A stretch of 64,000 nucleotides of DNA from a virus. The notes beneath the pieces were generated by a model, which worked only from the letters and a program-made list of their open reading frames with translations, searched no databases and was not told where the DNA came from. The first letter of the stretch is position 1. Every line of letters begins with the position of its first letter. The position numbers and the translations under genes are program-made. Positions 1 to 64,000 of the stretch are shown piece after piece. The stretch covers positions 1-64,000 of the IMG/VR virus record IMGVR_UViG_3300020192_000008. One strand, written 5' to 3'.

Positions 1-1
1 G

Positions 2-229
2 GGTGAGGTGTACCAGCGGGGGGTCCAAATGGGCTCACGACGATTCGCGGACGACATCGTCCGGTTGGTGGAGGCCTGTGTTGGGCCGTGCGCGACAGAT
101 GACGAGGTCGAGCTTGGGCTCGTGATCGTGCGCTCGGCTGGGTCGGAGAAGGCAGCGCGAGCACGCGCTGACCAGGTAGCGGTACGCCGCGTAACCATCA
201 GGGGTAATGGGGCGGGTTTCCTCGGGTTA
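2..229 (+). CDS. Hypothetical protein, partial at left edge, ends at TTA
   Basis: The reading frame is open from the first bases, so the gene probably begins to the left of the window; a GTG at 8 is the first visible start. The product is small and mixed in charge, with no family I recognise. It meets an in-frame TTA at 227-229, and under the standard code would run five more codons to TAG at 242-244. That TTA and that TAG lie in the two copies of a 14-bp tandem duplication, so the stop region looks duplicated. A structured stretch and a terminator follow before the convergent minus-strand gene. Confidence 0.4.
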
Positions 230-244
230 GGTTCCTCGGGTTAG
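218..244. repeat. 14-bp tandem duplication at a gene end
   Basis: The 13-mer TTCCTCGGGTTAG is present at 218-230 and again at 232-244, one G apart. In the frame of the plus-strand gene the first copy reads as TTA and the second as TAG. Confidence 0.85.
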
Positions 245-379
245 CGACCCGTGACGTCGCTCGTGCGCTCCTACGAAGAAGTGGAGAAGCCTTCAATCGA
301 TGAAGGTTCTAGCGATAGGCTTGCGATGCACGAACTCGTGCCCAGCGCCGCTAGAACAACTTCGAGCGAAGTGAAAGAA
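245..379 (+). other. Intergenic stretch with two small hairpins
   Basis: I see no convincing gene here. Inverted repeats CCTTCA/TGAAGG (290-306) and CACGA/TCGTG (near 325-336) could fold in the 3' untranslated part of the upstream transcript. No tRNA cloverleaf could be fitted. Confidence 0.3.
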
Positions 380-405
380 AGAGGGTGGGTTCGCCCCTCT
401 TTTCT
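380..405 (+). terminator. Intrinsic terminator
   Basis: A G-rich/C-rich hairpin with a TTCG loop (AGAG-GGTGGG-TTCG-CCC-CTCT) is followed by TTTTCTTAG. It lies between the convergent genes ending at 229/244 and 417. Confidence 0.65.
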
Positions 406-416
406 TAGCACCAACT

Positions 417-752
417 CTACGTGGGAATGAAGGCTGAACCAGCTGTCATAGCCATGTTCGCCTTGTTCCCCGTCCTGGCCATGTTCTGGAAGTGCCCCAG
501 GGCCCCCTTGGCCACCAGGCTGATGGGCCCTTCCTGATGCAGGCTGCTACCCCCCATCCCTGCCAGGGCATGCGAAGCGATCGAGTTGGCGTGGTAGTTC
601 AAGCTTCGCGCTGCAGGGGCCACTTTCGCCCCGACGGTCTTCATGGTGTCCATGAAGCCCGCATCTTTCTCTTGGGCGGCGATCTTCTCGAGCTCGTCGC
701 TGAAAGCGGCGTACATGGCGGGGGACATGGTCATGGTGAGCTCAAGATACAT
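417..752 (-). CDS. Small virion-type protein with KIA signature
   Basis: This 111-residue protein contains FSDELEKIAAQEKDAG near its start, the Glu-Lys-x-Ala signature that recurs in the minus-strand virion proteins of this window. A mildly hydrophobic Gly/Ala/Met-rich C-terminus follows. I chose the start at 752 (GGTGGAAG just before ATG); in-frame ATGs slightly downstream are possible. It ends at TAG just before the terminator hairpin. The role is unknown; the shared signature suggests a structural protein. Confidence 0.6.
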   Translation of the reverse strand: MYLELTMTMSPAMYAAFSDELEKIAAQEKDAGFMDTMKTVGAKVAPAARSLNYHANSIASHALAGMGGSSLHQEGPISLVAKGALGHFQNMARTGNKANMAMTAGSAFIPT

Positions 753-759
753 CTTCCAC
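747..759. repeat. 13-bp motif ATACATCTTCCAC, copy 1
   Basis: An identical 13-mer is found at 1435-1447 and 7237-7249, in each case 37 to 46 bp upstream of a GGnATAAGA box on the plus strand. Here it also covers the start of the minus-strand gene (GTGGAAGATGTAT read the other way). Confidence 0.6.
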
Positions 760-789
760 CCCTAAACAGGCAAAAACAGGGCCTTTTAG

Positions 790-806
790 GGCATAAGAAC
801 AATGGA
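790..806 (+). promoter_or_regulatory. Putative promoter box P1
   Basis: GGCATAAGAACAATGG matches the box seen in front of other plus-strand genes. It is followed by AAACTCAACTCC and a hairpin (CCTACA-TTG-TGTAGG, about 822-836), then the gene starting at 866. There is no recognisable -35 hexamer at sigma-70 spacing. Confidence 0.6.
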
Positions 807-865
807 AGGAAACTCAACTCCTACATTGTGTAGGCGGTTGGCGAGGTACTTCCCCACGGGTCACC

Positions 866-1102
866 ATGGATTACCGCGAAGTCGCGGTTCGGGTTCTGTT
901 TGCGGTCGTGCGCGTGGCCACGTGGATCAACACGCGTCTGGTCAACGTGTACGGGATGTTCGGGTACTTCCACCTGGCCGTCAAGCTTGCCGGGAAGATG
1001 GAGCAGCTGAAGGAGAGGATCTCGGCGAGGCTGACGCCCGCCTTCCACGCGGCGTGCCAGAGAGAGATGGTGCGGGGGGTGGACATCGACTGGGAGAACT
1101 AG
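866..1102 (+). CDS. Hypothetical 78-residue protein
   Basis: The gene starts at ATG 866 about 60 bases after box P1 and the leader hairpin; the leader GAGGTAC is shared with the gene at 1547. The product has a hydrophobic N-terminal half (VLFAVVRVATWI region, possibly one membrane-seeking segment) and a charged C-terminus. It ends at TAG directly before a terminator. It is probably an early-type accessory gene of unknown function. Confidence 0.6.
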   Translation: MDYREVAVRVLFAVVRVATWINTRLVNVYGMFGYFHLAVKLAGKMEQLKERISARLTPAFHAACQREMVRGVDIDWEN

Positions 1103-1105
1103 AAG

Positions 1106-1136
1106 AAGGGGGACTAGTCTCCCTCCTTTTTCTTAG
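1106..1136 (+). terminator. Intrinsic terminator
   Basis: Hairpin GGGGGA-CTAG-TCTCCC is followed by CCTTTTTCTTAG, 4 bases after the stop of the 866 gene. The TTTTTCTTAGCTC tail recurs at other terminators of this region. Confidence 0.7.
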
Positions 1137-1166
1137 CTCTAGAACAGCAAAGAGATGGCGCTTCAA

Positions 1167-1184
1167 GGTATAAGAGTAGTGAAG
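1167..1184 (+). promoter_or_regulatory. Putative promoter box P2
   Basis: GGTATAAGAGTAGTGAAG closely matches box P3 (ATAAGAGTAGTGAAGGGAAACTC). No good open reading frame follows for 360 bp, so it may drive a non-coding transcript. Confidence 0.55.
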
Positions 1185-1192
1185 GGAACTCT

Positions 1193-1216
1193 AGAAGTGT
1201 CTTTAGAAGTGTCTTT
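1193..1216. repeat. 12-bp tandem repeat, two copies
   Basis: AGAAGTGTCTTT occurs twice in a row (1193-1204 and 1205-1216), just downstream of box P2, where other boxes are followed by a hairpin. Confidence 0.8.
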
Positions 1217-1398
1217 AGTTGTGTCGGAGCGTGCTGTGTGTCGTTTTGCCTGATAGATCGAAGTAGGTTGCCACTACTTAGATTGGCGGATGCAGAGCAG
1301 GAGTAAAGCCTACTCCTGGGTAGGAGATGTTTGGGTATCCACGTCCCTGCATTGCCGTGGAAAAGGGTCCTGAGAGCTACCTCAGGGAATGACGGGCA

Positions 1399-1428
1399 GA
1401 GGGAATCCTCGCTCCCCTTTTTCTTAGC
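1399..1428 (+). terminator. Weak intrinsic terminator
   Basis: GAGGGA...TCCC can pair over a short loop, followed by CCCTTTTTCTTAGCTCC, the tail shared with stronger terminators here. Confidence 0.4.
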
Positions 1429-1434
1429 TCCCGA

Positions 1435-1447
1435 ATACATCTTCCAC
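1435..1447. repeat. 13-bp motif ATACATCTTCCAC, copy 2
   Basis: Identical to 747-759 and 7237-7249; it lies between a terminator tail and box P3. Confidence 0.6.
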
Positions 1448-1468
1448 CTCAAAGAGTGGGGTAAAGGG

Positions 1469-1487
1469 GGGATAAGAGTAGTGAAGG
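1469..1487 (+). promoter_or_regulatory. Putative promoter box P3
   Basis: GGGATAAGAGTAGTGAAGG is followed by GAAACTCAACTTC, as after P1, and by a hairpin TCTGC-AATCTC-GCAGA (about 1498-1514). The GAGGAGGTACC ribosome site follows. Confidence 0.6.
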
Positions 1488-1546
1488 GAAACTCAACTTC
1501 TGCAATCTCGCAGATGGTGAGGAGGTACCTTTCACGGTGATTACCA

Positions 1547-2170
1547 TTGAAGACGCTCCAGGAACGCCTGGTTGCGATTCGTACGGCGTCCTCGATGGAG
1601 GAGCTCGCCGGCATCTGGGCCTACCTCAAGGCCATGCCGTCGAGCCGTGCGCACGGGTTTACGCCGGAGGGGCAAGCGATGCTTGAGCATATTGAGTGCC
1701 CTCCCGAGGCGCTCCTTGTGCTCACGCGCGCTGCTCCTCAGTGGGTGGCTCTCCACCCGCGATGGGAGCTGTACTGCTTCACGATGCCTGAGCTTGTAGA
1801 GGCTTGGGACTTCGCGACAGGGTGGCCCATCAAAGACCATCTCGTTCGGCTGCAAGCCGATCGAAAAGTGGCGTATCGCTGCAAGGCGAAGATCCTAGAG
1901 GCTGCTGCCCGATACGTCGGGAAGAGGTGCCCAGATCTGACCCCGGAGCTGACATGGAGGTTCACGCAGAACCTCAACAGCTTTCGCGCCCATCTCGACG
2001 AGTTCGAGAAGGCGGCCCAGGCGGGGCAGCGACACAAGTTCTGGGAGCACCTCTACAAGGTGTACGCCCAGTACAAGGACATCCCCTGCACCTCCAGCAA
2101 GGAGGTGTGGGAGAGAGTCACTTACGACGACGGCATCGACCTGGGTGACGACCCGGATGATGACGACTAG
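1547..2170 (+). CDS. Hypothetical 207-residue protein
   Basis: The protein is soluble-looking, rich in Trp, Leu and charged residues, and ends in a run of acidic residues (DLGDDPDDDD). The frame is clearly coding, with strong GC at third positions. The start is not certain: TTG at 1547 fits best after GAGGAGGTAC, and aligning the leader with that of the 866 gene puts the start at this spot. It stops at TAG before a strong terminator. I do not recognise a family. Confidence 0.7.
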   Translation: MKTLQERLVAIRTASSMEELAGIWAYLKAMPSSRAHGFTPEGQAMLEHIECPPEALLVLTRAAPQWVALHPRWELYCFTMPELVEAWDFATGWPIKDHLVRLQADRKVAYRCKAKILEAAARYVGKRCPDLTPELTWRFTQNLNSFRAHLDEFEKAAQAGQRHKFWEHLYKVYAQYKDIPCTSSKEVWERVTYDDGIDLGDDPDDDD

Positions 2171-2176
2171 CGGATC

Positions 2177-2209
2177 GAGGCCCCTCGGGAGGGGGCCTCT
2201 CCTCTTTTT
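2177..2209 (+). terminator. Strong intrinsic terminator
   Basis: A perfect 8-bp stem GAGGCCCC/GGGGCCTC (2177-2184 and 2192-2199) is followed by TCCTCTTTTTAG. It sits between convergent genes ending at 2170 and 2219. Confidence 0.8.
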
Positions 2210-2218
2210 AGCTCCTGG

Positions 2219-2485
2219 TTAGATGACCAAGGATTGCGACTTGATCAAAAAGTCCTTTACGTCCCTGGGCACCTGCCTGCCCATGTAGGGCTCGCCCTGC
2301 TGGATGGCGAAGGCCGCTGCCTTGACCTGCACCAGGTAGGGGTCTTCGACCACGATCTTGTCTCGCATCGTGAGCGTGTAAAGCCGCCCGTCCTTAGCGA
2401 AGGTGACCTTCGTCTCCGTCCTGCACGGACCACAAGAGGGGGGCTCTGCGAGGATCTGACCTGGTTGAAACAAGAGTGACTTCAT
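2219..2485 (-). CDS. Hypothetical 88-residue protein with CGPC motif
   Basis: This small soluble protein has a CxxC-type pair (SCGPCRTE, residues about 17-24), then alternating beta-like segments. It lies just downstream of the 1229-residue structural gene and is probably cotranscribed with it. It ends at TAA before the bidirectional terminator. Function unknown. Confidence 0.6.
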   Translation of the reverse strand: MKSLLFQPGQILAEPPSCGPCRTETKVTFAKDGRLYTLTMRDKIVVEDPYLVQVKAAAFAIQQGEPYMGRQVPRDVKDFLIKSQSLVI

Positions 2486-2517
2486 TACTTCTTTCCTCCA
2501 GCCGCGTCTGGCTAATA

Positions 2518-5500
2518 CTACGGGGTAGTCACCTTTTTCTTGGCCTCACCCTTGGTACCCGCCACAGCATCACCGATCTCCGCAGCAGAGGCCGTTTTTC
2601 CTGCGATTAGAGCCAAAAGCTTCATAGAACCTTCCGCTGCCTTGGCCGTAGCAGCTGTGTTCTGTTTGATGGCGGCCGACTGGGGATCGTCCTTCTCCTG
2701 CTTCTTGAGCTTGGCTTCCTTGAGTGCATCGGAACCGCCGAGGTTTGCAGCAAGACGAGCAGCTCCTGCCTTATCACCACCCTTGAACTTCTCGGTGATG
2801 TTCTGCAAGTCTTCCATGTACGCCTGACCAGACTTGCTCTTGGTGTCGATACCCTGAGCCTGGGCAAGCTGTTTGGCAGCATCACCAGAGCCACCAGCGA
2901 ACAGCTTGTTAGCGCTCTGCTGGTCCATGCTGATACCGAGGGCATCTGCCAGGCCCTTGTTGCCTCCGGAGCTCATCTTCTTCTGAAGACCAGCCACGTA
3001 GTTGAGCTCGTCAGCCTGGTCTCCCAGGCCTTTCTTACGCATGATGGTAGCCGTAGCGAGCTTCTGCTGGACGGTCATGTTGTCCCCCTGCTCACCGGCC
3101 ATCTTGCGAGAGGCACGGCCCTTGTCGCTGTACTCCTCATCGCCGGCGCCGCCGTGCATCTTGCTCTCAGCCTGGGTGGCCTCGAGGATAGATGCGACGT
3201 AGCCCTGACCAGCCGCACCACCCTTGGCAGTCAGCTCATCGGCCGTCTTGGAGTCGAGCTCCATCTCCCCTTGATCGTTCCAGGTAGCCAGGCCCGAAGT
3301 CCTGACGTTATCCATCGTGTCAGCAGCGATCTTCCCGTACTTCTTGGTAGCGCCGTAGAACTCTTCCTTGTTCTTGCTATCGACGAGGCCAAACACGCCC
3401 TTGGCCCGCTGCTCGAAGGCTTCAGGGGACAAGCCGTGCTTCTTTGCCAGTCCAGCAATCTTGTCCGGGTCCTTGGCAGCGTCGCCGTACTCCTGGGCCA
3501 TGGTGGTCATTTCAAGGAAGTCTCGCTCACCCTTTTCATCGTCGGTGAGAGAGTCCTTGCGGTTGAGGTCCGCCATCCTCTTGGAGGTCTTCTTCAGGGC
3601 ATCTTCGCGGCTCTCGGCGTTGCGGCCGATCATGTCTCGAGCGGCGTTGATGCCCTCGTCACTGTCCGCGAACTTACCCAGGCCCCTACGAGCTCCAGTA
3701 CCAGATCCACCCTCCTTGCTGGTGAAGTAGTCATCCATGGAGCCCCTCAGAGAGTCCTGCTGGGCACCAAAACCAAACAGGTCGTCGCTAAGGCCAAGGG
3801 CTTTGGCTCCTGCACCGATGCCTTCAAGAGGAGCCGTACCGGCCAGGACCAAAGCTCGAGCCCCACCGCTAATCATGCGACCCTTACTGGCCTTGCCCGT
3901 GGCGTAGTCGGTAATAGACTCACCATCCCTCTTCTTCTGTAGATCCTGGGCCTCATTGGACCCATAGAGGTAGTCGCTGATCTTGTCTGCGCGATCACCT
4001 TCACTGGCCCCCATAGAGGCGCTGAAGAGGTTGGTGACATCAGGTGCAAGGTACTTCTGTCTCTCTTCCTTGCCCTGTCCAATGACGTCAGCGGCGGCAG
4101 TGATCAAGCCCACCTTGTTTCCAAGAGAGTCCGCATTGTTTCCAATCTCGCCCTGATGCCGCAGCTCCTTGAGAATGCTGTTGGATTCATCACCACCCTT
4201 CTTCTTCAAGTACTTGGTGATGCTATCGATACGCTTTTCACCGCTGCCCTGGATGGACTTGTCGGCGAACATCTCTGTGAAGAAGTTCTCGTGCTTCTTG
4301 GCGAACTGAAGGTTCTCGATCTTCGCGTCTTGGGTAGCTGCCTTGTGAGCTCCCATGTTCCGCTTCATCTCGTAATCGAAGGTCTTCTCGTCCGTGTGTG
4401 CTTTTGCACTGAACGAATATCCAGCCTTCTGGAAGCGGTCTGAGTCGCTCGAGAGAAGACCCAGCTTCGTAGCTGCGTCTCCCGTCATTCCGCCTTTGTC
4501 TCCGAAGAAACGCTGCTGAGCACTGGGGCCGCTGAGCAAACCACCGCCCCCAGTCTTGCCGCCACCAAGCACGCGGTTGTAGGCATCGTTACTCACAGCT
4601 CCTGAACCCCTCGAGGTACGCCACGCCCGGTCAGCCTGCTCGCTGAAGTGCTGGACGTACTGACCTGAGACCTTGTTCGACCAGGCCTCCAGGGTGTCCG
4701 AGCCAGCCGAGAACATGTCTGCGCCGATCTGCTGCAGCTTGCCCTGCAGACCTTCGCGGGCCTTCTCGAAGTTCTTCGAGAGACCAGAAAGGCCTTGGCC
4801 CTTCTTGTAGTCCTGCACCCTCTGGTTGTGCTTGTCGTCCTGACCCGAGCGGGACATCGTCCGCATCATCTCGGGCAGGTTGTCCACCATCTTGATGGCT
4901 GCGTCTGCCTCATCACGGCCCAGGCCAGAGAAGCGCTGGAAGGCGAGCATGGACCTGTCGTCCATGTTGCCGGGCTTGTGGCCACGGGATTCGAGCCACT
5001 GGCTGTACGCCATCGTGGGGGCCATCATCCCAAACTTCTCAAGAGCCCCTCCTCTCAACCTTCCTTCATTACGTATGAAGTTTGCACGGCCTACGCCGTT
5101 GAGGTTCTGACCGGCGAGCTCCATCGTTCGCCCCGTAGACATACCCCCACCCATCCACTCGGCGACCGCATCCTCATTGAGGTTGCCGTCTTTACCCGCA
5201 ACAGAGGCAAGGAACCTGCGCCCACGTCCGGACTTCAAGAAGTCAGCAGACTTGCCCATCATGTTAGAGGTGAACGCTTGGCGACCTTCAGCCCCCGTCT
5301 GACCCGTGGCGTTGTAAATGTCCTCCTCGGACAGCGCCCCGTTCTTCATCGCGGTCCCAACCTGACCGATGGCCAGCATGCCGCCAAAGGCGCCGCTTCT
5401 GCCCAGTCCGCCTACGGACCGGGAGATCTGCGAACCGATGGATGCCATGCCGGTGACTTCGCTCATCGCAAGCCCGCCCGCAGCAGCCATCCCTCGTACC

Positions 5501-6207
5501 CCGGCGCTCATCCGGAGCTGGTCTGCCTTCTGGAAGACACCTGCCCCCTTTACCGAGTGGATGAACTTCTGGGCCTCCTCGAGCGAGGAACCCATGTCGG
5601 TCGCGACCTTCTTCAAGGTGTCGACCATCTGTTTGAACTTGTCCTTGAACTCCGTGACTGAGGTGACGCCCTGCGCCATCCCCATCTTGCCCATGTTGCC
5701 GGCAAGCTTGGTGAGCTCAGCGAACCCGGTGATCTCCCCACCGGGTCCGGAGTCATGCGTCATCCCGCGCATGTGCTGACCGATCGAGGCTGACTGCTGG
5801 TTGGTGAAGCCACGGCCGCCTAGCTGGTTGGTGAAGTTGAAGTTCGACCGCATGGTCTGGTTCAACATCCCCTGCTGCTGACCGCCTTGGTACATCTGGC
5901 TGCCGATGTACTGACCCCCGGCCATCAAGGCCCCGGCCCCACCAGCGACACCCATGCCGACGGCGCCGGCGCCCATGACGCCCATCCCCATCTTGCCGTA
6001 CACGCTTGAAGCGGCACGCAAGCCAAGGCTCATCGGGTCCATGCCGAAGGCGCCCATAGCGCCTTGAAGCATGGGTGCACCTGCGGCCATCCCGCGGGCC
6101 ATCATCCCGCCCATGGCCGTATCCATGCCGGCCTGCTGGCCGCCAGCACCCATGATTTGGCCCATGAAGCCACCCCACGGGATGCCCCCAGGCGAGAGGT
6201 TCATCAT
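2518..6207 (-). CDS. Large M/G/A-rich structural protein, tape-measure candidate
   Basis: The 1229-residue protein opens with about 150 residues very rich in Met, Gly and Ala, including hydrophobic stretches able to cross a membrane. A long hydrophilic, largely helical body follows, rich in Lys, Asp, Gly and Gln, and the C-terminus is Lys/Ala-rich. Size and composition suit a tail tape measure or an internal virion protein. No peptidase or lysozyme motif was seen. It is the longest minus-strand gene of the left part and its promoter side faces box P4. The tape-measure call is inference: length alone cannot separate it from an ejected inner-head protein. Confidence 0.5.
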   Translation of the reverse strand: MMNLSPGGIPWGGFMGQIMGAGGQQAGMDTAMGGMMARGMAAGAPMLQGAMGAFGMDPMSLGLRAASSVYGKMGMGVMGAGAVGMGVAGGAGALMAGGQYIGSQMYQGGQQQGMLNQTMRSNFNFTNQLGGRGFTNQQSASIGQHMRGMTHDSGPGGEITGFAELTKLAGNMGKMGMAQGVTSVTEFKDKFKQMVDTLKKVATDMGSSLEEAQKFIHSVKGAGVFQKADQLRMSAGVRGMAAAGGLAMSEVTGMASIGSQISRSVGGLGRSGAFGGMLAIGQVGTAMKNGALSEEDIYNATGQTGAEGRQAFTSNMMGKSADFLKSGRGRRFLASVAGKDGNLNEDAVAEWMGGGMSTGRTMELAGQNLNGVGRANFIRNEGRLRGGALEKFGMMAPTMAYSQWLESRGHKPGNMDDRSMLAFQRFSGLGRDEADAAIKMVDNLPEMMRTMSRSGQDDKHNQRVQDYKKGQGLSGLSKNFEKAREGLQGKLQQIGADMFSAGSDTLEAWSNKVSGQYVQHFSEQADRAWRTSRGSGAVSNDAYNRVLGGGKTGGGGLLSGPSAQQRFFGDKGGMTGDAATKLGLLSSDSDRFQKAGYSFSAKAHTDEKTFDYEMKRNMGAHKAATQDAKIENLQFAKKHENFFTEMFADKSIQGSGEKRIDSITKYLKKKGGDESNSILKELRHQGEIGNNADSLGNKVGLITAAADVIGQGKEERQKYLAPDVTNLFSASMGASEGDRADKISDYLYGSNEAQDLQKKRDGESITDYATGKASKGRMISGGARALVLAGTAPLEGIGAGAKALGLSDDLFGFGAQQDSLRGSMDDYFTSKEGGSGTGARRGLGKFADSDEGINAARDMIGRNAESREDALKKTSKRMADLNRKDSLTDDEKGERDFLEMTTMAQEYGDAAKDPDKIAGLAKKHGLSPEAFEQRAKGVFGLVDSKNKEEFYGATKKYGKIAADTMDNVRTSGLATWNDQGEMELDSKTADELTAKGGAAGQGYVASILEATQAESKMHGGAGDEEYSDKGRASRKMAGEQGDNMTVQQKLATATIMRKKGLGDQADELNYVAGLQKKMSSGGNKGLADALGISMDQQSANKLFAGGSGDAAKQLAQAQGIDTKSKSGQAYMEDLQNITEKFKGGDKAGAARLAANLGGSDALKEAKLKKQEKDDPQSAAIKQNTAATAKAAEGSMKLLALIAGKTASAAEIGDAVAGTKGEAKKKVTTP

Positions 6208-6265
6208 GCCCGAAAGGGTAGCACGCCCCTTGACCTAGTTGACGGCTCAACTTCTGACCCCTTTC

Positions 6266-6281
6266 GGGGATAAGAACAATG
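6266..6281 (+). promoter_or_regulatory. Putative promoter box P4
   Basis: GGGGATAAGAACAATG lies in the divergent gap 6208-6312, followed by hairpin CAGC-CCCTCA-GCTG and then AAGGAGG (6300-6306). Confidence 0.6.
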
Positions 6282-6312
6282 ACAGCCCCTCAGCTGCTGC
6301 AAGGAGGTAGAG

Positions 6313-6645
6313 GTGTTCGTAGTTCTTCTGGGGCTAGTCGCCCTGCGCGGCGCCGTTCGCGGTGTGGCTAACAGGGTGTTCGAGCACAACCTCACCCAGA
6401 TGCTGGGTGATGTTAGTCATCAAAAGGTCTGTGGTCGTCATGACGTTCTCCTGACTATCGAAGAGCAGGTGGAGTTCCTGGTGGCCGGGGAGAACAAGAA
6501 GAAGGAAATCTTCGGGCTGGGCGTTGACCGCTGGGAGGCCTTCTCCCGCATGTACAAGGACCAGCCGGAGGAGCTGGCCAAAGTCGACTGCTTCAACTGC
6601 AGTACCTGTGGCAGGGTTCATCCCAAGAGGGACCATGCCGCGTAA
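6313..6645 (+). CDS. Hypothetical protein with N-terminal hydrophobic segment and Cys cluster
   Basis: The start is GTG 6313, six bases after a near-perfect AAGGAGG. The first 20 residues are hydrophobic (VVLLGLVALRGAVRG), suggesting a membrane anchor or signal segment. The C-terminus carries CFNCSTCGRVHP, a possible metal site. It is transcribed from box P4, divergently from the large structural gene. Function unknown. Confidence 0.6.
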   Translation: MFVVLLGLVALRGAVRGVANRVFEHNLTQMLGDVSHQKVCGRHDVLLTIEEQVEFLVAGENKKKEIFGLGVDRWEAFSRMYKDQPEELAKVDCFNCSTCGRVHPKRDHAA

Positions 6646-6666
6646 CGACATCACAAGAGGGACCAT
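6624..6666. repeat. 13-bp direct repeat
   Basis: CAAGAGGGACCAT is found at 6624-6636 and 6654-6666, 30 bp apart, spanning the end of the 6313 gene and the following gap. Confidence 0.8.
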
Positions 6667-6729
6667 TGCTCATGAACTGTTCAGTCACCCTTGGTGAGGT
6701 TCGCGGGGGGCAAAAGCTCCGCGAAATGC

Positions 6730-6746
6730 GGGATAAGAAGAATGAG
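6730..6746 (+). promoter_or_regulatory. Putative promoter box P5
   Basis: GGGATAAGAAGAATGAG is followed by a leader in which GGGAAG pairs with CTTCCC (about 6746-6767), then AAGGAATCCACC before the ATG at 6795. Confidence 0.6.
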
Positions 6747-6794
6747 GGAAGCTCTACTACATCTTCCCAATCAACGCCCGAGAAGGAATCCACC

Positions 6795-7181
6795 ATGGCC
6801 CAGCCCACCGTCGACCTCAACACCGTTCCTGCCACCAACGGCAGCAAGAAGGAAAAGACCATGACTCAGCAGGATGTCACCGACCACCTCTACCAGAAGC
6901 TCGTCGAGCTCGAGAGGAAGGTGAGCGCGTTCGACACGCTCTCCAAGGCCAAGGAGAAGGAAGTGGAGGCGCTCGAGAGCAAGCTCAAGGCCGAGACCGA
7001 GGCCAAGGAGAAGGCCGCAACAGAGGCCAAGGAGAAGGCCGAGGCCAAGGAGAAGGCCGAGACCGCGTGGGGGTCGCTCAAGAAGCGACCCGGTCTGACG
7101 ACAGCTGTGCTTGGTATAGGGGCGGTGATTGGGGTCGGTGGCACCCTCCTGGTGCAGCACTACACCATCGATCCGATCTGA
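6795..7181 (+). CDS. Coiled-coil protein with C-terminal membrane anchor
   Basis: About 128 residues. A polar N-terminus leads into a Lys/Glu/Ala coiled coil with repeated AKEKA units (residues about 50-95), then one clear transmembrane segment near the C-terminus (TTAVLGIGAVIGVGGTLLV). It looks like a tail-anchored helical rod. ATG 6795 is preferred over earlier in-frame Mets because AAGGAATC precedes it and because the upstream part overlaps box P5. It could be an inner-membrane accessory or holin-like protein, but nothing decides this. Confidence 0.65.
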   Translation: MAQPTVDLNTVPATNGSKKEKTMTQQDVTDHLYQKLVELERKVSAFDTLSKAKEKEVEALESKLKAETEAKEKAATEAKEKAEAKEKAETAWGSLKKRPGLTTAVLGIGAVIGVGGTLLVQHYTIDPI

Positions 7182-7200
7182 GCAGCCGGGGGGCAAGGAG

Positions 7201-7229
7201 AAAGGGCGCCTGTGGCCCTTTCTTTTTAG
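7201..7229 (+). terminator. Intrinsic terminator
   Basis: Stem AAAGGGC/GCCCTTT (7201-7207 and 7215-7221) with TCTTTTTAG tail. Confidence 0.8.
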
Positions 7230-7236
7230 CACCTAA

Positions 7237-7249
7237 ATACATCTTCCAC
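7237..7249. repeat. 13-bp motif ATACATCTTCCAC, copy 3
   Basis: Identical to copies at 747-759 and 1435-1447; again between a terminator tail and a GGGATAAGA box. Confidence 0.6.
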
Positions 7250-7274
7250 TCTGTAGCAAAGGGCTCTTCTTCTA

Positions 7275-7290
7275 GGGATAAGAACAATGG
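7275..7290 (+). promoter_or_regulatory. Putative promoter box P6
   Basis: GGGATAAGAACAATGG is followed by hairpin GGAGG-GCTACCAA-CCTCC, an AGGAGAAGAG ribosome site and ATG 7321. Confidence 0.65.
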
Positions 7291-7320
7291 AGGGCTACCA
7301 ACCTCCAGGAGAAGAGAGCC

Positions 7321-7992
7321 ATGAAAGCTTTCACTGTTACAGAGCAAGCGACGAAGGGGATTCAGATTCCAGTTCTGTTGGGCAACGACAACGCCTTCTT
7401 CGGCATGCGTGTCGGGGGAGGGCTGTTGGGCGACCTGAAGAAGGCACTCGAGGTTGAACTCGAGATGGCCAACAAGGAGGATGAGCTCAAAGAGCTGACT
7501 CAGTACATCGATACTCTAGAGAGCATGCTCGGCGGCAGGGCTGTTGCTCCGATGCTGCTGCAGTCCTTGGACATGAACAAGGACAGGACGCACATCATGC
7601 GAGAGAACTCGGTGGGCAACAGGGACGCGCTCATCCACCTGGTCACAAAGACAGGGGATGGGGGCAAGATCAACCTGTATGCGAACACCGTTGATGAAGT
7701 TGAGGACGCAGATGGAGTGCTGCGCATCCCCCGACCGTTCCCTCCTCCAGGTGTGCAGCTCGTGGGGGAAACGGATACGGATACGGGTAAAGAGTGGCTC
7801 ATCAAGATGAGGCCACGCAGCAGCTTCAAGATCATCAGGTCAGGGGACCTGCAGGGTGCCCCACCCGAGCTTGTGGTGCTGTGGACGGGGAGGTGGCAGA
7901 GCCGTGTCTTCGAGAACTCTCGAAGCTTCCACGACCCGAGTGAATGGGGCCTGCGGGTCTTCCACCGCGACAGGGGGCCTCACCGCAGGTAA
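7321..7992 (+). CDS. Hypothetical 223-residue protein
   Basis: The gene follows box P6 and a strong AGGAGAAGAG ribosome site. The soluble product has a helical middle (KKALEVELEMANKEDELKEL) and a beta-rich C-terminal half. I do not recognise it. Its TAA stop at 7990-7992 is, read on the other strand, the TTA that closes the convergent gene, so the two genes share one triplet. A terminator hairpin follows six bases later, inside the convergent gene. Confidence 0.65.
   Translation: MKAFTVTEQATKGIQIPVLLGNDNAFFGMRVGGGLLGDLKKALEVELEMANKEDELKELTQYIDTLESMLGGRAVAPMLLQSLDMNKDRTHIMRENSVGNRDALIHLVTKTGDGGKINLYANTVDEVEDADGVLRIPRPFPPPGVQLVGETDTDTGKEWLIKMRPRSSFKIIRSGDLQGAPPELVVLWTGRWQSRVFENSRSFHDPSEWGLRVFHRDRGPHRR
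7990..7992. other. Shared stop triplet: TAA on plus, TTA on minus
   Basis: TAA is the stop of the plus-strand gene 7321-7992. The same base pairs read TTA in the frame of the minus-strand gene that starts at 8202. Confidence 0.55.
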
Positions 7993-8202
7993 GGGGAGAG
8001 GGGCGTCAAGCCCCTCTTTCTTAGCCGCTATCTTGAGCTTGTAGTAGAGGTACGTCTTGATGATGGCGAACTCGCTGGGGGTGAGCGGCACCTTGTCTAC
8101 GGTGGTGAGGAACCACACCTCGAAGTCTCGGATGTCTTCGTCCACAAAGGCTTCGAGCTTATCTTCCGTAGGTTCACTGAGCTTGACTTCAACACGCTTC
8201 AT
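7990..8202 (-). CDS. Hypothetical 70-residue protein, ends at TTA
   Basis: The product MKRVEVKLSEP... is a small acidic helical protein with a Tyr/Lys-rich helix near the end. Under the standard code the frame stays open to 7840 across the antisense of the 7321 gene, and that extra part has the Arg/Pro/Val composition of a shadow frame. With TTA (7990-7992) as stop it ends at the exact triplet that is the TAA of the convergent gene. Function unknown. Confidence 0.5.
7998..8022 (+). terminator. Intrinsic terminator
   Basis: Perfect stem GAGGGGC/GCCCCTC (7998-8004, 8010-8016) followed by TTTCTTAG, after the stop at 7992. Confidence 0.75.
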
Positions 8203-8232
8203 GCCGCGAAGTTACCACGAAGAAAGAGATCT

Positions 8233-8640
8233 ATGTTTCTGATAACTGACCTTCAGGAAAGCAACCTTGAGGACCTGGCAACCCTCGACGAAGAGGTCTT
8301 CGAGGACTTCTGCCTCCCCATCGGTACGCTGCGCAAGGAGTGGCGGGCAGGGGCTGTGCCCATGGTCGTCGACCTCGATGTAGACAAGCTAGCGGCCTAC
8401 GCTGTGTGCCGGTATGAAGACGGCATCGTCGACATCCTGCGTCTGGGTGTAGGCAAGAGGTACAGGGGGCATGGCCTTGCAAGGGGTCTGCTCGACGACA
8501 TTACCTGGAGGTACCCAGGCAAGCCTCAGATGCTCTGCGTCCGTAAGGAGAACGCCAGAGCACGGGGCATCTACCTCAAGGCAGGCTTTAGAATCGTGAG
8601 CCAGATAGACCTCTCCTGGGTGATGCGTCGCGACTGTTAG
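8233..8640 (+). CDS. GNAT-family N-acetyltransferase
   Basis: The 135-residue protein has the GNAT fold signature. Motif A, the acetyl-CoA pyrophosphate loop, reads LGVGKRYRGHGLARGLL (residues about 74-90), and the later NARARGIYLKAGF is the usual motif B region. The length matches single-domain GNATs. The substrate is not predictable; in phages such enzymes have been linked to modification of host proteins or small molecules. The ATG at 8233 lies 30 bp from the divergent 8202 gene and the gap has no P box. Confidence 0.85.
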   Translation: MFLITDLQESNLEDLATLDEEVFEDFCLPIGTLRKEWRAGAVPMVVDLDVDKLAAYAVCRYEDGIVDILRLGVGKRYRGHGLARGLLDDITWRYPGKPQMLCVRKENARARGIYLKAGFRIVSQIDLSWVMRRDC

Positions 8641-8650
8641 ACTCAGCCCC

Positions 8651-9115
8651 ATGGTCCCAGAGAAGGCTTACCAGGCGTTCTTCAAGTTCGCGAAAGAACA
8701 GAAGGAGATCTATCGGCAGGTGGGCAACGTCCTACTTGATCGAGACATCCCCATCATCCCCCGCCTGCCCAGCGACAAGGGCAAGGCCCGAGCTCTGCTC
8801 GAGAACCACATCAGGGCAGCTGAGAGTGAGAACTGGACACACCCCCAGGTAGCCGTTCGCAAGCTCGACCTCAAGGGCATGGGCTTTGAGCCGACGCGAG
8901 CAGCCATCCCCCTGCCTGGGGAGAAATGGTTCACGCCTTCGTACCGTTCAGGGAAGATGCACGCCCACAAGATGGGGCCGTTCTACCTGGTGCATGAGGA
9001 TGAGTCAGCCCCCAAGGGCTTCGCTGACACCGTCTCGCACCTGATCAAAGACACGCCCAAACCCCTGCTGAAACGCATCTTCGAGAAGATCCCCCCGCCC
9101 GTGGTCAACCGGTGA
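8651..9115 (+). CDS. Hypothetical 154-residue protein
   Basis: The gene begins 10 bp after the GNAT gene, so the two are likely cotranscribed. The product is basic and soluble, with no signal peptide and no family I recognise. It ends at TGA shortly before box P7. Confidence 0.65.
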   Translation: MVPEKAYQAFFKFAKEQKEIYRQVGNVLLDRDIPIIPRLPSDKGKARALLENHIRAAESENWTHPQVAVRKLDLKGMGFEPTRAAIPLPGEKWFTPSYRSGKMHAHKMGPFYLVHEDESAPKGFADTVSHLIKDTPKPLLKRIFEKIPPPVVNR

Positions 9116-9132
9116 TAAGGAGCCATCATTTC

Positions 9133-9151
9133 GGGGATAAGAAGAGTGATG
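9133..9151 (+). promoter_or_regulatory. Putative promoter box P7, abutting a start codon
   Basis: GGGGATAAGAAGAGTGATG matches the box consensus and runs directly into the ATG at 9149, leaving no room for a leader. Either the transcript is leaderless or the gene is read from upstream. Confidence 0.5.
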
Positions 9152-9808
9152 GCAATCATTACCAAGCAGACCGGACTCGAGAAGTTGGCCCATGACATCC
9201 GTGAGGGTGCAGAGCTGAGGGTGTACCGTTCACCCGAGGAGAAGAAGAGGCTCGAGGAGAAGTTGCTGGAGATCTCTCAGGGTAAGCTCTTCGACATCAA
9301 CGAGGGGCTCTGGGTCATGCTGCACGATCTCGTCGCCAAGCACTCGCCCTCGGCAGCGAAGTACCTGAGGAGAGTCAGGCACGTGGATGACCGGCACACG
9401 TACGTCATCGTGATGCGTGGAGATTTCGGTGCGTTGGCTAGAGATGGAGGAGATCAAGACGCCCGCATGTTCATCAGCATGCATCCGGGGCTGCTTGAGG
9501 TGGCTGACGTCGTGGCTGGGAGCGGGCACTACACCGCGATGGTGAACCTCTCGATGGAGGAGGAGCTCGAAGAGCAGGTGGAGTTCCTAGTGTCTGACTT
9601 CGAGGAGCTCTGGCTTCTGCGAGGGCCTGTGTGCCCCAACCAAGATGAGGTCCTCGACACGGACCTGTTCTGGGTAGCGCAGACCTTGGAGCTCGAGCAC
9701 TCCTACTGCGACGTGTGCCGCGAGTGCACGAGAGGCGTGCAGAAGAGGCCGCTGCCATCCAAGGCAGACATGCTCCGCCTGCAGAAGGAAGACAAGAAGC
9801 GGAACTGA
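9149..9808 (+). CDS. Hypothetical protein with C-terminal Cys cluster
   Basis: The 219-residue product is soluble and acidic, with SYCDVCRECTRG close to the C-terminus (CxxCxxC, a possible metal site) and a Lys-rich tail. GTG 9146 and ATG 9149 are both possible starts. It is followed by a strong terminator. I do not recognise a family. Confidence 0.65.
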   Translation: MAIITKQTGLEKLAHDIREGAELRVYRSPEEKKRLEEKLLEISQGKLFDINEGLWVMLHDLVAKHSPSAAKYLRRVRHVDDRHTYVIVMRGDFGALARDGGDQDARMFISMHPGLLEVADVVAGSGHYTAMVNLSMEEELEEQVEFLVSDFEELWLLRGPVCPNQDEVLDTDLFWVAQTLELEHSYCDVCRECTRGVQKRPLPSKADMLRLQKEDKKRN

Positions 9809-9812
9809 AGCT

Positions 9813-9845
9813 GAGCCCCCTTGCCGGGGGCTCTCTTCTTTTCTA
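9813..9845 (+). terminator. Strong intrinsic terminator
   Basis: Perfect 8-bp stem GAGCCCCC/GGGGGCTC (9813-9820, 9826-9833) followed by TCTTCTTTTCTAG; it lies between convergent genes. Confidence 0.8.
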
Positions 9846-9850
9846 GCTCC

Positions 9851-10279
9851 TCAGTCGCCGAAGTAGATGGGCTCGGGACGAAGGTCCTCGTCACTGACCT
9901 CGCCGGCGGCCAGCTTGAGAGCACGCTCATTGGCATCGAGCTCCTTGAAGGGGGTGTTCTCAAGGCGCCATGCCTTGTACGCCTGCATGAACTCGATGAG
10001 CCCGTGCATGACCCAGAGCTCCCCCTCGAGGGTCTGAAGGTAGCCGTCCACCTGGCCTGAGGGATCTCTCTCGAAGGAGTGAACGTTGTTCACGAAGTCC
10101 CTGGCGAGTAGCCCACGAGTAGCCCTGTTCTGGATGTTCGAGCGCACCTCCAGGAAGAAGATGCTCTCGTGGAAGGCCTGGGTGTTCTGGTCGTGCGTGC
10201 GTGCGAGGAGCTCGTAGTTACGCTCCAGGGTCGCCAGACGCATCTCCGTCGTCGTCGGGGTGTGCGATTCGCTTGACAT
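9851..10279 (-). CDS. Hypothetical 142-residue protein
   Basis: Last gene of a long minus-strand run. ATG 10279 is chosen because GAGGAAAG lies just upstream; the longer frame to 10498 runs over the previous gene and is Ser/Arg-rich, as a shadow frame would be. The product is helical and acidic, ending EPIYFGD. Function unknown. Confidence 0.65.
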   Translation of the reverse strand: MSSESHTPTTTEMRLATLERNYELLARTHDQNTQAFHESIFFLEVRSNIQNRATRGLLARDFVNNVHSFERDPSGQVDGYLQTLEGELWVMHGLIEFMQAYKAWRLENTPFKELDANERALKLAAGEVSDEDLRPEPIYFGD

Positions 10280-10520
10280 CTTTCCTCGTGTGGTCGAACT
10301 GAGCGAGCTCAAGGCCGAGTCTTCGGTCTTCTTCTTCAAGGCGGAGGAGCGTTTCTGCGAGGGCATCTTGAGGGATCTCGCTGAGCGCACGCGGGGCTTC
10401 GTCACAGATAAGCTTCTCTTTCGGGTTGCCATCATGCTCGATGTACTTCTCCAACAGGTGCCGCTTGAGAGCGGCAAAGATGGAGCGTTGGTAGGCAAGG
10501 GCGAGGTACTCGGAGTTCAT
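10218..10520 (-). CDS. Hypothetical 100-residue protein
   Basis: Small, helical and charged. Its start overlaps the stop of the upstream gene by ATGA and its end overlaps the next gene by 62 bp. No recognised domain. Confidence 0.6.
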   Translation of the reverse strand: MNSEYLALAYQRSIFAALKRHLLEKYIEHDGNPKEKLICDEAPRALSEIPQDALAETLLRLEEEDRRLGLELAQFDHTRKDVKRIAHPDDDGDASGDPGA

Positions 10521-11182
10521 GCTGTAAGAAAAGCATAGAACCGTTTGAGAAGGTCCGCCCCCGCTGCAGTGTCTTTGATGATGTTCCGAAGAGGGTAGAC
10601 ATTGGGGATTCGGGCAGCCCGGCTCTTCGCCAGCTTCTCCCCACCCCGGTCGCGCTCCTGCTCGAGGTGAGCGGCATAGCGGATGTCATCGGGAGCGTAC
10701 TTCAGAGAGATGTCCGAGTTCAGCCCCAGCCGGGTGTAGTACATGAACACTAGGCGTGCCCAGTCGTTCATCGAATGCCGGCCAAGAACCTCACCGATGA
10801 CGTCGCCGCCCTGCCACGTGGTCTGGCAAGAAGGGCACACCAGAAAGCCGTAGGCATTCATAGCGAAGGGGATGATCGCCTCGCAGGTGCCCCGCTTGAG
10901 CTGCTTGCTTGGGCAGAAGTACACCTTCGCATCTCCACCACCGTGGAGCATGGAGCCCGACTCCCAGAACGACAGGCACCCAGGGATGGGGTACTTGTTG
11001 GAGCGGGCCTTACCGAAGAAGAGCTCGATGCGGTACTTGGCCCGTTGCTCCTGGGTCAAGATCTTGTCGAGAGCAGCGATGCGCTGCTGCATCCCATGCT
11101 TGTCTTCTTCAGTCAGCTCGGGGGCCGACTCGATGGGGTTGTCTTCCCCGTACTTGATTTCCTGCGCCGATGCTTTTGGCAT
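10517..11182 (-). CDS. Zinc-ribbon-like hypothetical protein
   Basis: The 221-residue protein has Cys pairs at FCPSK...GTC and VCPSCQTTW (mid-protein), spaced like a zinc ribbon. A helical C-terminal half follows. Neighbours overlap by ATGA, so it belongs to the same operon. Zinc ribbons of this kind occur in phage late-transcription and baseplate-assembly proteins, but nothing here decides between them. Confidence 0.6.
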   Translation of the reverse strand: MPKASAQEIKYGEDNPIESAPELTEEDKHGMQQRIAALDKILTQEQRAKYRIELFFGKARSNKYPIPGCLSFWESGSMLHGGGDAKVYFCPSKQLKRGTCEAIIPFAMNAYGFLVCPSCQTTWQGGDVIGEVLGRHSMNDWARLVFMYYTRLGLNSDISLKYAPDDIRYAAHLEQERDRGGEKLAKSRAARIPNVYPLRNIIKDTAAGADLLKRFYAFLTA

Positions 11183-11185
11183 GAC

Positions 11186-11629
11186 TTACCTTCCCAGCTT
11201 TCGGGACAAGATCTCCGGCACCCCACCATCACCCATGATGTTGGTTGCCCCCTTGCCGTTCGCGTTGTGTGTTCGTGCGCCGGCGAGAGGGAACTCGCTG
11301 ATCTCCACGCGGTTGGGCTTGGGAGAGTTCATCAGGGACTCGATGATGGAGGCGATCTGGTTGTTCATGGCAGGGGCCTGAAAGATGAGCCTCCAGGCGT
11401 AGATCATCTTGTGGTCTTGGTCACGCAAGAAGTACTTCTTGGAAGCATCAAGCTTCCACTGCATGCGCTCGCTGTCATGCAGAAGCCTCTGCAGAACCAG
11501 GACCCACTGGTTGCTGGCGTTCGGCGGCACCCGGCCCAGGATGCGGATCTGCCCCTCGCTCGCGTTCGTATCGAGCGTCTGGAAGCCCGTCTTCTGCATC
11601 AGCGCGGTCTTGAGTTCAGCAACGCTCAT
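11186..11629 (-). CDS. Hypothetical 147-residue protein
   Basis: Soluble protein. Its C-terminal third contains EFPLAGARTHNANG, which resembles EFPLSGIRSNRR in the product of 13142-13819, so the two may be distant paralogues or bind the same partner. It ends at TAA three bases before the next gene. Function unknown. Confidence 0.6.
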   Translation of the reverse strand: MSVAELKTALMQKTGFQTLDTNASEGQIRILGRVPPNASNQWVLVLQRLLHDSERMQWKLDASKKYFLRDQDHKMIYAWRLIFQAPAMNNQIASIIESLMNSPKPNRVEISEFPLAGARTHNANGKGATNIMGDGGVPEILSRKLGR

Positions 11630-12114
11630 CAGGCCCTCGACCGCGTGCAGACGATGAAGGCCTTGTTCTTCCCGTAGTAGTGCTCACGTAGCGAGGAGAA
11701 GTAGATCTTGTCCCCTTCCGACTCGAGGAAGCTCTCGCCGTTGGTCAGCACGTCCGTGATGTCCTCAGGCTTGCTCCACGCGATGATGTACTCACCGCTT
11801 GGCGTCATGCCGTAGAACGTCGGGTAGCTGCCCTCCTGGTCTTCGTACTTCAGGTGAATGTCACCATTACGAATCGAGGCGATGTACTGAGGGATGAGGT
11901 CGAGGTCTGTCTCCCTGGTGAGAAGGTAACCCTCCTCCTGGATGGCCTTCTCGATGGCCTGACAGAAGAGCTCCGGCTTGTAGACCTGAAGACCCGCTTC
12001 AGTCTCTTCAGACTCTTCTCGCGGGGGTAGAGGCGCACCCCAGCGAAGCATCTCCTGAAGCACCGACTCTTCGAGAATCCCCGAGCCGATCATGATCTCC
12101 GTGAGCGTCTTCAT
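11629..12114 (-). CDS. Hypothetical 161-residue protein
   Basis: Acidic soluble protein with mixed helix and strand. Its start overlaps the upstream stop (ATGA-type) and its end overlaps the next ATG, which shows tight translational coupling. No known domain. Confidence 0.6.
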   Translation of the reverse strand: MKTLTEIMIGSGILEESVLQEMLRWGAPLPPREESEETEAGLQVYKPELFCQAIEKAIQEEGYLLTRETDLDLIPQYIASIRNGDIHLKYEDQEGSYPTFYGMTPSGEYIIAWSKPEDITDVLTNGESFLESEGDKIYFSSLREHYYGKNKAFIVCTRSRA

Positions 12115-12728
12115 GGCATTACCTTTGCGAAGTCCTTACCAGCGCCAACATCAACCTCAAAGCCACCAACAGGAGGGGCGCTGACCTTCCCCTTCTCCGG
12201 CATCACCGCCTTGTAGGACTTCTGCACATCCACCATCCCAGACCCAGGACCAAACGCCGCGCACAGGAAGAGGGCTGAGTCCTCGAGGATGGCGTCCCTG
12301 TAGAACGGCAGCCCGTAGACCAGGTCCTTGTGGAACTTCACCCCGCACGTATCGCTGTGCCACTCATGGAAGACCGACTTCGTCCCCGACACGAACGCTA
12401 CCGGGTAAAGCCCGTCATCCTGCATGGCCTGGAACATACGGGCCACCACGATAGAGGCGGAGCTCGCATCACCCTCAGGCACCTCGTCGATCTGCCCGTT
12501 ACGCAAGATCGCTGAGGGGGTGAGCGTCTTCATCTCGACGTCCACGTGCCGGCCGTCTTCCCCCGGCCGGACGTACCTCTTGTAAGAGAGCTGACCGCGG
12601 GAGTCGATGTTCAGGTTCATCAGCCGAGGAAGAACAAGAAGCTTCCGCAGCAGGACCATGAAGCCATCTACCCCAAGGTGCTTGGGCACCTGGATAGTCT
12701 CCTCGAACAGCTCTAGCTCTTGGTTCAT
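12111..12728 (-). CDS. Hypothetical 205-residue protein
   Basis: Soluble protein with an N-terminal basic helical part and a beta-rich core (FVSGTKSVFHEWHSDTCG...). Overlaps both neighbours by four bases. No family recognised. Confidence 0.6.
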   Translation of the reverse strand: MNQELELFEETIQVPKHLGVDGFMVLLRKLLVLPRLMNLNIDSRGQLSYKRYVRPGEDGRHVDVEMKTLTPSAILRNGQIDEVPEGDASSASIVVARMFQAMQDDGLYPVAFVSGTKSVFHEWHSDTCGVKFHKDLVYGLPFYRDAILEDSALFLCAAFGPGSGMVDVQKSYKAVMPEKGKVSAPPVGGFEVDVGAGKDFAKVMP

Positions 12729-12910
12729 GCCTGCTCCACTCCTAGCTCTTCATCTGTCTTGGGCCGGGTCTCATCCTCTTTCCGTACGAGCTCGATGAAG
12801 AACATCTCAGCAAGCTTCGTGACGGTAAGGTTTCTGCTCTGAGCAATCTCAGTCACCCTCTTCTTGAGGTTTCGATCTACGCGCAGATGGATGCGTTCGT
12901 CCTTGGACAT
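12725..12910 (-). CDS. Ribbon-helix-helix DNA-binding protein
   Basis: The 61-residue protein has the layout of Arc/MetJ/CopG repressors: a short basic strand (RIHLRVDRNLKKRV), a turn and two helices (SRNLTVTKLAEMFFIELV), with an acidic tail. Such proteins bind operators as dimers. Its ATG overlaps the TTA end of the upstream frame (TTATG), and there is no good Shine-Dalgarno site, so it is probably made by coupling. The operator it binds is not evident. Confidence 0.7.
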   Translation of the reverse strand: MSKDERIHLRVDRNLKKRVTEIAQSRNLTVTKLAEMFFIELVRKEDETRPKTDEELGVEQA

Positions 12911-13164
12911 AACAGCTCGAGATACTTGAGAGCGTCGATCTGCTCCCTCAGACCTTTGATCTTCGGGAACCTCTCCTCGAGGTAGTCGACGACGATGTCG
13001 TGGGCCTGCTGAAGACCCTCCTCGTTGATTGGCAGACCCTCGATCTTGGCTGCGAGCTGACCCTCCATCTCCTTCTTCAAGATCGTATTGATACCGATCC
13101 AGGTGGGGAGATGAAGCCAGTTGAGCTCGAGCGTACCGATGTCAGTCGGGACTACGGCGTGCAC
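12910..13164 (-). CDS. Hypothetical 84-residue protein, ends at TTATG
   Basis: Small helical protein (MHAVVPTDIGTLELNW...). The in-frame TTA at 12910-12912 overlaps the next ATG as TTATG. Under the standard code it would run 11 more codons into the next gene, to 12877. It overlaps the upstream gene by 23 bp. Function unknown. Confidence 0.55.
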
Positions 13165-13819
13165 GGATCTTCTCTTTCGCCTGGTTCACCAGGTCCTTGA
13201 GGATGGCCTTCCCCTCTTCATGCAGAGACTGAAGGAAGAGAGAGGCGCGGTGCTTCACGAAGCTGACCCTCTGCTCGATGGTCGGTTCAGGCTCTGGAGC
13301 AGGAGGGGGCGGAGGTGGCATGACCTTGCCCATGAGCGCATCAAGCAGTTCTTGCTCGAGGCTAGAGAGGCTGTCTACGTGGTTGTCTCGCATGTACCTA
13401 TCGAACTCCCTCTGCAGCTCTCGCCTCACTTCAGGGGCACGCCGGTTGGAGCGGATGCCCGAGAGAGGGAACTCGACAACCTCATGCATGGGGTCATCCA
13501 TGTGGTCATCGAGGGGGATCTTCCATCCCTCAGGAGCCGTCAGGCAGTAGAGCGGGACCTTGCGCTCGGGCTTGGTGAACCTCTTGGGGCCGAACTTGCG
13601 CTCCTTGAGGATGCGCAGAGACTCGAGCACCACGTTCTCGACCTCGTGCTGGTCATCGAAGTTCAGAAGCAGTTGCCTGGCAGCGGCATCGAACTTCGTG
13701 AACTTCTCTTCGGTGGTGAGCTCAGGGGGGAGGGTAGTACCAGCAGCGGCGTCTTCATGCTCGAGGCGTTCTTTGAACGGCCTTGGCTTGGCTGTCTTAG
13801 AAGTAGGGAGCCTACCCAT
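13142..13819 (-). CDS. Hypothetical 225-residue protein
   Basis: Basic N-terminus, a middle EFPLSGIRSNRR motif shared in part with 11186-11629, a proline run (PPPPPPAPEPEP), then a C-terminal helix rich in Lys and Arg. Its ATG overlaps the TTA end of the GroES-like frame. Function unknown. Confidence 0.6.
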   Translation of the reverse strand: MGRLPTSKTAKPRPFKERLEHEDAAAGTTLPPELTTEEKFTKFDAAARQLLLNFDDQHEVENVVLESLRILKERKFGPKRFTKPERKVPLYCLTAPEGWKIPLDDHMDDPMHEVVEFPLSGIRSNRRAPEVRRELQREFDRYMRDNHVDSLSSLEQELLDALMGKVMPPPPPPAPEPEPTIEQRVSFVKHRASLFLQSLHEEGKAILKDLVNQAKEKIRARRSPD

Positions 13820-14130
13820 AAGACGTCCACCCGCACATCACCATCGTAGGCAAAGAGAATGTCGGCCACGCGGATGGTGGCGACGTCCTTGCCGTGCTCA
13901 TCGCTGAGCTCACGGATGGCCTTGATGGTCTGCTTGCCGGGGCGGTGCTCCTCGTGCCAGCGGATGTAGGCCACCTTCTCGCCGACCTTGAGGTCCTTGA
14001 CCTTGGGGCCGACGGCGATGACAACGCCCTTGCGAACGTTCGTCTCGTTGATGACGAACTCGATGATGGAGCTCTTCTGATCGAACTGCTCCACCTCTAC
14101 GAGAATCCAGTCGTGCAGGGGGCGGATCAT
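13819..14130 (-). CDS. GroES-like cochaperonin, ends at TTATG
   Basis: Begins MIRPLHDWILVEVE, as Cpn10/GroES proteins begin (xxRPLxDRVLV). VRKGVVIAVGP and LKVGEKVAYIRW follow, the conserved beta-barrel segments, with a mobile-loop region between residues about 18 and 34. It ends VADILFAYDGDVRVDV. With TTA (13819-13821) as stop it has 103 residues, the usual family length of about 95-110. Under the standard code it would run 52 more codons to 13663 in an out-of-frame-looking, Ser/Pro/Leu-rich tail over the next gene. It probably acts as a cap for host or phage GroEL, as gp31 does in T4. Confidence 0.8.
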
Positions 14131-14131
14131 C

Positions 14132-14458
14132 TCAGACCTCCACGTCGTCCTTCGAGGGGACGGCAGGGCCAGCAGCGCCGGCGCCCTTGCGAGCCTTGAG
14201 CTCGTTGACGATGGAGTCGCTCATCTCCTGGCGGAAGGGCTTGAGGGCGCTCGTCCACTGCTCAGCGTTGGGGGCGAGCCATGCCTTGCCGCCGCAGACC
14301 ACGATGACAGCGGTGTGCTTGCGACCCGACTCATCCCCCCACTCGACGAGCGCGTGCTCGACGGAGGTGATGTTCGTGATGGTGTTGACCGGCGCCTGCT
14401 CGGTCGACTGGTTCTCGGGGATGCGGACGCCTTGGTGACGGATGCCGTTGTTATCCAT
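14132..14458 (-). CDS. Hypothetical 108-residue protein
   Basis: Small soluble protein with a polar N-terminus and a beta/alpha body (HALVEWGDESGRKHTAVIVVCGG). It is one base from the GroES-like gene and overlaps the upstream gene by 8 bp. No known domain. Confidence 0.6.
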   Translation of the reverse strand: MDNNGIRHQGVRIPENQSTEQAPVNTITNITSVEHALVEWGDESGRKHTAVIVVCGGKAWLAPNAEQWTSALKPFRQEMSDSIVNELKARKGAGAAGPAVPSKDDVEV

Positions 14459-14834
14459 GGATGCTCTCTTTCTCTTTCAGGTACTTGTCGAACAGATGCC
14501 CGAGCTCATTGTGGGGAATCCAGATCCCAAAAGGGTTCCAAGGGCGGGGCAGGAAGTAGGACTGGGTGCCCTCAGCAAGCACGTCGTACGTGCTCACGCC
14601 TGCCCAAGAAGACTTCTCGTTGTGGTCAGCGATACGCATCGATGACCCGCACTTCGGGTTGGAGCAGAAGTAGCTGTCCTGCCGAACGGGACACCAACGA
14701 CCGCAACACACGCACTCAACCTCTTCGCCGTTCTTACGCACCCTGCGCTTGATGTAGACGTTGTCACCGAAGGACTCGGAGAGCGTGGCGTAGCCAGCGC
14801 GGAGGGTCGGGGGGTTAGGGGCTTCGTTCGTCAT
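14451..14834 (-). CDS. Zinc-ribbon hypothetical protein
   Basis: 127 residues with a four-Cys knuckle (CVCCGRWCPVRQDSYFCSNPKCG, split here as CVCCGRWC and FCSNPKCG), likely binding zinc. The rest is aromatic-rich. It overlaps both neighbours. Function unknown. Confidence 0.6.
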   Translation of the reverse strand: MTNEAPNPPTLRAGYATLSESFGDNVYIKRRVRKNGEEVECVCCGRWCPVRQDSYFCSNPKCGSSMRIADHNEKSSWAGVSTYDVLAEGTQSYFLPRPWNPFGIWIPHNELGHLFDKYLKEKESIHG

Positions 14835-15285
14835 GACTCTTCACGTAGGAGTGAGGCTTGGTGATGCGGTAAACGACAGCACCTTCGGGGGCCGAGGCCA
14901 CGTAAAGGCGGCTGCCATCTACGAACTCGAAGTACTCGATACACGATCGGGTGGTGCCGCCAAGGTTCTTGACGGCGATGTTCTTGAGCTTCTTCTTGAA
15001 CTGCTCTTGAACAGCGGCTGATGTGCAGTCGGTTTCTTCGGGGGTGCCGAAGCCGTGCTGCGCTGCAAGCATCTCGGTTGGAGACAGGTCTCGTACCCTG
15101 AACTTCGCCAGGTCCAGGACACTGAGGCTCTCCTCCACCAGACCGGCGCAGTTCTTCTCACACTCGATGCAGGTGTACTTGTCTGGCCAGAAGTCAGAGC
15201 CTTGGCCAATCAGGGAGGAGACCTCCATCTCCTCTCCCATCACTCGCACAGCCAGAAGGCAAGAGAAGCAGGGGACGAGGATCAT
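14815..15285 (-). CDS. Hypothetical protein with two Cys pairs
   Basis: 156 residues with PCFSC near the N-terminus and YTCIECEKNC further on, a probable metal site. The C-terminal half is beta-rich. It overlaps the next gene by 20 bp and the previous one by ATGA. Confidence 0.6.
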   Translation of the reverse strand: MILVPCFSCLLAVRVMGEEMEVSSLIGQGSDFWPDKYTCIECEKNCAGLVEESLSVLDLAKFRVRDLSPTEMLAAQHGFGTPEETDCTSAAVQEQFKKKLKNIAVKNLGGTTRSCIEYFEFVDGSRLYVASAPEGAVVYRITKPHSYVKSHDERSP

Positions 15286-15860
15286 GCCTGACCTACGCCG
15301 TCTTCATCTGCGTCGCCACTGGTGCCGCCCACAACGCTGGCCGGGTCTACCCCGCCGTTGTTTGGCACGATGGGGTAGCCGTGCGAGTCCATGGGCACGT
15401 TGACCATGCGGGTGGGCTGCTTGCTGCGCTTCTTCTTCTTCTGCTTCTCAGCCTCACGGTAGGCGCGGGCCTGGGCATCAGCGCCCATGGCCTCGTGGTG
15501 AGGAACGGGCTCTTCAGCTTCATCCTCTTCCACACGTGGAGGGGCAGAGCCTGGGGGGCCTATCCAGCCGCTGGCCTCTTCGCCCACATCGCCACCGAAC
15601 TCGATGGCCATCGAGCCATCGTTCTGGGCCCGTGGCTCTTCACGCCGGCGCTGAGGCTGTTGCTGACGGGGCTCTTCCCTCTCCATGGGAGGAGGGGGAG
15701 GGGACCCGTTCAGGGCTGCAGCCACCGAGCGTGCAGAGTCTTCGGAGATGAGCGCCTTGACGATGCCCCCGTTGGGCAGCCTGAAGATCAAGAAGTTGGT
15801 GATGGACCCATCCTCGAGGGACAGGTCCTGGCTGATGGTCAGCAGGTCCGCTTTCATCAT
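15282..15860 (-). CDS. Hypothetical protein with disordered middle
   Basis: 192 residues: an ordered N-terminal 55, then a long Pro/Arg/Gln/Glu-rich low-complexity stretch and a Lys/Arg cluster (KQKKKKRSKQPTR), ending acidic. Nothing identifies a family. Confidence 0.55.
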   Translation of the reverse strand: MMKADLLTISQDLSLEDGSITNFLIFRLPNGGIVKALISEDSARSVAAALNGSPPPPPMEREEPRQQQPQRRREEPRAQNDGSMAIEFGGDVGEEASGWIGPPGSAPPRVEEDEAEEPVPHHEAMGADAQARAYREAEKQKKKKRSKQPTRMVNVPMDSHGYPIVPNNGGVDPASVVGGTSGDADEDGVGQA

Positions 15861-16144
15861 CGCCTCAGGGAGGGGTCGAGAGGCGGGCGGGCACCACGTG
15901 CAGCGTCAGCTGTCGCGTTCTGCTTGGACGTAGCCAGAACAACCAGGTGCTTGGCCATCTTGTGGGCGCTGGTCAGCACCATGCAGTGAGCCCACTGCTG
16001 GCTCTCATAGTCCCGCCCATCAGGTACAGGGGTCTGAAACGCCATGCACTCAGCCGTACAAGGCCTCGAGCCATCGATGAAGCAGAACTTCTCCGACCCA
16101 ACGAGGCGTACATCCTCCGGTGTGAAAGGCTCTTCAGGAGGCAT
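15857..16144 (-). CDS. Hypothetical Cys-containing 95-residue protein
   Basis: Contains FCFIDGSRPCTAECMAF, three or four cysteines in a short span. It overlaps its neighbours by 4 and 11 bp. Function unknown. Confidence 0.55.
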   Translation of the reverse strand: MPPEEPFTPEDVRLVGSEKFCFIDGSRPCTAECMAFQTPVPDGRDYESQQWAHCMVLTSAHKMAKHLVVLATSKQNATADAARGARPPLDPSLRR

Positions 16145-16508
16145 TCTTCCTCTTCTCTTCTTCGATCTTCACGCGCTCTACAAAGAGAGCCTGAAGCGTG
16201 GCTGCAGCTGAGACCCGCAGGTAGCGCTCGAGCTCCTTGGTATGATCCAAGAACCCGAAGTCCTTGAGCATCTTGCCCAGAGGCAGGGCCATATGTTGCG
16301 CCATGCAGAGCAGCAGCTGCCGTCCGAACACCCGCACGATCTCCTCCGGAGACCCCGCGTTGTTCTCGAACTGATGAGCTGTCATCTGCTCCTTCTGGCC
16401 CTTCCAATCGCACGACTGACAGCTAGCTGCCCCACCAGCAAGACTCGAGTAGGTAACCCGAGGGCTCATGCAGTCTGGACAAAAGTATGCAACGTCGACT
16501 GCCATCAC
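16134..16508 (-). CDS. Zinc-ribbon protein, 124 residues
   Basis: N-terminal zinc ribbon: YFCPDCMSPR, then about 17 residues later SCQSCDWKG. A helical C-terminal domain ends in KRKNAS. The ribbon resembles those of transcription- or translation-related small proteins. It overlaps the next and previous genes by 11 and 4 bp. Confidence 0.65.
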   Translation of the reverse strand: MMAVDVAYFCPDCMSPRVTYSSLAGGAASCQSCDWKGQKEQMTAHQFENNAGSPEEIVRVFGRQLLLCMAQHMALPLGKMLKDFGFLDHTKELERYLRVSAAATLQALFVERVKIEEEKRKNAS

Positions 16509-16846
16509 TTCTTCCTGTTGTTGAAAGCTAGCCGACTGAAGAGCTCTTCTTGGCTCTTCCTGTCAGCCGGAGTCATAGGCTTACTCGGCTGTACCTTCTT
16601 GAGACGACTACGCACAGTCTGTGGCCCCATGCTGCGAACAGACATGGGACCCCTCTGGGTTTCCCTCTCGAGCATGTCCTTGATGTCCTTGTCCTGCCTC
16701 TTCTTGGAGGTCTCGATCCAAGGAAACATAAGCTTGCGGTAGTCCTCGAACTTCTTCACACCCGTGTCCTTGTCAATCGCTATCTGTGCCATCGCCAAGT
16801 CACGCATGTATTCCCGTTCCTCGATCTTGAGCACGTACAACATCAT
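16505..16846 (-). CDS. Hypothetical 113-residue protein
   Basis: Helical and basic, starting from ATG 16846 with GGGAG seven bases upstream. It ends NNRKK. A 16-codon frame MGENNDPVLDPKGAAS (about 16862-16912, minus strand) with GAGGG before its ATG lies in the 86-bp gap upstream and may be a leader peptide. Confidence 0.55.
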   Translation of the reverse strand: MMLYVLKIEEREYMRDLAMAQIAIDKDTGVKKFEDYRKLMFPWIETSKKRQDKDIKDMLERETQRGPMSVRSMGPQTVRSRLKKVQPSKPMTPADRKSQEELFSRLAFNNRKK

Positions 16847-16932
16847 CAGAGACTCCCGAAGCGACCCCTTACGAGGCGGCTCCTTTAGGGTCGAGAACAG
16901 GATCGTTGTTCTCGCCCATCCCTCGGGAGTCT

Positions 16933-18138
16933 CTAGCCATTTCCCAGGCGTTTGGCCTGGACAAGCTTCCGCACCCTGATGTCGAACCAGTAGAAGTGCA
17001 CAGCCAGCGAGGCAACGAGGTGGAAGCCGAGCTTCACCGTGAGGTTGAACTTCTTCCAGAACATACCGTCGTCGAAGTTGCCCTCCTTGTCCAGGTGGTC
17101 TGGCAGGATGTTCCGGTTGAGACGCGACAGCCCGAGGGCCACACCCATGACCGAGTACTTGTCGAGGAAGTACCGGTTGGGAGCATCCGTGAAGTTCTTC
17201 CTCTCTAGTACCAAAAGGCGCTTGAGAGCAAGATCTTCTTCCTGGTTGTACGACTGGAACACCGGCTCGTACTTGCCCGGGATGATTGGCACAGTCTGAC
17301 GGACGCGCCCCGTCATGATGTACTCGTCCAGGTCGAGCGGATCGAGACGTTCCTCCACCAACTGACGCTGCTCGTCGTTGTTGAGGATGTCCTTCATCGT
17401 CATCTCGGCGAAGGTGTTCATGTCGAAGTCGTCGAGATTGCGCATGGCTTTCTCGAACTCCTTCCGCTCTTCGCTGGTGACAGGCTTCTCGGTACCGCCG
17501 GCGATCTTCGCAGCAGCTCCACCGATAGACTCACCCGCCTCCTCAACCGCCTTCTTGTCATCCTGCGACTGGGCAACCTGCTCAGCCTGGTCCTGCAGGT
17601 CCTTGAGAACCTTCAGTCCCTCCTGCGTCTTCTGGCTCAGACCAGGCTTACCGCTTTGCAGCTGCTGTGGAGCCATGAACTTCCCGTTGCGGACGACCCC
17701 GTACTTCATCGCCAGGTGCGGCTGGCTCGACGCGTTCATAGAACCCATGCCGCCCTGATACGAGGGGTCATCTTTGGCCATCTCCGGCAGCAGGTCACCT
17801 GCCATCAGTGCGCTCAGCGGCGACTGAGACGGCGCTGCCTGGTAGCCAGGCGCCAGCGGCTGAGGCTGCGTCGGAGGGGGCGGACCAAAGATACCTCGCT
17901 GCGACATCGGTGAACTCCTCTCGGCCTCTTGTCTCATCGCACGGGCCTGATCGGCCATCGTCATCCCATCACGGTGTGTCCCATCCAGAGGCGGCGTCGG
18001 GGGCGGAGGCCCGCCTGCCACCGGCTGGCTGTACCTGCGCTGCTGGAACCGCTCGGCATACCGAGCAGCTTGCGGGTTGAGGGCAGCTACTTGAGGGTCC
18101 ACATGGGGCCCCTTGTCGTCTGGTCCGCGTCGAGTCAC
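16933..18138 (-). CDS. Hypothetical 401-residue protein, possible tail-assembly factor
   Basis: GTG 18138 is chosen because GGAGG lies at ideal spacing; the frame is open to 18174. The N-terminal third is Pro/Gln-rich and disordered. The middle is a charged helical region. The last 120 residues look globular and end with a hydrophobic-aromatic stretch (LGFHLVASLAVHFYWFDIRV). It is the largest gene of this operon. I do not recognise it; the layout resembles scaffold or chaperone-like tail-assembly proteins, but this is a guess. Confidence 0.5.
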   Translation of the reverse strand: MTRRGPDDKGPHVDPQVAALNPQAARYAERFQQRRYSQPVAGGPPPPTPPLDGTHRDGMTMADQARAMRQEAERSSPMSQRGIFGPPPPTQPQPLAPGYQAAPSQSPLSALMAGDLLPEMAKDDPSYQGGMGSMNASSQPHLAMKYGVVRNGKFMAPQQLQSGKPGLSQKTQEGLKVLKDLQDQAEQVAQSQDDKKAVEEAGESIGGAAAKIAGGTEKPVTSEERKEFEKAMRNLDDFDMNTFAEMTMKDILNNDEQRQLVEERLDPLDLDEYIMTGRVRQTVPIIPGKYEPVFQSYNQEEDLALKRLLVLERKNFTDAPNRYFLDKYSVMGVALGLSRLNRNILPDHLDKEGNFDDGMFWKKFNLTVKLGFHLVASLAVHFYWFDIRVRKLVQAKRLGNG

Positions 18139-18204
18139 TGATCCTCCGAGAGTGTACGCACGTTGGGCGTACAAGTAGTGGGTATCACGAGAAGAACGAG
18201 GGGG

Positions 18205-18579
18205 TCAACTTACCCCAGCTTCGATCAGAACAATACTGCTGAGTAGGTTCTGGAAGTCTGAGGCGAGCTGGCCGGGCTGCTGGCGCACGAAGACAACCTT
18301 CGCCAACCGCAGCGGCGACCGGTAAGGAACAAGGGGGGTCGAGTAAACCAGGTGGTAAAAAGAAGGGTCTCTGGTGCCCTTCTCCTCCACGAAGACCTGT
18401 CCCAAGATCTCTCGCAGGGATGCCCCCGCAAGAAGCCTTAGGCCAGACTTGTGGCTGAGATGAAGCTGGTGAAACTCGATGCGGTCGATGACCACATCGG
18501 ATGCCTCCCTCTCTTCCGTCTCGAACCTGGATGCTGAAGCCACAACCTCCGAAGAGGAGAACGAAGGGTACAGGTTCAT
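18205..18579 (-). CDS. Hypothetical 124-residue protein
   Basis: ATG 18579 overlaps the upstream stop as ATGA, so this start is preferred over the longer frame to 18675. Beta-rich soluble protein with no known domain. Confidence 0.6.
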   Translation of the reverse strand: MNLYPSFSSSEVVASASRFETEEREASDVVIDRIEFHQLHLSHKSGLRLLAGASLREILGQVFVEEKGTRDPSFYHLVYSTPLVPYRSPLRLAKVVFVRQQPGQLASDFQNLLSSIVLIEAGVS

Positions 18580-18824
18580 GTCGAGGGGATCTTGTCGAAG
18601 CCGACGGGCTTCTTCACCACGTCGGCAGCAGGGGCCTTGGTGATCTCCAGCGAGTGGCACTTGCACAGGTGACACTTGCCGAACTCAGGCACGGAGGGGT
18701 CGTAAGGGACGCGCGTCCCAGCCTTCCACCCCGTCGATGTCGAGACGCGAAGCTTGGCCGTACCAGGGCAGCCATCCGTCGTGCACTTCGCTTCGTAGTA
18801 CCCAAGCAAGGGGTCGCGCATCAT
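18576..18824 (-). CDS. Small zinc-knuckle protein
   Basis: 82 residues with CTTDGCPG near the N-terminus and FGKCHLCKCHSLE later, four or five cysteines placed like a zinc ribbon. Coupled to both neighbours by overlapping start and stop codons. Confidence 0.6.
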   Translation of the reverse strand: MMRDPLLGYYEAKCTTDGCPGTAKLRVSTSTGWKAGTRVPYDPSVPEFGKCHLCKCHSLEITKAPAADVVKKPVGFDKIPST

Positions 18825-19105
18825 GACTTGTTGTCCTGCATCTGCATGATGGCCTGGAGCACCTGGCTCTTGGTCGGCTCGATGTCTTGACCCTCGGCAA
18901 AGCTCAGCTTGCCCTGCACAAGGGCAATGCGGACCGTCTCCTTGAGCATGAAGAGCATGCGCTTGAGCTCTGCCTCCCCACGGTTATACGTTCTCTCAGC
19001 TAGAGAAAAACAGAGGGGGCAAACGAACACGCCGGCGAATGCCTTCGCTTCCGAAGACTTCACCGGCGTCCTGCAGTTCATACAGTCGAGTAGGTTTTCT
19101 TCCAT
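18821..19105 (-). CDS. Zinc-knuckle protein, 94 residues
   Basis: N-terminal CMNCRTP and VCPLCFS (residues about 8-30) form a CxxC...CxxC pair, followed by an amphipathic helix. Overlaps the gene upstream by 28 bp. Function unknown. Confidence 0.6.
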   Translation of the reverse strand: MEENLLDCMNCRTPVKSSEAKAFAGVFVCPLCFSLAERTYNRGEAELKRMLFMLKETVRIALVQGKLSFAEGQDIEPTKSQVLQAIMQMQDNKS

Positions 19106-19305
19106 CGTTCGAGACCGTCAATGTAGACGGTCTTGATTCGACGGGTAGGAATAATCAGGCAGGCTTCTGCCTCATTCACCAGGGTCACGTTCTCCTGGGT
19201 GGGGTCCCAGGAGCAGACCAGGCGCTCGGCAATGGCAGCATCTACGTCCGGGAACGTGTACGTCTTGCCGAGCTCGGTGAGGAGGCGTACTTCTACGAGT
19301 TTCAC
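19078..19305 (-). CDS. Hypothetical 75-residue protein
   Basis: GTG 19305 (MKLVEVRLLTELGK...) is the most sensible start, since the frame further up overlaps the end of the previous gene. Beta-rich small protein. Start uncertain. Confidence 0.5.
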   Translation of the reverse strand: MKLVEVRLLTELGKTYTFPDVDAAIAERLVCSWDPTQENVTLVNEAEACLIIPTRRIKTVYIDGLERWKKTYSTV

Positions 19306-19330
19306 CCGCAGGAAGGTAACACTACCTCTC

Positions 19331-19705
19331 TCACCCTGTGAAGAAAGAGTCGATGAGCACGAAGCCAAGCACCCCGCCAGGGTCTCTCGACACCATCAAG
19401 TTGGCCGGCTTACGCCCCTTCTTGTTCGCGAAGTCGACCACGTCCTGCTTGGTGATCGGCCTGTCGTACCGGGTCATCAACATCTTCTGGCTGGGCGGCC
19501 AGGTCTCAGGGAAACGCGCTGCAATGGGGGGCACCGTGCCCGTCTCCACCCACGCTACGTAAAGCGTGTAGCGCTTGATGTCGTTCTCATCTTCGATGGC
19601 CCGAAGATAGACGTCGAGTTCACGCTGACTGTCTGGTGTGGTCGACCCCTTGCGGGCAAGGCTTGCGAGGGCGGCGTACTGCTCGTCAGTCAGCGTGAGG
19701 GGCAT
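19331..19705 (-). CDS. Hypothetical 124-residue protein
   Basis: Helical protein with a C-terminal segment ending GVLGFVLIDSFFTG. It follows the kinase gene at two bases and is likely coupled to it. Function unknown. Confidence 0.6.
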   Translation of the reverse strand: MPLTLTDEQYAALASLARKGSTTPDSQRELDVYLRAIEDENDIKRYTLYVAWVETGTVPPIAARFPETWPPSQKMLMTRYDRPITKQDVVDFANKKGRKPANLMVSRDPGGVLGFVLIDSFFTG

Positions 19706-19707
19706 GT

Positions 19708-20715
19708 CTACTTCTTCCTGAGATGCGGAGGGATGTCCTCCTGGGCAGCGTCGTAAGGCAAGATCTTACCAGCCTCGACGTCCTTCTGCCTCTGGCCCAG
19801 CAGGTCCGACAAGAGCTCCTGATCTTTCGTCACACCAGCGGGGATGATCTGACTGCCATCATCGAGCGTGGTCGTGGCCTCAGGAAGAACCACCTCTTCC
19901 TCCTCGTAGGGGCGCGTCTTCTCGAGCTTACGAAGACCCTTGAGGTTGGCCACGGCCAGAGCCACATCAGGGAACTTGCGGCTGAGGAAGTCGTCGGTGA
20001 GCAGCGTCTTGCTACCCACAGGCGACAGGCTGGATGATTTGATGGTGGGGTCATTGAACCCCTCCATCATCTCCTTCACCATCGCCTCGAGCTGCTCAAG
20101 CGAGCCCACGTTCTCGATGACGCAGTCGAAGTAGCTGTCTGGCACCTCATCCTGCTCCGCCTCCGAAGCGTGCTGGCCAGCTGCACCACCAAGCCCTGCC
20201 TCGGGGCGCCTGATACGAACGACCTTGCCCCCTGCTTCGCGGATGGCGTCCATCTCGTTCTTGAACCGAACGTCAGGGACGCACACACCCACGGGGTCAT
20301 CTCCTATCCAGCCCATGCGGTTGAGGCCACGGTCCATGCTGTAGCCGTACTTCTTCTCGAGAATGGTCTTGGCCGTACGCAGCATGTAGTTGACCCACAC
20401 CATGTCGTAGCAGTCACGGCCCCACTCAGTGCCGAGCTGCTGAAGGGCGTAGCGGGGGGTGAGGAAGGAAGAGTGGTCGGGACTATCGGGGTGAAGCCTG
20501 TCAGCACACCTCAACGTTCTCGGGTAGCGCTCGTCGGGCTTGTTCCTCTCCTCGCTAGGCCCCCAGAGCTGTTCGTCAGAGAAGTCGAAGACCTCTTTAC
20601 AGATGCGTTTGAGGGGGTCAGCCAACGCCACGCGAACGAACAGGTGGTACTTGACCAGCAGGTCAGAGACGGTGTCCTTGCCTGCGCCTGCCTTGCCTGA
20701 GATGCCGATGATCAT
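19708..20715 (-). CDS. Deoxynucleoside monophosphate kinase
   Basis: The 335-residue protein begins MIIGISGKAGAGKDT, a P-loop (residues 7-15) typical of dNMP/dephospho-CoA-type kinases. It continues with the lid and base-binding features of T4 gp1-like enzymes (RVALADPLKRICKEVF; YPRTLRC; QQLGTEWGR; WIGDDPVGVCVPDVRFKNEMDAI). It would phosphorylate dNMPs to dNDPs for phage DNA synthesis. The last 100 residues go beyond the core enzyme and are polar. The ATG is preceded by GGAGAAC at good spacing. Confidence 0.85.
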   Translation of the reverse strand: MIIGISGKAGAGKDTVSDLLVKYHLFVRVALADPLKRICKEVFDFSDEQLWGPSEERNKPDERYPRTLRCADRLHPDSPDHSSFLTPRYALQQLGTEWGRDCYDMVWVNYMLRTAKTILEKKYGYSMDRGLNRMGWIGDDPVGVCVPDVRFKNEMDAIREAGGKVVRIRRPEAGLGGAAGQHASEAEQDEVPDSYFDCVIENVGSLEQLEAMVKEMMEGFNDPTIKSSSLSPVGSKTLLTDDFLSRKFPDVALAVANLKGLRKLEKTRPYEEEEVVLPEATTTLDDGSQIIPAGVTKDQELLSDLLGQRQKDVEAGKILPYDAAQEDIPPHLRKK

Positions 20716-20724
20716 GATGTTCTC

Positions 20725-21147
20725 CTACCTCACTCCGAACACAGCCAAGACTTCTTTGTAGACGGCCATAGAGAAGAAGGCTTTGTCTTCATCAGACATG
20801 GCCATGAACTCCGTGATCATCCGCTCCACGTTCGGTGTGGGAGCAGCAGGCTGCTCTTTCACCGCTGTCTTCATGGCCCTGTAGATCTCCACTGCCTTTT
20901 TACGGGCGGCTACATGGCCGTGAAGCTTGTCTTCTTCAACAACGCTCAGAGCCACCTCCTTAGGGACGACAAGGTTTCTCTCCAGAAGAACCTTCTCATT
21001 CTTGATCGAAGGGGGTCCCTGGCTCAGGAGGTTCTTCAGCACGATCTGACCCCCCGTACGAACGCTTTCTACGCACCCGACGATCAAGTCCCCGTTGTCA
21101 CCCTCGTACTTGCAGATAACGAACTGGCCCTTCCTGTACGTCCTCAT
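20725..21147 (-). CDS. Hypothetical 140-residue protein
   Basis: ATG 21147 follows GAGGAGTCTGAC, so it is preferred to the longer frame. The N-terminal half looks like a small beta-barrel (YRKGQFVICKYEGDNGDLIVGCVE), the C-terminal half is helical. Function unknown. Confidence 0.6.
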   Translation of the reverse strand: MRTYRKGQFVICKYEGDNGDLIVGCVESVRTGGQIVLKNLLSQGPPSIKNEKVLLERNLVVPKEVALSVVEEDKLHGHVAARKKAVEIYRAMKTAVKEQPAAPTPNVERMITEFMAMSDEDKAFFSMAVYKEVLAVFGVR

Positions 21148-21148
21148 G

Positions 21149-21454
21149 TCAGACTCCTCGCTGCTCCAGGACTTCTCGTACAACATCACGCGCGTATTCA
21201 CAGGCCTTCTTCTGAACCGACCATGCAGCGGGGCTCAGGGAGAACGATGAACCAAACACAACGGCTCTGGAGAAGTACTTCTCGTACGTCTTCTCCCTGC
21301 CATCGCTGTAGATCCACTTCATCTTCACGGTGAACTCACCACCCTCACCGGGCGTAATCAAGATCTCCGTGGGGTGCAACGACCTTTTCCAGTAGGTGAC
21401 CCACTGTAGTAGTTGCGCTTTCAGCCCTTGCAGAAGAACAGCTCCTCGGTCCAT
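21149..21454 (-). CDS. Hypothetical 101-residue protein
   Basis: First gene of the long minus-strand run, divergent from the 21464 gene. Aromatic and basic, with no recognised domain. Confidence 0.55.
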   Translation of the reverse strand: MDRGAVLLQGLKAQLLQWVTYWKRSLHPTEILITPGEGGEFTVKMKWIYSDGREKTYEKYFSRAVVFGSSFSLSPAAWSVQKKACEYARDVVREVLEQRGV

Positions 21455-21463
21455 CCTCTGATC

Positions 21464-21916
21464 GTGTCAGAGAAATCGATAATAGACCCTGAGAAGGCGA
21501 TCTGGGCGGAGCTCATCATCAAGGGGCAGATGGCTGCCGAAAGGGTACGGGAGATCTGGGCCAAGGAGCGGACCGTGGGGAACATGGTCATGTCCTGGGT
21601 GAGGGAGGTCATCTACGACCGCCAAGGCAAGCCCATCAACGACACGGTGGTTCTCGAGCTGCCGACAGGGGCCGTCTCGAAGAACATCCTTGCCCGCTTC
21701 GTGGCCAAGACCAAGGCGTTCGCCTTCCTCGTGGTGGAGCGGCGAGACAAGGAGGTCAGGCTCACCCTCGAGTCAGAGCACGGTTGCGTCATCTGGGTCA
21801 TGCCCATCGAACGCCACGGTGACATCTGGGTTCTCGGCAACGAGAAGGCAAAAAGAAACCCCACTGCCGGGGGGGAGGCAGTGGGGCTTCTCTGGAGACC
21901 GTCGCAGGCAAACTAA
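21464..21916 (+). CDS. Hypothetical 150-residue protein, shares its stop triplet
   Basis: The frame has excellent codon bias and is surely coding. The likely start is GTG 21464, just past the divergent ATG at 21454; a TTG at 21413 is also possible, and neither has a clear Shine-Dalgarno site. The product is alpha/beta with VVLELPTGAVSKNIL and SEHGCVIWVMPIERHGDIW. Its TAA at 21914-21916 is also the TTA that ends the convergent histone-like gene. A terminator hairpin for the convergent gene lies inside its last 20 codons. Confidence 0.65.
   Translation: MSEKSIIDPEKAIWAELIIKGQMAAERVREIWAKERTVGNMVMSWVREVIYDRQGKPINDTVVLELPTGAVSKNILARFVAKTKAFAFLVVERRDKEVRLTLESEHGCVIWVMPIERHGDIWVLGNEKAKRNPTAGGEAVGLLWRPSQAN
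21859..21886 (-). terminator. Terminator of the histone-like gene, inside a convergent gene
   Basis: Ten-base-pair stem CCCCACTGCC/GGCAGTGGGG; on the minus strand it is followed by TTTCTTTTT, a good T tract. It starts 28 bases after the TTA end of the minus-strand gene, and lies within the coding end of the plus-strand gene. Confidence 0.75.
21914..21916. other. Shared stop triplet: TAA on plus, TTA on minus
   Basis: TAA ends the plus-strand gene 21464-21916 and, as TTA, ends the histone-like minus-strand gene that starts at 22537. Confidence 0.6.
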
Positions 21917-22537
21917 CGCCTGGGGCTGGCTCTCGTTGAAGAGCTGCTCGGCGCTCTTGAGACCGTTGGCCAGGGGCTTGTCCGTGGCGATGTGGGTCTT
22001 GGCGTCCTGGTTGACGATGCGCTTGAAGATGCCGATGGCGCCGGCGATCGTGGTCGCGGCATCCTGCAGGTCTTCAGAGACATCGACGCCGTTGTTGAGC
22101 GCCTGGATGGTGTTGAGCGCCTGGACGCCCTGCGAGACCGAGTTGATCGTGCGCTCGGCCATCTCAATGTCCGTGTACTCGCTCGAGGCGCTGAGCAGGG
22201 CAGCCTTGCGGCCCCCCTTGCCCTTCGGCTTGGCGGCAGGCGCCTTGGCCTTGGGAGCGGGCGTGGCCTTGACGGGCTTCTCCGCCTTCTCCTTCTTGGC
22301 CGTGGTCGTCTTGACCGTGGCCTTGGTGGCCTTGGCAGGCTTCGATGCGGCCATCTTCATCGGCGTGGCGGCCTTGGACGAACCGAAGTGTTTGTCGATC
22401 ACCCCGCGAGCATCGTTCTTGTCCTGGTCGGTAAGCGTCGACGCCTTGCCGACAGCACGGCGGGCGCCCGTGGCGTCCTTGTACTTGCCAGCCTTGAGTG
22501 CGGTCTTGAACGAGTCGAGTGAGAGCTTGTCGTACAT
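21914..22537 (-). CDS. Histone H1-like basic protein, ends at TTA
   Basis: 207 residues. An N-terminal helical part (SLDSFKTALKAGKYKDATGARRAVGK) leads to a Lys/Ala/Pro/Thr-rich linker of about 65 residues resembling a histone H1 tail, then a helical C-terminal domain ending NESQPQA. It probably binds nucleic acid or condenses DNA. It ends at TTA 21914-21916, and a T-tailed terminator follows 28 bases on. The standard-code frame would run through that terminator to 21773, antisense to the convergent gene, in a Cys/Pro-rich shadow-like tail. AAGGGATAAAG precedes the ATG and weakly resembles the P boxes. Confidence 0.65.
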
Positions 22538-22621
22538 AGCTTTATCCCTTGGCCATCAGCTGTTAGCGAGGCCTGGCAACGCCTTCTTCAGGCGCGTCTT
22601 GTTGATGAACTAGAAGGAGTA

Positions 22622-23038
22622 CTAATCCTCGTTCTTCGGAAGCACAAGACGATTCTTCTCAGCGGGGAAAGAAATCTTCATCAGACTCTCGGAGACTGAC
22701 GTAGGAAGCTCACGGCCGATGCCTGCTTGCGGACGGTAATACGCACCAGGAGGTATCTGCTGCATCTTCTCGGCGTTGTACCGAAGCTCTTGCCGACGAA
22801 CAACGCCGCCCACAGTCTGGTCTTCGACCTCTTCGATCTTCACATAGCCGAAGATCTCATCGTCCATCGAGAACCAGAGGAAGTCCCCGGCAGAGATCGA
22901 CTTGAAGGGGTAGCGGGTGACGATGAAGGAGTCGCCCTGGACGCACCACTTGTAGAAGCGAAACCAAGAAGAGGTGTCGCCGTCACCGGCCGGGGCCGGG
23001 TCTTTAGCGATCATGGCGTAAACGTAGTGCCTGGGCAT
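22622..23038 (-). CDS. Hypothetical 138-residue protein
   Basis: Aromatic, beta-rich protein (SWFRFYKWCVQGDSFIVTRYP) with a polar C-terminus, divergent from the endolysin-like gene. It ends at TAG. No family recognised. Confidence 0.6.
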   Translation of the reverse strand: MPRHYVYAMIAKDPAPAGDGDTSSWFRFYKWCVQGDSFIVTRYPFKSISAGDFLWFSMDDEIFGYVKIEEVEDQTVGGVVRRQELRYNAEKMQQIPPGAYYRPQAGIGRELPTSVSESLMKISFPAEKNRLVLPKNED

Positions 23039-23096
23039 CGATGCTCTTGTACCTGCCTTCCTCCGCTCTTTTCAAGAGGGACTGTACCATCGCGGT

Positions 23097-23756
23097 ATGA
23101 GCACCTCTCGAGAACGCATCTGTGAAATCGCCACCCTCTATGACAAGACGGGGGTGGATTACCCAACGACCACCGAGTTCTACCTCGACCTGGTTGCCCC
23201 CACGAGCGTCGATACGGACCAGACCCGCAGCGAGATGAAGCGGCAGTACGGCTGTTCGCTGTTCGTCCGGGGCATGTGGCGAGAGATGGGCTGCGATCAT
23301 CGCCTTCTGCTCGAGCCCTACCGCAATGGTAAGGGGCCGGCGGATGTTCTGGAGATCGCTACTGAGCGTGGGGCCAAGGTGAAGCTGACGGGCAAGCGTG
23401 GCCCCAAGCCCCGGGCAGGCGATGCCTACTACTGCCTCATCCCGAGCAACGGGGCCCGAGAGCACTTCGGTCTCATCATCGACGTGTTGCCCAACAAGGC
23501 GGACGGCAGCTGGGTCTTCCGTACCGTGGAGGGGGGCCAGGGTACCCATGGGTCAAACGTGCTCATGAAGATCCGTGAGATGCGGGTCGACGCCAGCCGG
23601 GTGTGGGTGGGTGACAGGCAGGTCCTGTTCTTCTTCGACCTGAACAAGGTGCTCAAGGAAGATGTTTCCCCGACGGACGTGGGTGAGGTGGTTGCCGAGG
23701 AAGCAGTTGAAGAGCTCGCTGAAGAAGCGGTAGTCGAAGACAAGATCGAAGAGTAA
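23097..23756 (+). CDS. CHAP/NlpC-like cysteine peptidase, putative endolysin
   Basis: 219 residues. Cys53 in QYGCSLFVRGMW and His123 in GAREHFGLIID, with GDAYYCLIPS between them, have the order and spacing of papain-fold peptidoglycan hydrolases of the CHAP/NlpC type. GSWVFRTVEGGQG is the usual following strand pair. The C-terminal 30 residues are Glu/Val-rich and disordered. No signal peptide is seen, so export would need a holin. Its neighbours (a lipoprotein and a papain-like protease) fit a lysis or cell-entry group. The GTACC/P-box elements of the left region are absent here. Confidence 0.65.
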   Translation: MSTSRERICEIATLYDKTGVDYPTTTEFYLDLVAPTSVDTDQTRSEMKRQYGCSLFVRGMWREMGCDHRLLLEPYRNGKGPADVLEIATERGAKVKLTGKRGPKPRAGDAYYCLIPSNGAREHFGLIIDVLPNKADGSWVFRTVEGGQGTHGSNVLMKIREMRVDASRVWVGDRQVLFFFDLNKVLKEDVSPTDVGEVVAEEAVEELAEEAVVEDKIEE

Positions 23757-23765
23757 GCTCGAAAG

Positions 23766-24368
23766 GTGTCGGTTCAGACCAAGCGCCCCCGGCTAACGCT
23801 ACCCGATCAGATCTGGTCACTGCTTGAGCAGTTCCAGGCGGTGTTGATTCACCAGTCGGGTAAGCGGGCTGAGGAGATACCCCTCTCTCTGGTCATCGAA
23901 GGCGTCCTTCAGAAGTTCGCGATCGAACATGCAGAAGAAGTCCTCTCCAAGCACGGTGACGCCAGATCTGCTGAGCTATCAGCTCGGGCTAGTGCCCTTC
24001 TCGGCCATGACGTCCGTCCTGCCCTTGGCCTCGCCCCGCTTCCCGACGATGGCCGACCTACTGAAAGAGCAGGCGCCGCCGGCACCGTCCGAAGACGGAA
24101 GCGACCTGTTCAGGTCACTGCTCAGGGACGACCCGCACGAGCTGTACCAGGACAGCCTCAACAACCCGTCCAAGTACGACCCGGTGCAAGCGTCCCTGCT
24201 GGCAGACCTGGTGAGCTCGACCCGGTCACCAACATCCTCGGAGAGGCAGGTGCTCAATACCTGCGTGAACGCCTGGCTCGAGGAGACTCGTTTGCCGACT
24301 TCCACGCCGAAGTCGAAGCCTGGTTCAACGGCAGTGGGACCCTCCCGTCAGTACCGCCAGGGAAGTAG
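23766..24368 (+). CDS. Hypothetical protein with two compensating frame changes
   Basis: Frame 1 (GTG 23766 to TAG 24368) is convincing at both ends. Between about 24045 and 24210 its codons turn Arg/Pro/Gly-rich, with poor third-position GC. In that middle the +1 frame (ATG 24008 or 24049) has normal codon use and reads MADLLKEQAPPAPSEDG and SLLRDDPHELYQDSLNNPS. One base too many at CCC (24042-24044) and one too few at GG (24210-24211) would restore one protein of about 200 residues. The alternatives are sequence errors, a damaged gene, or an overlapping gene running to 24420. Function unknown. Confidence 0.5.
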   Translation: MSVQTKRPRLTLPDQIWSLLEQFQAVLIHQSGKRAEEIPLSLVIEGVLQKFAIEHAEEVLSKHGDARSAELSARASALLGHDVRPALGLAPLPDDGRPTERAGAAGTVRRRKRPVQVTAQGRPARAVPGQPQQPVQVRPGASVPAGRPGELDPVTNILGEAGAQYLRERLARGDSFADFHAEVEAWFNGSGTLPSVPPGK

Positions 24369-24420
24369 TAGCGAAGGGGAAGAAGCGCCGTCTGTTCCCA
24401 AAGCGTTCTCCTGGTTGTAA
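24008..24420 (+). CDS. Alternative overlapping frame of the 23766 gene
   Basis: The frame is open from before 24008 to TAA 24418-24420. Its middle part (24049-24210) has the codon bias of real genes here, while its last 60 codons look less natural than those of the other frame. It is either an overlapping gene or the middle of a frameshifted one. Confidence 0.3.
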
Positions 24421-24429
24421 AACTAGGGG

Positions 24430-24708
24430 ATGCACGCCTTCCTCATCATCCTGTTTCTGCTGGTAGTGAGCTGTCAGCCAGCAGAACGACGTCCTGTCGG
24501 ACCTGTCTACGAGCCCGTTGATACGGCTGCTTGCCATGATGCTGAAGCAAACCTGAAGAAGCTCAACTGCCGGGAGGCAACGCTCCCCAGTGGCAAACCC
24601 TTCAACCAGTTCTGCTTCGAGAAGATGGTGGCAGGCATCCCGCTCGCCCCTCGTTGTCTCTCGAAGATCACCTCGTGCGATCAGGTGGAGTCAGTATGCA
24701 ACCCGTGA
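24430..24708 (+). CDS. Small lipoprotein
   Basis: 92 residues starting MHAFLIILFLLVVSC: a short hydrophobic signal sequence with a lipobox (LVVSC), so Cys15 should be lipidated after cleavage by signal peptidase II. The mature part has six or more cysteines, suggesting disulphides in an exported protein. Sitting between an endolysin-like gene and a papain-like protease, it could be an Rz1-like outer-membrane spanin, a superinfection-exclusion lipoprotein or a protease partner. The sequence does not decide. Confidence 0.65.
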   Translation: MHAFLIILFLLVVSCQPAERRPVGPVYEPVDTAACHDAEANLKKLNCREATLPSGKPFNQFCFEKMVAGIPLAPRCLSKITSCDQVESVCNP

Positions 24709-25535
24709 AGCTTGCTTGGCATCCAGACCCTCGGATTGATGATGATGGCAAGATCATCATCGACCCTGACTTCTCGTCCCTCAGTGCAGACCTGATGACC
24801 AACGAGGTTCGCTTCAAGCTGGCGACATCTCCGAGGGTGATGCTCGAAGAGGAGACGCCCGTCAGTGATCAGGGAGGCATCGGGTCGTGCGTGGCCAACG
24901 CTACGTGTGATGCCCTGGAGATCTTGCTTGGGCTTGAGAAGGCCAAAGTTGTGCAGCTCTCTCGCCTGTTCCTCTACTGGAACGCGAGGAACTACAACAG
25001 CGACACGCTCAACGACAACGGGACATACATTCGCTTCGCCTTCCAGGCCATCAAGGAGCACGGGGTCTGCTCTGAGAGTGAGTGGCCGTACTCGGATGGC
25101 AACGATCGCAAGGGCGTCGCCTGGTACAAGAAGCGTCCGTCCCTGCGTTGCTACGAGAACTCCGACAGCAACAAGATCACCGAGGCCTACCGCATTGATG
25201 AGTCGGGGCACAAGCGGCTCAACGCCATCGACATCGCTCTGCATGCCGGTCACCCCGTGGTCTTCGGCACTCCCGTGGGCAAGCAGCTGCAGGCCTACCG
25301 CGGCGAAGAGATGGACCTGACACCCCCTTCGAGCTCCATCGGTGGCCACTGCATGGTCATCGTCGGGATGGAGAACCTGCCTGATGGGCGCCGGCGTTAC
25401 CGCATCCGCAACAGCTGGGGTACCAGCTGGGGTCAGAGCGGTCGGTGCTGGTTCGACGAGAGCTACATCGCCTGGGACCAGACAAACGATCTCTGGGTAC
25501 CGACCCGAGTGCAGTCTGTCATCGTCCACGACTGA
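24696..25535 (+). CDS. Papain-like (C1A-type) cysteine protease
   Basis: The start ATG 24696 follows GGTGGAG and overlaps the lipoprotein stop. 279 residues. The catalytic set is visible: Gln59 and Cys65 (SDQGGIGSCVANAT), His218 (GGHCMVIVG) and Asn239 (RNSWGTSWGQSGRCWF), in the C1A order. It lacks a signal peptide and a long inhibitory propeptide; about 50 residues precede the active-site loop. Viral C1A enzymes are uncommon. It may digest host surface protein or act in the virion. A bidirectional terminator follows. Confidence 0.85.
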   Translation: MQPVKLAWHPDPRIDDDGKIIIDPDFSSLSADLMTNEVRFKLATSPRVMLEEETPVSDQGGIGSCVANATCDALEILLGLEKAKVVQLSRLFLYWNARNYNSDTLNDNGTYIRFAFQAIKEHGVCSESEWPYSDGNDRKGVAWYKKRPSLRCYENSDSNKITEAYRIDESGHKRLNAIDIALHAGHPVVFGTPVGKQLQAYRGEEMDLTPPSSSIGGHCMVIVGMENLPDGRRRYRIRNSWGTSWGQSGRCWFDESYIAWDQTNDLWVPTRVQSVIVHD

Positions 25536-25538
25536 GAA

Positions 25539-25561
25539 GAGGGGGGCCATAGGCCCCCCTC
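25539..25561. terminator. Bidirectional terminator
   Basis: Perfect 10-bp stem GAGGGGGGCC/GGCCCCCCTC with a 3-base loop, four bases past the protease stop and 12 past the TTA end of the convergent gene. Confidence 0.8.
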
Positions 25562-25572
25562 TAGCACAGAGC

Positions 25573-26280
25573 TAAGCCGTCGGTCTCGGTCGAGGCGTCG
25601 TACTCGTAGTAGAGCGCATAGTCCTTGGCACCATCGAGGGCTGACGCCGGCGAGTAGCTGCCGTTGGGCGGGCTGGTCGCCGCACTGACGAAGGTACCCG
25701 TGGTGACGACCGCGCCGACGGCGATCTCCTTGATGGGCGCGGAAAGACCGGCGCGGGGCTTGAGCTTCTTCCCCAGACCGAGGACTGAACCATAGCCGAT
25801 GGCCACGGTAGCAGCAGTACCCTCAGCTGCCGCGAAGACAACCGAAGTCACGGTCTTGAAGGCCTTCACGCCCTCCGAGATGGTAGCCGTCTGCGCGACC
25901 GTGATGGTCTCGGTCTGGGCATTGCCATTGACATCCGTGCCCGTAACGAGCGCACTCGCCGGGGCGTCAGCCGGGGTCACACCAGCTGTGGTGAGCGTGA
26001 CATTGCGAGGGAAGGCAGCGAGAGCCGTCACGCCGCCGGCGAGGAACGAGCTCACCGTCAGAGGGGCAACTGTGGTCGCAGCAGCAACCTCGAGGCCAGC
26101 AGCTGCAGCGGCACCCGGGCCCGTGAACTCCTCGACCACGACGGCCGCAAGAGGCGTGAGCGACTTGAGGATGTCGGCGCGCAGGTTGTGAATGGCACCG
26201 GACAGACCCGGGCCGGGTTTGATGAGGTGGACGAACTTCTCGACCATCGTGCTGAACAGACCTGAACCAATAGATGACAT
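25573..26280 (-). CDS. Virion-type protein, split from a fused frame by TTA
   Basis: Starts at ATG 26280 (MSSIGSGLFSTMVEKFVHL), eight bases after GAGGG, and ends at TTA 25573-25575 (four codons before a TAG). 235 residues: a helical N-terminus, an Ala/Val/Thr-rich region, then beta-rich repeats (NVTLTTAGVTPADAP; TETITVAQTATISEG; GSVLGLGKKLKPRAG) typical of phage surface or decoration proteins, ending YALYYEYDASTETDG. Under the standard code it would be the C-terminal third of a 648-residue fusion, with which it has nothing in common. Confidence 0.6.
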
Positions 26281-26316
26281 GTGAGAACCCTCAGATAGTT
26301 GAAGTGACGCGCCCCC

Positions 26317-27507
26317 TAACTGGGGCTGTCCGAACTCGTTGATGCCCCTGGCTGGGCCTACTGCCCCGTTGCCATAGATCGGGCTCTCGTCGGCCTCTTG
26401 CCCCATGACCCCGAGGCCCTTCTTCAGAGCCCGGTACCCGCCGTAAACACCCAGCCCACCAGCAACCATAGCAGGCAGCTTCCCCTTCCACTTGCCGTCT
26501 GCGAGACCTGTTCCTTGCCAAGCCTTCTCAGCTTTGGCAAGCATATCTTCTTCAGGAACTGCCGCTGCTTCTTGGGCCCCTGCCTGATGTTGAGCTGCTG
26601 GCTGAGCGGCAGGCTGGGGGGCCGGTGGTTGAACCTGCCCTGCCTGTTGAGGGGCAACAGACGGCTGTGCCTGAGGAGGATGTACCGTGCCTGCCGGAGC
26701 TTGAGCTGGTGCTGCCTGCTGCTGAGCAGGGGGCTGAACAGTCGCTGCAGGAGAAGCCGCCGGAGCAGGTGCTCCTTGAGCCGGAGCTGCTTGAGGAGCT
26801 GCCTGCTGGGGGGCATGGGCAGGTTCTGCCTGAGGGGGGTGAACCGTACCTGCTGCTTGGGGTGCTGGCTGAGACTGCGGAGCAGCTGGCTCCCTGTAAG
26901 GGGACGCGTTCTTAGGGGGATGAACAACCGCAGGTGCGGGCTTGGGAATGGGGGCCTGACCCATGCCCGCACGCTCGATGTTCGTACCAGCGCGATCGAC
27001 AGACTGGTTGACTCCAGAGGCTGCGTTGTTCAGATGACCTGTTACCGCATCGGTCTTCTGCTCAACGTAGTTCTTGGCAGCATCAACCTTCTGACCAGCG
27101 TAGTTCTTGGCAGCATCAACTTTGCCCGACATGAAGGCCTTGGCTTCATCGGTCTTGCGACTGAGAAGACCTGCGCCACTCTGACCTGCGGCAGTCGCCT
27201 TGATCTTGATGGTGGTGGGAAGAGCTGCCGCGCCACGACCCACACTACCGAGAAGCCTTCCAGGAGCAGAAAGAACAGCGCCGCCCAACCCCTTCGCTGC
27301 CGCACCCATCTGCTTGAACGTCGCGGCATCCTTCTCCATGTAGAAGATGTCTGCGCCGATCTGCTCAGCAAGCTTCACAGCCAGGTCTTCCTGAGGAGCA
27401 AGGATGAGATCGGCCACCTGTACAGAGATAGGTCTAGCATCAGCCAGCTTCTCTCGGAGAAGGTTGCCGGTGCCGTAGGCATCACTGAGCGAGAGAGTCG
27501 GGTTCAT
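26317..27507 (-). CDS. Low-complexity virion-type protein, ends at TTA
   Basis: 396 residues. An ordered N-terminal part with a mildly hydrophobic Gly/Ala stretch is followed by KVDAAKNY repeats resembling LEA-type 11-mers. A long Pro/Gln/Ala-rich region comes next, with repeated TVHPPQA and TVQPP units, then a glycine-zipper-like segment (AMVAGGLGVYGGYRAL). It ends INEFGQPQ at TTA 26317-26319. A Shine-Dalgarno site and the next ATG follow within 40 bases. Probably a flexible virion or ejected protein. Confidence 0.6.
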
Positions 27508-27517
27508 CTCTTCCTTG

Positions 27518-27742
27518 TAACAGCTTGGGGGGAAACAACATCAGAATCATGTCGGCCCTGGCTTGAGCTCGACGCTGTTGAGTACGGAGTCTCTTCTGCT
27601 CCTCCTCGAGTTCAAAGAGAGCAAGACCAAGGTTTACTTCTTCATAGGCGGGAAGTGCCCACTCTCCGAGGTGTTCTTCTTGGAGATCATCCCCTTGAGG
27701 AAGCCCTCGATCTGTCCCAGGGTCCGATGTACGGTGTTCCAT
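27518..27742 (-). CDS. Short coiled-coil protein, ends at TTA
   Basis: The frame reads EEVNLGLALFELEEEQKRLR and continues to MLFPPKL, then TTA at 27518-27520. CAAGGAAGAG and the ATG of the next gene follow at once. The start is uncertain: the only in-frame ATG (27742) makes the first 35 codons overlap the upstream gene in a poor-looking part. Under the standard code it would overlap the next gene, to 27482. Confidence 0.45.
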
Positions 27743-28113
27743 TGTTCTTGCTGTTCCTGGATGTGGTGCTTCAAAGAGGTGGTGATTCCAACGATACCCT
27801 CTTCAGCCTGCGCGAGACGAGCCTCAAGACCGATGAGCCGCTCGGACAGCCCGGCGGTCTCTTTCTTCGAGGCACGTGAACGAATGGAGCCATCGAACTG
27901 ATCGAGCTCATCGCGCAGTTCCTTCACTTCCTTTCGCAAGGAAGCTACTTCTGCATCAAGCCTGGTAGGAAGGGGGGCCACGGCCGCCTCGAGCTTTTCC
28001 AGCCGGGACATGACCCCCGACCCGAATCGCCAGAGAGACAGCGCGGCAGTTCCCAGGCCCGTGATAGCGGCGGGAACAACCTTCTCTGCGATAGTTGAAA
28101 GCTCGAAAGACAT
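27634..28113 (-). CDS. Membrane-anchored coiled-coil protein, holin-like candidate
   Basis: 159 residues. One hydrophobic segment (VVPAAITGLGTAALSLW, residues about 12-28) is followed by a long heptad-rich coiled coil (EKLEAAVAPLPTRLDAEVA; LIGLEARLAQAEEGIVG) and a polar tail. The layout suits a tail-associated or membrane protein; one transmembrane segment plus a coiled coil is also seen in some holins. There is no direct evidence for either. Confidence 0.5.
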   Translation of the reverse strand: MSFELSTIAEKVVPAAITGLGTAALSLWRFGSGVMSRLEKLEAAVAPLPTRLDAEVASLRKEVKELRDELDQFDGSIRSRASKKETAGLSERLIGLEARLAQAEEGIVGITTSLKHHIQEQQEQWNTVHRTLGQIEGFLKGMISKKNTSESGHFPPMKK

Positions 28114-28149
28114 TGTGGTTCTCCTTCTAAGACCGAGTACATGACAAAG

Positions 28150-28191
28150 AAAAAGGCTGGTGATGGGGACCTAGTTGACCCACCACCAGCC
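28150..28191 (-). terminator. Terminator after the tail-tube gene
   Basis: Stem GGCTGGTG/CACCAGCC with a 21-base loop; on the minus strand it is followed by TTTTTCTTTG. Confidence 0.7.
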
Positions 28192-28206
28192 CTCTCCCGC
28201 ATTGTA

Positions 28207-28953
28207 TCAGGCGTTCTGGTCGAAGGTCAGATCTGAACCAGTGGCATTGTTGGCCGAGCTGTCGATGAGCGAGACGTTGGTGATGGCCACCGGGACGACG
28301 CGCTCGAACTGCAGCGAGACCTGCTCCTGGTGGAGGACGCCTTGGCTGTCTGTCGACCACGAGTGGTTCGGCAGGTAGCAGCTCTCGGCGTACACCGCGC
28401 CCAGCGTGTTCTGGTTGGTGTCACGGATGTACACCAGCAGACCGATGGGCTGAGCGAAGAGATCGCTCGCCAGGTTCATGTAGATGTTCTCATACCCCGG
28501 GGGGATGATCACATTGTGCTTGTTCGGCATGCTGTCCGAGCCATCGTTGGAGAACATGCTCGGCACGAGCGTCGGGGAGAGCAGGTCCGAGTAGTAGGCG
28601 TACAGGATGCGGAGCAGCGAAGCCCCGTGGTAGTACACCCGACCCAAACCGATCTGCCCCATCGTCCGACCGGCGATGAAGTAGCTGCGCTCCGAACCGA
28701 TCTCGTAGATGCGCGAGAAGTTGCGGTTGTGCGAGAGGCTGAAGTTCTGCACGACACCGATCGGGAAGACGATGCTGTCAGCCTTGCCGTCCGAGAGGGA
28801 GCCCTTGAACGCTGCCGCACCACCGATGTTGTTGAGGCGCGGGGGGCCAGCCGCAATGAGCGTGCACCCCGCGTTGGCGTAGTTGCCATCCACCAGCCCC
28901 GCCTGAACGAAGGCGGAGTGGGGAGACCATTCACTGAAGCTGCCGTTACCCAT
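28207..28953 (-). CDS. Probable tail tube protein
   Basis: 248 residues, beta-rich, lying directly downstream of the sheath gene, where contractile-tail phages keep the tube gene. AAGGAGAAACC precedes its ATG. The conserved-looking middle includes SLSHNRNFSRIYEIGSERSY and GQIGLGRVYYHGASLLR, and it ends with a beta segment carrying QVSLQFERVVPV. A strong T-tailed terminator after it agrees with high-level expression of sheath and tube. The call rests on position, size and beta composition rather than a clear family motif. Confidence 0.65.
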   Translation of the reverse strand: MGNGSFSEWSPHSAFVQAGLVDGNYANAGCTLIAAGPPRLNNIGGAAAFKGSLSDGKADSIVFPIGVVQNFSLSHNRNFSRIYEIGSERSYFIAGRTMGQIGLGRVYYHGASLLRILYAYYSDLLSPTLVPSMFSNDGSDSMPNKHNVIIPPGYENIYMNLASDLFAQPIGLLVYIRDTNQNTLGAVYAESCYLPNHSWSTDSQGVLHQEQVSLQFERVVPVAITNVSLIDSSANNATGSDLTFDQNA

Positions 28954-28980
28954 CTGGTTTCTCCTTCTTCTCGCTCACGA

Positions 28981-31900
28981 TCAAACTTCGAGCGTGACCC
29001 TGATGTAGTTGCAGGGGAACGTCGGCTGTACTTGGATGACCACCAGGACAGAGTCCGGGGCCGCCGGGTCCTGAATGAGCTCCGACAGGCTCGCGCCGTT
29101 GAGGAAGCCGTTGTCGACGAGGAAGGAGAGCAGGCCCTGGATGACCTGACCCAGGCTGTCGATGAAGCCGGTCGTGATGTTGAACCGACCGATGAAGCTC
29201 CGCAGACCCCGTCGCACGAACTTCGCGGCGTAGTCGATCTGCTTGTTGATCGAGTCAGTGCGCGTCTCGACCGAGGTCATGTCCGTGGTGAGTGCCATCC
29301 GAGAGATGACCGGGGCGCCCTGGGCTTCCTGAACCTGGATGTCCACACCACCAGCGGCCATCTGGTTGAGATGCTTGGTCGAGTAGGTGTCGTTCGAGCC
29401 GATGACCCGGGTGAACCCGGCCACCGGGAAGTTCGTGAACGACGTGCTCGGCGACTGCTTGCCGATCATGCCCACGCGAGCCGCTGCCATGTAGAACCCA
29501 TCGAGGACCTGCTCGAGACCGTTGACGGTCGCGGCGCAGGAGTCGGGGAAGAGCCTGGTCAGGCGGCGGTTGAGGTAGCTCTCGGCCACCGCAGCGACAG
29601 TCTCAACCACGCCGTCCTTGTCGACCGCCCCGTTGGTGAGCGTCAGTGCCGCGCCGCGGATGCGGACAGCAAAGGTCTCATTGATGAGGGCGCTCGGCAG
29701 GGGCGAGTCGTTGAGGTCCGTCTCAGCGTAGAAGTCATCGTCATTCGCACCAGCCGAGAAGGCCGTACGGATGGTGACGACCGAACCCGAGATGCTCTCG
29801 ATCGAGTAGTGCTTGGTGTTGCTGGCGATGTCGAGGAACAGGCCCGTGGATTCAGCGAAGGTCCCGACAGGGTTGACGCCGGCCGACAGCAGAAGCTGTG
29901 CGAGACCGACAACACCCGTGTCGAAGAGCATCCCTGTAGAACCCTGGCTGTTACCCGAACCGGAGCACACCAGCTCGTCGAGCTTCTTGGTGGGGACCGC
30001 CGGGCAGGTCACCGCGCAGCGCTCGCCCTTCTGGTCAGCCGCGCTCATCGCCTTCACGTGCTCCGACAAGATACCGATGACAGTCTCGTCATTGGTGAGC
30101 GGCGCGATGGCGTAGACCTCGTTGTTCTCGAGGAGCTCGAAGGCCCGCGTGAACGCTTCGACCGTACCGAAGGGTGCGTCCGCAGCGATCTCGTCGATGC
30201 CAAGAGCAGTGATCTGCCCCCCGGGTGCGTTGATCAGCGCGAGCTGTGACGCCAGGCCCAAGGGGTTGAGGCTCGTCCGAGGAGAGATGAGCGAGTCAAC
30301 CTCATCGAGGCTCGAGAAGCGCAGCAGCGCAGGCGTTGTAGCACTCGCCGAGACGTCCTTACGGACGGCATGGTACGAGAGGTACACCGAGGTCTTCGCA
30401 CCCGACAGCACATTGCCGTTCGTGTCGCGAAGCACGTTGTGCTTGATCGTGACCTGGCCATCACCCTCGACGATGAGCTCAGGGGTCGGGCGTGTGGAGC
30501 TCGACACCGAGAGGTTCTTCGCCTGGATGAGGTAGAAGTCACCGAGGTGCGTGTTCAGGGGCAGCTGCTTGGAGAGCTTCAGCACTGAAGCGTTGCCCGC
30601 CACAGCCACCTGCGTGATGCGACCGACCAGCACGCCATCGACGTACAGGTCGTCTCCCGACACCGGCTTGTAAGGCGTGCCAGTGAACCTCTCGAAAGAA
30701 GCCTCCTGGCCAACCGTCAGACCGAGGTAGGTCGCCGCTTCCGTACCAGACGCTGCAACGATGAGCAGCTTCACGCCCTTGCCACCCGTGAGCGCACGGA
30801 TGGAGAGCTTGTCGCCAGTCGCAACTTCAGCCACCGCGATGGCAGCGAAGGCCACGTTCAGGTTGAGCTTGCCGACGATCGTCGCAGCAGAAGAACCGCT
30901 GAGCAGACCCGTGAAGGTCGTCTCCACCTGCACGCCGCCGACATCGATCTTCAGGCTCTTGTTGTTCAGGACCGTGGGGTCCGGAGCCAGACCGGCCGTC
31001 AGGCTCACCGTACCGGTCAGCGAAGGGACCAGGCCAAGGGCGCCAAGAGCCGTACCGCCGACGATCTCGATGACCGCCTCTTCCCCGAGAGGAAGAAGAG
31101 AGTCCGTCTCGAGCAAGAGCTTGCCGCCCGAGGTCGAAGCGTTGAGACCCATGCCCGTGGTGAAGGCATCAAGCAAGGTGTGAACCGTGCCGGGTACCGT
31201 CGAGTTAGGGAACGTGAAGGTCTGCTCCTCGTAGCCGTTCGCCTTGAGGGTGACCGTCTTGTCGATGAAGTCAGCGGGGAAGAACGACCCAAGAGTCGTC
31301 AGACCCAGGCAGCTTGCAACCGTCGCGGCAGCCGTGAAGTTCGCCCCCGTCACCTTGACGAGGGGGGACAGTGCGTCCCCGTTGCCATCATCGATGATCT
31401 GAACGCTGGCTTCACCAGTGCCCAGGGAGTTGCCCGCGCCAAAGCCCAGGGCCGTTCGCGCATCGTTTGAAGGCGCAACATCAGCCACCACTTCGATGCT
31501 CGAGGCAAAGCCAGTGGTTCGCGAGGTGAGACGAAGACCACCATCGTTGGTGGCGACCATCTCGCCAAGCCCCTGGTTGATCATCTGCAGCAGGTCTACT
31601 GCGTCCACCGGCGTACCGAGGATGACCTGGATGGGGTCATCCCCATCGATCGAGACGTTCAGGTTCTTGCCGGAAAGAGTACCGCCGCCGCCGTAGAGAC
31701 CTACGTCCGACAGAAGAGTCGTACCCTCGACACTTCCAGCCGAGCCCGTGCCACCAGTATGCAGAACCGACTCCGTGCGAGACAGCTCCTTCAGGTTCGT
31801 GGCCGCGCCGAGTGCCAGGAAGGCCCTGACGCTGTCGGCCTCGATGGCCACCTGAGAGAGGTTGCCGCGGGGATCAGGGAAGCTTGCCGTCGGCACCACG

Positions 31901-32442
31901 CACTTGAGCTGCGAGTACGCCGAGCTACCCGTGTAGAGGAAGCCTGCCGTCAGACCAAGGGCCGACAGCACGCTCAAACCCGTGCCAGTCATCACTTCGA
32001 TGGTCTGGAAGTCTCCCGTGCCCACCGTCTTGACGACGAAGGCAGTCGTACCGAAGACAACCGCCAGAGCTTCAGTCACGCCAGCCAGAGCGAACGCCCT
32101 GTTGATCTGCGCGACCATGGAAGCGGGGGTGATGCTCGAGCCCGACAGGGTCACCGTGACATCTGGCCCGTGGTTGATCGACAGCACCAGCGTCAGGCCG
32201 TCCAGACCGCCGTAGACGGGGGGCGAACCACCCGCTGCGTCAGCGCTGAACATAGCCGGAAGGCTGATGAGTGAGCTGCTGTTGAGTTGACTGCCGCCCG
32301 CCGAAGACGGGACAACAACATCAACGATCTGCCTGCACAGGCCAACGATGCAGGGCACCAGGGTGGGTACCACAATAGTCGGACTCGTGGTCCTGAACTT
32401 CTGAGTAACCTCTACCCCAGGGCGTGCGAGTTCTGCCGCCAT
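28981..32442 (-). CDS. Tail sheath protein (unusually long)
   Basis: Starts ELARPGVEVTQKFRT, the N-terminal signature of contractile sheath proteins. The C-terminal domain reads GVDIQVQEAQGAPVISRMAL, RGLRSFIGRFNITTGF and FPCNYIRVTLEV, the conserved sheath core. 1153 residues against roughly 400-700 in most phages; the extra length sits in Thr/Val/Gly-rich beta domains between residues about 80 and 650, probably on the outer face of the tail. AAGGAG precedes the ATG. Position next to the tube gene agrees. Confidence 0.9.
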   Translation of the reverse strand: MAAELARPGVEVTQKFRTTSPTIVVPTLVPCIVGLCRQIVDVVVPSSAGGSQLNSSSLISLPAMFSADAAGGSPPVYGGLDGLTLVLSINHGPDVTVTLSGSSITPASMVAQINRAFALAGVTEALAVVFGTTAFVVKTVGTGDFQTIEVMTGTGLSVLSALGLTAGFLYTGSSAYSQLKCVVPTASFPDPRGNLSQVAIEADSVRAFLALGAATNLKELSRTESVLHTGGTGSAGSVEGTTLLSDVGLYGGGGTLSGKNLNVSIDGDDPIQVILGTPVDAVDLLQMINQGLGEMVATNDGGLRLTSRTTGFASSIEVVADVAPSNDARTALGFGAGNSLGTGEASVQIIDDGNGDALSPLVKVTGANFTAAATVASCLGLTTLGSFFPADFIDKTVTLKANGYEEQTFTFPNSTVPGTVHTLLDAFTTGMGLNASTSGGKLLLETDSLLPLGEEAVIEIVGGTALGALGLVPSLTGTVSLTAGLAPDPTVLNNKSLKIDVGGVQVETTFTGLLSGSSAATIVGKLNLNVAFAAIAVAEVATGDKLSIRALTGGKGVKLLIVAASGTEAATYLGLTVGQEASFERFTGTPYKPVSGDDLYVDGVLVGRITQVAVAGNASVLKLSKQLPLNTHLGDFYLIQAKNLSVSSSTRPTPELIVEGDGQVTIKHNVLRDTNGNVLSGAKTSVYLSYHAVRKDVSASATTPALLRFSSLDEVDSLISPRTSLNPLGLASQLALINAPGGQITALGIDEIAADAPFGTVEAFTRAFELLENNEVYAIAPLTNDETVIGILSEHVKAMSAADQKGERCAVTCPAVPTKKLDELVCSGSGNSQGSTGMLFDTGVVGLAQLLLSAGVNPVGTFAESTGLFLDIASNTKHYSIESISGSVVTIRTAFSAGANDDDFYAETDLNDSPLPSALINETFAVRIRGAALTLTNGAVDKDGVVETVAAVAESYLNRRLTRLFPDSCAATVNGLEQVLDGFYMAAARVGMIGKQSPSTSFTNFPVAGFTRVIGSNDTYSTKHLNQMAAGGVDIQVQEAQGAPVISRMALTTDMTSVETRTDSINKQIDYAAKFVRRGLRSFIGRFNITTGFIDSLGQVIQGLLSFLVDNGFLNGASLSELIQDPAAPDSVLVVIQVQPTFPCNYIRVTLEV

Positions 32443-32458
32443 TGTGGTCTCCTTTTAG

Positions 32459-33382
32459 TCACACCTTGAACGTACCCGAGACAGAGTCCGACGAAGTCGA
32501 TTCTTCCACGGTCTCTTGCTCTATGGGAAGAACACCACCAGTCTTACGAGGCAGAACTAGACGAGAGTTCGGCCTCGCAGGACGTACGGTGAGTGTCTTT
32601 GCGGGGTTGCGTGGATCTGGAATCCTGCGCAAACCATCATCGTTAGAAGTACCCCTAAGGGTGGGATAGGTCTCGTTCTGTTGAAACGAGGGGTTGTGTA
32701 TCCCAGCCGGGTTGTATTCCTGTTGAACACTTTGTAGAGCAGCCCTTGCCGCTTGATCGAACTGGATGCCGATGTTCTGAAGGATCTGAGCGGCCAGCGG
32801 AGCGACCCTTGTCGTGCGCTGAAACTGGAAGGGGCTCTGGACAGAGGTAACGTACCACTCATCCGCTGAATCCCCAGCGACGACAGAGCCAGCAGGAGAA
32901 GGAGAAGACACTACAAAGTTTCTTCCTATCTCGAAGAAGCCGCTTTGCATGAGTAGATCTCGGTGCGCCCAGATCATCTCAGCAATGACCCATGCGAGTT
33001 GTTCACTCACCAGGTCAACGCGAGAACAACAGTTGATGCTCATCGTGCCAGGCACGAGGATCGTCTTCGTCTTCGCACCAGTGTTGAACTGGTACGAGAG
33101 CATGTCGTCGATCCCGAAGTTGTACGACTGCACGGGACCACGAGTGAAGTTGATGGCGGGGCGTGAGCCGATGCGCCTGAGATGGATCGGGTTCTCGTCT
33201 GTGATGACGACCTCGGTCCTCTCTTCATCCTCGTCCCAGTGATAGCCGCTGCCAACCGGAGCAGCCTTGAACAGCCCCTGAACGAACGCTGCGTACAACG
33301 TGCGTACATGCTGAAGGGGCGTGTACTTGAAGGTGCTAACCGGAAGTTCATCAACCTCGTTTCCTGGAATCTTCGAGGACAC
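32459..33382 (-). CDS. Virion protein, neck or tail-completion candidate
   Basis: 307 residues, ordered for the first 190 (TFKYTPLQHVRTLYAAFVQGLF; RPAINFTRGPVQSYNFG), then a polar, likely flexible C-terminus. It lies just upstream of the sheath, where neck and tail-terminator genes usually are. Assignment is by position only. Confidence 0.45.
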   Translation of the reverse strand: MSSKIPGNEVDELPVSTFKYTPLQHVRTLYAAFVQGLFKAAPVGSGYHWDEDEERTEVVITDENPIHLRRIGSRPAINFTRGPVQSYNFGIDDMLSYQFNTGAKTKTILVPGTMSINCCSRVDLVSEQLAWVIAEMIWAHRDLLMQSGFFEIGRNFVVSSPSPAGSVVAGDSADEWYVTSVQSPFQFQRTTRVAPLAAQILQNIGIQFDQAARAALQSVQQEYNPAGIHNPSFQQNETYPTLRGTSNDDGLRRIPDPRNPAKTLTVRPARPNSRLVLPRKTGGVLPIEQETVEESTSSDSVSGTFKV

Positions 33383-33689
33383 GTCTCATCTCCTCCGACT
33401 GCCGAGCCTGGTGCAGAGCGTACGCTAGTCCGCTCGCACCACCCAGCAGGGGGGCTGCGACCGACAAGTACTTCTTCGGGATGCCAGGGGTTTTGGTGAT
33501 GTGCCCGTACAGCTTATCAGCCAGATGTGCGCCTCCTGCACCGGCCAACGTACCGACAGCCATGCCCCCAAGACCCGCCCCAGCGACCTCCAGGTTCTTA
33601 CGCATGGGGGACTTCTCCTCCACGCCGGCGATCTTGAGCAAGGACTCTCCGTGTACTGGGAGGTAGTCGAGAAGAAAGGGCAGGCTCAT
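33351..33689 (-). CDS. Small glycine-zipper virion-type protein
   Basis: 112 residues. LLKIAGVEEK near the start carries the Lys-x-Ala signature; a Gly/Ala-rich hydrophobic stretch (VAGAGLGGMAVGTLAGAGG) can form a glycine zipper; a second hydrophobic stretch lies near the end. Overlaps both neighbours. Confidence 0.55.
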   Translation of the reverse strand: MSLPFLLDYLPVHGESLLKIAGVEEKSPMRKNLEVAGAGLGGMAVGTLAGAGGAHLADKLYGHITKTPGIPKKYLSVAAPLLGGASGLAYALHQARQSEEMRRVLEDSRKRG

Positions 33690-34585
33690 TTGTCTGGGTC
33701 CGTGTACGTGGTGGGGTACAGGGAGAAGATACCGGGGATCTCTTCTCGCTCGAACGTCTCGAGGTTCATCGGGTTGGTGAAGTTCCTAGAGGGGCTAAGC
33801 GCCAGGTCCTTCAGCTCTTCCTGCAGGTTGATCGGGAAGGCGTACTCCACGTCTGAGGTGGGGATCTCATGGAGCTGTATCTCGTAGTGAACTGGGCTGC
33901 GGCCATGCTCAGTCTGGTTCACCGAGACCACACGCCACCGCTTGTTCTCCGCCTCGATGACCACATCCCTCGGCTTGAGCGGGCCGAAGTAAGCAACGCG
34001 GGCGTTGTTGTTCTGCTGCTGGGTGGGACCCGTGGCCGAGTTCTGTTCTCCCAGCATATCGTTGGTGTCGATCTGCATCCAGAGCTCGATGGGGCTCAGG
34101 TACCCACGGATGAAGCCCGTGTCGAAGCAGGTACGACAGCCTTGGCAGGTGCGCTTGGCCAGCGTCTTGTTCCACCGGGGGCAGCGCTGACCGAACGTAC
34201 GAACAGGTAGCAGCCACACCCTGCGCCCTGCAAACTCTCGCATCAGCAGCTGGAAGTGACGGCGGAGTTCGAGGGCCATGAGGTCAGCGTCTGGCTGAAC
34301 ATCAACGGGACCGAACTCCTCCGTCTCCTCCGTACTCTTCTTCGTGACGACGATCTTGTACTGGAGCTGGCGAGACGTGTGGAACGAGGGCTTCTGCCGG
34401 TCGAGGAAGAGGTACCTGTCCTCGAACGGAATGCTGATCGCCTCCCAAGGCCCGGCCATCGACTCCGACCTGAGGACTTGCAGGGTGTAGTCGAGGACAT
34501 CTTCAGAAGTGTCTTCGATCTCCCACGAGACCTCGTTGTAGTCGACGTCGAGTGACCGGACCTTGAGTTGGGCGATCTTGAGCAT
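33686..34585 (-). CDS. Virion protein with FN3-like and Cys-knuckle parts
   Basis: 299 residues. The first 90 look like a fibronectin-type beta-sandwich (NEVSWEIEDTSEDVLDYTLQ). RCPRWNKTLAKRTCQGCRTC in the middle is a four-Cys metal site, followed by a beta-rich domain. The layout (beta-sandwich, then a connector-like domain) and position between sheath and head genes suggest a head-tail joining or neck role. Overlaps neighbours by ATGA and by one base. Confidence 0.5.
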   Translation of the reverse strand: MLKIAQLKVRSLDVDYNEVSWEIEDTSEDVLDYTLQVLRSESMAGPWEAISIPFEDRYLFLDRQKPSFHTSRQLQYKIVVTKKSTEETEEFGPVDVQPDADLMALELRRHFQLLMREFAGRRVWLLPVRTFGQRCPRWNKTLAKRTCQGCRTCFDTGFIRGYLSPIELWMQIDTNDMLGEQNSATGPTQQQNNNARVAYFGPLKPRDVVIEAENKRWRVVSVNQTEHGRSPVHYEIQLHEIPTSDVEYAFPINLQEELKDLALSPSRNFTNPMNLETFEREEIPGIFSLYPTTYTDPDK

Positions 34586-36177
34586 CAGGCGCTCGCAGCC
34601 TCAGGCTGAGCGTGAATGCCCGTGCGCTTCACGTCCATGAGATGAGACGACAGGTCCTTGTTACTGAAGCCGGCTGCACGACCCGTGTCCTTGATGCGCT
34701 TGTTCACGCCTGCCTTGAGAGCCTCAGCCACGCTCAAGCCAGGGGCCTTCTTCGCAATCCGGCGGGCGTCATGCGCGATGTGCCCGCCCAGGCCGATGGC
34801 ACCACCAGCTGCACCACCAAGCAGGCCGTGACCGATCGCCTTGCCCACGCTGCCATCAGGACCCGACATGCCTTCAGCTGCCCCGCCTGCAGCACCAACA
34901 GCCGCCCCGATGAGGGCCGGCTTGTTCTTCAGCAGACCCTTACCCAAACCACCAGCGACTCCTCGCACAGTGGCCATGTCGAGGGCCATCTTCGCCATGT
35001 CGCTGCGGGCCATCATCCGGCCCATCTGGTCAGCCGATGCGAACTTCTCACGGCTCACCATGTTCAGCGCCATGCTGGCCTTGGCCATCTGCGGAACGCC
35101 GCCCATCATTCCGCCCATCGCCCCGGTCATCGCCTGACGAGCTCGGCCCCACAGGCCCTTTGCTGCGCCGGCGACTGCCTGACCCGCACCCTGCAGCATG
35201 CCTTGCTGAGGAGCTGGGCGTGCAGGTGCTGCGGCCGGTGCAGGAGCACCGCCACCACCGAAGAAGCTTGCTGCTGCGGGGTGAGGTGCCGGTGCCGGAC
35301 CCCCGCCGCCACCGAAGAAGCTCGCAGCCGCAGGGTGGCTAGCCGCCGGAGAAGACGGGGCGTTATGAAGAGCATCAGGACTGCGAGGCTGAGGAGCAGC
35401 CCCCAACCGACCCATGGTGCTGTCCATCTGCTTGGTGTAGTGGCTGTCTATCTTCGCTTGAAACTGCTGAGGGGAGACGTTGAAGACCGACTTGGCGTGG
35501 TCGAGCGCACTGTTGGCGGGTTGGAAGGGAGCTGTCCGTGATGCCGGAGCTGCCGCGGCTGCAGCAGGAGCTGCTGCCGGAGCTGCCTTTGCAACGCCCC
35601 TACCCGTAAAGCCTCCGCGACCCCCCATGCCGCCTACGCGGCTACCGAAGCTGGCTCCACCGAAACCGAAGGAGACCTTGTCCATCCCTGCAAGGATGTG
35701 GGCGATCTTCGGGTTGGCAGACATGCCTGGGTCACCGGCCGGAGGGGGCGGGGGCGGAGCACCCTGGTCTGGCGGCGGAGGCCCGCCGGGATCTTCACCG
35801 CCTTCACCACCACCCGACTCCATCTCCATGAGCTTGAGATCGAGCATCTTCTTCTGGAGACGAAGGCTGTCCATCGTCTTCCAGTGAGACTGAGTGTCTT
35901 CCATCTGCCTCTTCTGCAGGTCAGCCACGTCCGCCTCGAGCTCCTGACGCTCGAGCGCAATGGCCTCCTCGAAGAGAGGCGTGTCCTTGAACTTCTCGAT
36001 CCACTCGTGGCTGCCACTACCAGAGTCGCAGTTGAGCATCGACGAGAGCTTCAGCTGCCCTGAAGCGATCTTCTCGAGGGTGCCCACTGGGAGCCGCTTG
36101 ATGAGCGAGACGATCTGCTCGTCCTGCCCGGCCTGCATGCTTTGGTCGTATGCGACCTTCAGGAACTCGTTCAGCAT
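34585..36177 (-). CDS. Glycine-rich virion protein with KIAS signature
   Basis: 530 residues. Begins MLNEFLKVAY and soon shows TLEKIASGQLKLS. A charged coiled-coil stretch, Pro/Gly low-complexity parts with a repeated ASFFGGGGGPAPAPHP unit, and a long glycine-zipper region (ALIGAAVGAAGGAAEG; GLLGGAAGGAIGLGGH) follow. Probably an internal or ejected virion protein. Confidence 0.55.
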   Translation of the reverse strand: MLNEFLKVAYDQSMQAGQDEQIVSLIKRLPVGTLEKIASGQLKLSSMLNCDSGSGSHEWIEKFKDTPLFEEAIALERQELEADVADLQKRQMEDTQSHWKTMDSLRLQKKMLDLKLMEMESGGGEGGEDPGGPPPPDQGAPPPPPPAGDPGMSANPKIAHILAGMDKVSFGFGGASFGSRVGGMGGRGGFTGRGVAKAAPAAAPAAAAAAPASRTAPFQPANSALDHAKSVFNVSPQQFQAKIDSHYTKQMDSTMGRLGAAPQPRSPDALHNAPSSPAASHPAAASFFGGGGGPAPAPHPAAASFFGGGGAPAPAAAPARPAPQQGMLQGAGQAVAGAAKGLWGRARQAMTGAMGGMMGGVPQMAKASMALNMVSREKFASADQMGRMMARSDMAKMALDMATVRGVAGGLGKGLLKNKPALIGAAVGAAGGAAEGMSGPDGSVGKAIGHGLLGGAAGGAIGLGGHIAHDARRIAKKAPGLSVAEALKAGVNKRIKDTGRAAGFSNKDLSSHLMDVKRTGIHAQPEAASA

Positions 36178-36184
36178 CTCGCCC

Positions 36185-37696
36185 TCACTTCTTTCCGCGA
36201 CCCAGGATGTTCATGACGTCTTTGCCGAAGTGACCTCCGGCAGCCCCACTAACCGCGCCCATTCCAGCACCAATGGCCGTCGAAGCACCAGGGTGCTGCT
36301 TCGAGAAGTCCGCCATCCCAAGCCTCGCCTTTGACTGGGCAAGACTCAGAGACTCGGCAAACGACCGACTATCACCCTTGCTTTCGAGACCTTTGACCTT
36401 GTTCTTCAGGTCATCACCACCGCTGAACTGCTGGGCGTAACCAAGCCCACCACCGGCAAGAGCACCCAAGGCACCCCCAAGCAACTGCTCCTTCGAGACG
36501 CTGCCCATCTTCTGCTCACCACCTGGGGGAGCTGCTGGAGGAGGCGCTGCGGGGGGCTGACCTTGAGAAGCATCCTGTGGCGGTGCTTCTGCAGGAGGTG
36601 CCGCCGCCGGCGGAGCCCCACCAGGTGGCGCACCTTCAGGGGGTGGCCCACCTTGCGATGGGTTCTGAGGAGGCTGCGCTGCTGCATCCGCCGGGGCTTG
36701 CTGGTCCTGAGCCCCTGACTCCACGCCAGCTTCCTGGGTCGTGGCTGGAGGGGGAGGCTGCTGAGCCAGCTGCATGAGCGACTGCCGCATGGCCTGCATC
36801 GAGTCACGCATCTGGGCGGTGAGGCCCTGCTGCTGAATGAGCTCGTTGGAAGAAGCGAGTGTGCGCTGCATGGCCGACGTAGCAGCGGCCTGCGCTGCTT
36901 GAGCCGACTGCATGGCCTGCTGCTGAACCTGCTGAGCCTGCTGCATGCTGCTGTCGACGGTCTGCTGCAGCTGCTGGCTCTGCTGCGTCACCTGGTCGAG
37001 CTGCTGCTGCATGCCTTGGATCTGCTGGTCCTTGGACTGAGCTTCCTGCGAGGCCTGCTGGAACTTCTCCTTGTAGAACTCGCTTTGAGCCTGCTCAGCC
37101 CCGTCCGAACCAGCCTGCTCAGCAGCGAGGTACTGGCTGATGTCGCCCTGGGCACCGCCGGTGAGCTCGTCGAAGGCGCGCTTGAGCATCGCCGACGCCT
37201 TCTCGTGGTTCTTCTTGTAGGCGTAGGCATCTGCTTCACCGCCCACGTCCTTGCCGGCCTTACCACCAAGGTGCTGACCAAGAGCCGCTGCGGCTACCGT
37301 CGACAGGGCTCCGCCCTTGCCATGCTTGTGAGCTGCGTAGCCAGCACCGGCGCCCCCACCCAGACGACCCACCATCTCGAGCGCACGTTCGGCCCGAGTG
37401 TGGTCGTGGTGCTCGAACTTGGCCGCAAGAGAAGCCGTAGCCCGGCGCTTGCCAGTCTCGTACTCCTCATCTGAGGCGAGCTTGGTTCCGAGCTGCGTGG
37501 TGTAGTCGACACCCTCAGGGGTGTACGTCTTGGCCGGCAGACCGTTGAGCATCTGCAGCATGCGCTCGGAGTGGTAGCCCTCTGTGCCAGGCAGAACCTT
37601 CTCTGCGTAGGCAGGGGCTGCCTGCTTGACCATCAAGAAGTAAGCGGCTGCTTCTTCGAGAGGCAGTCCTTTGGAGAACATGTCGTCGAAGGTCAT
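36185..37696 (-). CDS. Glycine/Gln-rich virion protein with KLAS signature
   Basis: 503 residues. GTKLASDEEY and HEKASAMLKRAF carry the signature. A glycine-zipper stretch, a long Gln-rich coiled coil (QQLDQVTQQSQQLQQTVD), a Pro/Gly/Ala low-complexity part and a second glycine zipper near the C-terminus follow in order. The same architecture as the neighbouring 34585 gene suggests a shared role. Confidence 0.55.
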   Translation of the reverse strand: MTFDDMFSKGLPLEEAAAYFLMVKQAAPAYAEKVLPGTEGYHSERMLQMLNGLPAKTYTPEGVDYTTQLGTKLASDEEYETGKRRATASLAAKFEHHDHTRAERALEMVGRLGGGAGAGYAAHKHGKGGALSTVAAAALGQHLGGKAGKDVGGEADAYAYKKNHEKASAMLKRAFDELTGGAQGDISQYLAAEQAGSDGAEQAQSEFYKEKFQQASQEAQSKDQQIQGMQQQLDQVTQQSQQLQQTVDSSMQQAQQVQQQAMQSAQAAQAAATSAMQRTLASSNELIQQQGLTAQMRDSMQAMRQSLMQLAQQPPPPATTQEAGVESGAQDQQAPADAAAQPPQNPSQGGPPPEGAPPGGAPPAAAPPAEAPPQDASQGQPPAAPPPAAPPGGEQKMGSVSKEQLLGGALGALAGGGLGYAQQFSGGDDLKNKVKGLESKGDSRSFAESLSLAQSKARLGMADFSKQHPGASTAIGAGMGAVSGAAGGHFGKDVMNILGRGKK

Positions 37697-37699
37697 CGA

Positions 37700-38164
37700 T
37701 CACTCCTGGCAGATGGCCACGTGGGCGTTGTCGGGGGTCGTGTAAGCCTGCACCAGGAAGGGGGCAGCAGGAGCCACATAGGCGTTGCCGTAGACCAGCC
37801 CCACCACATGCCCATCTGCTGCACCATCGAAGCCGAGGTAGGCGCGAGCTGGTTCAGCTACAGCTGACCCGATGTCGACCCCGTTGGTAGGAACCGCCTC
37901 CCTGATGACCAGACGTCCATGGATGAGAGAGACATTCAGGCCAGCAACAGCCGCTTCGATCTGCGCTTTGATCTCCCCAAAGGGAAGAATGCTGTCGCCG
38001 CTGGTGCTTGGAAGGAAGGTCACCGAGCCGGCGGGGGTCGTGAAGGTGGCCGTCAGGCCAACGAGCCCGGCCAGGCCAGCGCTGCCGACCTGGGCTCCAA
38101 CGATGGCGCCGTTCAGGTGCAGCTCCATCTCGGCGATCGACTGGAACTTGTAGATCTTCAGCAT
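37700..38164 (-). CDS. Beta-rich virion-type protein
   Basis: 154 residues, Gly/Ala/Val-rich with beta character throughout (EMELHLNGAIVGAQVG), similar in feel to sheath-domain or decoration modules. It sits in the head-tail gene block; role unknown. Confidence 0.5.
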   Translation of the reverse strand: MLKIYKFQSIAEMELHLNGAIVGAQVGSAGLAGLVGLTATFTTPAGSVTFLPSTSGDSILPFGEIKAQIEAAVAGLNVSLIHGRLVIREAVPTNGVDIGSAVAEPARAYLGFDGAADGHVVGLVYGNAYVAPAAPFLVQAYTTPDNAHVAICQE

Positions 38165-38173
38165 GGCTTGTCC

Positions 38174-38686
38174 TCAGTAACCAAAGCTCGCGTAGCTCTG
38201 GTTCGTTGACCAGTACTCAGAGTGAACGCCAGAATAGGCCGAGTTGAACATGGCACCAATGTTCATGGCCACCTTGACCTTCAGCTTCATCTGCTCTGTC
38301 GTAGACTGGAACTTCTGCAACCATCCCATCAGTTGAGGCGTCTTGTCGTTGACCCCGACGGTGATGTTGCCGTTCGTGTAGTTGATCTGGTTGCGAGTCT
38401 GCAGAAGACCCACGCTCTCGATGAGAGAGCAGCAGGTCATGCGCAGAAGAAGGGCCTGCTGGTTCATCCCCAGCATCCCTTCCAAGGAAGTGGTTCCCAG
38501 GAAGGGGGGCGTGCCATTGAAGTCACTGAGGGCATCGAGAATGGCCCAGGCAATCTGCCTGTCTGTGTTCTCGACACCCGCTGTGAGCCGATTGAGCTCA
38601 GGGAAGTCTCGAAGGTAGTTGCGGGTCATCTGAATGAAGGCCCGCGACATCGCACTCATCCCCGGGATGCCCTGAAGCGTCTCCAT
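38174..38686 (-). CDS. Virion-type protein, connector candidate
   Basis: 170 residues, mostly helical N-terminal half (MSRAFIQMTRNYLRDFPELNR), then mixed. Position between capsid and sheath genes and size are compatible with a head completion or connector protein. Not recognised. Confidence 0.45.
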   Translation of the reverse strand: METLQGIPGMSAMSRAFIQMTRNYLRDFPELNRLTAGVENTDRQIAWAILDALSDFNGTPPFLGTTSLEGMLGMNQQALLLRMTCCSLIESVGLLQTRNQINYTNGNITVGVNDKTPQLMGWLQKFQSTTEQMKLKVKVAMNIGAMFNSAYSGVHSEYWSTNQSYASFGY

Positions 38687-38687
38687 G

Positions 38688-38921
38688 TCAGCCCCTCTTC
38701 TTCTGTTCCTTCTTCACCACGTAGCTCGGTGGAAGGACGTTGACCGAGGCCATGCCGTCCTTCACGTACCCACGAAGAGCTCTTCGGACCTGGTCGGAGT
38801 CCTGCACCTCACAGCCCTCCCCTGGGTTGATGACCCAGCGGTGAACGATGATGGGCTGGTTCGACAGGCCTCGCTCCTTGAGCGCGGGCGTCTCGACGTC
38901 CGTCAGGTTGAAGATCTTCAC
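38688..38921 (-). CDS. Hypothetical 77-residue protein
   Basis: Small beta-rich protein with a Lys-rich end (VVKKEQKKRG), overlapping the upstream gene by four bases. Role unknown. Confidence 0.55.
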   Translation of the reverse strand: MKIFNLTDVETPALKERGLSNQPIIVHRWVINPGEGCEVQDSDQVRRALRGYVKDGMASVNVLPPSYVVKKEQKKRG

Positions 38922-39397
38922 CGGTTCTTCTTACCCTGGTGATGCTTGGGCAGGTCGTTCGTCGTCCTCTCGGACGGGAAGTCGATGGGAACGTCGATCG
39001 CAGCATCCGGAGGAGCCACGGGCATCGAGAAGTCGAAGGGTACCGGCTCGTCTTGGAGCAGAGGGCCCTTGAGCGTGGGCAGAACAGGATCGTTCTGGAC
39101 GCAGTCGACCTTCATGTCGGGAGCCTTGGGCTCGACAGAAGGGCTGGCTTCGAGTGTCTCGACATCGAAGGGGCGAAGGTCGAGGGTCGTGACCTCGAGT
39201 GTCCCACTCTTCACGCCGGCGCGGATCTCCTCGAGGTGAGTGAGAAGCATCTCCTCGTTGAGCTTCAGCGGCCTGCCACGGATGAGCCGGTGGTTGGCGT
39301 TGAGGACGTAGATACAGAGACCCTGGTGGGAGGCACGCGCTGCCCGGAGGTTGCGGTTAGCAATCGACCTGGAAGCATTATGCAGAAGTAGATCCAT
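38918..39397 (-). CDS. Hypothetical 159-residue protein downstream of capsid
   Basis: ATG 39397 follows CAGGAGACAAAACTC, so it is preferred over the frame to 39436, which runs into a hairpin. An N-terminal basic helix is followed by an acidic, Pro-rich C-terminus. Role unknown. Confidence 0.55.
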   Translation of the reverse strand: MDLLLHNASRSIANRNLRAARASHQGLCIYVLNANHRLIRGRPLKLNEEMLLTHLEEIRAGVKSGTLEVTTLDLRPFDVETLEASPSVEPKAPDMKVDCVQNDPVLPTLKGPLLQDEPVPFDFSMPVAPPDAAIDVPIDFPSERTTNDLPKHHQGKKNR

Positions 39398-39418
39398 GAG
39401 TTTTGTCTCCTGAAAGCC

Positions 39419-39453
39419 AAAGGGCGCCGGCACCACCCGGCACCGGCGCCCTT
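39419..39453 (-). terminator. Strong hairpin after the capsid gene
   Basis: A 9-bp or longer perfect stem (GGGCGCCGG/CCGGCGCCC) lies between the capsid stop (39482) and the next start (39397); the T tract is short, so it may act as an attenuator or mRNA stabiliser. Confidence 0.65.
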
Positions 39454-39481
39454 CGTCCTGGCTAGGACCAGCCTACCAGAC

Positions 39482-40603
39482 TCAGTAGGTCGTGATCTGC
39501 GGGAACCGCAGGCCCTGCTCGACCTTGTTGTTCACGGCGCCGATCGCATCCTCGGAGACCGGGATGAAGTTCTGCAGCAGCGAGTTGCTGTCCGTCACGG
39601 GGTTCGCATCGCCCGAGTACAGCTCGAGCTTGCGGACGGCCGCGATGTTGATCACGCCCATGCCGATGTCTTCCCAGGCCTGGAACGTGATGACGTTCGC
39701 GATCTTGTCGATGTAGAACTTCGTGTTGTTCAACACGTAGAACTTCCCGAAGAACTCAGGCTTGGTGAAGCAGTAGATGTTGCCCGGACGGAGGATGTCC
39801 GTCTTGATCGTGCGGATGTACGCACGGCCGAGCAGCGTGTTGTACTTGTAGCCATCGACCGTGGTCTCCGACTGCAGACGATCGCCGAAGTCCTCGACCG
39901 TCCACTGCAGGAGATCGTCCCAGTCGGTCTCCGTCATCAGCAGACGCTCAGCCCGCAGGCGGTTGCCGTCGAGCATCTTGAACAGGTTCACGATGTCGGG
40001 GCGCTGCACGGGGCGAACCACCGCGTTGTTGGCACCAGCCGTACGCGCGAGCTCACCCTTGCGGATCGAGAACTCGGCAACGGTGCCAGCGTTCGTGCTG
40101 GTGTAGTTGAGGGCAGTGGGGGTACCACCGTTGGCCTCGGTCTGAAGCGCTTGGCAAGCCGCCTCGATGTGGATCGTGAACTCGCGGTCCTCGATCTCCT
40201 GGATGTCCTTCACCGAGTTCTCCTCGATGATCTTCGTGATCGGCATCTCGTAGGCGAGCAGCTCCTGCTCGGTCTTCTGGAAGACCTCCGAGGCGATCGT
40301 GAAGAAGGCAATCTCTGCCTTCGGACCACGGATGAACCGTGCCGTGGGCTGGCCACGGAAGCTGATGCTCATGGCACGCGAGCGGGGCTCGACGTCCACG
40401 ATCTTCACCAGGGTGTCATGGTTGACGGACCGCTGACAGTCCGTGCGGGTGACCTGCTCCGGCGGCAGAACCTTGCGGGCGTAGCTGACTTCGCGCAGAC
40501 GGTCACGGATGTACGAACCGCCGTACTCCGCCACCTTCTCGCGACCTTCAGCCGACCCGAGCTTCGCCGTGAAGAGCTCATTCAGAACTCGTGCGGGGAC
40601 CAT
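39482..40603 (-). CDS. Major capsid protein (HK97-fold candidate)
   Basis: 373 residues. N-terminal helical part, then SYIRDRLREVSYARKVLPP, an E-loop-like stretch, and a C-terminal P-domain pattern with RLRAERLLMTETDWDDLLQW, GRAYIRTIKTDILRPGNIYC and a final VRKLELYSGDANPV. The order and size suit HK97-type capsid proteins. A strong AAGGAG site, compact neighbouring genes for a decoration-like protein and glycine-rich proteins, and a hairpin after it fit high expression. Confidence 0.75.
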   Translation of the reverse strand: MVPARVLNELFTAKLGSAEGREKVAEYGGSYIRDRLREVSYARKVLPPEQVTRTDCQRSVNHDTLVKIVDVEPRSRAMSISFRGQPTARFIRGPKAEIAFFTIASEVFQKTEQELLAYEMPITKIIEENSVKDIQEIEDREFTIHIEAACQALQTEANGGTPTALNYTSTNAGTVAEFSIRKGELARTAGANNAVVRPVQRPDIVNLFKMLDGNRLRAERLLMTETDWDDLLQWTVEDFGDRLQSETTVDGYKYNTLLGRAYIRTIKTDILRPGNIYCFTKPEFFGKFYVLNNTKFYIDKIANVITFQAWEDIGMGVINIAAVRKLELYSGDANPVTDSNSLLQNFIPVSEDAIGAVNNKVEQGLRFPQITTY

Positions 40604-40636
40604 ATTAGTTCTCCTTGTCCTTCTTCTTCTGGCAGC

Positions 40637-41194
40637 TCAGGTCGTGCCGTTACGGACGGCCCAACCCTGCATGAAACGCAGCTGACCGCTCGAGGGCAGC
40701 TTGGTGACGTATCCGACGACCGGGCCGTTGCTCGCGTAGCTCGAGCCGACGAGGCCCGAGAACTTGCGCGTGCCGCCCTCGGCCAGAGCGAGCGTGATGG
40801 TGCACACGCGCAGCGGCTGGAACAGCGTGGTGATGGCAGCGCCACCAGCCGCGCTCGACGCATCGTAGATGCGGGTGTTCCACTCGTACTGACCGAGCAT
40901 CAGCACGGGAACCTTCTTCTCGGCCGACGCCTGGATGTCGTACCGACCACGCTCAGCCCACAGGGGCATCGCGATGACAGTGGCCAGGGCGTCAGCAACG
41001 GTGACGTCGGTGGCGCGCTTGGCCTTGCCCTGCGAAGTACCCGGAGTCGAGTCGAGTGTGAGCCATTCGCCGTCGACAAGGCAAAGGGCGTTCATGGGGT
41101 TGACCAGCGTCGCATCAGCGAGCATCCAGTCACGACGGTGAGCCAGGTTGACGTCAGTCACAGGCTCGAAGTTGACCCTCTGGACAGTGGACAT
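40637..41194 (-). CDS. Head decoration-like protein
   Basis: 185 residues, beta-rich, directly upstream of the capsid gene with AGGAGAG before its ATG. It includes QRVNFEPVTDVNLAHRR and FQPLRVCTITLALAEGG. Size, beta composition and position suit a capsid-stabilising or decoration protein; not proven. Confidence 0.55.
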   Translation of the reverse strand: MSTVQRVNFEPVTDVNLAHRRDWMLADATLVNPMNALCLVDGEWLTLDSTPGTSQGKAKRATDVTVADALATVIAMPLWAERGRYDIQASAEKKVPVLMLGQYEWNTRIYDASSAAGGAAITTLFQPLRVCTITLALAEGGTRKFSGLVGSSYASNGPVVGYVTKLPSSGQLRFMQGWAVRNGTT

Positions 41195-41232
41195 AGTATC
41201 TCTCCTGTTGAACTAGGCTTGGCTTCGAGCCG

Positions 41233-41613
41233 TAAGCCGATGGTTCCGTGAAGGAACCGAATGAAGTCGGACGCCCCTTCGGGCGCCTGCGTGTCGTTGT
41301 TACCGCCGACCAGATGGCCGATCTTCTCGCCCATGTTCGGGCCCACGAGATCAACCGCCGCAGCGATCTTCTCGAGCTTGCCCTCCTCGGCCGCCTTCTC
41401 CATCTGGGCGACTAGGCTCTCGTAGGGGACATCCGACTGGATGCCCTTCTCGTGCATCGCCGAAGCGACCTTCTCGGCCTCTTCGTGACGCATGCGGGCC
41501 TGGGCTTCCTTCTTCCAGAAGTCCCTTTCCCCGGCGAGTTGGGTGATCGCGGAAGCGCTCTTGGTGAGGAGGTCCTGGACCTGCGCGCTGCTCAGCTTGT
41601 TCATGTTCAGCAC
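41233..41613 (-). CDS. Small virion-type protein with KVAS signature, ends at TTA
   Basis: 126 residues, helical and charged: LLTKSASAITQLAG, EAEKVASAMHEKG and KLEKIAAAVDLVG all carry the signature. It ends at TTA 41233-41235 (FLHGTIG), then 38 non-coding bases with an AGGAGAG site lead to the next ATG. The standard-code frame would overlap that gene by 37 bp, to 41158. Possibly scaffold-like. Confidence 0.6.
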
Positions 41614-43064
41614 TCCCCGCCGTCGAAGGCGTTCTTCTCGCGCCTGGGCGAATCTTTGCGCGTCTCTTTGTCCGCCTCGGAGGCGATCTTCTGGAGAAGC
41701 ATCTGGGCTGCCGCTTGCGCCGTCTGGTCAGAGGCGAGCTTGTGGCCAGCCTCTCCCGAGTGGGCGAACGCCTGCTGCAGCGTGGTGTCGGTGGCCTGCG
41801 TGAGAGCAGGCTCGTTGAAGTACTTGCCCAGCTCCGCTTTGCGGAGGCTGTAAGCCGAGTTGCGCTTGAGGTTGATGGCCGCCTCGTTCGAGGAGATCAT
41901 CGAGGTCTGGCTGCCGTAGCCGCCGGCGACAGGCTGACCGCCAGGCTCACCCGAGGCAGACGACTGGGGAGGCGTTGCCGCACCGCCGCCAGAGATCTGA
42001 GCCGGGTTGATGGCGTCTTCTGCCTGCTTGCGGAGACCGATGAGAGCATTGGCGAGAGACGCGCTCGCTGCCTTCTCCTCGGGCATCTCTTCATGGCGAG
42101 CGTTGAACGCCGTGTGGCCACCGAGAGCGCCAAGTGCGGTGTTGAGACCAACGCCGCCCTTGAGTGCGCCCATCGCAGCTTCACGAAGGTTGCCAGCACC
42201 CTGCATGCCCCGAAGAGCACCGATTGCCGAACCACCGAGAGCACCACGAGCAGCTGCGCCATCAGCCGAGTCAGCTCCGTAGCCGGCAAGAGCACCAGCC
42301 CCGCCGTATGCGAGACCCTTGCCGAGACCAGCAGCGGCACCACCGAGACCACCGAGTGCAGCTCCACCAGCTCCGCCCATGGCACCACGGCCAAGCATCG
42401 AAGCCTCGCTGCCCATCAGTCTCTCACCAAGAGCGCTGCCTGCTCCGCCCATGGCACCGAGGGCGCCACCTGCGAGAGCTCCACCACCAGCCCCGAGAGC
42501 GGCAGTCGTACCAGCTGAACGCATCACCGCGTTACGGAGACGCTCCGAGTCTTCCATCGCCTCTGGGTCTTCTTCCGCAACCTTCGACAGGGCGCGAGCA
42601 ACCTTCAGCTTCGCCGATGCGGTCTTGCCGCCACCGGAGAGAGCTGTCTGCTGCTGACCAGAACCGCCGGGGGGCGAGTCCATGGTGTTCTGCATCTGGT
42701 TGGCAGGGCCCGTGTTGGACGCCTGCATCCCCGGGTTCATCGGGGGCTGAGCGTGACCCTTGCCCTGGCCACCGGGGCCGGGGGGAGACTCACCACTCGT
42801 CGACTGGGAGACAGCGAGCGCGTTCGGGCCGGTACCAGGACCGATGTCCGAAGCCTGCTTGATCTGACCAGCCGCCCAGGCACATGCCTCCGCCAGCTTC
42901 TCAGCGTAGTCGGTGGGGATGCTCTGGTTGTCCTGCGTGTTGATGGGGGCAGCGGAAGCAGTCTTCTCGTGCCGAGCTGCCTCTGAGCGAACCATCCGCT
43001 CAGTAGCCCCTGCCATCGCTTCCTTGACGAGGTCTTGGAGCAGACCGCGATTGTGGGTTGGCAT
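41607..43064 (-). CDS. Glycine/alanine-rich virion protein with KTAS signatures
   Basis: 485 residues. HEKTASAAPINT, GGKTASAKLKVA, EEKAASASLANAL, GHKLASDQTAQ and LQKIASEADKE are spread over the length. The centre is an exceptionally Gly/Ala/Met-rich glycine-zipper region of about 180 residues. It is a candidate scaffold, inner-head or membrane-inserting virion protein. Confidence 0.55.
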   Translation of the reverse strand: MPTHNRGLLQDLVKEAMAGATERMVRSEAARHEKTASAAPINTQDNQSIPTDYAEKLAEACAWAAGQIKQASDIGPGTGPNALAVSQSTSGESPPGPGGQGKGHAQPPMNPGMQASNTGPANQMQNTMDSPPGGSGQQQTALSGGGKTASAKLKVARALSKVAEEDPEAMEDSERLRNAVMRSAGTTAALGAGGGALAGGALGAMGGAGSALGERLMGSEASMLGRGAMGGAGGAALGGLGGAAAGLGKGLAYGGAGALAGYGADSADGAAARGALGGSAIGALRGMQGAGNLREAAMGALKGGVGLNTALGALGGHTAFNARHEEMPEEKAASASLANALIGLRKQAEDAINPAQISGGGAATPPQSSASGEPGGQPVAGGYGSQTSMISSNEAAINLKRNSAYSLRKAELGKYFNEPALTQATDTTLQQAFAHSGEAGHKLASDQTAQAAAQMLLQKIASEADKETRKDSPRREKNAFDGGEC

Positions 43065-43113
43065 TATTGATTCCTCTGAAGAAGTAGAGCGACGGTGGGG
43101 GGAGGTGGAGGAA

Positions 43114-43137
43114 GGGGCCGGGCTTTCACCCGGCCCC
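43114..43137 (-). terminator. Strong hairpin between head genes
   Basis: Nine-bp stem GGGGCCGGG/CCCGGCCCC with a 6-base loop between the 43149 gene and the 41607 gene. The T tract is poor, so it may be an attenuator. Confidence 0.55.
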
Positions 43138-43148
43138 CTCCTGGTCGA

Positions 43149-44003
43149 TCACTCGTTCCAGGTGACCGGGTAGCCGGCAGCCTCGAGCAGCTCGATCGAG
43201 CGGACATCAACCGCCGACTCGAGGTCGGGAGCCGAAGCCACCTTCACGCTGTCGCTCTCCGAGACGCCGAGGGTCAGCACCGAGAAGACACGCTGAGCGG
43301 CCTCGTCGGCATCCCAACCAGCCGACGCGGCCTTCTCGACCGCCAGCTCACTGGCCAGATCGTCGAGAGCCGAGCCCTCTTTGACCTTGTCGTGAACCTT
43401 CTTCGCGCCGTAGGCCGCACCGCCAGCAGCTGCTGCACCAGCGGCGTGAATAGCTGCACCAACCGCCTTGGACTTGCCCTCACTCGCTTTCCAGCCGGCC
43501 TTGTGGGACGTGCGGTCGGCTGCGTTCATCGCACGGCGACCAGTGGCCTCCATGTGCGTGGAGACCCCCTCGCTGACCCTCTTGCCGATGTGGCTGAGAG
43601 GCGCCTTGAGGCGATCGATGAACTTCGATCCGTCTGCTGGGGCCTTGCCGGCGATCTTGGTGAGCTCCTGGACGTAGGCATGAGCCATCACGCGACCGAG
43701 GTAGTCGGCTTCGGCAACCTTCGCCATGGCCTCCTTCTTCTCCTCGTGCTCTTCCTTCGCCTTCTCGACCTTCTCCTCTTTCTCCTCTTTCTCGCCCTCG
43801 TCCTCGGCGAGCTTGTTCATGTTCTCGACCCACTGGCCGTAGATGCCACGAACCTGGGCATCGGGCATCGAGTTGAGGTCGAGGCCATTGGCCTCTGCCG
43901 TCTTGACGAAGAGGTCGACGGAAGCGTCCTTCTCGAAGGCTTCCTGCTGGGCGCTGGAGTTGCCGGTTCCGTAGTGGGCGGCGAGGAGTTCGTTCATGCT
44001 CAT
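43149..44003 (-). CDS. Virion or scaffold-type protein with KAAS signatures
   Basis: 284 residues. FEKDASVDLF, VKTAEANG, ELTKIAGKAP, AVEKAASAGWD and SVKVASAPDLES carry the signature. A highly charged Glu/Lys stretch (residues about 72-95) and one Ala/Gly zipper (AAIHAAGAAAAGGAAYGA) follow. Position two genes from the capsid and composition resemble head scaffold or core proteins. Confidence 0.5.
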   Translation of the reverse strand: MSMNELLAAHYGTGNSSAQQEAFEKDASVDLFVKTAEANGLDLNSMPDAQVRGIYGQWVENMNKLAEDEGEKEEKEEKVEKAKEEHEEKKEAMAKVAEADYLGRVMAHAYVQELTKIAGKAPADGSKFIDRLKAPLSHIGKRVSEGVSTHMEATGRRAMNAADRTSHKAGWKASEGKSKAVGAAIHAAGAAAAGGAAYGAKKVHDKVKEGSALDDLASELAVEKAASAGWDADEAAQRVFSVLTLGVSESDSVKVASAPDLESAVDVRSIELLEAAGYPVTWNE

Positions 44004-44093
44004 GGTGGTGTCCCTTGGTTCTTGATCAGTTGAGGATTACGCGCTGCGTGTTCCTCGAGGGGGAACCCCTCTCCACGCCGGCTTTCGCCCGAG

Positions 44094-45743
44094 TTACAGA
44101 AGGCCCCCGTAGATGTCAGCGCCCAACTCGTCCCAGAAAGCGTCCCGCAGATAGTGGACCGTGAGGGGAGTGAAGAGCTGATCAACTGGTGCCGACGCCA
44201 GCTTACTGAACTCACTACCCCTTGGGGCAGATGCGTTCAGAAGTCCTTGTGCGCCGCTCACCAGATCCATGAGAGTTGTTCGGTACCCGTTGTAGGCAGC
44301 TCCTATCTTACGCAGCACTTCTGAGGGATGGGAAGAAGAGGCCCTCTTCTCACCCCCGTCGCTCTTCTTCATCACAAGTACACGATGCTCAATCGCAGGC
44401 GCGAGAGCAGAGCGTGATTCCATGAGAGGGAGAAGAAGTCTTGCAAGTGAAGGAAGGAAGGAAGCGTGGCCGAGAGACATACTCTCAGTATCTTTCGATC
44501 TGGGGAAGACGATGTTCCGACGATCAAAGTCGTCAGCCATGTCTCTCCGTCCGATCTGAATCAAGACGATACGCTGAAACTCCCTGGGACGAAGAACGAT
44601 GCCCAAACCACCAGAAGTAGACAGGGAGCTGGGCAGGTCATGTTTCCCGAGTGCATCAAGCACATCATCAGGCAAATCTTCTTCTTCTCTCGACAGAGTG
44701 GCCACCGCCTTGCCAGCGAACTGGCTCGGCACAATGTCCTTGATGATCTCACTCTTCTTGAGCTTCGCGTCCTTGTATTGGAACGCTTCCTTGAAGATTG
44801 ACTCGTTGAGAGAAGCCGTCTTTTCCCCAACGGTCATCTCGTCGTAGCCGAGCTTCTCCGCCTCATAGGCAGAAGAGCCGAACGAATAGACGCGCCCCTC
44901 AGACGCGATCTTCATCATCGTCTTGGCTGTCTTGTCAGCCCCGATGAAGACGAAAGAGATGTCGAAGAACTTCGGGAAGTCGTTGTAGACGTACACCTTC
45001 CGGCCATCGGCCAGAATCTTGTTCATCTGATTGCGAGCGTGCTCGCAATAGTCCTTCCGAGTGATCGACACGCCCCGGATAGGGGTCTTCTTATGGATGG
45101 CGAGGATGGCCTGGCCCGGAGACGCGTGCTTCTTCGGGTCGAAGGTGGCAGCCGCCTCGTGGTACCGCTTCCAATCGAGGCAGATGGAGCACGTATCGAA
45201 GGGCACCTTGCAGCCCATCGAGACATCCGGAAACATGCCCTGGCTGAGCTTGTCCCAGACCTGCGTGCCCCCGTACTCCTGGCACTTGAGCTTATCGACC
45301 CGAGTAACGAGCTCGACGCGCTTGAGCCTCGGGTGCCAGACAGCCAGCTCCACCTCACCGAAGGCGCGGCCTGCGTCCTTGTTGCGATGGTGGGCGTAGG
45401 GGTGGGCTGAATAGAAGGTCGGGTAGCCGTACGCCCAATCCTTCGCCTTGATCTTGTCGAGCAAAGGGTTGCCCGTCCAATCATCAGGGCGATGGATCAG
45501 GGCAGCTTCTGGGAAGTGATCGCCGTTGACATTGGAGCCGAAGAACTCTCCGGCCCCCATGGCATTGACGAGGTTGTACGCTGCATCATTCCGGGGCCTG
45601 AGCGACTCGATATACTTGACGACGTCAGGAAGAAGTGTGGCTGATGCGGTCTTCTCGAAGTACGCATCAGACGCTTTGTTGAAGAGCGGGATGACCGTTG
45701 GGCCAGTCTCGCTCTCACCCCAGTATGTGCAGAGCTTGTACAT
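44094..45743 (-). CDS. Capsid maturation protease-like structural protein
   Basis: 549 residues. The N-terminal 250 hold NVNGDHFPEAAL, FYSAHPYAHHRNKDAGRAFG, EVELAVWHPRLKRVELVTRVDK and a Cys group (CKVPFDTCSICLDW). The His-rich loop followed by strands recalls the herpes/HK97-type prohead proteases, but I cannot assign a Ser-His catalytic set. The C-terminal part has the Lys-x-Ala signatures (FEKTASATLL, MKIASEG, GEKTASLNES, FSKLASAP). Start ATG overlaps the TTA of the upstream gene (TTATG) and has only a weak ribosome site, so coupling is likely. Confidence 0.45.
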   Translation of the reverse strand: MYKLCTYWGESETGPTVIPLFNKASDAYFEKTASATLLPDVVKYIESLRPRNDAAYNLVNAMGAGEFFGSNVNGDHFPEAALIHRPDDWTGNPLLDKIKAKDWAYGYPTFYSAHPYAHHRNKDAGRAFGEVELAVWHPRLKRVELVTRVDKLKCQEYGGTQVWDKLSQGMFPDVSMGCKVPFDTCSICLDWKRYHEAAATFDPKKHASPGQAILAIHKKTPIRGVSITRKDYCEHARNQMNKILADGRKVYVYNDFPKFFDISFVFIGADKTAKTMMKIASEGRVYSFGSSAYEAEKLGYDEMTVGEKTASLNESIFKEAFQYKDAKLKKSEIIKDIVPSQFAGKAVATLSREEEDLPDDVLDALGKHDLPSSLSTSGGLGIVLRPREFQRIVLIQIGRRDMADDFDRRNIVFPRSKDTESMSLGHASFLPSLARLLLPLMESRSALAPAIEHRVLVMKKSDGGEKRASSSHPSEVLRKIGAAYNGYRTTLMDLVSGAQGLLNASAPRGSEFSKLASAPVDQLFTPLTVHYLRDAFWDELGADIYGGLL

Positions 45744-46282
45744 AAGGGGCCCTGACCGCCCTTGTTGTTGCGGCGCTGGTAGGGCTTGGCGACGACCTTG
45801 GGCTTGAGCGACTCGGCGAACGAGTTACCTGCGTGCTCACCACCCCTACGCCACGAATCAGCCATGGGGGACTTGAACTTGTCGGAGGCCGACAGGCTCT
45901 CGGTGAGGATGCCACCGGCTGACATGGGGTTGTCGGCCATGCGGCGCAGATAGGTCCCGGCGACGATCGGGTCCTTGGCGAAGTTCGGATTCATGTTCCG
46001 AAGCGACGAGTACATCTGGTTGAACATCTTCGGGTCGCGCTCGTGATGCTCATGCAGGTCCGGGTTCAGTTCCAAGATCTGCTTGAAGTCGTGCGACTTG
46101 GTGGCCGCATCGTAGATCTTGCCAGCGGCCATGCCGGCGCCGGCGAAGGCAACTCCGGCAGCAGCCATCCCAAGACCCTGCGTCATCGCATGGCCGAAGC
46201 CCTTGGCAGCTTCACCACCGAAGGCGACCTTCTCCTGGGGCTCGCCGTACTGGGCGTAGAAGTCATCGAGGGGGTTAGACAT
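45743..46282 (-). CDS. Small glycine-zipper virion-type protein, ends at TTATG
   Basis: 179 residues. PQEKVAFGGEAAKG carries the signature; GLGMAAAGVAFAGAGMAAG is a hydrophobic glycine zipper; the rest is helical. It ends QRRNNKGGQGP at TTA 45743-45745, overlapping the next ATG. The standard-code frame would run 82 codons further, to 45497, in a Ser/Arg-rich shadow-like tail. Confidence 0.6.
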
Positions 46283-47478
46283 CAGCCGCCTCCGCTCTGG
46301 AGCATCTGCTCGAGGTAGTTGTGCTCTTGCGTCCCAGGGATGGCGGCCAGCGTTTGGTACTTCGCCTTCTGGAACGTGGGGTCGTACTTGAGGTTCCGGC
46401 GGTAGGCCTCGTGGGCCAAGACAGCGGGGGCAGCGACAGCGCCGACTTGGGCTGCAGTGCCGAAGCCCTGGCCTTTGCCCTTACCCATGAGCACTTCACC
46501 GACAGCCCTGCCCCCCTTGCCCGCGTACTCGACGCCCTTCTTGGCAGCGTTGACGCCCTTCATGAGCAGGCCTTCACTGGCTGCTCGCTTCACGAAGGAG
46601 GTGAGCACGTCGAGGTTGTCCTTGACGTAGTCGCGCTCTGTTCGGAGGGAGGCCACCTTGGTCAGCACTTCGCAGTAGTCCTGGAAGTCTTTGATCAGAG
46701 GGTGCTCGGGGTTGGGGTTACCAACCGAGGCCGTCTTCTCGATCGACTCGACCATGTCTACCTGCGAGCGGAAGACACCGTTCTCCATCAGCTCCGGGAG
46801 GACCTGACGGAAGGCGACCTTCACGTACTCACCCGTAGGCGCGAAGTTCTCCCAGATCTGAGCGACCTCGCCGAGGCTGTGACCAGAGAGGGCAGCCTGC
46901 TTGACGTTGTAGAAGTTCCTCGTTCGGAGGTCGTCGTACATCGTCTCGAGGCCGGAGATATGAGCGGTCAGGCTCTCGTAGGAGGAGGCGAGCTTGTCGC
47001 GCAGGGCAATAGCATCACCGAGGGGGTTCTCGTCTGGCAGGGCACTGGCCTCCTTGCCGAACATGTCCTCGAGCTCTCGCTCATGAAAACGCGATGCCTT
47101 CTTCTCCTTGGCAGGAGGGGGCTGGCTGTAGTCGCTCGAGCCACGGCTGAAGTGGGCAACGCCGGCGCTCTTGTTGAGCTCCTGCAGAACGTACCCAGGG
47201 CTCGCCGGCTCCTGGCCGCCGAAGTCCACGACCTTGTGGCCAGCCTCGCCGGCTTTGGAGAACTCGGTGAGGTAGGCGTCCGTGTTGGCGAACTCAACAA
47301 CACGCTTGATCTGTTCGGCCGACAGACTCGCTGTCTTCACGGTCTGTACGACCGCCTCGTTGAGAGTGGAGTATCGCCCCTCGGACCAGCGCGCAGCCGC
47401 GTGCTTGCCCAGAACCTGGAGCTGCTCGCCGTCCATTCGGCGAGCCTTCATCTGCTGCAGCAAACCGTGGTCTGACAT
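46282..47478 (-). CDS. Virion-type protein with many KxAS signatures
   Basis: 398 residues, mostly helical. TVKTASLSAEQ, EKKASRFHE, GKEASALPDE, RDKLASSYES, IEKTASVGNP, LTKVASLRTE and VKRAASEG are spread over its length. A glycine-rich stretch lies near the C-terminus. It is first in the minus-strand head block, divergent from the MerR-like gene. A portal role cannot be excluded by position, but no portal fold is visible. Confidence 0.5.
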   Translation of the reverse strand: MSDHGLLQQMKARRMDGEQLQVLGKHAAARWSEGRYSTLNEAVVQTVKTASLSAEQIKRVVEFANTDAYLTEFSKAGEAGHKVVDFGGQEPASPGYVLQELNKSAGVAHFSRGSSDYSQPPPAKEKKASRFHERELEDMFGKEASALPDENPLGDAIALRDKLASSYESLTAHISGLETMYDDLRTRNFYNVKQAALSGHSLGEVAQIWENFAPTGEYVKVAFRQVLPELMENGVFRSQVDMVESIEKTASVGNPNPEHPLIKDFQDYCEVLTKVASLRTERDYVKDNLDVLTSFVKRAASEGLLMKGVNAAKKGVEYAGKGGRAVGEVLMGKGKGQGFGTAAQVGAVAAPAVLAHEAYRRNLKYDPTFQKAKYQTLAAIPGTQEHNYLEQMLQSGGG

Positions 47479-47514
47479 TCACTGCTCCTTCAAGAATCCG
47501 TTACAAGAAGTACC

Positions 47515-48210
47515 ATGGATAAAAAACTCATGGGAAGCTGGCCCCGGCTGGTCTCCGTGCTGGAAGCAGCCGAGATGCTTTCGGTTTCTGTCGATCAAGT
47601 CCATCGCTGGAACCGGGATGGTCTACTAGAGGCTGAGTACCCAGAGGGAAGAAGAGGGGGGAAGTACTTCCAGACGGAAGACATCCAGACCCTCATAGAA
47701 GCTCGGGCCAGCAAGACGCTCTCTGACCATGATGTGAAGATTCTAGCCCTTCAGTCTCTGGTCTCCTCCAAGAGGGCAGAACGAAAACTCGATGAGCTGC
47801 TTGGGATGCTCGGTGTTTCGGACGTGAAGCTCGGTACCTCGAGGGAGGAGGTCTTGGCTTTCTTCGTCGAGGTAGAGGACGAGATCAAGGAGGGTGAGCC
47901 GCTCCTACCCGAGGAGGCGATCGGCTGGGCCAAGCGGATGCTGGGCATCACCGAGGAGTACCTGGAGCTAGTGAAGGAGCACACGTTCATGCTCGAGCCC
48001 TGGGTCCCGTACATGCAGCTCTCCAAGAAGCTGCACGACAAGTTCCCAGCAGGGCAGGCAGGGGCCTACCTCTCTCACGCCATCCGTAATCTTCGGCACA
48101 CGGCGTACTTCTACGTGCGTCGGGCGGATGGGGTGAGAGAGGCGACGAAGCGCTTTCCCGAGGGTGGCGTGACGAGCCAGCTCCTCGGGATCATGTTTCC
48201 GAAGAGCTAA
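47515..48210 (+). CDS. MerR/excisionase-like DNA-binding protein
   Basis: 231 residues. Residues about 12-65 (VSVLEAAEMLSVSVDQVHRW; DGLLEAEYPEGRRGGKYFQ) form a MerR-type helix-turn-helix and wing. The rest is helical, without the usual metal-binding motif, so the effector is unknown. It is the only plus-strand gene between 25.5 and 63 kb, divergent from the head genes and convergent on terminase, so it may control this block. Its TAA (48208-48210) is the TTA that closes terminase on the other strand. Confidence 0.7.
   Translation: MDKKLMGSWPRLVSVLEAAEMLSVSVDQVHRWNRDGLLEAEYPEGRRGGKYFQTEDIQTLIEARASKTLSDHDVKILALQSLVSSKRAERKLDELLGMLGVSDVKLGTSREEVLAFFVEVEDEIKEGEPLLPEEAIGWAKRMLGITEEYLELVKEHTFMLEPWVPYMQLSKKLHDKFPAGQAGAYLSHAIRNLRHTAYFYVRRADGVREATKRFPEGGVTSQLLGIMFPKS
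48208..48210. other. Shared stop triplet: TAA on plus, TTA on minus
   Basis: TAA ends the MerR-like gene and, as TTA, ends the terminase gene on the other strand. Confidence 0.65.
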
Positions 48211-51108
48211 CCCTTGGTTCGTTGGCCCCGAGTAACCGCCGAGGTTGGGGCCACCGCTCCGAGCGTTCTCTTTCTTCGGGGTGATGATGTCCGGCCTGGG
48301 GTGGATGATCATCGAGCCAACGAAGCAGTAGATGATAGAGTGCAACGCATCATCAGGCCGATCGGGCCTGTGCTGGTACTGGATCATGTGAAGAGACTGG
48401 TTGTACTCTGTGAAGATGTTCAGGATGTCTTGCCCGAACGGCTCACGGAACTCTTCCCACCTGGGGAACATGATCTGCTTGCGCTTGATGGCCGTGAAGA
48501 CATCGCTCACGACTTCCGTCTTGTGCACCTTCCAACGCTGCAGCTTACCGTCCCACTCGACCTTCTTCTTGTTACGGGCCATGTACTGGAAGCGGTGCAC
48601 GCGCTGGGTGCCGAAGCGACGGATCAAGTAGGCGTTGTTGTTGAAGCCACCGCCGTAGTCGCACCCGATGATGCGGACGTTGTACGCATGCAGGATGCGC
48701 TTGATCTTCTCGAGCTGGATCTCAGGGTCCGTGTCTTCACCCGTGAAGCGGTGGATGAAGAAGATCTTGAACTTCATCCCGTCGTAGTAGCCGAGACTCA
48801 TGACCGTGTAGCTGTTCTCGCCCGTGTTACCTTGGTACGCGATGCTTCCGTTACGCTCTGTGACGATGTACCCCGAAGGCACGGCGCAGCAGTACACCTT
48901 GCCCGCATAGGGGACGTGCTTCACCGCCGTGGAGGGGGTGTTGAACTGGTAGTCTCGGCCCTCCGACCACAAGGCTCTCCAGCGCGTCTTCCGGTTCCCC
49001 TCCGCAGGCTTGTGCAGCTTCACGGAGCACCGAAGACCGAGCTTTATGCAGATCTCCTGGAAGTCCTCGCACAGCCCTTTTGACGTCGAATAGAAGGCCC
49101 CTCCTGTGCAGCCCTCCCGAGGGTCCGTGTAACCGTCTCCGTCTACCAGGGCCTGAAACAAGATCCGAAGCTGCCTTTGGCCGAGGCCGAGGAACTCCCG
49201 TGGGATACGCTTCTCGTCCCCTTCGACCCCTACGTTCTGGGCGTACCACGCCCAGTACTGCTTGCCGTAAATGGTCCAGTTGACGTCCCCAGTCTTTGGG
49301 TTCGGGAACGCCTTGAACGAGACCCCCACCCGGTCGAGAGACGCCTGCATCTTGAGGTAGGTCTCGTGGTTGACCGTCTCCCTCTGCGACATCTTGAGGC
49401 AGGACGGGCGGCCCCCATCAAAGCAGACCCCGCCCTCTGTCACGAGATAGCCGAGTAGCTCCAACCAGTCGTCCATGGGGACGGTCTTGTCCTCAGAGCC
49501 CTTGTACCCAGGGCTCGTCGGCAGCCCCGGCAGCGTGAAGGCCTGCTTCTCCTCTCCTTGCCAGTCGACGTAGCCCACGAACTTGACGTTGCCGCCCCGT
49601 TCTACGAGTTCGCCCGCCGACTCGGTGAGCCACCGCTCTCCCTGGGAAGTCCCGACACGCATGCGGTGCGTATGGGTGATCATCAGATCGAGCCCCCCCT
49701 TGGTCTCGAAGTGTAGAAGTGGCTGGTCCCAGTCGCGTACCGTACGAACCTTCGGAGCCACGAAGGTCATCGCACGCGTTTCTGGATCCCACTGGGCTAC
49801 CTTGTCTTCGTCGGTGAGATCACAGAAGTACTTGAAGCCAGACTGCGTAAGAATGCGTGTCTTGTCATCGTGACAGCCCCAGTCGATGCCAGCGAAGATG
49901 TTGCCGGCGGTAGCCGTCTTGCGGATCTTCTCGAGGGCCGTGGGGTGCATCGTCAGCTTGGGGTCGCATGACTCCTTCAGCTGGCCCATGGTGATGGGCC
50001 GGAGGCCTGAGTCGTAAGACATCCCCAAGACTTCGTTGTAGAACTTGTCGCGGGGGTACCGCTCGTAGTCGAGCAGGATTTCCTCCCACGACCGCCAAGG
50101 CACCATCAGCTGGGGGATGCGGTAGCTCTCGAAGACCCCGTCACGGACCTGGTTGATCCACTTCGAGTCCTTGTGCATGGGGTCGATCTTCCCCCCGCAC
50201 TTCTCGCAGATGAGGCTCTTCTTACCGATGTTCTTCTCGCAGAGGATGTTCCAGTGCCGGCCAGCACCGCCACCAACGGAGGACCCGCAGTGGTCGCACG
50301 GCACCATCCACTCACCCTGCGTCGACATCGGGCGGCCCTTGGCCACGCCTGACCGGTAGAACTCGATGGGGTTGTCGAGCCCTTTGGGTGTGCCGGCGTA
50401 GATGAAGCGCTTGAACTTCTCCGGAGCGTGGCTTGTGCACTGCTCGATGACGGGGATGTTGTCGGCGAGAATGTCTTGGAGCTCGTCGAGGGTGAGCAGC
50501 CAGGCTGGGATGCCTCGGGTACGGTCGGCGTTGAGGAACGCATACCTCAAGGTGATCTTCGCCCGGTTGACGAACTGCTTCTCGAAGATGTTCTGCGACA
50601 GCATGGTCGTCGTGAACGTCTTCAAGACCTGGCTCGTCTCGATGGGCTCCTTGATACGGTCGACCGAGAAGACCTTCGTCTGCGTGGCTGACGGGCTCAC
50701 GTACAGCGTCTTGTACGCCGGCACGACGCACGAGTACGAGAGCATGATGTTGCCGATCATGGTCGACTTCTCGACCTGCCGGCCACAGAACAGGAGCACG
50801 CGCCTGGCTGGGGTGTTGTAGGGGCGGCGCATGTGCCGACGCCCCTCAAACGTGAAGTTCTCGTACCCCATACCGTCCTGCCGAGGCATCCGGAAGGCGA
50901 ACTCGGTGAACTGGCTGGGCAGGACAGCGGGGATCTTGACCGCTGCCCTGCGCTTCTCCTCTATCTCCCAGAAGTCCTCGAAGGGCTCTGGCTCAGGGAG
51001 CCAGGGCTTGCCGTTGTGCATCCTTCGGAGTTCTTCGTCTGTGAACTCTTCAGGCTCGAGGTCCTCTTCAGAAGGGACCGTGACGGGGTCAGGCTGGAAG
51101 CTGCTCAC
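48208..51108 (-). CDS. Terminase large subunit with intein, ends at TTA
   Basis: 966 residues as read. The ATPase part has a Walker A-like CGRQVEKST (residues 108-116), Walker B LLTLDELQD (about 204-211) and a zinc-knuckle-like WMVPCDHCGS and ICEKCGG. The nuclease motif GIDWG is cut by an intein (residues 412-761); the joined protein reads GIDWG-TGENSYTVMSLG, and IIGCDYGGGFN is the next nuclease motif. Without the intein it has about 616 residues, a normal terminase size. It ends at TTA 48208-48210, the same triplet as the convergent stop. The standard-code frame would add 81 residues of antisense to the MerR-like gene, to 47968. It packages DNA into the prohead. Confidence 0.9.
48826..49875 (-). 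other. Intein with DOD homing endonuclease inside terminase
   Basis: The splicing block begins at Cys412 (CHDDKTRILTQSG) and ends RNGSIAYQGN with Asn761, followed by Thr. A Gly instead of His before the last Asn is common in phage inteins. The two LAGLIDADG-type motifs are LLGYLVTEGGV (near residue 550) and LFQALVDGDGY (near 650), both with an acidic residue in place, so the homing endonuclease may be active. It sits directly in the metal-binding nuclease motif, so terminase is inactive until splicing. Confidence 0.9.
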
Positions 51109-51527
51109 AGGCTCTTGATCTTCGCTTCGATGGCTTCGTCGAGCTTCTCGAGGAACTTGTCAGCGTAAGCATCGAGGTCGAGGATGTGCCCGAAGCCATC
51201 AGCCTGAAACCACCAAGAGTCGACTTCTTGCGTGTAGGCCGCACGCAGCCGTGGGTAGGCTGCGTTGAAGAACTCCATGGACGCATCCGAGAGCACCTCG
51301 GGGAAGAGGTACCTCCAGTAGTACCCCACCCTCGCGCCCAGATGCTGGATGTCTTTCACCTGGTAGAAGTGGAAGATAAGGCTTCCCTCGTGGATGCAGA
51401 CTTCTCCGATGAAGGTCGTGTAGTCCTCGACCTTACGGAAGGTCTTCGCCCTCACCCCCTGCTCCTCCTCCATCGAGAGGCGACCCTTCGCTTCCGTCTC
51501 CGTCATCTGCTCCGGCTGGTAGTTCAT
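51105..51527 (-). CDS. Hypothetical 140-residue protein beside terminase
   Basis: Acidic and aromatic. ATG 51527 follows GAGGAAC, and the end overlaps the terminase start by ATGA. It overlaps the previous gene by 95 bp. Position next to terminase hints at a packaging role, but no family is recognised. Confidence 0.55.
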   Translation of the reverse strand: MNYQPEQMTETEAKGRLSMEEEQGVRAKTFRKVEDYTTFIGEVCIHEGSLIFHFYQVKDIQHLGARVGYYWRYLFPEVLSDASMEFFNAAYPRLRAAYTQEVDSWWFQADGFGHILDLDAYADKFLEKLDEAIEAKIKSL

Positions 51528-52443
51528 GGTGTTCCTCGAGGAGGTTCATATCCATCGTGTGGTTGCCCTGCGTCACGTCATCGACGAAGGGCAGCTCAGC
51601 CGTGTCGTTACGAAGGGCGATGGAAGCAAGCTGCTCCCTGAGATCCTCGTCTGGCTTGACGATGGCTTCCAACGTGTCGGTGATCTTGGCGACACCGTTG
51701 GTGTAGTTGATGTACTTTTCCGAATCCTTCGGACCGTTGTTGTACGCCGACTCGAACGCTCTGAGGGCACCGATGTACCTGCCTGCTTCAAGAATCTTGG
51801 CCAAGTCGAGCTTGGAAGGCATCGTCCCAAGACGCATCTGGGACAGCAGGGCTGATAGAGGCGAGAAGGGCAGGTCAGCTGCAGTCCTTCTGGCATCTGT
51901 GTAGAACGCGCGCTTGAGCGAGTCGTGCTGGCTGCGAATGCCCTCTTCAGTGTGGCTGGCTACCTGGTCTACCTCGAACTGCAGAAGAGCTCGCATCTCG
52001 GTAGAGTCGAGCAGGTCCACATCCCAGAAGAAGAACTTGTAGCGGGCTACCTCCTGCTCGGTGCAGGCGAAGCCCTTCTGCCTGGTGAGGGCGTGGGCGA
52101 TAGCAGCAGGCGGGGCCGATGAGAGAATCATCGCCTCGGTGAACTCTTTGATCCTCGGCGACTTGAGGATGCCCATGGCACCCATCACCGACTGGTCTGG
52201 ATGGAAGAGCGTGTAGAGCCCGTTCTTCAGTAGCCACCGCACAGACAAGGGATGGTTCTTGTCGTGCGGGAAGAACTGAGGAGGAGGCTTGAGCTCTCCA
52301 CGCAGACGATCGAGGTACCAGAAGCCCAGACTGGAGATCTGAGCGAACTGGCACATCACGATGATCTGATCGTTCGTGTACTTCTTGCCATGGCAGAGCA
52401 GGTACTTGAGGTACCTCTCTGCCGGCGAGCGCCTGATGATCAC
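51433..52443 (-). CDS. Hypothetical 336-residue protein, DNA-packaging neighbourhood
   Basis: Helical protein starting from GTG 52443 (MIIRRSPAERYLKYLL). It overlaps or abuts the TTA of the upstream gene, with no clear ribosome site, so it may be coupled. The C-terminal 40 residues are Gly/Glu/Asp-rich. A small-terminase-like role is possible by position only. Confidence 0.5.
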   Translation of the reverse strand: MIIRRSPAERYLKYLLCHGKKYTNDQIIVMCQFAQISSLGFWYLDRLRGELKPPPQFFPHDKNHPLSVRWLLKNGLYTLFHPDQSVMGAMGILKSPRIKEFTEAMILSSAPPAAIAHALTRQKGFACTEQEVARYKFFFWDVDLLDSTEMRALLQFEVDQVASHTEEGIRSQHDSLKRAFYTDARRTAADLPFSPLSALLSQMRLGTMPSKLDLAKILEAGRYIGALRAFESAYNNGPKDSEKYINYTNGVAKITDTLEAIVKPDEDLREQLASIALRNDTAELPFVDDVTQGNHTMDMNLLEEHHELPAGADDGDGSEGSPLDGGGAGGEGEDLP

Positions 52444-52450
52444 CTAAGGC

Positions 52451-54628
52451 TAACGCCTGCTGGAACGCCAGCGTCTTGAGACCCTCGATGACATCCTCGA
52501 GGTACTTCACGCACTTCTCGAGAGGGCCCTGGGGGATTTTCGAGAGCCCGAGCCTCGACGACATCAGCAGCTCACAGAGCTTCGCCTGCGTGCTGTTGAT
52601 CTCCGGCAGGTAGGAGACGAACGTGTGGATGTTCTCGGGGTTCACGAAGCCGATGGAGAGGATCGTGTCGACCGAGGTGGGGTCGGGGATGAAGGCCGCC
52701 TCCTTGAAGAGGTTGCGCTTGAGGTCGAAGGCGGGGCTCGAAGCGAGCTTCTCCTGGGACTTCCTGCGCGAGGCCATCTTCACCGACTCGGCAGGCTGGA
52801 TGTGCCGGCCCACCCGGACGTCGACCGGCATGCCATGGGCAATCGCCTGGGCAAGCTTCGTCTGGGCGTAGCCGAGGTCTGTACCCAGGCCACCCAACAG
52901 GAAGAGCGAGTCGTCGAACGACAGGAAGTGCTTCTCGTCAGACGCCAGCTTGTCGATGGGGAAGCCCTCGAACGAGAAGCTGTTGACGCCCCCCGCCCTC
53001 ACGGTCACCGAAGCAAGCTTCCGCTGGGCGTGCGCCACCTTGTTCCCGCCCTCAGGGGCGCTCACCAGGACAACGCTTTCGGCCTTGCCCATGCCCATCC
53101 ACTTGTAGTCCTTGGGCAGGAGGAACGTACCCTCATCAGCCTGGGTGGGCTTCTGGATGTTGGGCTGCAGAGAGACTGTGCACTCGCGACCATCGTAGGT
53201 CTCGACGTGCAGCTTCTGCTCCCCGTCCGTGACCTTCCCCTTGATGGTCATGGGGATGGTCGCCTCTGTCTCGTCACCACTCTGACGAACGAACACGCCG
53301 GTGCCCGTGGGGGAACCGAACATGAGCTCGCCGTTGGTGCTCTGCAGGCTACCGGCGATCTCCGGCTGCACAGCCGCCGCCGACCCGTTCGTGAACAGGG
53401 CGATGGGCAGAACTGTGCCGTCGAGGTCAGTCAGGTTGGGGAATACGAGCCCCATCATCTCGGTGCCCTCCTCGTTCTGCACCTTGTACGTGCCGAACTC
53501 GGTGATGGGCTTGAGGTCTGCCAGCGGGGCGCCTTCACCCACGGCATCGTCAGTGACGGTGACCGAGCCATGCTCATCGGCATCCTGGGCGAGCTTCACC
53601 CCGAAGTGCTTGATGATGTCGCCTCGGCTGACGGAGTGAGCCTCCTTGACCTGCCAGTACTTGTGGTTCGCCTCCTTGACCCGGTAGCCCACGTTCTCCT
53701 TCGAGACCTGGATGACCGAGGGGCGGATGGCGCTCTCCATCGAGGAAGCCACCTTCTCGCTGGTCACCTGGTTGGTGTTCCAGATCTTGTTGATGGAGGG
53801 GAGGGTGGCGTGGGCGTTCTTCACGTACGCCTGTTGAACCCCAACGTCCTTCATCTCGTGGGCGAAGGAAGTAAGGTCGGAGCTCAGTGCTGTCGGAAGG
53901 ATGGCCTCGAGCAGAGAGGCTGACTTCTCCACACCAGTCAGGTCATGACCCGAGGTCTTGAGGTCAGACTCGTTCGGGTCCTTCTTGAAGCCCTTGAGCT
54001 TCTTGGCATCGACACCAAGCACCTTCGACAGGCGCTCTGCGAACTGCGCCTTGTTCTTGTCTTCGGCCGTCTTGGTCTCAACGTGCAGCTGCTCACGCAG
54101 GTAGTACTCGAGATCTGAGCTGGTCTTGCCCATCATCCCGCCGGCGCCACCCATGCCGCTGCCATCCCGGTGGGGCGGGTAGATCTGACTGGCCATCGAC
54201 GTGTCACCTGGCGTCTTGCTGGTGACATCGAAGGTCTGTGGGCGGAAGAGGGCTTCCTTCAGACGCCGCTCGGTGAGGGGAAGAACCTTCGAGTCACCAG
54301 TAACGATGAGGTCGAGGGGCTGAAGCTTCTTGTCCTTGACCACCACCGGGATGCGAACCGACTTCACGCCCACGGCGTCCTTGGCCTGGTCGCTTGCGCC
54401 TTGCTGCAGCTCGGTCTTGTTGGAGATCTCAATGTGGCCGAATGCAAAGCCACGCTCACCATCGATTCGATCCATCACCGTGTGAGGCTCGAAGTCCGAG
54501 ATGAAGGGGATCTGCTTGTACGCTTCCTGCAAGATCTCCTGCGACCACTGGTTCGGGTCTTCAGGAAGAACAGTCTCAGCGGCCGTCTTCTGGATCGGCA
54601 GGATGGAGTCGAGGTAGAGGTTCGTCAT
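52451..54628 (-). CDS. Large virion-type protein with KxAS signatures, ends at TTA-GCC-TTA
   Basis: 725 residues. IQKTAAETVLP, GVEKSASLLEA, SEKVASSMES, QRKLASVTVR, IDKLASDEKH, VKMASRR and QEKLASSPAF carry the signature. The middle has beta-rich ordered domains (GLVFPNLTDLDGTVLPIALF; TVRAGGVNSFSFEGFP). It ends LAFQQA at TTA 52451-52453, with a second in-frame TTA two codons on (52445-52447). The standard-code frame would overlap the next gene by 497 bp, to 51947, in a clearly non-coding register. Role unknown; a virion protein by signature. Confidence 0.6.
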
Positions 54629-54638
54629 CGTTCTTCTC

Positions 54639-55292
54639 TCAGGTTCCTGTCGCCAGGGTGGCCTTCATGGCTGCCCATGCGGTTGGGCTCTTAGTAACGA
54701 GAATAATACCGGAGCATACCTCGGTAGGGGCAATGCTGTACGGGCCGTAAGAAAGGCCTCCGGTGAAGCTACCGCTGATCGACGAGCCAGCTGAAGACAG
54801 CATTACGTCCTCGAACGAGAGCAAGAACACCGGTCCTGCGCTCAGGCTTGCGGCCAGTTGAGCTGCAAAAGACACGGCCGGAAGCTTCACTGCAAGAGAG
54901 CCCTGGATGAGTGCTTCAAGTCCGCCGATCTGAATGGCAAGAGCTGCAGCCAGGGAAGCCATGGCGGAGATCTGCCCAGTGGCTTCAACAGAGATGGTCG
55001 GGATAGCGCCCGATAGAGCCAGGGCAATCTGAGCTTGTAGAGCTGCGATGCCAGCGAGAGCAATCTGAAACCCGAGGAACGGGTTGGAGATGTTCAAGCC
55101 GATGTCAAAGCTTGCCTGCAGGGCTGCTGAGAGCTGCGCCTGGAAGTTGGCCTGCAGGGCCCCAAGACCCAGTGAGCCAAACAGGGCGAAGTCGATCTGA
55201 GCAAGCAACGGGTTCAGGGCCAGGAGAGATGCCTGGGCTGACACGTTGATGGAGCCCAAGGGGGCAGCGAATATGACGCCGTTGTAAGCCAT
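54639..55292 (-). CDS. Ala/Leu/Gln-rich amphipathic repeat protein
   Basis: 217 residues with about ten short helical repeats rich in Ala, Leu, Gln and Ser (ALQANFQAQLSAALQ; GIAALQAQIALALSGA), then a beta-like C-terminus. It lies between the spike and the 725-residue virion protein, so it may be a baseplate or tail-tip component. Not recognised. Confidence 0.5.
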   Translation of the reverse strand: MAYNGVIFAAPLGSINVSAQASLLALNPLLAQIDFALFGSLGLGALQANFQAQLSAALQASFDIGLNISNPFLGFQIALAGIAALQAQIALALSGAIPTISVEATGQISAMASLAAALAIQIGGLEALIQGSLAVKLPAVSFAAQLAASLSAGPVFLLSFEDVMLSSAGSSISGSFTGGLSYGPYSIAPTEVCSGIILVTKSPTAWAAMKATLATGT

Positions 55293-55295
55293 GGT

Positions 55296-56492
55296 TCAAA
55301 CGAGGCACGATGCTTCGCCCGTGAGGATCATCCCGAAGAGAACAAGGGGAGGACTTCCAGGAACGGGTACTGGCGTAAAGGGGAAAGTGAGTTGCACCAA
55401 TGCCCCCTGAGCAGCCACGGGCTTGGAGCCCTTGCCCAGGCGAACAATGCTTCCCTTGACGTGGGCCAGAGCTCCGCCATCGAGAACCATACCGTTCTTG
55501 GCCTTCATCAAGATCTGATTCTCGCTCTCGAGAGTCAGGTCTTCTTTGCTCTTGATGTAGATCTTCTTCTTCGAGGTGAGAGCCACGTTGCCCTGCGCCC
55601 TGAGGAAGACGCCACCAGCCTTGTCGAAGAAGAACCTCATGACAACCTTGTCACGGGTCTTGTTGTCGATGGGGTCCCCTGTGTCTGCGTTGAATCCCTT
55701 GGGGGCTATCACGCACTCAACCACGATCTGCTCCTTACCGATGCTGAGCAAGTCGAGCAGGCCCTGCTCACCACCATCACCCGATGGCTCGATGATGGGG
55801 TCATGAATCTTGCCCACCTTCACCCGAACATCTGCCTCTTCATCATTGGCCAGGATGCGAAAGGTGTGGGTGTACTCGCTGGGTAGGTCCTGGTAAGCCG
55901 GGCCTTCTTGGATGCCCCAAAGAACAGACCCACCGTGGTTGTGGTGGGCATAGTTCTTCGTCATCTGCATCAACGTATCGGTGAGCGGGATGTAGATGCT
56001 CTGGCAGATCTCCGAGCAGCCGATCTGCAATACACCGCCCCGATGAAGGATAACGAAGTTGCCATCCCTCGTACGGAACCAGATGTCACCCGGCTTGGCC
56101 TTGGGCCTACCCCCTGAGAAAGTCGCGCTAGTCGAGCTCTTGTTCGGCTGGTTGTTCGACTGCGTTCCCTTGGGCGCGTCCGGAGCTGCCTGGTCGTTGT
56201 ACTCAACCGGCATGATGAACGAGCTCACGTAAGGGGGTGAGCTGTCGGAGGGGACGGTGACCATGCACTTGGCACCAACCTCGGGGAAGACGTAAGCGCC
56301 CTCCCCGTTGTTGTAGTGCAAGTACATGCTGCCTACTTGGATGCCAGCAAACCTATGCCGGTCGAACTGGCTGATGACATCCACCGTCCAGTTCGCCAGG
56401 TTGACGCCGACGATCTTCCCTTGAAGAACGTACGACTCAACGTTCCCCTCCATGAAGGTGAACGAGGTGCGGAAGCGTTGGATGCCTTGCAT
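55296..56492 (-). CDS. Baseplate central spike (gp5/VgrG-like)
   Basis: 398 residues. An N-terminal OB-fold (GKIVGVNLANWTVDVISQ; MYLHYNNGEGAYVFPEVG; KCMVTVPSDSSPPYVSSF) is the one shared by gp5, gpV and VgrG proteins. A middle domain follows, then repeats of a triangular beta-helix near the C-terminus (GNVALTSKKKIYIKSKEDLT; LESENQILMKAKNGMVLDG). There is no lysozyme domain. It would form the membrane-piercing needle; a PAAR tip protein was not found. Confidence 0.75.
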   Translation of the reverse strand: MQGIQRFRTSFTFMEGNVESYVLQGKIVGVNLANWTVDVISQFDRHRFAGIQVGSMYLHYNNGEGAYVFPEVGAKCMVTVPSDSSPPYVSSFIMPVEYNDQAAPDAPKGTQSNNQPNKSSTSATFSGGRPKAKPGDIWFRTRDGNFVILHRGGVLQIGCSEICQSIYIPLTDTLMQMTKNYAHHNHGGSVLWGIQEGPAYQDLPSEYTHTFRILANDEEADVRVKVGKIHDPIIEPSGDGGEQGLLDLLSIGKEQIVVECVIAPKGFNADTGDPIDNKTRDKVVMRFFFDKAGGVFLRAQGNVALTSKKKIYIKSKEDLTLESENQILMKAKNGMVLDGGALAHVKGSIVRLGKGSKPVAAQGALVQLTFPFTPVPVPGSPPLVLFGMILTGEASCLV

Positions 56493-59400
56493 CAGTAGCT
56501 GTGCTCCGACACGTTCTCGAGGTGCTTGTAGCCAGGCAGCTTCGACTGGTTCTTGTTCAGACCAAACTCAGCGCCGTAGGCAATCGCGGGGATCGGGTGG
56601 CTGCCGTGCAAGTTGCTCTTCGACCGCATGGCTGCGCCCTCGGCGATGGTGTCGCGGAGGTTGCGGTGCTGCAGCTTCGCCATCCAGTCTTCCTGCAGTT
56701 CGAGGGGCATCATGTTGACGCCCTTCAGAACAGGGGTGTGCTCGATGGGCTTCTTGCCCGCTTTGGCCAGGTCGTTGTTCATCTTCTGCACCATGCTCAG
56801 GGGCTGGAACTCGCCGCGCAGAATGCCCTCTGAGTCCCCAGGATGCACGACCTTCGTGAGGTTTGACATGGCTTTGACGACTACTTCGACATGGCGGCGC
56901 TTGATGCCCTCGTCCTTGTAGAGGGAGTACATCTCGCTTACGAGGTGGTTCTGCACCTTGTCGATGGAGCCAGTGGCCTTGTAGAGGTCGTGCGGGTTGA
57001 GCACGGTTCGGTGGGGGTCGGACAGAGACTGCCCAGCCTCGATGTGGTCACCGATCTTGGGGGGCGCCCAGCTGAGCAGGTTCTCCTGGCCTGGCAGCAG
57101 GTGGTGCAGAGGCATGCCTGTCTGGTCCTTGCCGACATGGTGAGGGCGCTTGCCGACCCACACGTTCACGCCCGTCGCTGTGTTCTCCACCTTCTCCACC
57201 TTGCCCGAGACCATGGCCAGGGAGGCCGCGTTGGGGATCTTCTGGGGGAGCATGGCGAGCTGCTCGAAGCGGCCGAAGCCCGACACAGCGGCTGAGGCAC
57301 CACCGGCGACACCGCCAGTGTGGAACTCCTTCATGGTGAGCTGCACGGCTCGCTCACCGAGCGTGTGGCTTGAGAGCACCCCGATGTTGTCGCCGATGTT
57401 GTGCATGTGGCCAGTTGAAGACAGGCCTACGCACTTCTGGCAGATGCCCTTCTCATGCTCACACCGCAGCGGGCTACGCACCACGATCTTGGCATTCTTA
57501 TCGGCGGCCTTGATCTGCGCGACCTTGTCGGGGGTGAGCAGCTCCCCGGCCTTGATGTGTACGTGCCCAGCCTTGAAGTCGGAAGCCAGCAGGCGATCGT
57601 GTACATCCTTCTCGTTGATGTGCAGAGAGATGCCCCTGGTCGTCCCGCAGTCGGGCTGGGTCACGAGGATGTCCATCGTGTTGTTCTGCAGCAGCTTGGA
57701 CATGTAGCCAGGTTCCTGGGTCTCCTGAACCTTCATGACCGAGCCCCTGCGAGCTCCGTGCATCTGCGTCCAGTACCCGGCCATATCGAGGCCTTCGGAG
57801 TAGCTCTTCGTAACAGGCAGCGGGATGACCCTGTTGTTCGCGTCCGTGAGCAGCATGGGCGCAATCTTCATCTGCTTGTACTGAGCCCACGACGGCTTAG
57901 CCCCAGCCTTGTACATGATGTACAAGTTGTCCATCTTCTTGTCGGCTTCGATCTTGTGGGCGTCGCCGATCTCCTTGTCGGCCTTCATGTAGATGTCAAC
58001 GATACGACGCTCCTTGTCGTTCTTGTTGACCCTACTAGCCCGAACAGCATCCGCCTCCTTGTGAGCGCCGACGAGCACCTTGTCTCGACCGATCTTGTCC
58101 GTCTGGAAGTCGGCAAGAGAGAGCGTGTGCATGCCCGTGGGTACGAAGATGTTCTTCTTCGGATCGTTGATGTTGTGAACACCAACGTTAGGCATGGGCA
58201 CGGTCACCGTGCCGAAAGCCGAGTGGTTGCCCACGTCCTTCAACATGTTGACTGACTTGTCGAACTGATCCTTGTGGTCTTTGCCGAGCTTGGTGAGCAG
58301 TGACTCAAGGCCCTTCTTATCGATACGCATCTCCAGGTTGTGGAGAAGGTCTGCTTGCATGCCGAGCGGCATGGTAGTAGCGAGAAGAACCCGGCCAGCG
58401 GTCGTCTTCTTACCGTTGAGAGAGACCACGTCGTTGTAGTGGAACTTGCCCCCTCGCACGGCGTCAAGGATGTCGCCAGGAGTCTTGAACGTATGGCTCG
58501 TTTCTTTACCAACCATCGAAAGCTTGTAGAGCCCGATGGCCGAGTCGAGGGTGGGGATGAACGCCACCCGCCCCGTGTTCTCCATGAAGATATTGTTCGA
58601 CGGCTTCATGCGGTGCGCTTCGGCAACCGCGTCCCTGTGGATGGGGACGAAGACGCTCATGGTGTCTCCGTCGAAGTCGGCGTTGAACCCACCGCAGACA
58701 AGCGGATGGATCTTGATGGCGTTGCCCTCTACACGCTTAGCCTGAAATCCCTGCACGTTGTACTTGTGAAGGGCGGGGTCACGCTTGAGCAGGATAGGTC
58801 GCTCTTCCATCACGGAGTCGAGGGCCTTGATGACGCTGGGATGATCTTTCTTCGTAAGGAGCTTCTGCGCGTCGAGAGGGTTCGATGCCGCACCCATCTC
58901 CTGAAGCTTCTTGACGATGAAGGGGCGAAACAGATCAAGCGCGTGGTCCTTCGGGAGACCGACCTCATCAAGCCCCAGCGAGGGCTCTGGGACGATGGTC
59001 GAGCGCATGGTCAGGTCCTGCCGCTTCTGGACGACGGACTTCTGGAAGTACCCGTTCTTCGGGGAGGCACCGGAAATCTGATGAAGGAGCCCCTTGTGCT
59101 TTGCCTGAGCGTAGGGGACGTGTATCCCGATGACAGCCTTGACGCCGTCGTAGTAGTTCTGACGAAGCTCCTTCTTCATCTCGTCGGTCAAGTGCCGCGC
59201 CAGCGTCGGGTCCTTGAGCTTATCGTTGACAAGGGCGAACTCCGAGTACAGCTGGTTGATGTCGGCGTACTTGATGTTGCCATCAGCCATCGGGGACGCC
59301 GGCCGAAGGACTGGTGGGATGATGGGCATCTTCGTCATTACGTAGGCTTCTGATGCGCCTACGCCCAACTGATCGAGAGCCCTGAGGTACTTCACCTTCT

Positions 59401-62400
59401 TCAAGACCGGGTCAACCTTGGCCATGGGAACGGAGTTGAGCTCCTTCATCCCGGCGGCCAGGTCCTTCTTCACGTCGACCTTCGAGAGCAGGTGCTGGAT
59501 GGCCCGACCACCGGTGTGGGCTGCGTCCTTGAGCTCGACGATCTTCCCCTGGTGGTTGATGCCCGACTCGCCGTGAACGATGGCGTCGAAGTCCTTCTGG
59601 GTCAGGCCCGTGAGACTGCGGATGGGGGCCTCGAACACTGGGTTCGGCACCGGCTCTGCGAGATCGATGTGGCTCCACTTGATGCCGCCGTGCCCACCGG
59701 TGAGCTTCTCATCAAAGAGACCACCAGGCCTGGGCTTGAGCTCACCGGACTTGTCGACCTTGGCTTCGAGGCGTTCAGCTGGCTTGGGCAGGGCCCTGCC
59801 AGCCGAGAGCTCCATCACATGCTTGTCCGTCAGGGGCGAGAGGATGAGCTCGTGGCCCTTCTTCTCGATGTTCACCCCTGAGCCCTTGAGCATGTCCTCG
59901 AACTTCTTGAAGGCGAAGGTGCTCTTGGGCGTGGGCAGAGGAGCGCCTGTCTGGATGGCGTTCCACACCTGCAGGTGCTGGCTTGGCCACTTCTTGCTCT
60001 CGTTGGTCTGGGGGTCTTCACCCTCCCCCTTCCACGTCTGCATCTCCCGGATGTTCGCCTTCGCCCCGTGGGCAAGCAGGGCGTACATACCGAGTGAACC
60101 GATGCGCTGACCTGAGCCGGGCTGCAGGTTCTGGTCATAGCGGTCACGGTTGGGTTGACCTGGAAGGCCCATGCCCGAAGCCACGGTGACCTTCTTGTCG
60201 ACCTGGTGAACCAGCTTGAGGATGTGCTGGTGACCCGTCATGGCATGCCCCAGTGATTGCCCCGTGACCGGGTCGATGAGCTCCTCGGTGTCGTGCAGGC
60301 CGTGGCTCTTCAGCTCCGCCTGCACCTTCGCCACCATGTCGACGTCCTTCTGAAAGGCCTGAACGACGTAGGGCTTACCCGTCTTGATGGCGATCTTCGA
60401 CGCTGCCGTCTCGAGCAGTTGGCTCACATTCATACGACCAGGCACGCCCGTGGGGTTGAGCGCTACCTCGATGGGCTTGCCATCCTTGCTGTGGGGCATC
60501 TCATGGTCGGGCAGAACCATGGTGACAATGCCCTTGTTGCCGTACCGACCGGCGAGCTTGTCGCCTGACTGCATGGGCTCGTGCGTCTTGACGTGTACCT
60601 GCAGGCCACCCTTGCCATTGGTGACAGAGACAACTTCCCCCTCAACCTCTCCCTCCCAGCGCAGGGACTTGTCGGCATGGCTGCCGGCCAGAGACTTGCG
60701 GATGGCCGAGACACCCGTCCTGTCCTTGAGCTCGAAGGGCTTCATGGCCAGGGCCAGGGGATCTCCAGGGGTGACCTTGGAGCCAACCTTGATGACGCCG
60801 TCGTCACCGAAGTTGACCAGCTGCTCCTTCTTGTAGACCCCGGGGTGTTGGATCTGAAACTTGCGGGTGCTCAGGATGGTGTCGGTGTCGACGGGCACCG
60901 TGTGCTTGTGCAAGTGCATCGAGGCGAGCTTCTTGGAAGCCGTCTCGCTGATGACAACGCCGTCCTCGAAGTTGTACCCCTTGAAGGGGATGAAGGCGAC
61001 GCGCAGGTTTGAGCCAAGCGCGAGAACGCCATCCTTCGAGTAGTTGGTGTCAGCGACTGTCTCGCCCTTCTTCACCTTGTCACCCACCTTCACAAGAGCG
61101 CTCGAGTGGAGCACGCTCTTCGTGTCATTGGTCGGGTAGTGGTTGTAGAGAGGGACGTCGTGCTTGTCGCCGTTCTTGTCCTTGATGACGATGTTGTCAG
61201 CGTGGATTGAATGCACGACACCATCAGCCGTTGCTTGGTGCGAAGCCTGGCTGCCAAGCACGGCCTCGAAGCTCTGAAGGCCTGGCGTGTAGACGCCGGT
61301 GCCCACCTGAACGAGAGGCGCTTCTCGGTTGACGAGGGAGATAGACTGCTCGATGTGGCGGGTGGCCATCGACACGCGGTTGCCCGAGCAGTTGTTCATG
61401 AACGGCACGAGGTTCGATGTCATGTTGAACACCTGGCTCGAGTGCTTCATGACGTAGTGGGCATCCTTGAAGGGGATGGGGCCCATGTCGTTGTCGTCTT
61501 GGGCGGCCTGCACCGTCTTGCTCAGTGGGACCGGCTTGCCGTTCTCCCACTTCACCTGGTCTGCCAGCACCACGCTTGACTTCATGAACAGAGCAGGGGG
61601 GACCAAGTCCATCTTGCCCGTCTTGAGGTTGTACAGGGGGACAACAGGATCGTTACCCAGCTTCCGTACACCGAGAGGCAAGCGCAACGTCACGCCAGTC
61701 TTCGAGCCTTCGGGCGTGTTCACGGGATCGAGAAAGCCGAAGTGGCTCTTGTTGAGCATCTTCGCTTCGTTGGTGACAGCCTGCTCACTCTGGATGCCGC
61801 CCGAACCCATGATGGTAGTCTGCATTGCAGAGCTCATCATCTCGACCGGGTTGATCTGAGAAGCCACACGAGCTGCAGAGTTCTTGTGGAACGACTGCTT
61901 GATCGGCTCGTTGAACATCTCGAGCTTTACGATCTCCCTGATGTCGCTCTTCGAGTTGATGTTCCTCGATGCCTTCATGGCGATGGTTCGACCAGCCGCC
62001 TTGATCTTGTCGTGGGCGAAGTCTCCAGCTGAACGCAGGTCCTTGAAGATGAGGCTGTCCCGGTCATCCTCTGGGTGACCCGCCTGCACCTTGAGCATCT
62101 TCTGCGTCGCCAGGTGCAAGGCCTCACCACTCACGTGATCGATGGGCTTGCCCAGCGTGACGGACGTAGCGTCAGTACGCATCTTCGAGTTCTGCATCGC
62201 CTCGAAGAAGTGCGTCTCAGCAACCTCCTTCGAGATAGGTGCCTCTTTGCGGTCTGACTTGTAGAAGCGCTCGAGCGTACCGGCGGCACCACGGGCATTC
62301 TTGTTGGCCGCGAAGATCTCTTTGCCCCAGCTCTTCTCGAGATCGTCGTCAGAGATGCCCATCGTCTTGATGAGCGGATAGAGCGGCAGTTTGCTCTTGT

Positions 62401-62872
62401 TGTACTCCATGTAGAACTGCTTCGACTTCTCATCGAAGAGCACATCGAATGGAGCCTTGCCCTGAACGTTGAAGCGTGTCTCGAGCTCACCGTTCTGACG
62501 ACGACGCGTGTAGGCACCGGGCTTGAGTTGCCACTGATTGTCGACCTGGTACTCCTGCCCATCCATGATGTAGGAGTAGCGCTGAGTCTGACGGGGGATC
62601 TCCGCGATGCGTACGCGGCGTTGATCCACCACTTTGCCAGTGGCGTTATCAACGAGACGCATGTGCCCGTAGACTGGAGCAGAGAAGCTGCCGCCGTTGA
62701 TCTTCGCCTTGTGTTGGACCCTCAAGTCATCGGGGTGTAGCTCATCCTTTACTTCAAGCTTGTCAAGGTGAAGGGTCTGCACCTTCCCCTTCATAGGGAA
62801 GTTCGTCTGGATGCCTTCCAGCGTTCTATCGCGGAAGTGCTCGAACGCTTCTTGAGGGTCTAGATGAGCCAT
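56492..62872 (-). CDS. Single-chain RNA polymerase, beta and beta-prime fused
   Basis: 2126 residues, colinear with bacterial RpoB then RpoC. Beta part (about 1-1000): LDPVNTPEGSKTGV, NFEDGVVISE (near 632), GDKLAGRYGNKG (near 770) and NPTGVPGRMNV. Beta-prime part: NADFDGDTMSVF, with the three Mg-binding Asp (near 1397); DCGTTRGI, RCEHEKGICQKC (near 1802), a four-Cys zinc site; and a trigger loop LTMKEFHTGG (near 1842). The N-terminal beta-prime zinc ribbon is missing. No alpha, omega or sigma gene lies in the window. Probably transcribes phage genes; whether it is packaged in the virion is not shown. Confidence 0.95.
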   Translation of the reverse strand: MAHLDPQEAFEHFRDRTLEGIQTNFPMKGKVQTLHLDKLEVKDELHPDDLRVQHKAKINGGSFSAPVYGHMRLVDNATGKVVDQRRVRIAEIPRQTQRYSYIMDGQEYQVDNQWQLKPGAYTRRRQNGELETRFNVQGKAPFDVLFDEKSKQFYMEYNKSKLPLYPLIKTMGISDDDLEKSWGKEIFAANKNARGAAGTLERFYKSDRKEAPISKEVAETHFFEAMQNSKMRTDATSVTLGKPIDHVSGEALHLATQKMLKVQAGHPEDDRDSLIFKDLRSAGDFAHDKIKAAGRTIAMKASRNINSKSDIREIVKLEMFNEPIKQSFHKNSAARVASQINPVEMMSSAMQTTIMGSGGIQSEQAVTNEAKMLNKSHFGFLDPVNTPEGSKTGVTLRLPLGVRKLGNDPVVPLYNLKTGKMDLVPPALFMKSSVVLADQVKWENGKPVPLSKTVQAAQDDNDMGPIPFKDAHYVMKHSSQVFNMTSNLVPFMNNCSGNRVSMATRHIEQSISLVNREAPLVQVGTGVYTPGLQSFEAVLGSQASHQATADGVVHSIHADNIVIKDKNGDKHDVPLYNHYPTNDTKSVLHSSALVKVGDKVKKGETVADTNYSKDGVLALGSNLRVAFIPFKGYNFEDGVVISETASKKLASMHLHKHTVPVDTDTILSTRKFQIQHPGVYKKEQLVNFGDDGVIKVGSKVTPGDPLALAMKPFELKDRTGVSAIRKSLAGSHADKSLRWEGEVEGEVVSVTNGKGGLQVHVKTHEPMQSGDKLAGRYGNKGIVTMVLPDHEMPHSKDGKPIEVALNPTGVPGRMNVSQLLETAASKIAIKTGKPYVVQAFQKDVDMVAKVQAELKSHGLHDTEELIDPVTGQSLGHAMTGHQHILKLVHQVDKKVTVASGMGLPGQPNRDRYDQNLQPGSGQRIGSLGMYALLAHGAKANIREMQTWKGEGEDPQTNESKKWPSQHLQVWNAIQTGAPLPTPKSTFAFKKFEDMLKGSGVNIEKKGHELILSPLTDKHVMELSAGRALPKPAERLEAKVDKSGELKPRPGGLFDEKLTGGHGGIKWSHIDLAEPVPNPVFEAPIRSLTGLTQKDFDAIVHGESGINHQGKIVELKDAAHTGGRAIQHLLSKVDVKKDLAAGMKELNSVPMAKVDPVLKKVKYLRALDQLGVGASEAYVMTKMPIIPPVLRPASPMADGNIKYADINQLYSEFALVNDKLKDPTLARHLTDEMKKELRQNYYDGVKAVIGIHVPYAQAKHKGLLHQISGASPKNGYFQKSVVQKRQDLTMRSTIVPEPSLGLDEVGLPKDHALDLFRPFIVKKLQEMGAASNPLDAQKLLTKKDHPSVIKALDSVMEERPILLKRDPALHKYNVQGFQAKRVEGNAIKIHPLVCGGFNADFDGDTMSVFVPIHRDAVAEAHRMKPSNNIFMENTGRVAFIPTLDSAIGLYKLSMVGKETSHTFKTPGDILDAVRGGKFHYNDVVSLNGKKTTAGRVLLATTMPLGMQADLLHNLEMRIDKKGLESLLTKLGKDHKDQFDKSVNMLKDVGNHSAFGTVTVPMPNVGVHNINDPKKNIFVPTGMHTLSLADFQTDKIGRDKVLVGAHKEADAVRASRVNKNDKERRIVDIYMKADKEIGDAHKIEADKKMDNLYIMYKAGAKPSWAQYKQMKIAPMLLTDANNRVIPLPVTKSYSEGLDMAGYWTQMHGARRGSVMKVQETQEPGYMSKLLQNNTMDILVTQPDCGTTRGISLHINEKDVHDRLLASDFKAGHVHIKAGELLTPDKVAQIKAADKNAKIVVRSPLRCEHEKGICQKCVGLSSTGHMHNIGDNIGVLSSHTLGERAVQLTMKEFHTGGVAGGASAAVSGFGRFEQLAMLPQKIPNAASLAMVSGKVEKVENTATGVNVWVGKRPHHVGKDQTGMPLHHLLPGQENLLSWAPPKIGDHIEAGQSLSDPHRTVLNPHDLYKATGSIDKVQNHLVSEMYSLYKDEGIKRRHVEVVVKAMSNLTKVVHPGDSEGILRGEFQPLSMVQKMNNDLAKAGKKPIEHTPVLKGVNMMPLELQEDWMAKLQHRNLRDTIAEGAAMRSKSNLHGSHPIPAIAYGAEFGLNKNQSKLPGYKHLENVSEHSY

Positions 62873-62987
62873 CTTTGTGTCTCTGGTGAGGGTACTCCAC
62901 GCGCAAGAGTCGGTGCAAGGTACGCTTTTTCAGCGGCATAAGGACTTTGATTGGGCACTAGCGCTCAGTCTCAAGGAGATGCGAAGC
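62873..62987. promoter_or_regulatory. Divergent control region with box P8
   Basis: This gap separates the RNA polymerase gene (minus) from the plus-strand genes at the right edge. CGGCATAAGGACTTTGA (62934-62950) is a weaker match to the box found at 790-9151. No clear sigma-70 promoter is visible for the polymerase gene. Confidence 0.4.
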
Positions 62988-63080
62988 ATGAGCGACAAGA
63001 AAGAGCCAACCAAGGGAAAGTCCTTCGAGAAGAAGGTCGAAGAACTCTACGGAAGCGCAGGAGCAAAGAAGAAGACCTGA
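62988..63080 (+). CDS. Small basic peptide, 30 residues
   Basis: ATG 62988 is nine bases after AAGGAG. The product is Lys/Glu-rich and hydrophilic (MSDKKEPTKGKSFEKKVEEL...). Its stop overlaps the next ATG as TGATG, so it is coupled to the membrane protein that follows. Function unknown. Confidence 0.5.
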   Translation: MSDKKEPTKGKSFEKKVEELYGSAGAKKKT

Positions 63081-63259
63081 TGTTCGCGGTCTTCCTAACC
63101 GGGGCCATCGCCGGCTTCTTCAACGGCGTGTACCTGTGGGCGACCACGAAACTTCGTTATGCTGATTCACCCATTCCTGCAGAAAGAGAAGCTGAGGGTA
63201 CACCAGGGAACGAGGCTCCTCCAGGAGACTCTGGGCCTGGTCGGCAGGGCCCTGTTTGA
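63080..63259 (+). CDS. Small membrane protein, 59 residues
   Basis: One transmembrane segment (FAVFLTGAIAGFFNGVYLW) is followed by a polar, Pro/Glu/Gly-rich tail. The start is coupled to the preceding gene by TGATG. The last 100 bases overlap the next gene in another frame, so the tail may be shaped by the overlap. Confidence 0.5.
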   Translation: MFAVFLTGAIAGFFNGVYLWATTKLRYADSPIPAEREAEGTPGNEAPPGDSGPGRQGPV

Positions 63260-63752
63260 TCCGCTAGAGAAGTCGAGACTCTGGCAGATAGAAGCCCTGT
63301 TCGCCCCTATCGCCGGCCGTACTTTGGGGGGAGTACGTGCCAAACTAGTTGATGAAAAGAACTTCGTCACCTTCATCAACCAAATGGATCTAGAGGTACT
63401 CCTTGGGCTAGTGAAGCCTGGGATGAAGTGCCACTGGTCTGGCAGATCGTACTCAGGCCCAGGTGACCGGGACTGGTACGGCTTGTGTGTCGACGATGAC
63501 GACCTGATCGACGATCTCTACGGCCGTGAACTCATGCTCAGATCTGAATACAACTATCAGAGGCTGCCTGAGGGTCTAGAGATATACCGCCGAGTACACC
63601 ACGAAGAGAAGGTCGACAAAGAAGAACTCCATCTTCTCATCGGCGATTACGACAGAGAGACAGGCGTCTGCCCCGATCCTCGGATGGAGACCATCGAGAA
63701 CCGGTGGGTTCGGGCAGACAGCACGAGGGTCATATGGGAGGCCATTTTCTAA
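63159..63752 (+). CDS. Hypothetical 197-residue protein
   Basis: Starts at ATG 63159 inside the membrane-protein gene. Codon use is good from the first codons, so the 101-bp overlap seems real. Soluble alpha/beta protein with acidic stretches (DDDDLIDDLYG). No recognised family. Confidence 0.55.
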   Translation: MLIHPFLQKEKLRVHQGTRLLQETLGLVGRALFDPLEKSRLWQIEALFAPIAGRTLGGVRAKLVDEKNFVTFINQMDLEVLLGLVKPGMKCHWSGRSYSGPGDRDWYGLCVDDDDLIDDLYGRELMLRSEYNYQRLPEGLEIYRRVHHEEKVDKEELHLLIGDYDRETGVCPDPRMETIENRWVRADSTRVIWEAIF

Positions 63753-64000
63753 GGCTTCTCCCGGGTGCACAGGACGACGAGGAAGAGACCGTCAGTGACG
63801 CTGAGCCTGAGTTCGACTCAGGCCAGCGTTGCTCTATCTGCGGCGAAGCCCTCCTCCTCACCGAGGAGGTCTTCTGTCTTGAGCTCAGGCAAGCCTGGGT
63901 TGAAGGCGGCGAGCTGCAGACCTTCCCCCTTCTTGACGCCGACGGAGAACCGGAGTTCACCTCGTACATCTTTCACTTCGAGTGCTGGGAGAGCGCTACG
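63734..64000 (+). CDS. Zinc-knuckle protein, partial at right edge
   Basis: ATG 63734 (MGGHFLRLLPGAQDDEEE) overlaps the previous gene by 19 bp. CSICGEALL and a later HFECW suggest a split zinc-binding motif. The frame is still open at the window edge, so the gene is cut. Confidence 0.55.
   Translation, partial: MGGHFLRLLPGAQDDEEETVSDAEPEFDSGQRCSICGEALLLTEEVFCLELRQAWVEGGELQTFPLLDADGEPEFTSYIFHFECWESAT

Follow-up and report, generated by a model that had tools for sequence, protein, structure and literature searches.

The window, a stretch of 64,000 nucleotides from a viral contig of 107 kb, carries a short box that recurs in front of plus-strand genes between positions 790 and 9151. Which RNA polymerase (RNAP) reads this box? 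The phage encodes one on the minus strand (56492-62872), a single polypeptide of 2126 aa in which beta and beta' are fused; its Rpb2 and Rpb1 domains and the catalytic motif NADFDGD (residue 1397) identify it as an enzyme of the beta/beta' multisubunit type. A preliminary description of the window suggested that the box could be the promoter of this polymerase or of a modified host enzyme.

Box copies and promoter anatomy

Seven strong copies are found on the plus strand, at 790, 1167, 1469, 6267, 6730, 7275 and 9134. All had been listed in the preliminary description, but three of its coordinates were one base early and are given here as 6267, 9134 and 62935. The last of these is a weaker copy, which is considered real because the orthologous site is conserved in two relatives (G2 and G3). 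Each of the eight lies 5' of a plus-strand gene or of a small structured RNA. Allowing up to three mismatches, 11 matches occur on the contig against 2.1 +/- 1.45 in shuffled sequences, and none of 100 shuffles reaches 11. In the scan of both strands of the whole 107-kb contig that had been proposed as a check, a matrix built from the seven copies places them at ranks 1-7, and matches are not randomly distributed elsewhere; when one copy is left out of the matrix, the omitted box still falls within the top 7. The pattern GGNATAAGR with a pyrimidine at -1 and a purine at +1 occurs nine times on the plus strand and never on the minus strand (Markov simulations: mean 0.5, maximum 2). The literal consensus first proposed is too narrow, since the boxes at 1167 and 1469 terminate in AGAGTAGTG; the consensus across the lineage is GGNATAAG-N5-YR. 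An exact 14-base pattern scan of viral contigs gave at least 120 matches, was uninformative and was set aside.

On the minus strand only a weak match before 22537 had been noted; this match (GGGATAAAG at 22548) is in the wrong register for a start. Two other minus-strand sites are credible instead: one at 97994, outside the window, with GGTATAAG, and one at 23053 with the variant GGTACAAG. The latter is a weaker candidate promoter (23039-23073; -35 GAAAAG, predicted +1 G23039) adjoining the ATG at 23038 of gene 22622-23038, and the orthologous gene of G3 is preceded by a similar box. Words upstream of the contig's minus-strand genes showed no clear motif.

Taken as a whole, the promoter has the form GCAARR-N14-GG-NATAAG-N5-Y-G(+1): GCAARR at -34 to -29, GG at -14 and -13, NATAAG at -12 to -7, a stretch of five nucleotides, the pyrimidine at -1 and a predicted +1 which is always G in the contig promoters. 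The statement that no -35 element sits at a fixed distance is thus wrong: GCAA occurs at the same offset, with 14 nucleotides between GCAARR and GG, in 6/10 contig sites and CAA in 8/10. For comparison, 5000 sets of 10 randomly chosen windows gave a best count of at most 4 for a 4-mer and at most 5 for a 3-mer. The box promoters thus have the two elements at fixed spacing and the Y-1/R+1 start of a -35/-10 promoter read by a sigma-type factor, while the TTGACA, TATAAT and T at -7 of bacterial sigma70 promoters are missing; position -7 is G in 12/13 sites.

Promoter 1 (770-804) combines GCAAAA at 770-775 with the box at 790-804, a predicted start at G804 and gene 866-1102. Promoter 2 (1147-1181; GCAAAG 1147-1152, box 1167-1181, predicted start G1181) precedes a structured noncoding RNA, and promoter 3 (1449-1483; TCAAAG 1449-1454, box 1469-1483, predicted start G1483) serves gene 1547-2170. 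The -35 element is weak in promoter 4 (6247-6281; TCAACT 6247-6252, box 6267-6281, predicted start G6281, gene 6313-6645) and regular in promoter 5 (6710-6744; GCAAAA 6710-6715, box 6730-6744, predicted start G6744, gene 6795-7181). Promoter 6 (7256-7289) deviates by a spacing of 13 between GCAAAG (7256-7261) and its box (7275-7289; predicted start G7289, gene 7321-7992). Promoter 7 (9114-9148) has a poor -35, GATAAG, and a box at 9134-9148; its predicted start, G9148, is one base 5' of the ATG at 9149 of gene 9149-9808, so that the transcript is possibly leaderless. Promoter 8 (62915-62949; GCAAGG 62915-62920, box 62935-62949, predicted start G62949) is located in a divergent region, with the RNAP gene on one side and plus-strand genes on the other.

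The predicted small structured RNA (1181-1432, plus strand) is bounded by promoter 2 and a T-run terminator and has a fold z of -2.1; an Rfam search with it returned nothing relevant and no family. The 5' leaders of promoters 1 (804-865) and 3 (1483-1546) have similar folds, in which changed pairs are kept (CCTACA/TGTAGG versus TCTGC/GCAGA). An intrinsic terminator at 1107-1130 (plus strand) closes the first box-driven unit, and others lie at 383-403, 2177-2209 and 9813-9843. Altogether, positions 1-9900 contain 21 terminator-like sites against 7.4 expected.

The box in related phages

Two named phages, Salmonella phage Arash (OQ632216) and Vibrio phage D69 (OZ195729), have RNAP, capsid, sheath and portal proteins homologous to those of the window phage, and the Arash terminase is homologous as well. 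In both, beta' is split in two proteins, whereas the window phage has a single beta-beta' polypeptide. Counting upstream words without bias, GGTATAAG ranks first in Arash (17 regions versus 0.39 expected) and GTTATAAG in D69 (15 versus 0.51). The word GGTATAAG is again the top one in 80 pooled IMG/VR loci, 39 of which contain it, in 90 regions altogether (1.95 expected; log10 p -113). It occurs 21 times in relative G033 (0.18 expected); in the GC-rich relative G039, GGGATAA is found 7 times (0.17 expected). Several relatives, the GC-rich one among them, have the box as their top upstream word, and the window phage carries the promoter class recovered by these unbiased counts in Arash, D69, G033 and G039, with GGNATAAG-N5-YR in front of genes. 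A matrix for which Arash was the sole training genome places all seven strong window boxes within its top 13 positions, the best score being that of the 1167 box. In relatives with 64-68% RNAP identity the box is retained in the orthologous divergent regions.

The other promoter positions are conserved too. At the same -35 position G033 has A-32 in 29/29 sites, A-31 in 28/29 and G-34 in 21/29, and G039 has CAA; in the Arash/D69 subclade CAA lies about 1 nt further upstream. A start register common to 118 sites has a purine at +1 in 116 of them. In G013 and G025 the +1 register is off by about one base. One relative with 50% identity (G037) showed no clear box enrichment. Among the phages examined, the box is restricted to the fused-RNAP lineage: three phages whose RNAP is split (GN1, Carin-5 and TM21B) do not show it and have other words in first place. 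Hosts of the box-bearing phages include Salmonella, Vibrio and an unknown one. As judged from this comparison, the box is a predicted transcription start signal common to a widespread family of RNAP-carrying phages.

Candidate enzymes reading the box

The box forms the downstream part of a promoter with two elements. Its reader is most likely a phage holoenzyme in which the fused beta-beta' RNAP would pair with a sigma factor of the Arash gp10 type, and we hold with good confidence that the box would serve this virion-carried holoenzyme as the promoter of non-structural genes. The preliminary description had missed this likely sigma partner, along with the fixed -35 element and the defined +1 G; its suggestion of a promoter for the phage polymerase is supported by the comparison of genomes, in which the box accompanies the fused-RNAP lineage in different hosts and over RNAP identities from 100% down to about 32%. 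A small sigma70-family factor resembling gp10 is encoded in 15/15 near-complete records of the lineage (at least 144 kb); Arash and D69 have a gp10-type sigma, and the Pfam sigma-70 region 3 scores above cut-off in all three gp10-type proteins scanned. In bacteria the beta' coiled coil is the docking site of sigma; its length is kept in the phage beta', but its sequence has diverged. This divergence counts against the proposed reading, as do the poor -35 elements at 6267 and 9134, the absence of clear enrichment in G037, the shifted register in G013 and G025 and the outcome of the sigma searches given below. Sigma domain 2 would melt ATAAG, sigma domain 4 would contact GCAA, and by analogy with Arash the holoenzyme would be injected together with the DNA, where it would start the non-structural genes and the small RNA, presumably early. 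The strand of the structural and RNAP genes would use other promoters. The box lies mainly on the opposite strand, which agrees with the earlier view that the box genes are set apart from those genes.

Published proteomics found RNAP parts and sigma gp10 in the Arash virion (PMC10585845); a virion location of either is known for Arash only. In the 107-kb fragment no sigma gene was found with Pfam regions 2 and 4, phmmer with the Arash and D69 sigma factors, gp10 and gp196 profiles or a seven-sequence HMM, and none was found in G2 and G3. The window phage's own sigma gene would lie outside the fragment. A position just off the right end of the contig, by comparison with Arash, where the gene is near the gp14 homologue, was dropped. 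Since the sigma gene of G039 and G033 lies tens of kb from that homologue, we claim only its absence from the fragment. No contigs extending the right end were found.

The bacterial -35/-10 geometry also suits a bacterial core. As a form of the modified host enzyme of the preliminary description, the phage sigma could redirect host RNAP to the box and leave another promoter class to the phage RNAP. Such redirection of the host core is assumed for phages that have a sigma but no RNAP of their own (PMC7598289), and a gp10-type sigma is present in all near-complete relatives. We regard this as unlikely, given that Arash packages RNAP and gp10 together (PMC10585845) and that across hosts the box goes with the RNAP lineage. 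Recognition by a host sigma factor, whether ordinary or alternative, is less likely still: the spacing and ATAA at -11 to -8 are bacterial-like, but nearly all sites have G instead of T at -7, GG stands at -14/-13, TTGACA is absent, and the same box occurs in phages that infect Salmonella, Vibrio and a host not known. Moreover, no consensus sigma70-type promoter was found in positions 1-9900, where 1.9 are expected. A role of the box in RNA or in some other process, as a leader, processing or replication signal instead of a promoter, is hardly credible. Two of the downstream leaders are structured and alike, and ATG or GTG often stands at the end of the box; however, no consistent reading frame follows when these are read as start codons, the Y-1/G+1 start accounts for the last bases, and many sites combine the fixed -35 with a purine +1 after a pyrimidine.

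Relation to known systems

The early promoters of phiKZ and AR9 consist of a computationally found motif near -10, located before presumed early operons and linked to an alpha-less multisubunit RNAP carried in the virion (PMC7598289). The present lineage is similar in its conserved -10-region motif and, in the case of Arash, in a packaged RNAP. In contrast, the phiKZ/AR9 motifs are AT-rich, about 10 nt long and described without a -35, whereas the present box has both a -35 and G at -7. Also, AR9 gp226, which gives the non-virion RNAP its specificity, does not resemble sigma in sequence, while the present lineage encodes a recognisable sigma70-family factor. Bacterial sigma70 promoters share with the box the two elements, standard spacing, the ATAA core and the Y-1/R+1 start, and differ in having TTGACA for GCAARR, TGn for GG and T for G at -7. 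Metagenomic Caudoviricetes with deep-branching beta and beta' subunits were described as mReC phages (Weinheimer and Aylward 2020; PMC7481178), which probably include the present lineage; that paper is silent on promoters and sigma factors, and we found no literature report on promoter choice by fused or deep-branching phage RNAPs.

Arash and D69 additionally carry a gp196-type sigma, and their structural strand has a second class of words, TAAAATA; a search for an analogue (class II) on the minus strand of the present contig gave no convincing site. It appears rather likely that a myophage lineage injects a beta-beta' RNAP, a single polypeptide in one subclade, with its own sigma70-family factor, which here would read -35/-10 promoters of the GCAARR-N14-GGNATAAG type, and that the gp196-type second sigma of one subclade may read TAAAATA on the structural strand.

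The promoter is shared with phages that carry their own RNAP and, in all near-complete genomes checked, their own sigma, and therefore probably shows how an unstudied viral enzyme selects genes. Box, -35 element and universal gp10-type sigma form a testable pair in the cultured phage Arash. Multisubunit RNAPs of the fused or deep-branching kind are common among phages in metagenomes, one scan giving 326 confirmed matches, and the box offers a handle for annotating the transcription units of hundreds of genomes from uncultured phages. If the proposed reading is true, these phages would have a sigma-dependent RNAP outside the phiKZ/AR9 model, and thus a second and different solution for the specificity of a viral RNAP without alpha.

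Anatomy of the box promoter

The seven plus-strand boxes claimed in the preliminary description are all present (at 790, 1167, 1469, 6267, 6730, 7275 and 9134), far beyond chance expectation, and sample 3300020596 has a nearly identical contig with these boxes. By sequence the 62935 copy is weaker, as had been stated, yet it is real by conservation in two relatives whose RNA polymerases (RNAP) are 64% and 68% identical: in this divergent intergenic region, G2 carries GGCATAAGAGTTTTG and G3 GAGATAAGGACTTCG. The region before gene 72605 of the virus record contains GGGATAAAGGAAACG (G3 counterpart GGCATAAGGACCTCG), and further candidate boxes lie beyond the window at 89021 and 87081 (+).

Thirteen sites, ten from the window phage record and three from relatives, were aligned on the box. 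A-11, T-10, A-9 and A-8 are invariant, G occupies positions -14, +1 and +5 throughout and -7 in 12/13 sites, and -1 is T or C in all 13. Judging from its sequence, the box is a bacterial-type -10 element with a predicted start seven bases beyond it. The assertion that no -35 element sits at a fixed distance fails, as GCAARR is present upstream, 14 nt before GG; exact GCAA occurs at one shared offset in six of the ten window phage sites, against at most 4 in 5000 null sets. Three boxes are preceded, at a distance of 32-40 bases, by another short repeat, TACATCTTCCAC (window 750-762, 1436-1448 and 7239-7251). At 9134-9151 and 23036-23053 the predicted +1 G directly precedes ATG, so the resulting mRNAs could be leaderless.

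Short transcription units follow the boxes and several end with T-run terminators; the first 9.9 kb contain 21 terminator-like sites versus 7.4 expected. One unit (1181-1432, +), running from a box promoter to a terminator and lacking a convincing gene, is a predicted structured RNA of 252 nt with a better fold than that of most shuffled sequences (z -2.1); no Rfam match to it was found. The leaders 804-865 and 1483-1546 resemble each other, with a hairpin kept through changed pairs. AGC or CTTAGC is often found just after T-run terminators (383-403, 1107-1135, 2177-2210, 7220-7231 and 8012-8025). TTTTTAG is over-represented in Salmonella phage Arash (34 versus 4 for the reversed word), as is TTCTTAGC in Vibrio phage D69 (19 versus 1).

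Conservation along the RNAP lineage

By RNAP, the closest annotated phages are Arash and the Vibrio phages D69, D148 and D181 (identity about 31-32%). Arash and D69 encode the end of beta' as a protein of its own, whereas the window phage joins beta and beta' in one polypeptide (56492..62872, -). Word counts upstream of genes in Arash, made without using the box, returned GGTATAAG as top word (17 regions versus 0.39 expected); in D69 it was GTTATAAG (15 versus 0.51). Of the GGTATAAG copies in Arash, 30/31 are on minus, the strand that holds the majority of non-structural genes; in D69, 18/19 GTTATAAG copies are likewise minus. The Arash copies obey the same -1/+1 rule, and a matrix trained on Arash only places all seven window boxes within its top 13 places on the window phage contig. 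In GN1, Carin-5 and TM21B, which have split multisubunit RNAPs, the top upstream words differ from the box words. GC-rich GGAGCGGCGGGG-like repeats were observed upstream of several genes in the low-GC phages GN1 and Carin-5.

An RNAP-alignment scan found 326 relatives, of which 80 were retained. On the strand opposite RNAP in these 80 loci, GGTATAAG once more ranks first, with 90 regions across 39 loci versus 1.95 expected. The 118 pooled sites that precede a ribosome-binding site and a start display a weak -35 (T-36 Y-35 M-34 A-33 A-32) and a +1 purine in 116 cases.

After G2 and G3, the nearest relatives by RNAP are G039 (53%), G037 (50%), G033 (44%) and G025 (37%); in each of these, beta and beta' form a single polypeptide. 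The top word of G039, GC-rich like the window phage, is GGGATAA, the window phage's variant; G033 contains GGTATAAG 21 times versus 0.18 expected. Both hold the -35 at the window phage position, as A-32 (29/29), A-31 (28/29) and G-34 (21/29) in G033 and as CAA at -33..-31 in G039, while a further relative, G013, has TTCAA one base farther upstream. Hence -35 spacing tracks the RNAP subclade. The RNAP gene of G3 (contig 38699-46633) contains an intein-like insertion of 522 aa within the catalytic motif, immediately behind NADFDGD.

Candidate sigma factors and a second promoter class

Arash encodes two sigma70-like factors, of gp10 and gp196 types, and its virion contained gp10 along with both RNAP proteins (PMC10585845). 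A gp10-profile search found a homologue in 15/15 lineage records with a length of 144 kb or more, and also in a single fragment of 50 kb; Pfam sigma-70 region 3 scored above the curated cut-off in the three gp10-type members scanned. The gp196 type is absent from G025, G033 and G039, although box words are present there, which makes the gp10 type the better candidate for reading the box.

Where the gp196 type occurs (Arash, D69 and the relative G012), the structural strand is enriched for a second word, TAAAATA; no enrichment was found in G025, G033 and G039. The gp196 type can be paired with this class only tentatively, given the differing base composition and the exception of G013. A second promoter-like class, TAAAATATAnnTA, occurs on the RNAP/structural strand (the plus strand of D69, with 17/19 copies, and the 80 IMG/VR loci L206-L285) and mostly accompanies a gp196-type sigma.

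The window phage is a myovirus, with tail sheath and major head protein found. Its IMG/VR record is linear (107,272 bp, 60% GC; the window covers bases 1-64,000) and is probably a fragment, because no end repeats were found in it and its last gene appears to continue as an open frame toward the right end. Intein or homing-type domains interrupt the terminase (LAGLIDADG), family A DNA polymerase and ThyX genes (window 47968-51108, L008:17631-20000 and L009:11891-13867).

Reading of the box and its place among phage promoters

At the level of sequence, these comparisons demonstrate a promoter class with two elements in a set register, conserved along with the fused RNAP and biased in strand, as well as a sigma gene universal among the near-complete relatives. 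The box would be read by the RNAP together with its sigma partner, whose gene in the window phage would lie outside the 107-kb fragment; alternatively, a phage sigma acting on the host core may read it. The box promoters would probably be early ones. The literature searched, which covered a minority of subscription papers and no bioRxiv preprints, yielded no description of the box promoter. The phiKZ-type jumbo phages also have a motif close to -10 ahead of early operons (PMC7598289), which makes the virion-RNAP promoter a known kind. In contrast to that model, the present lineage would offer such an enzyme a -35/-10 promoter and a candidate partner that is a bona fide member of the sigma70 family.
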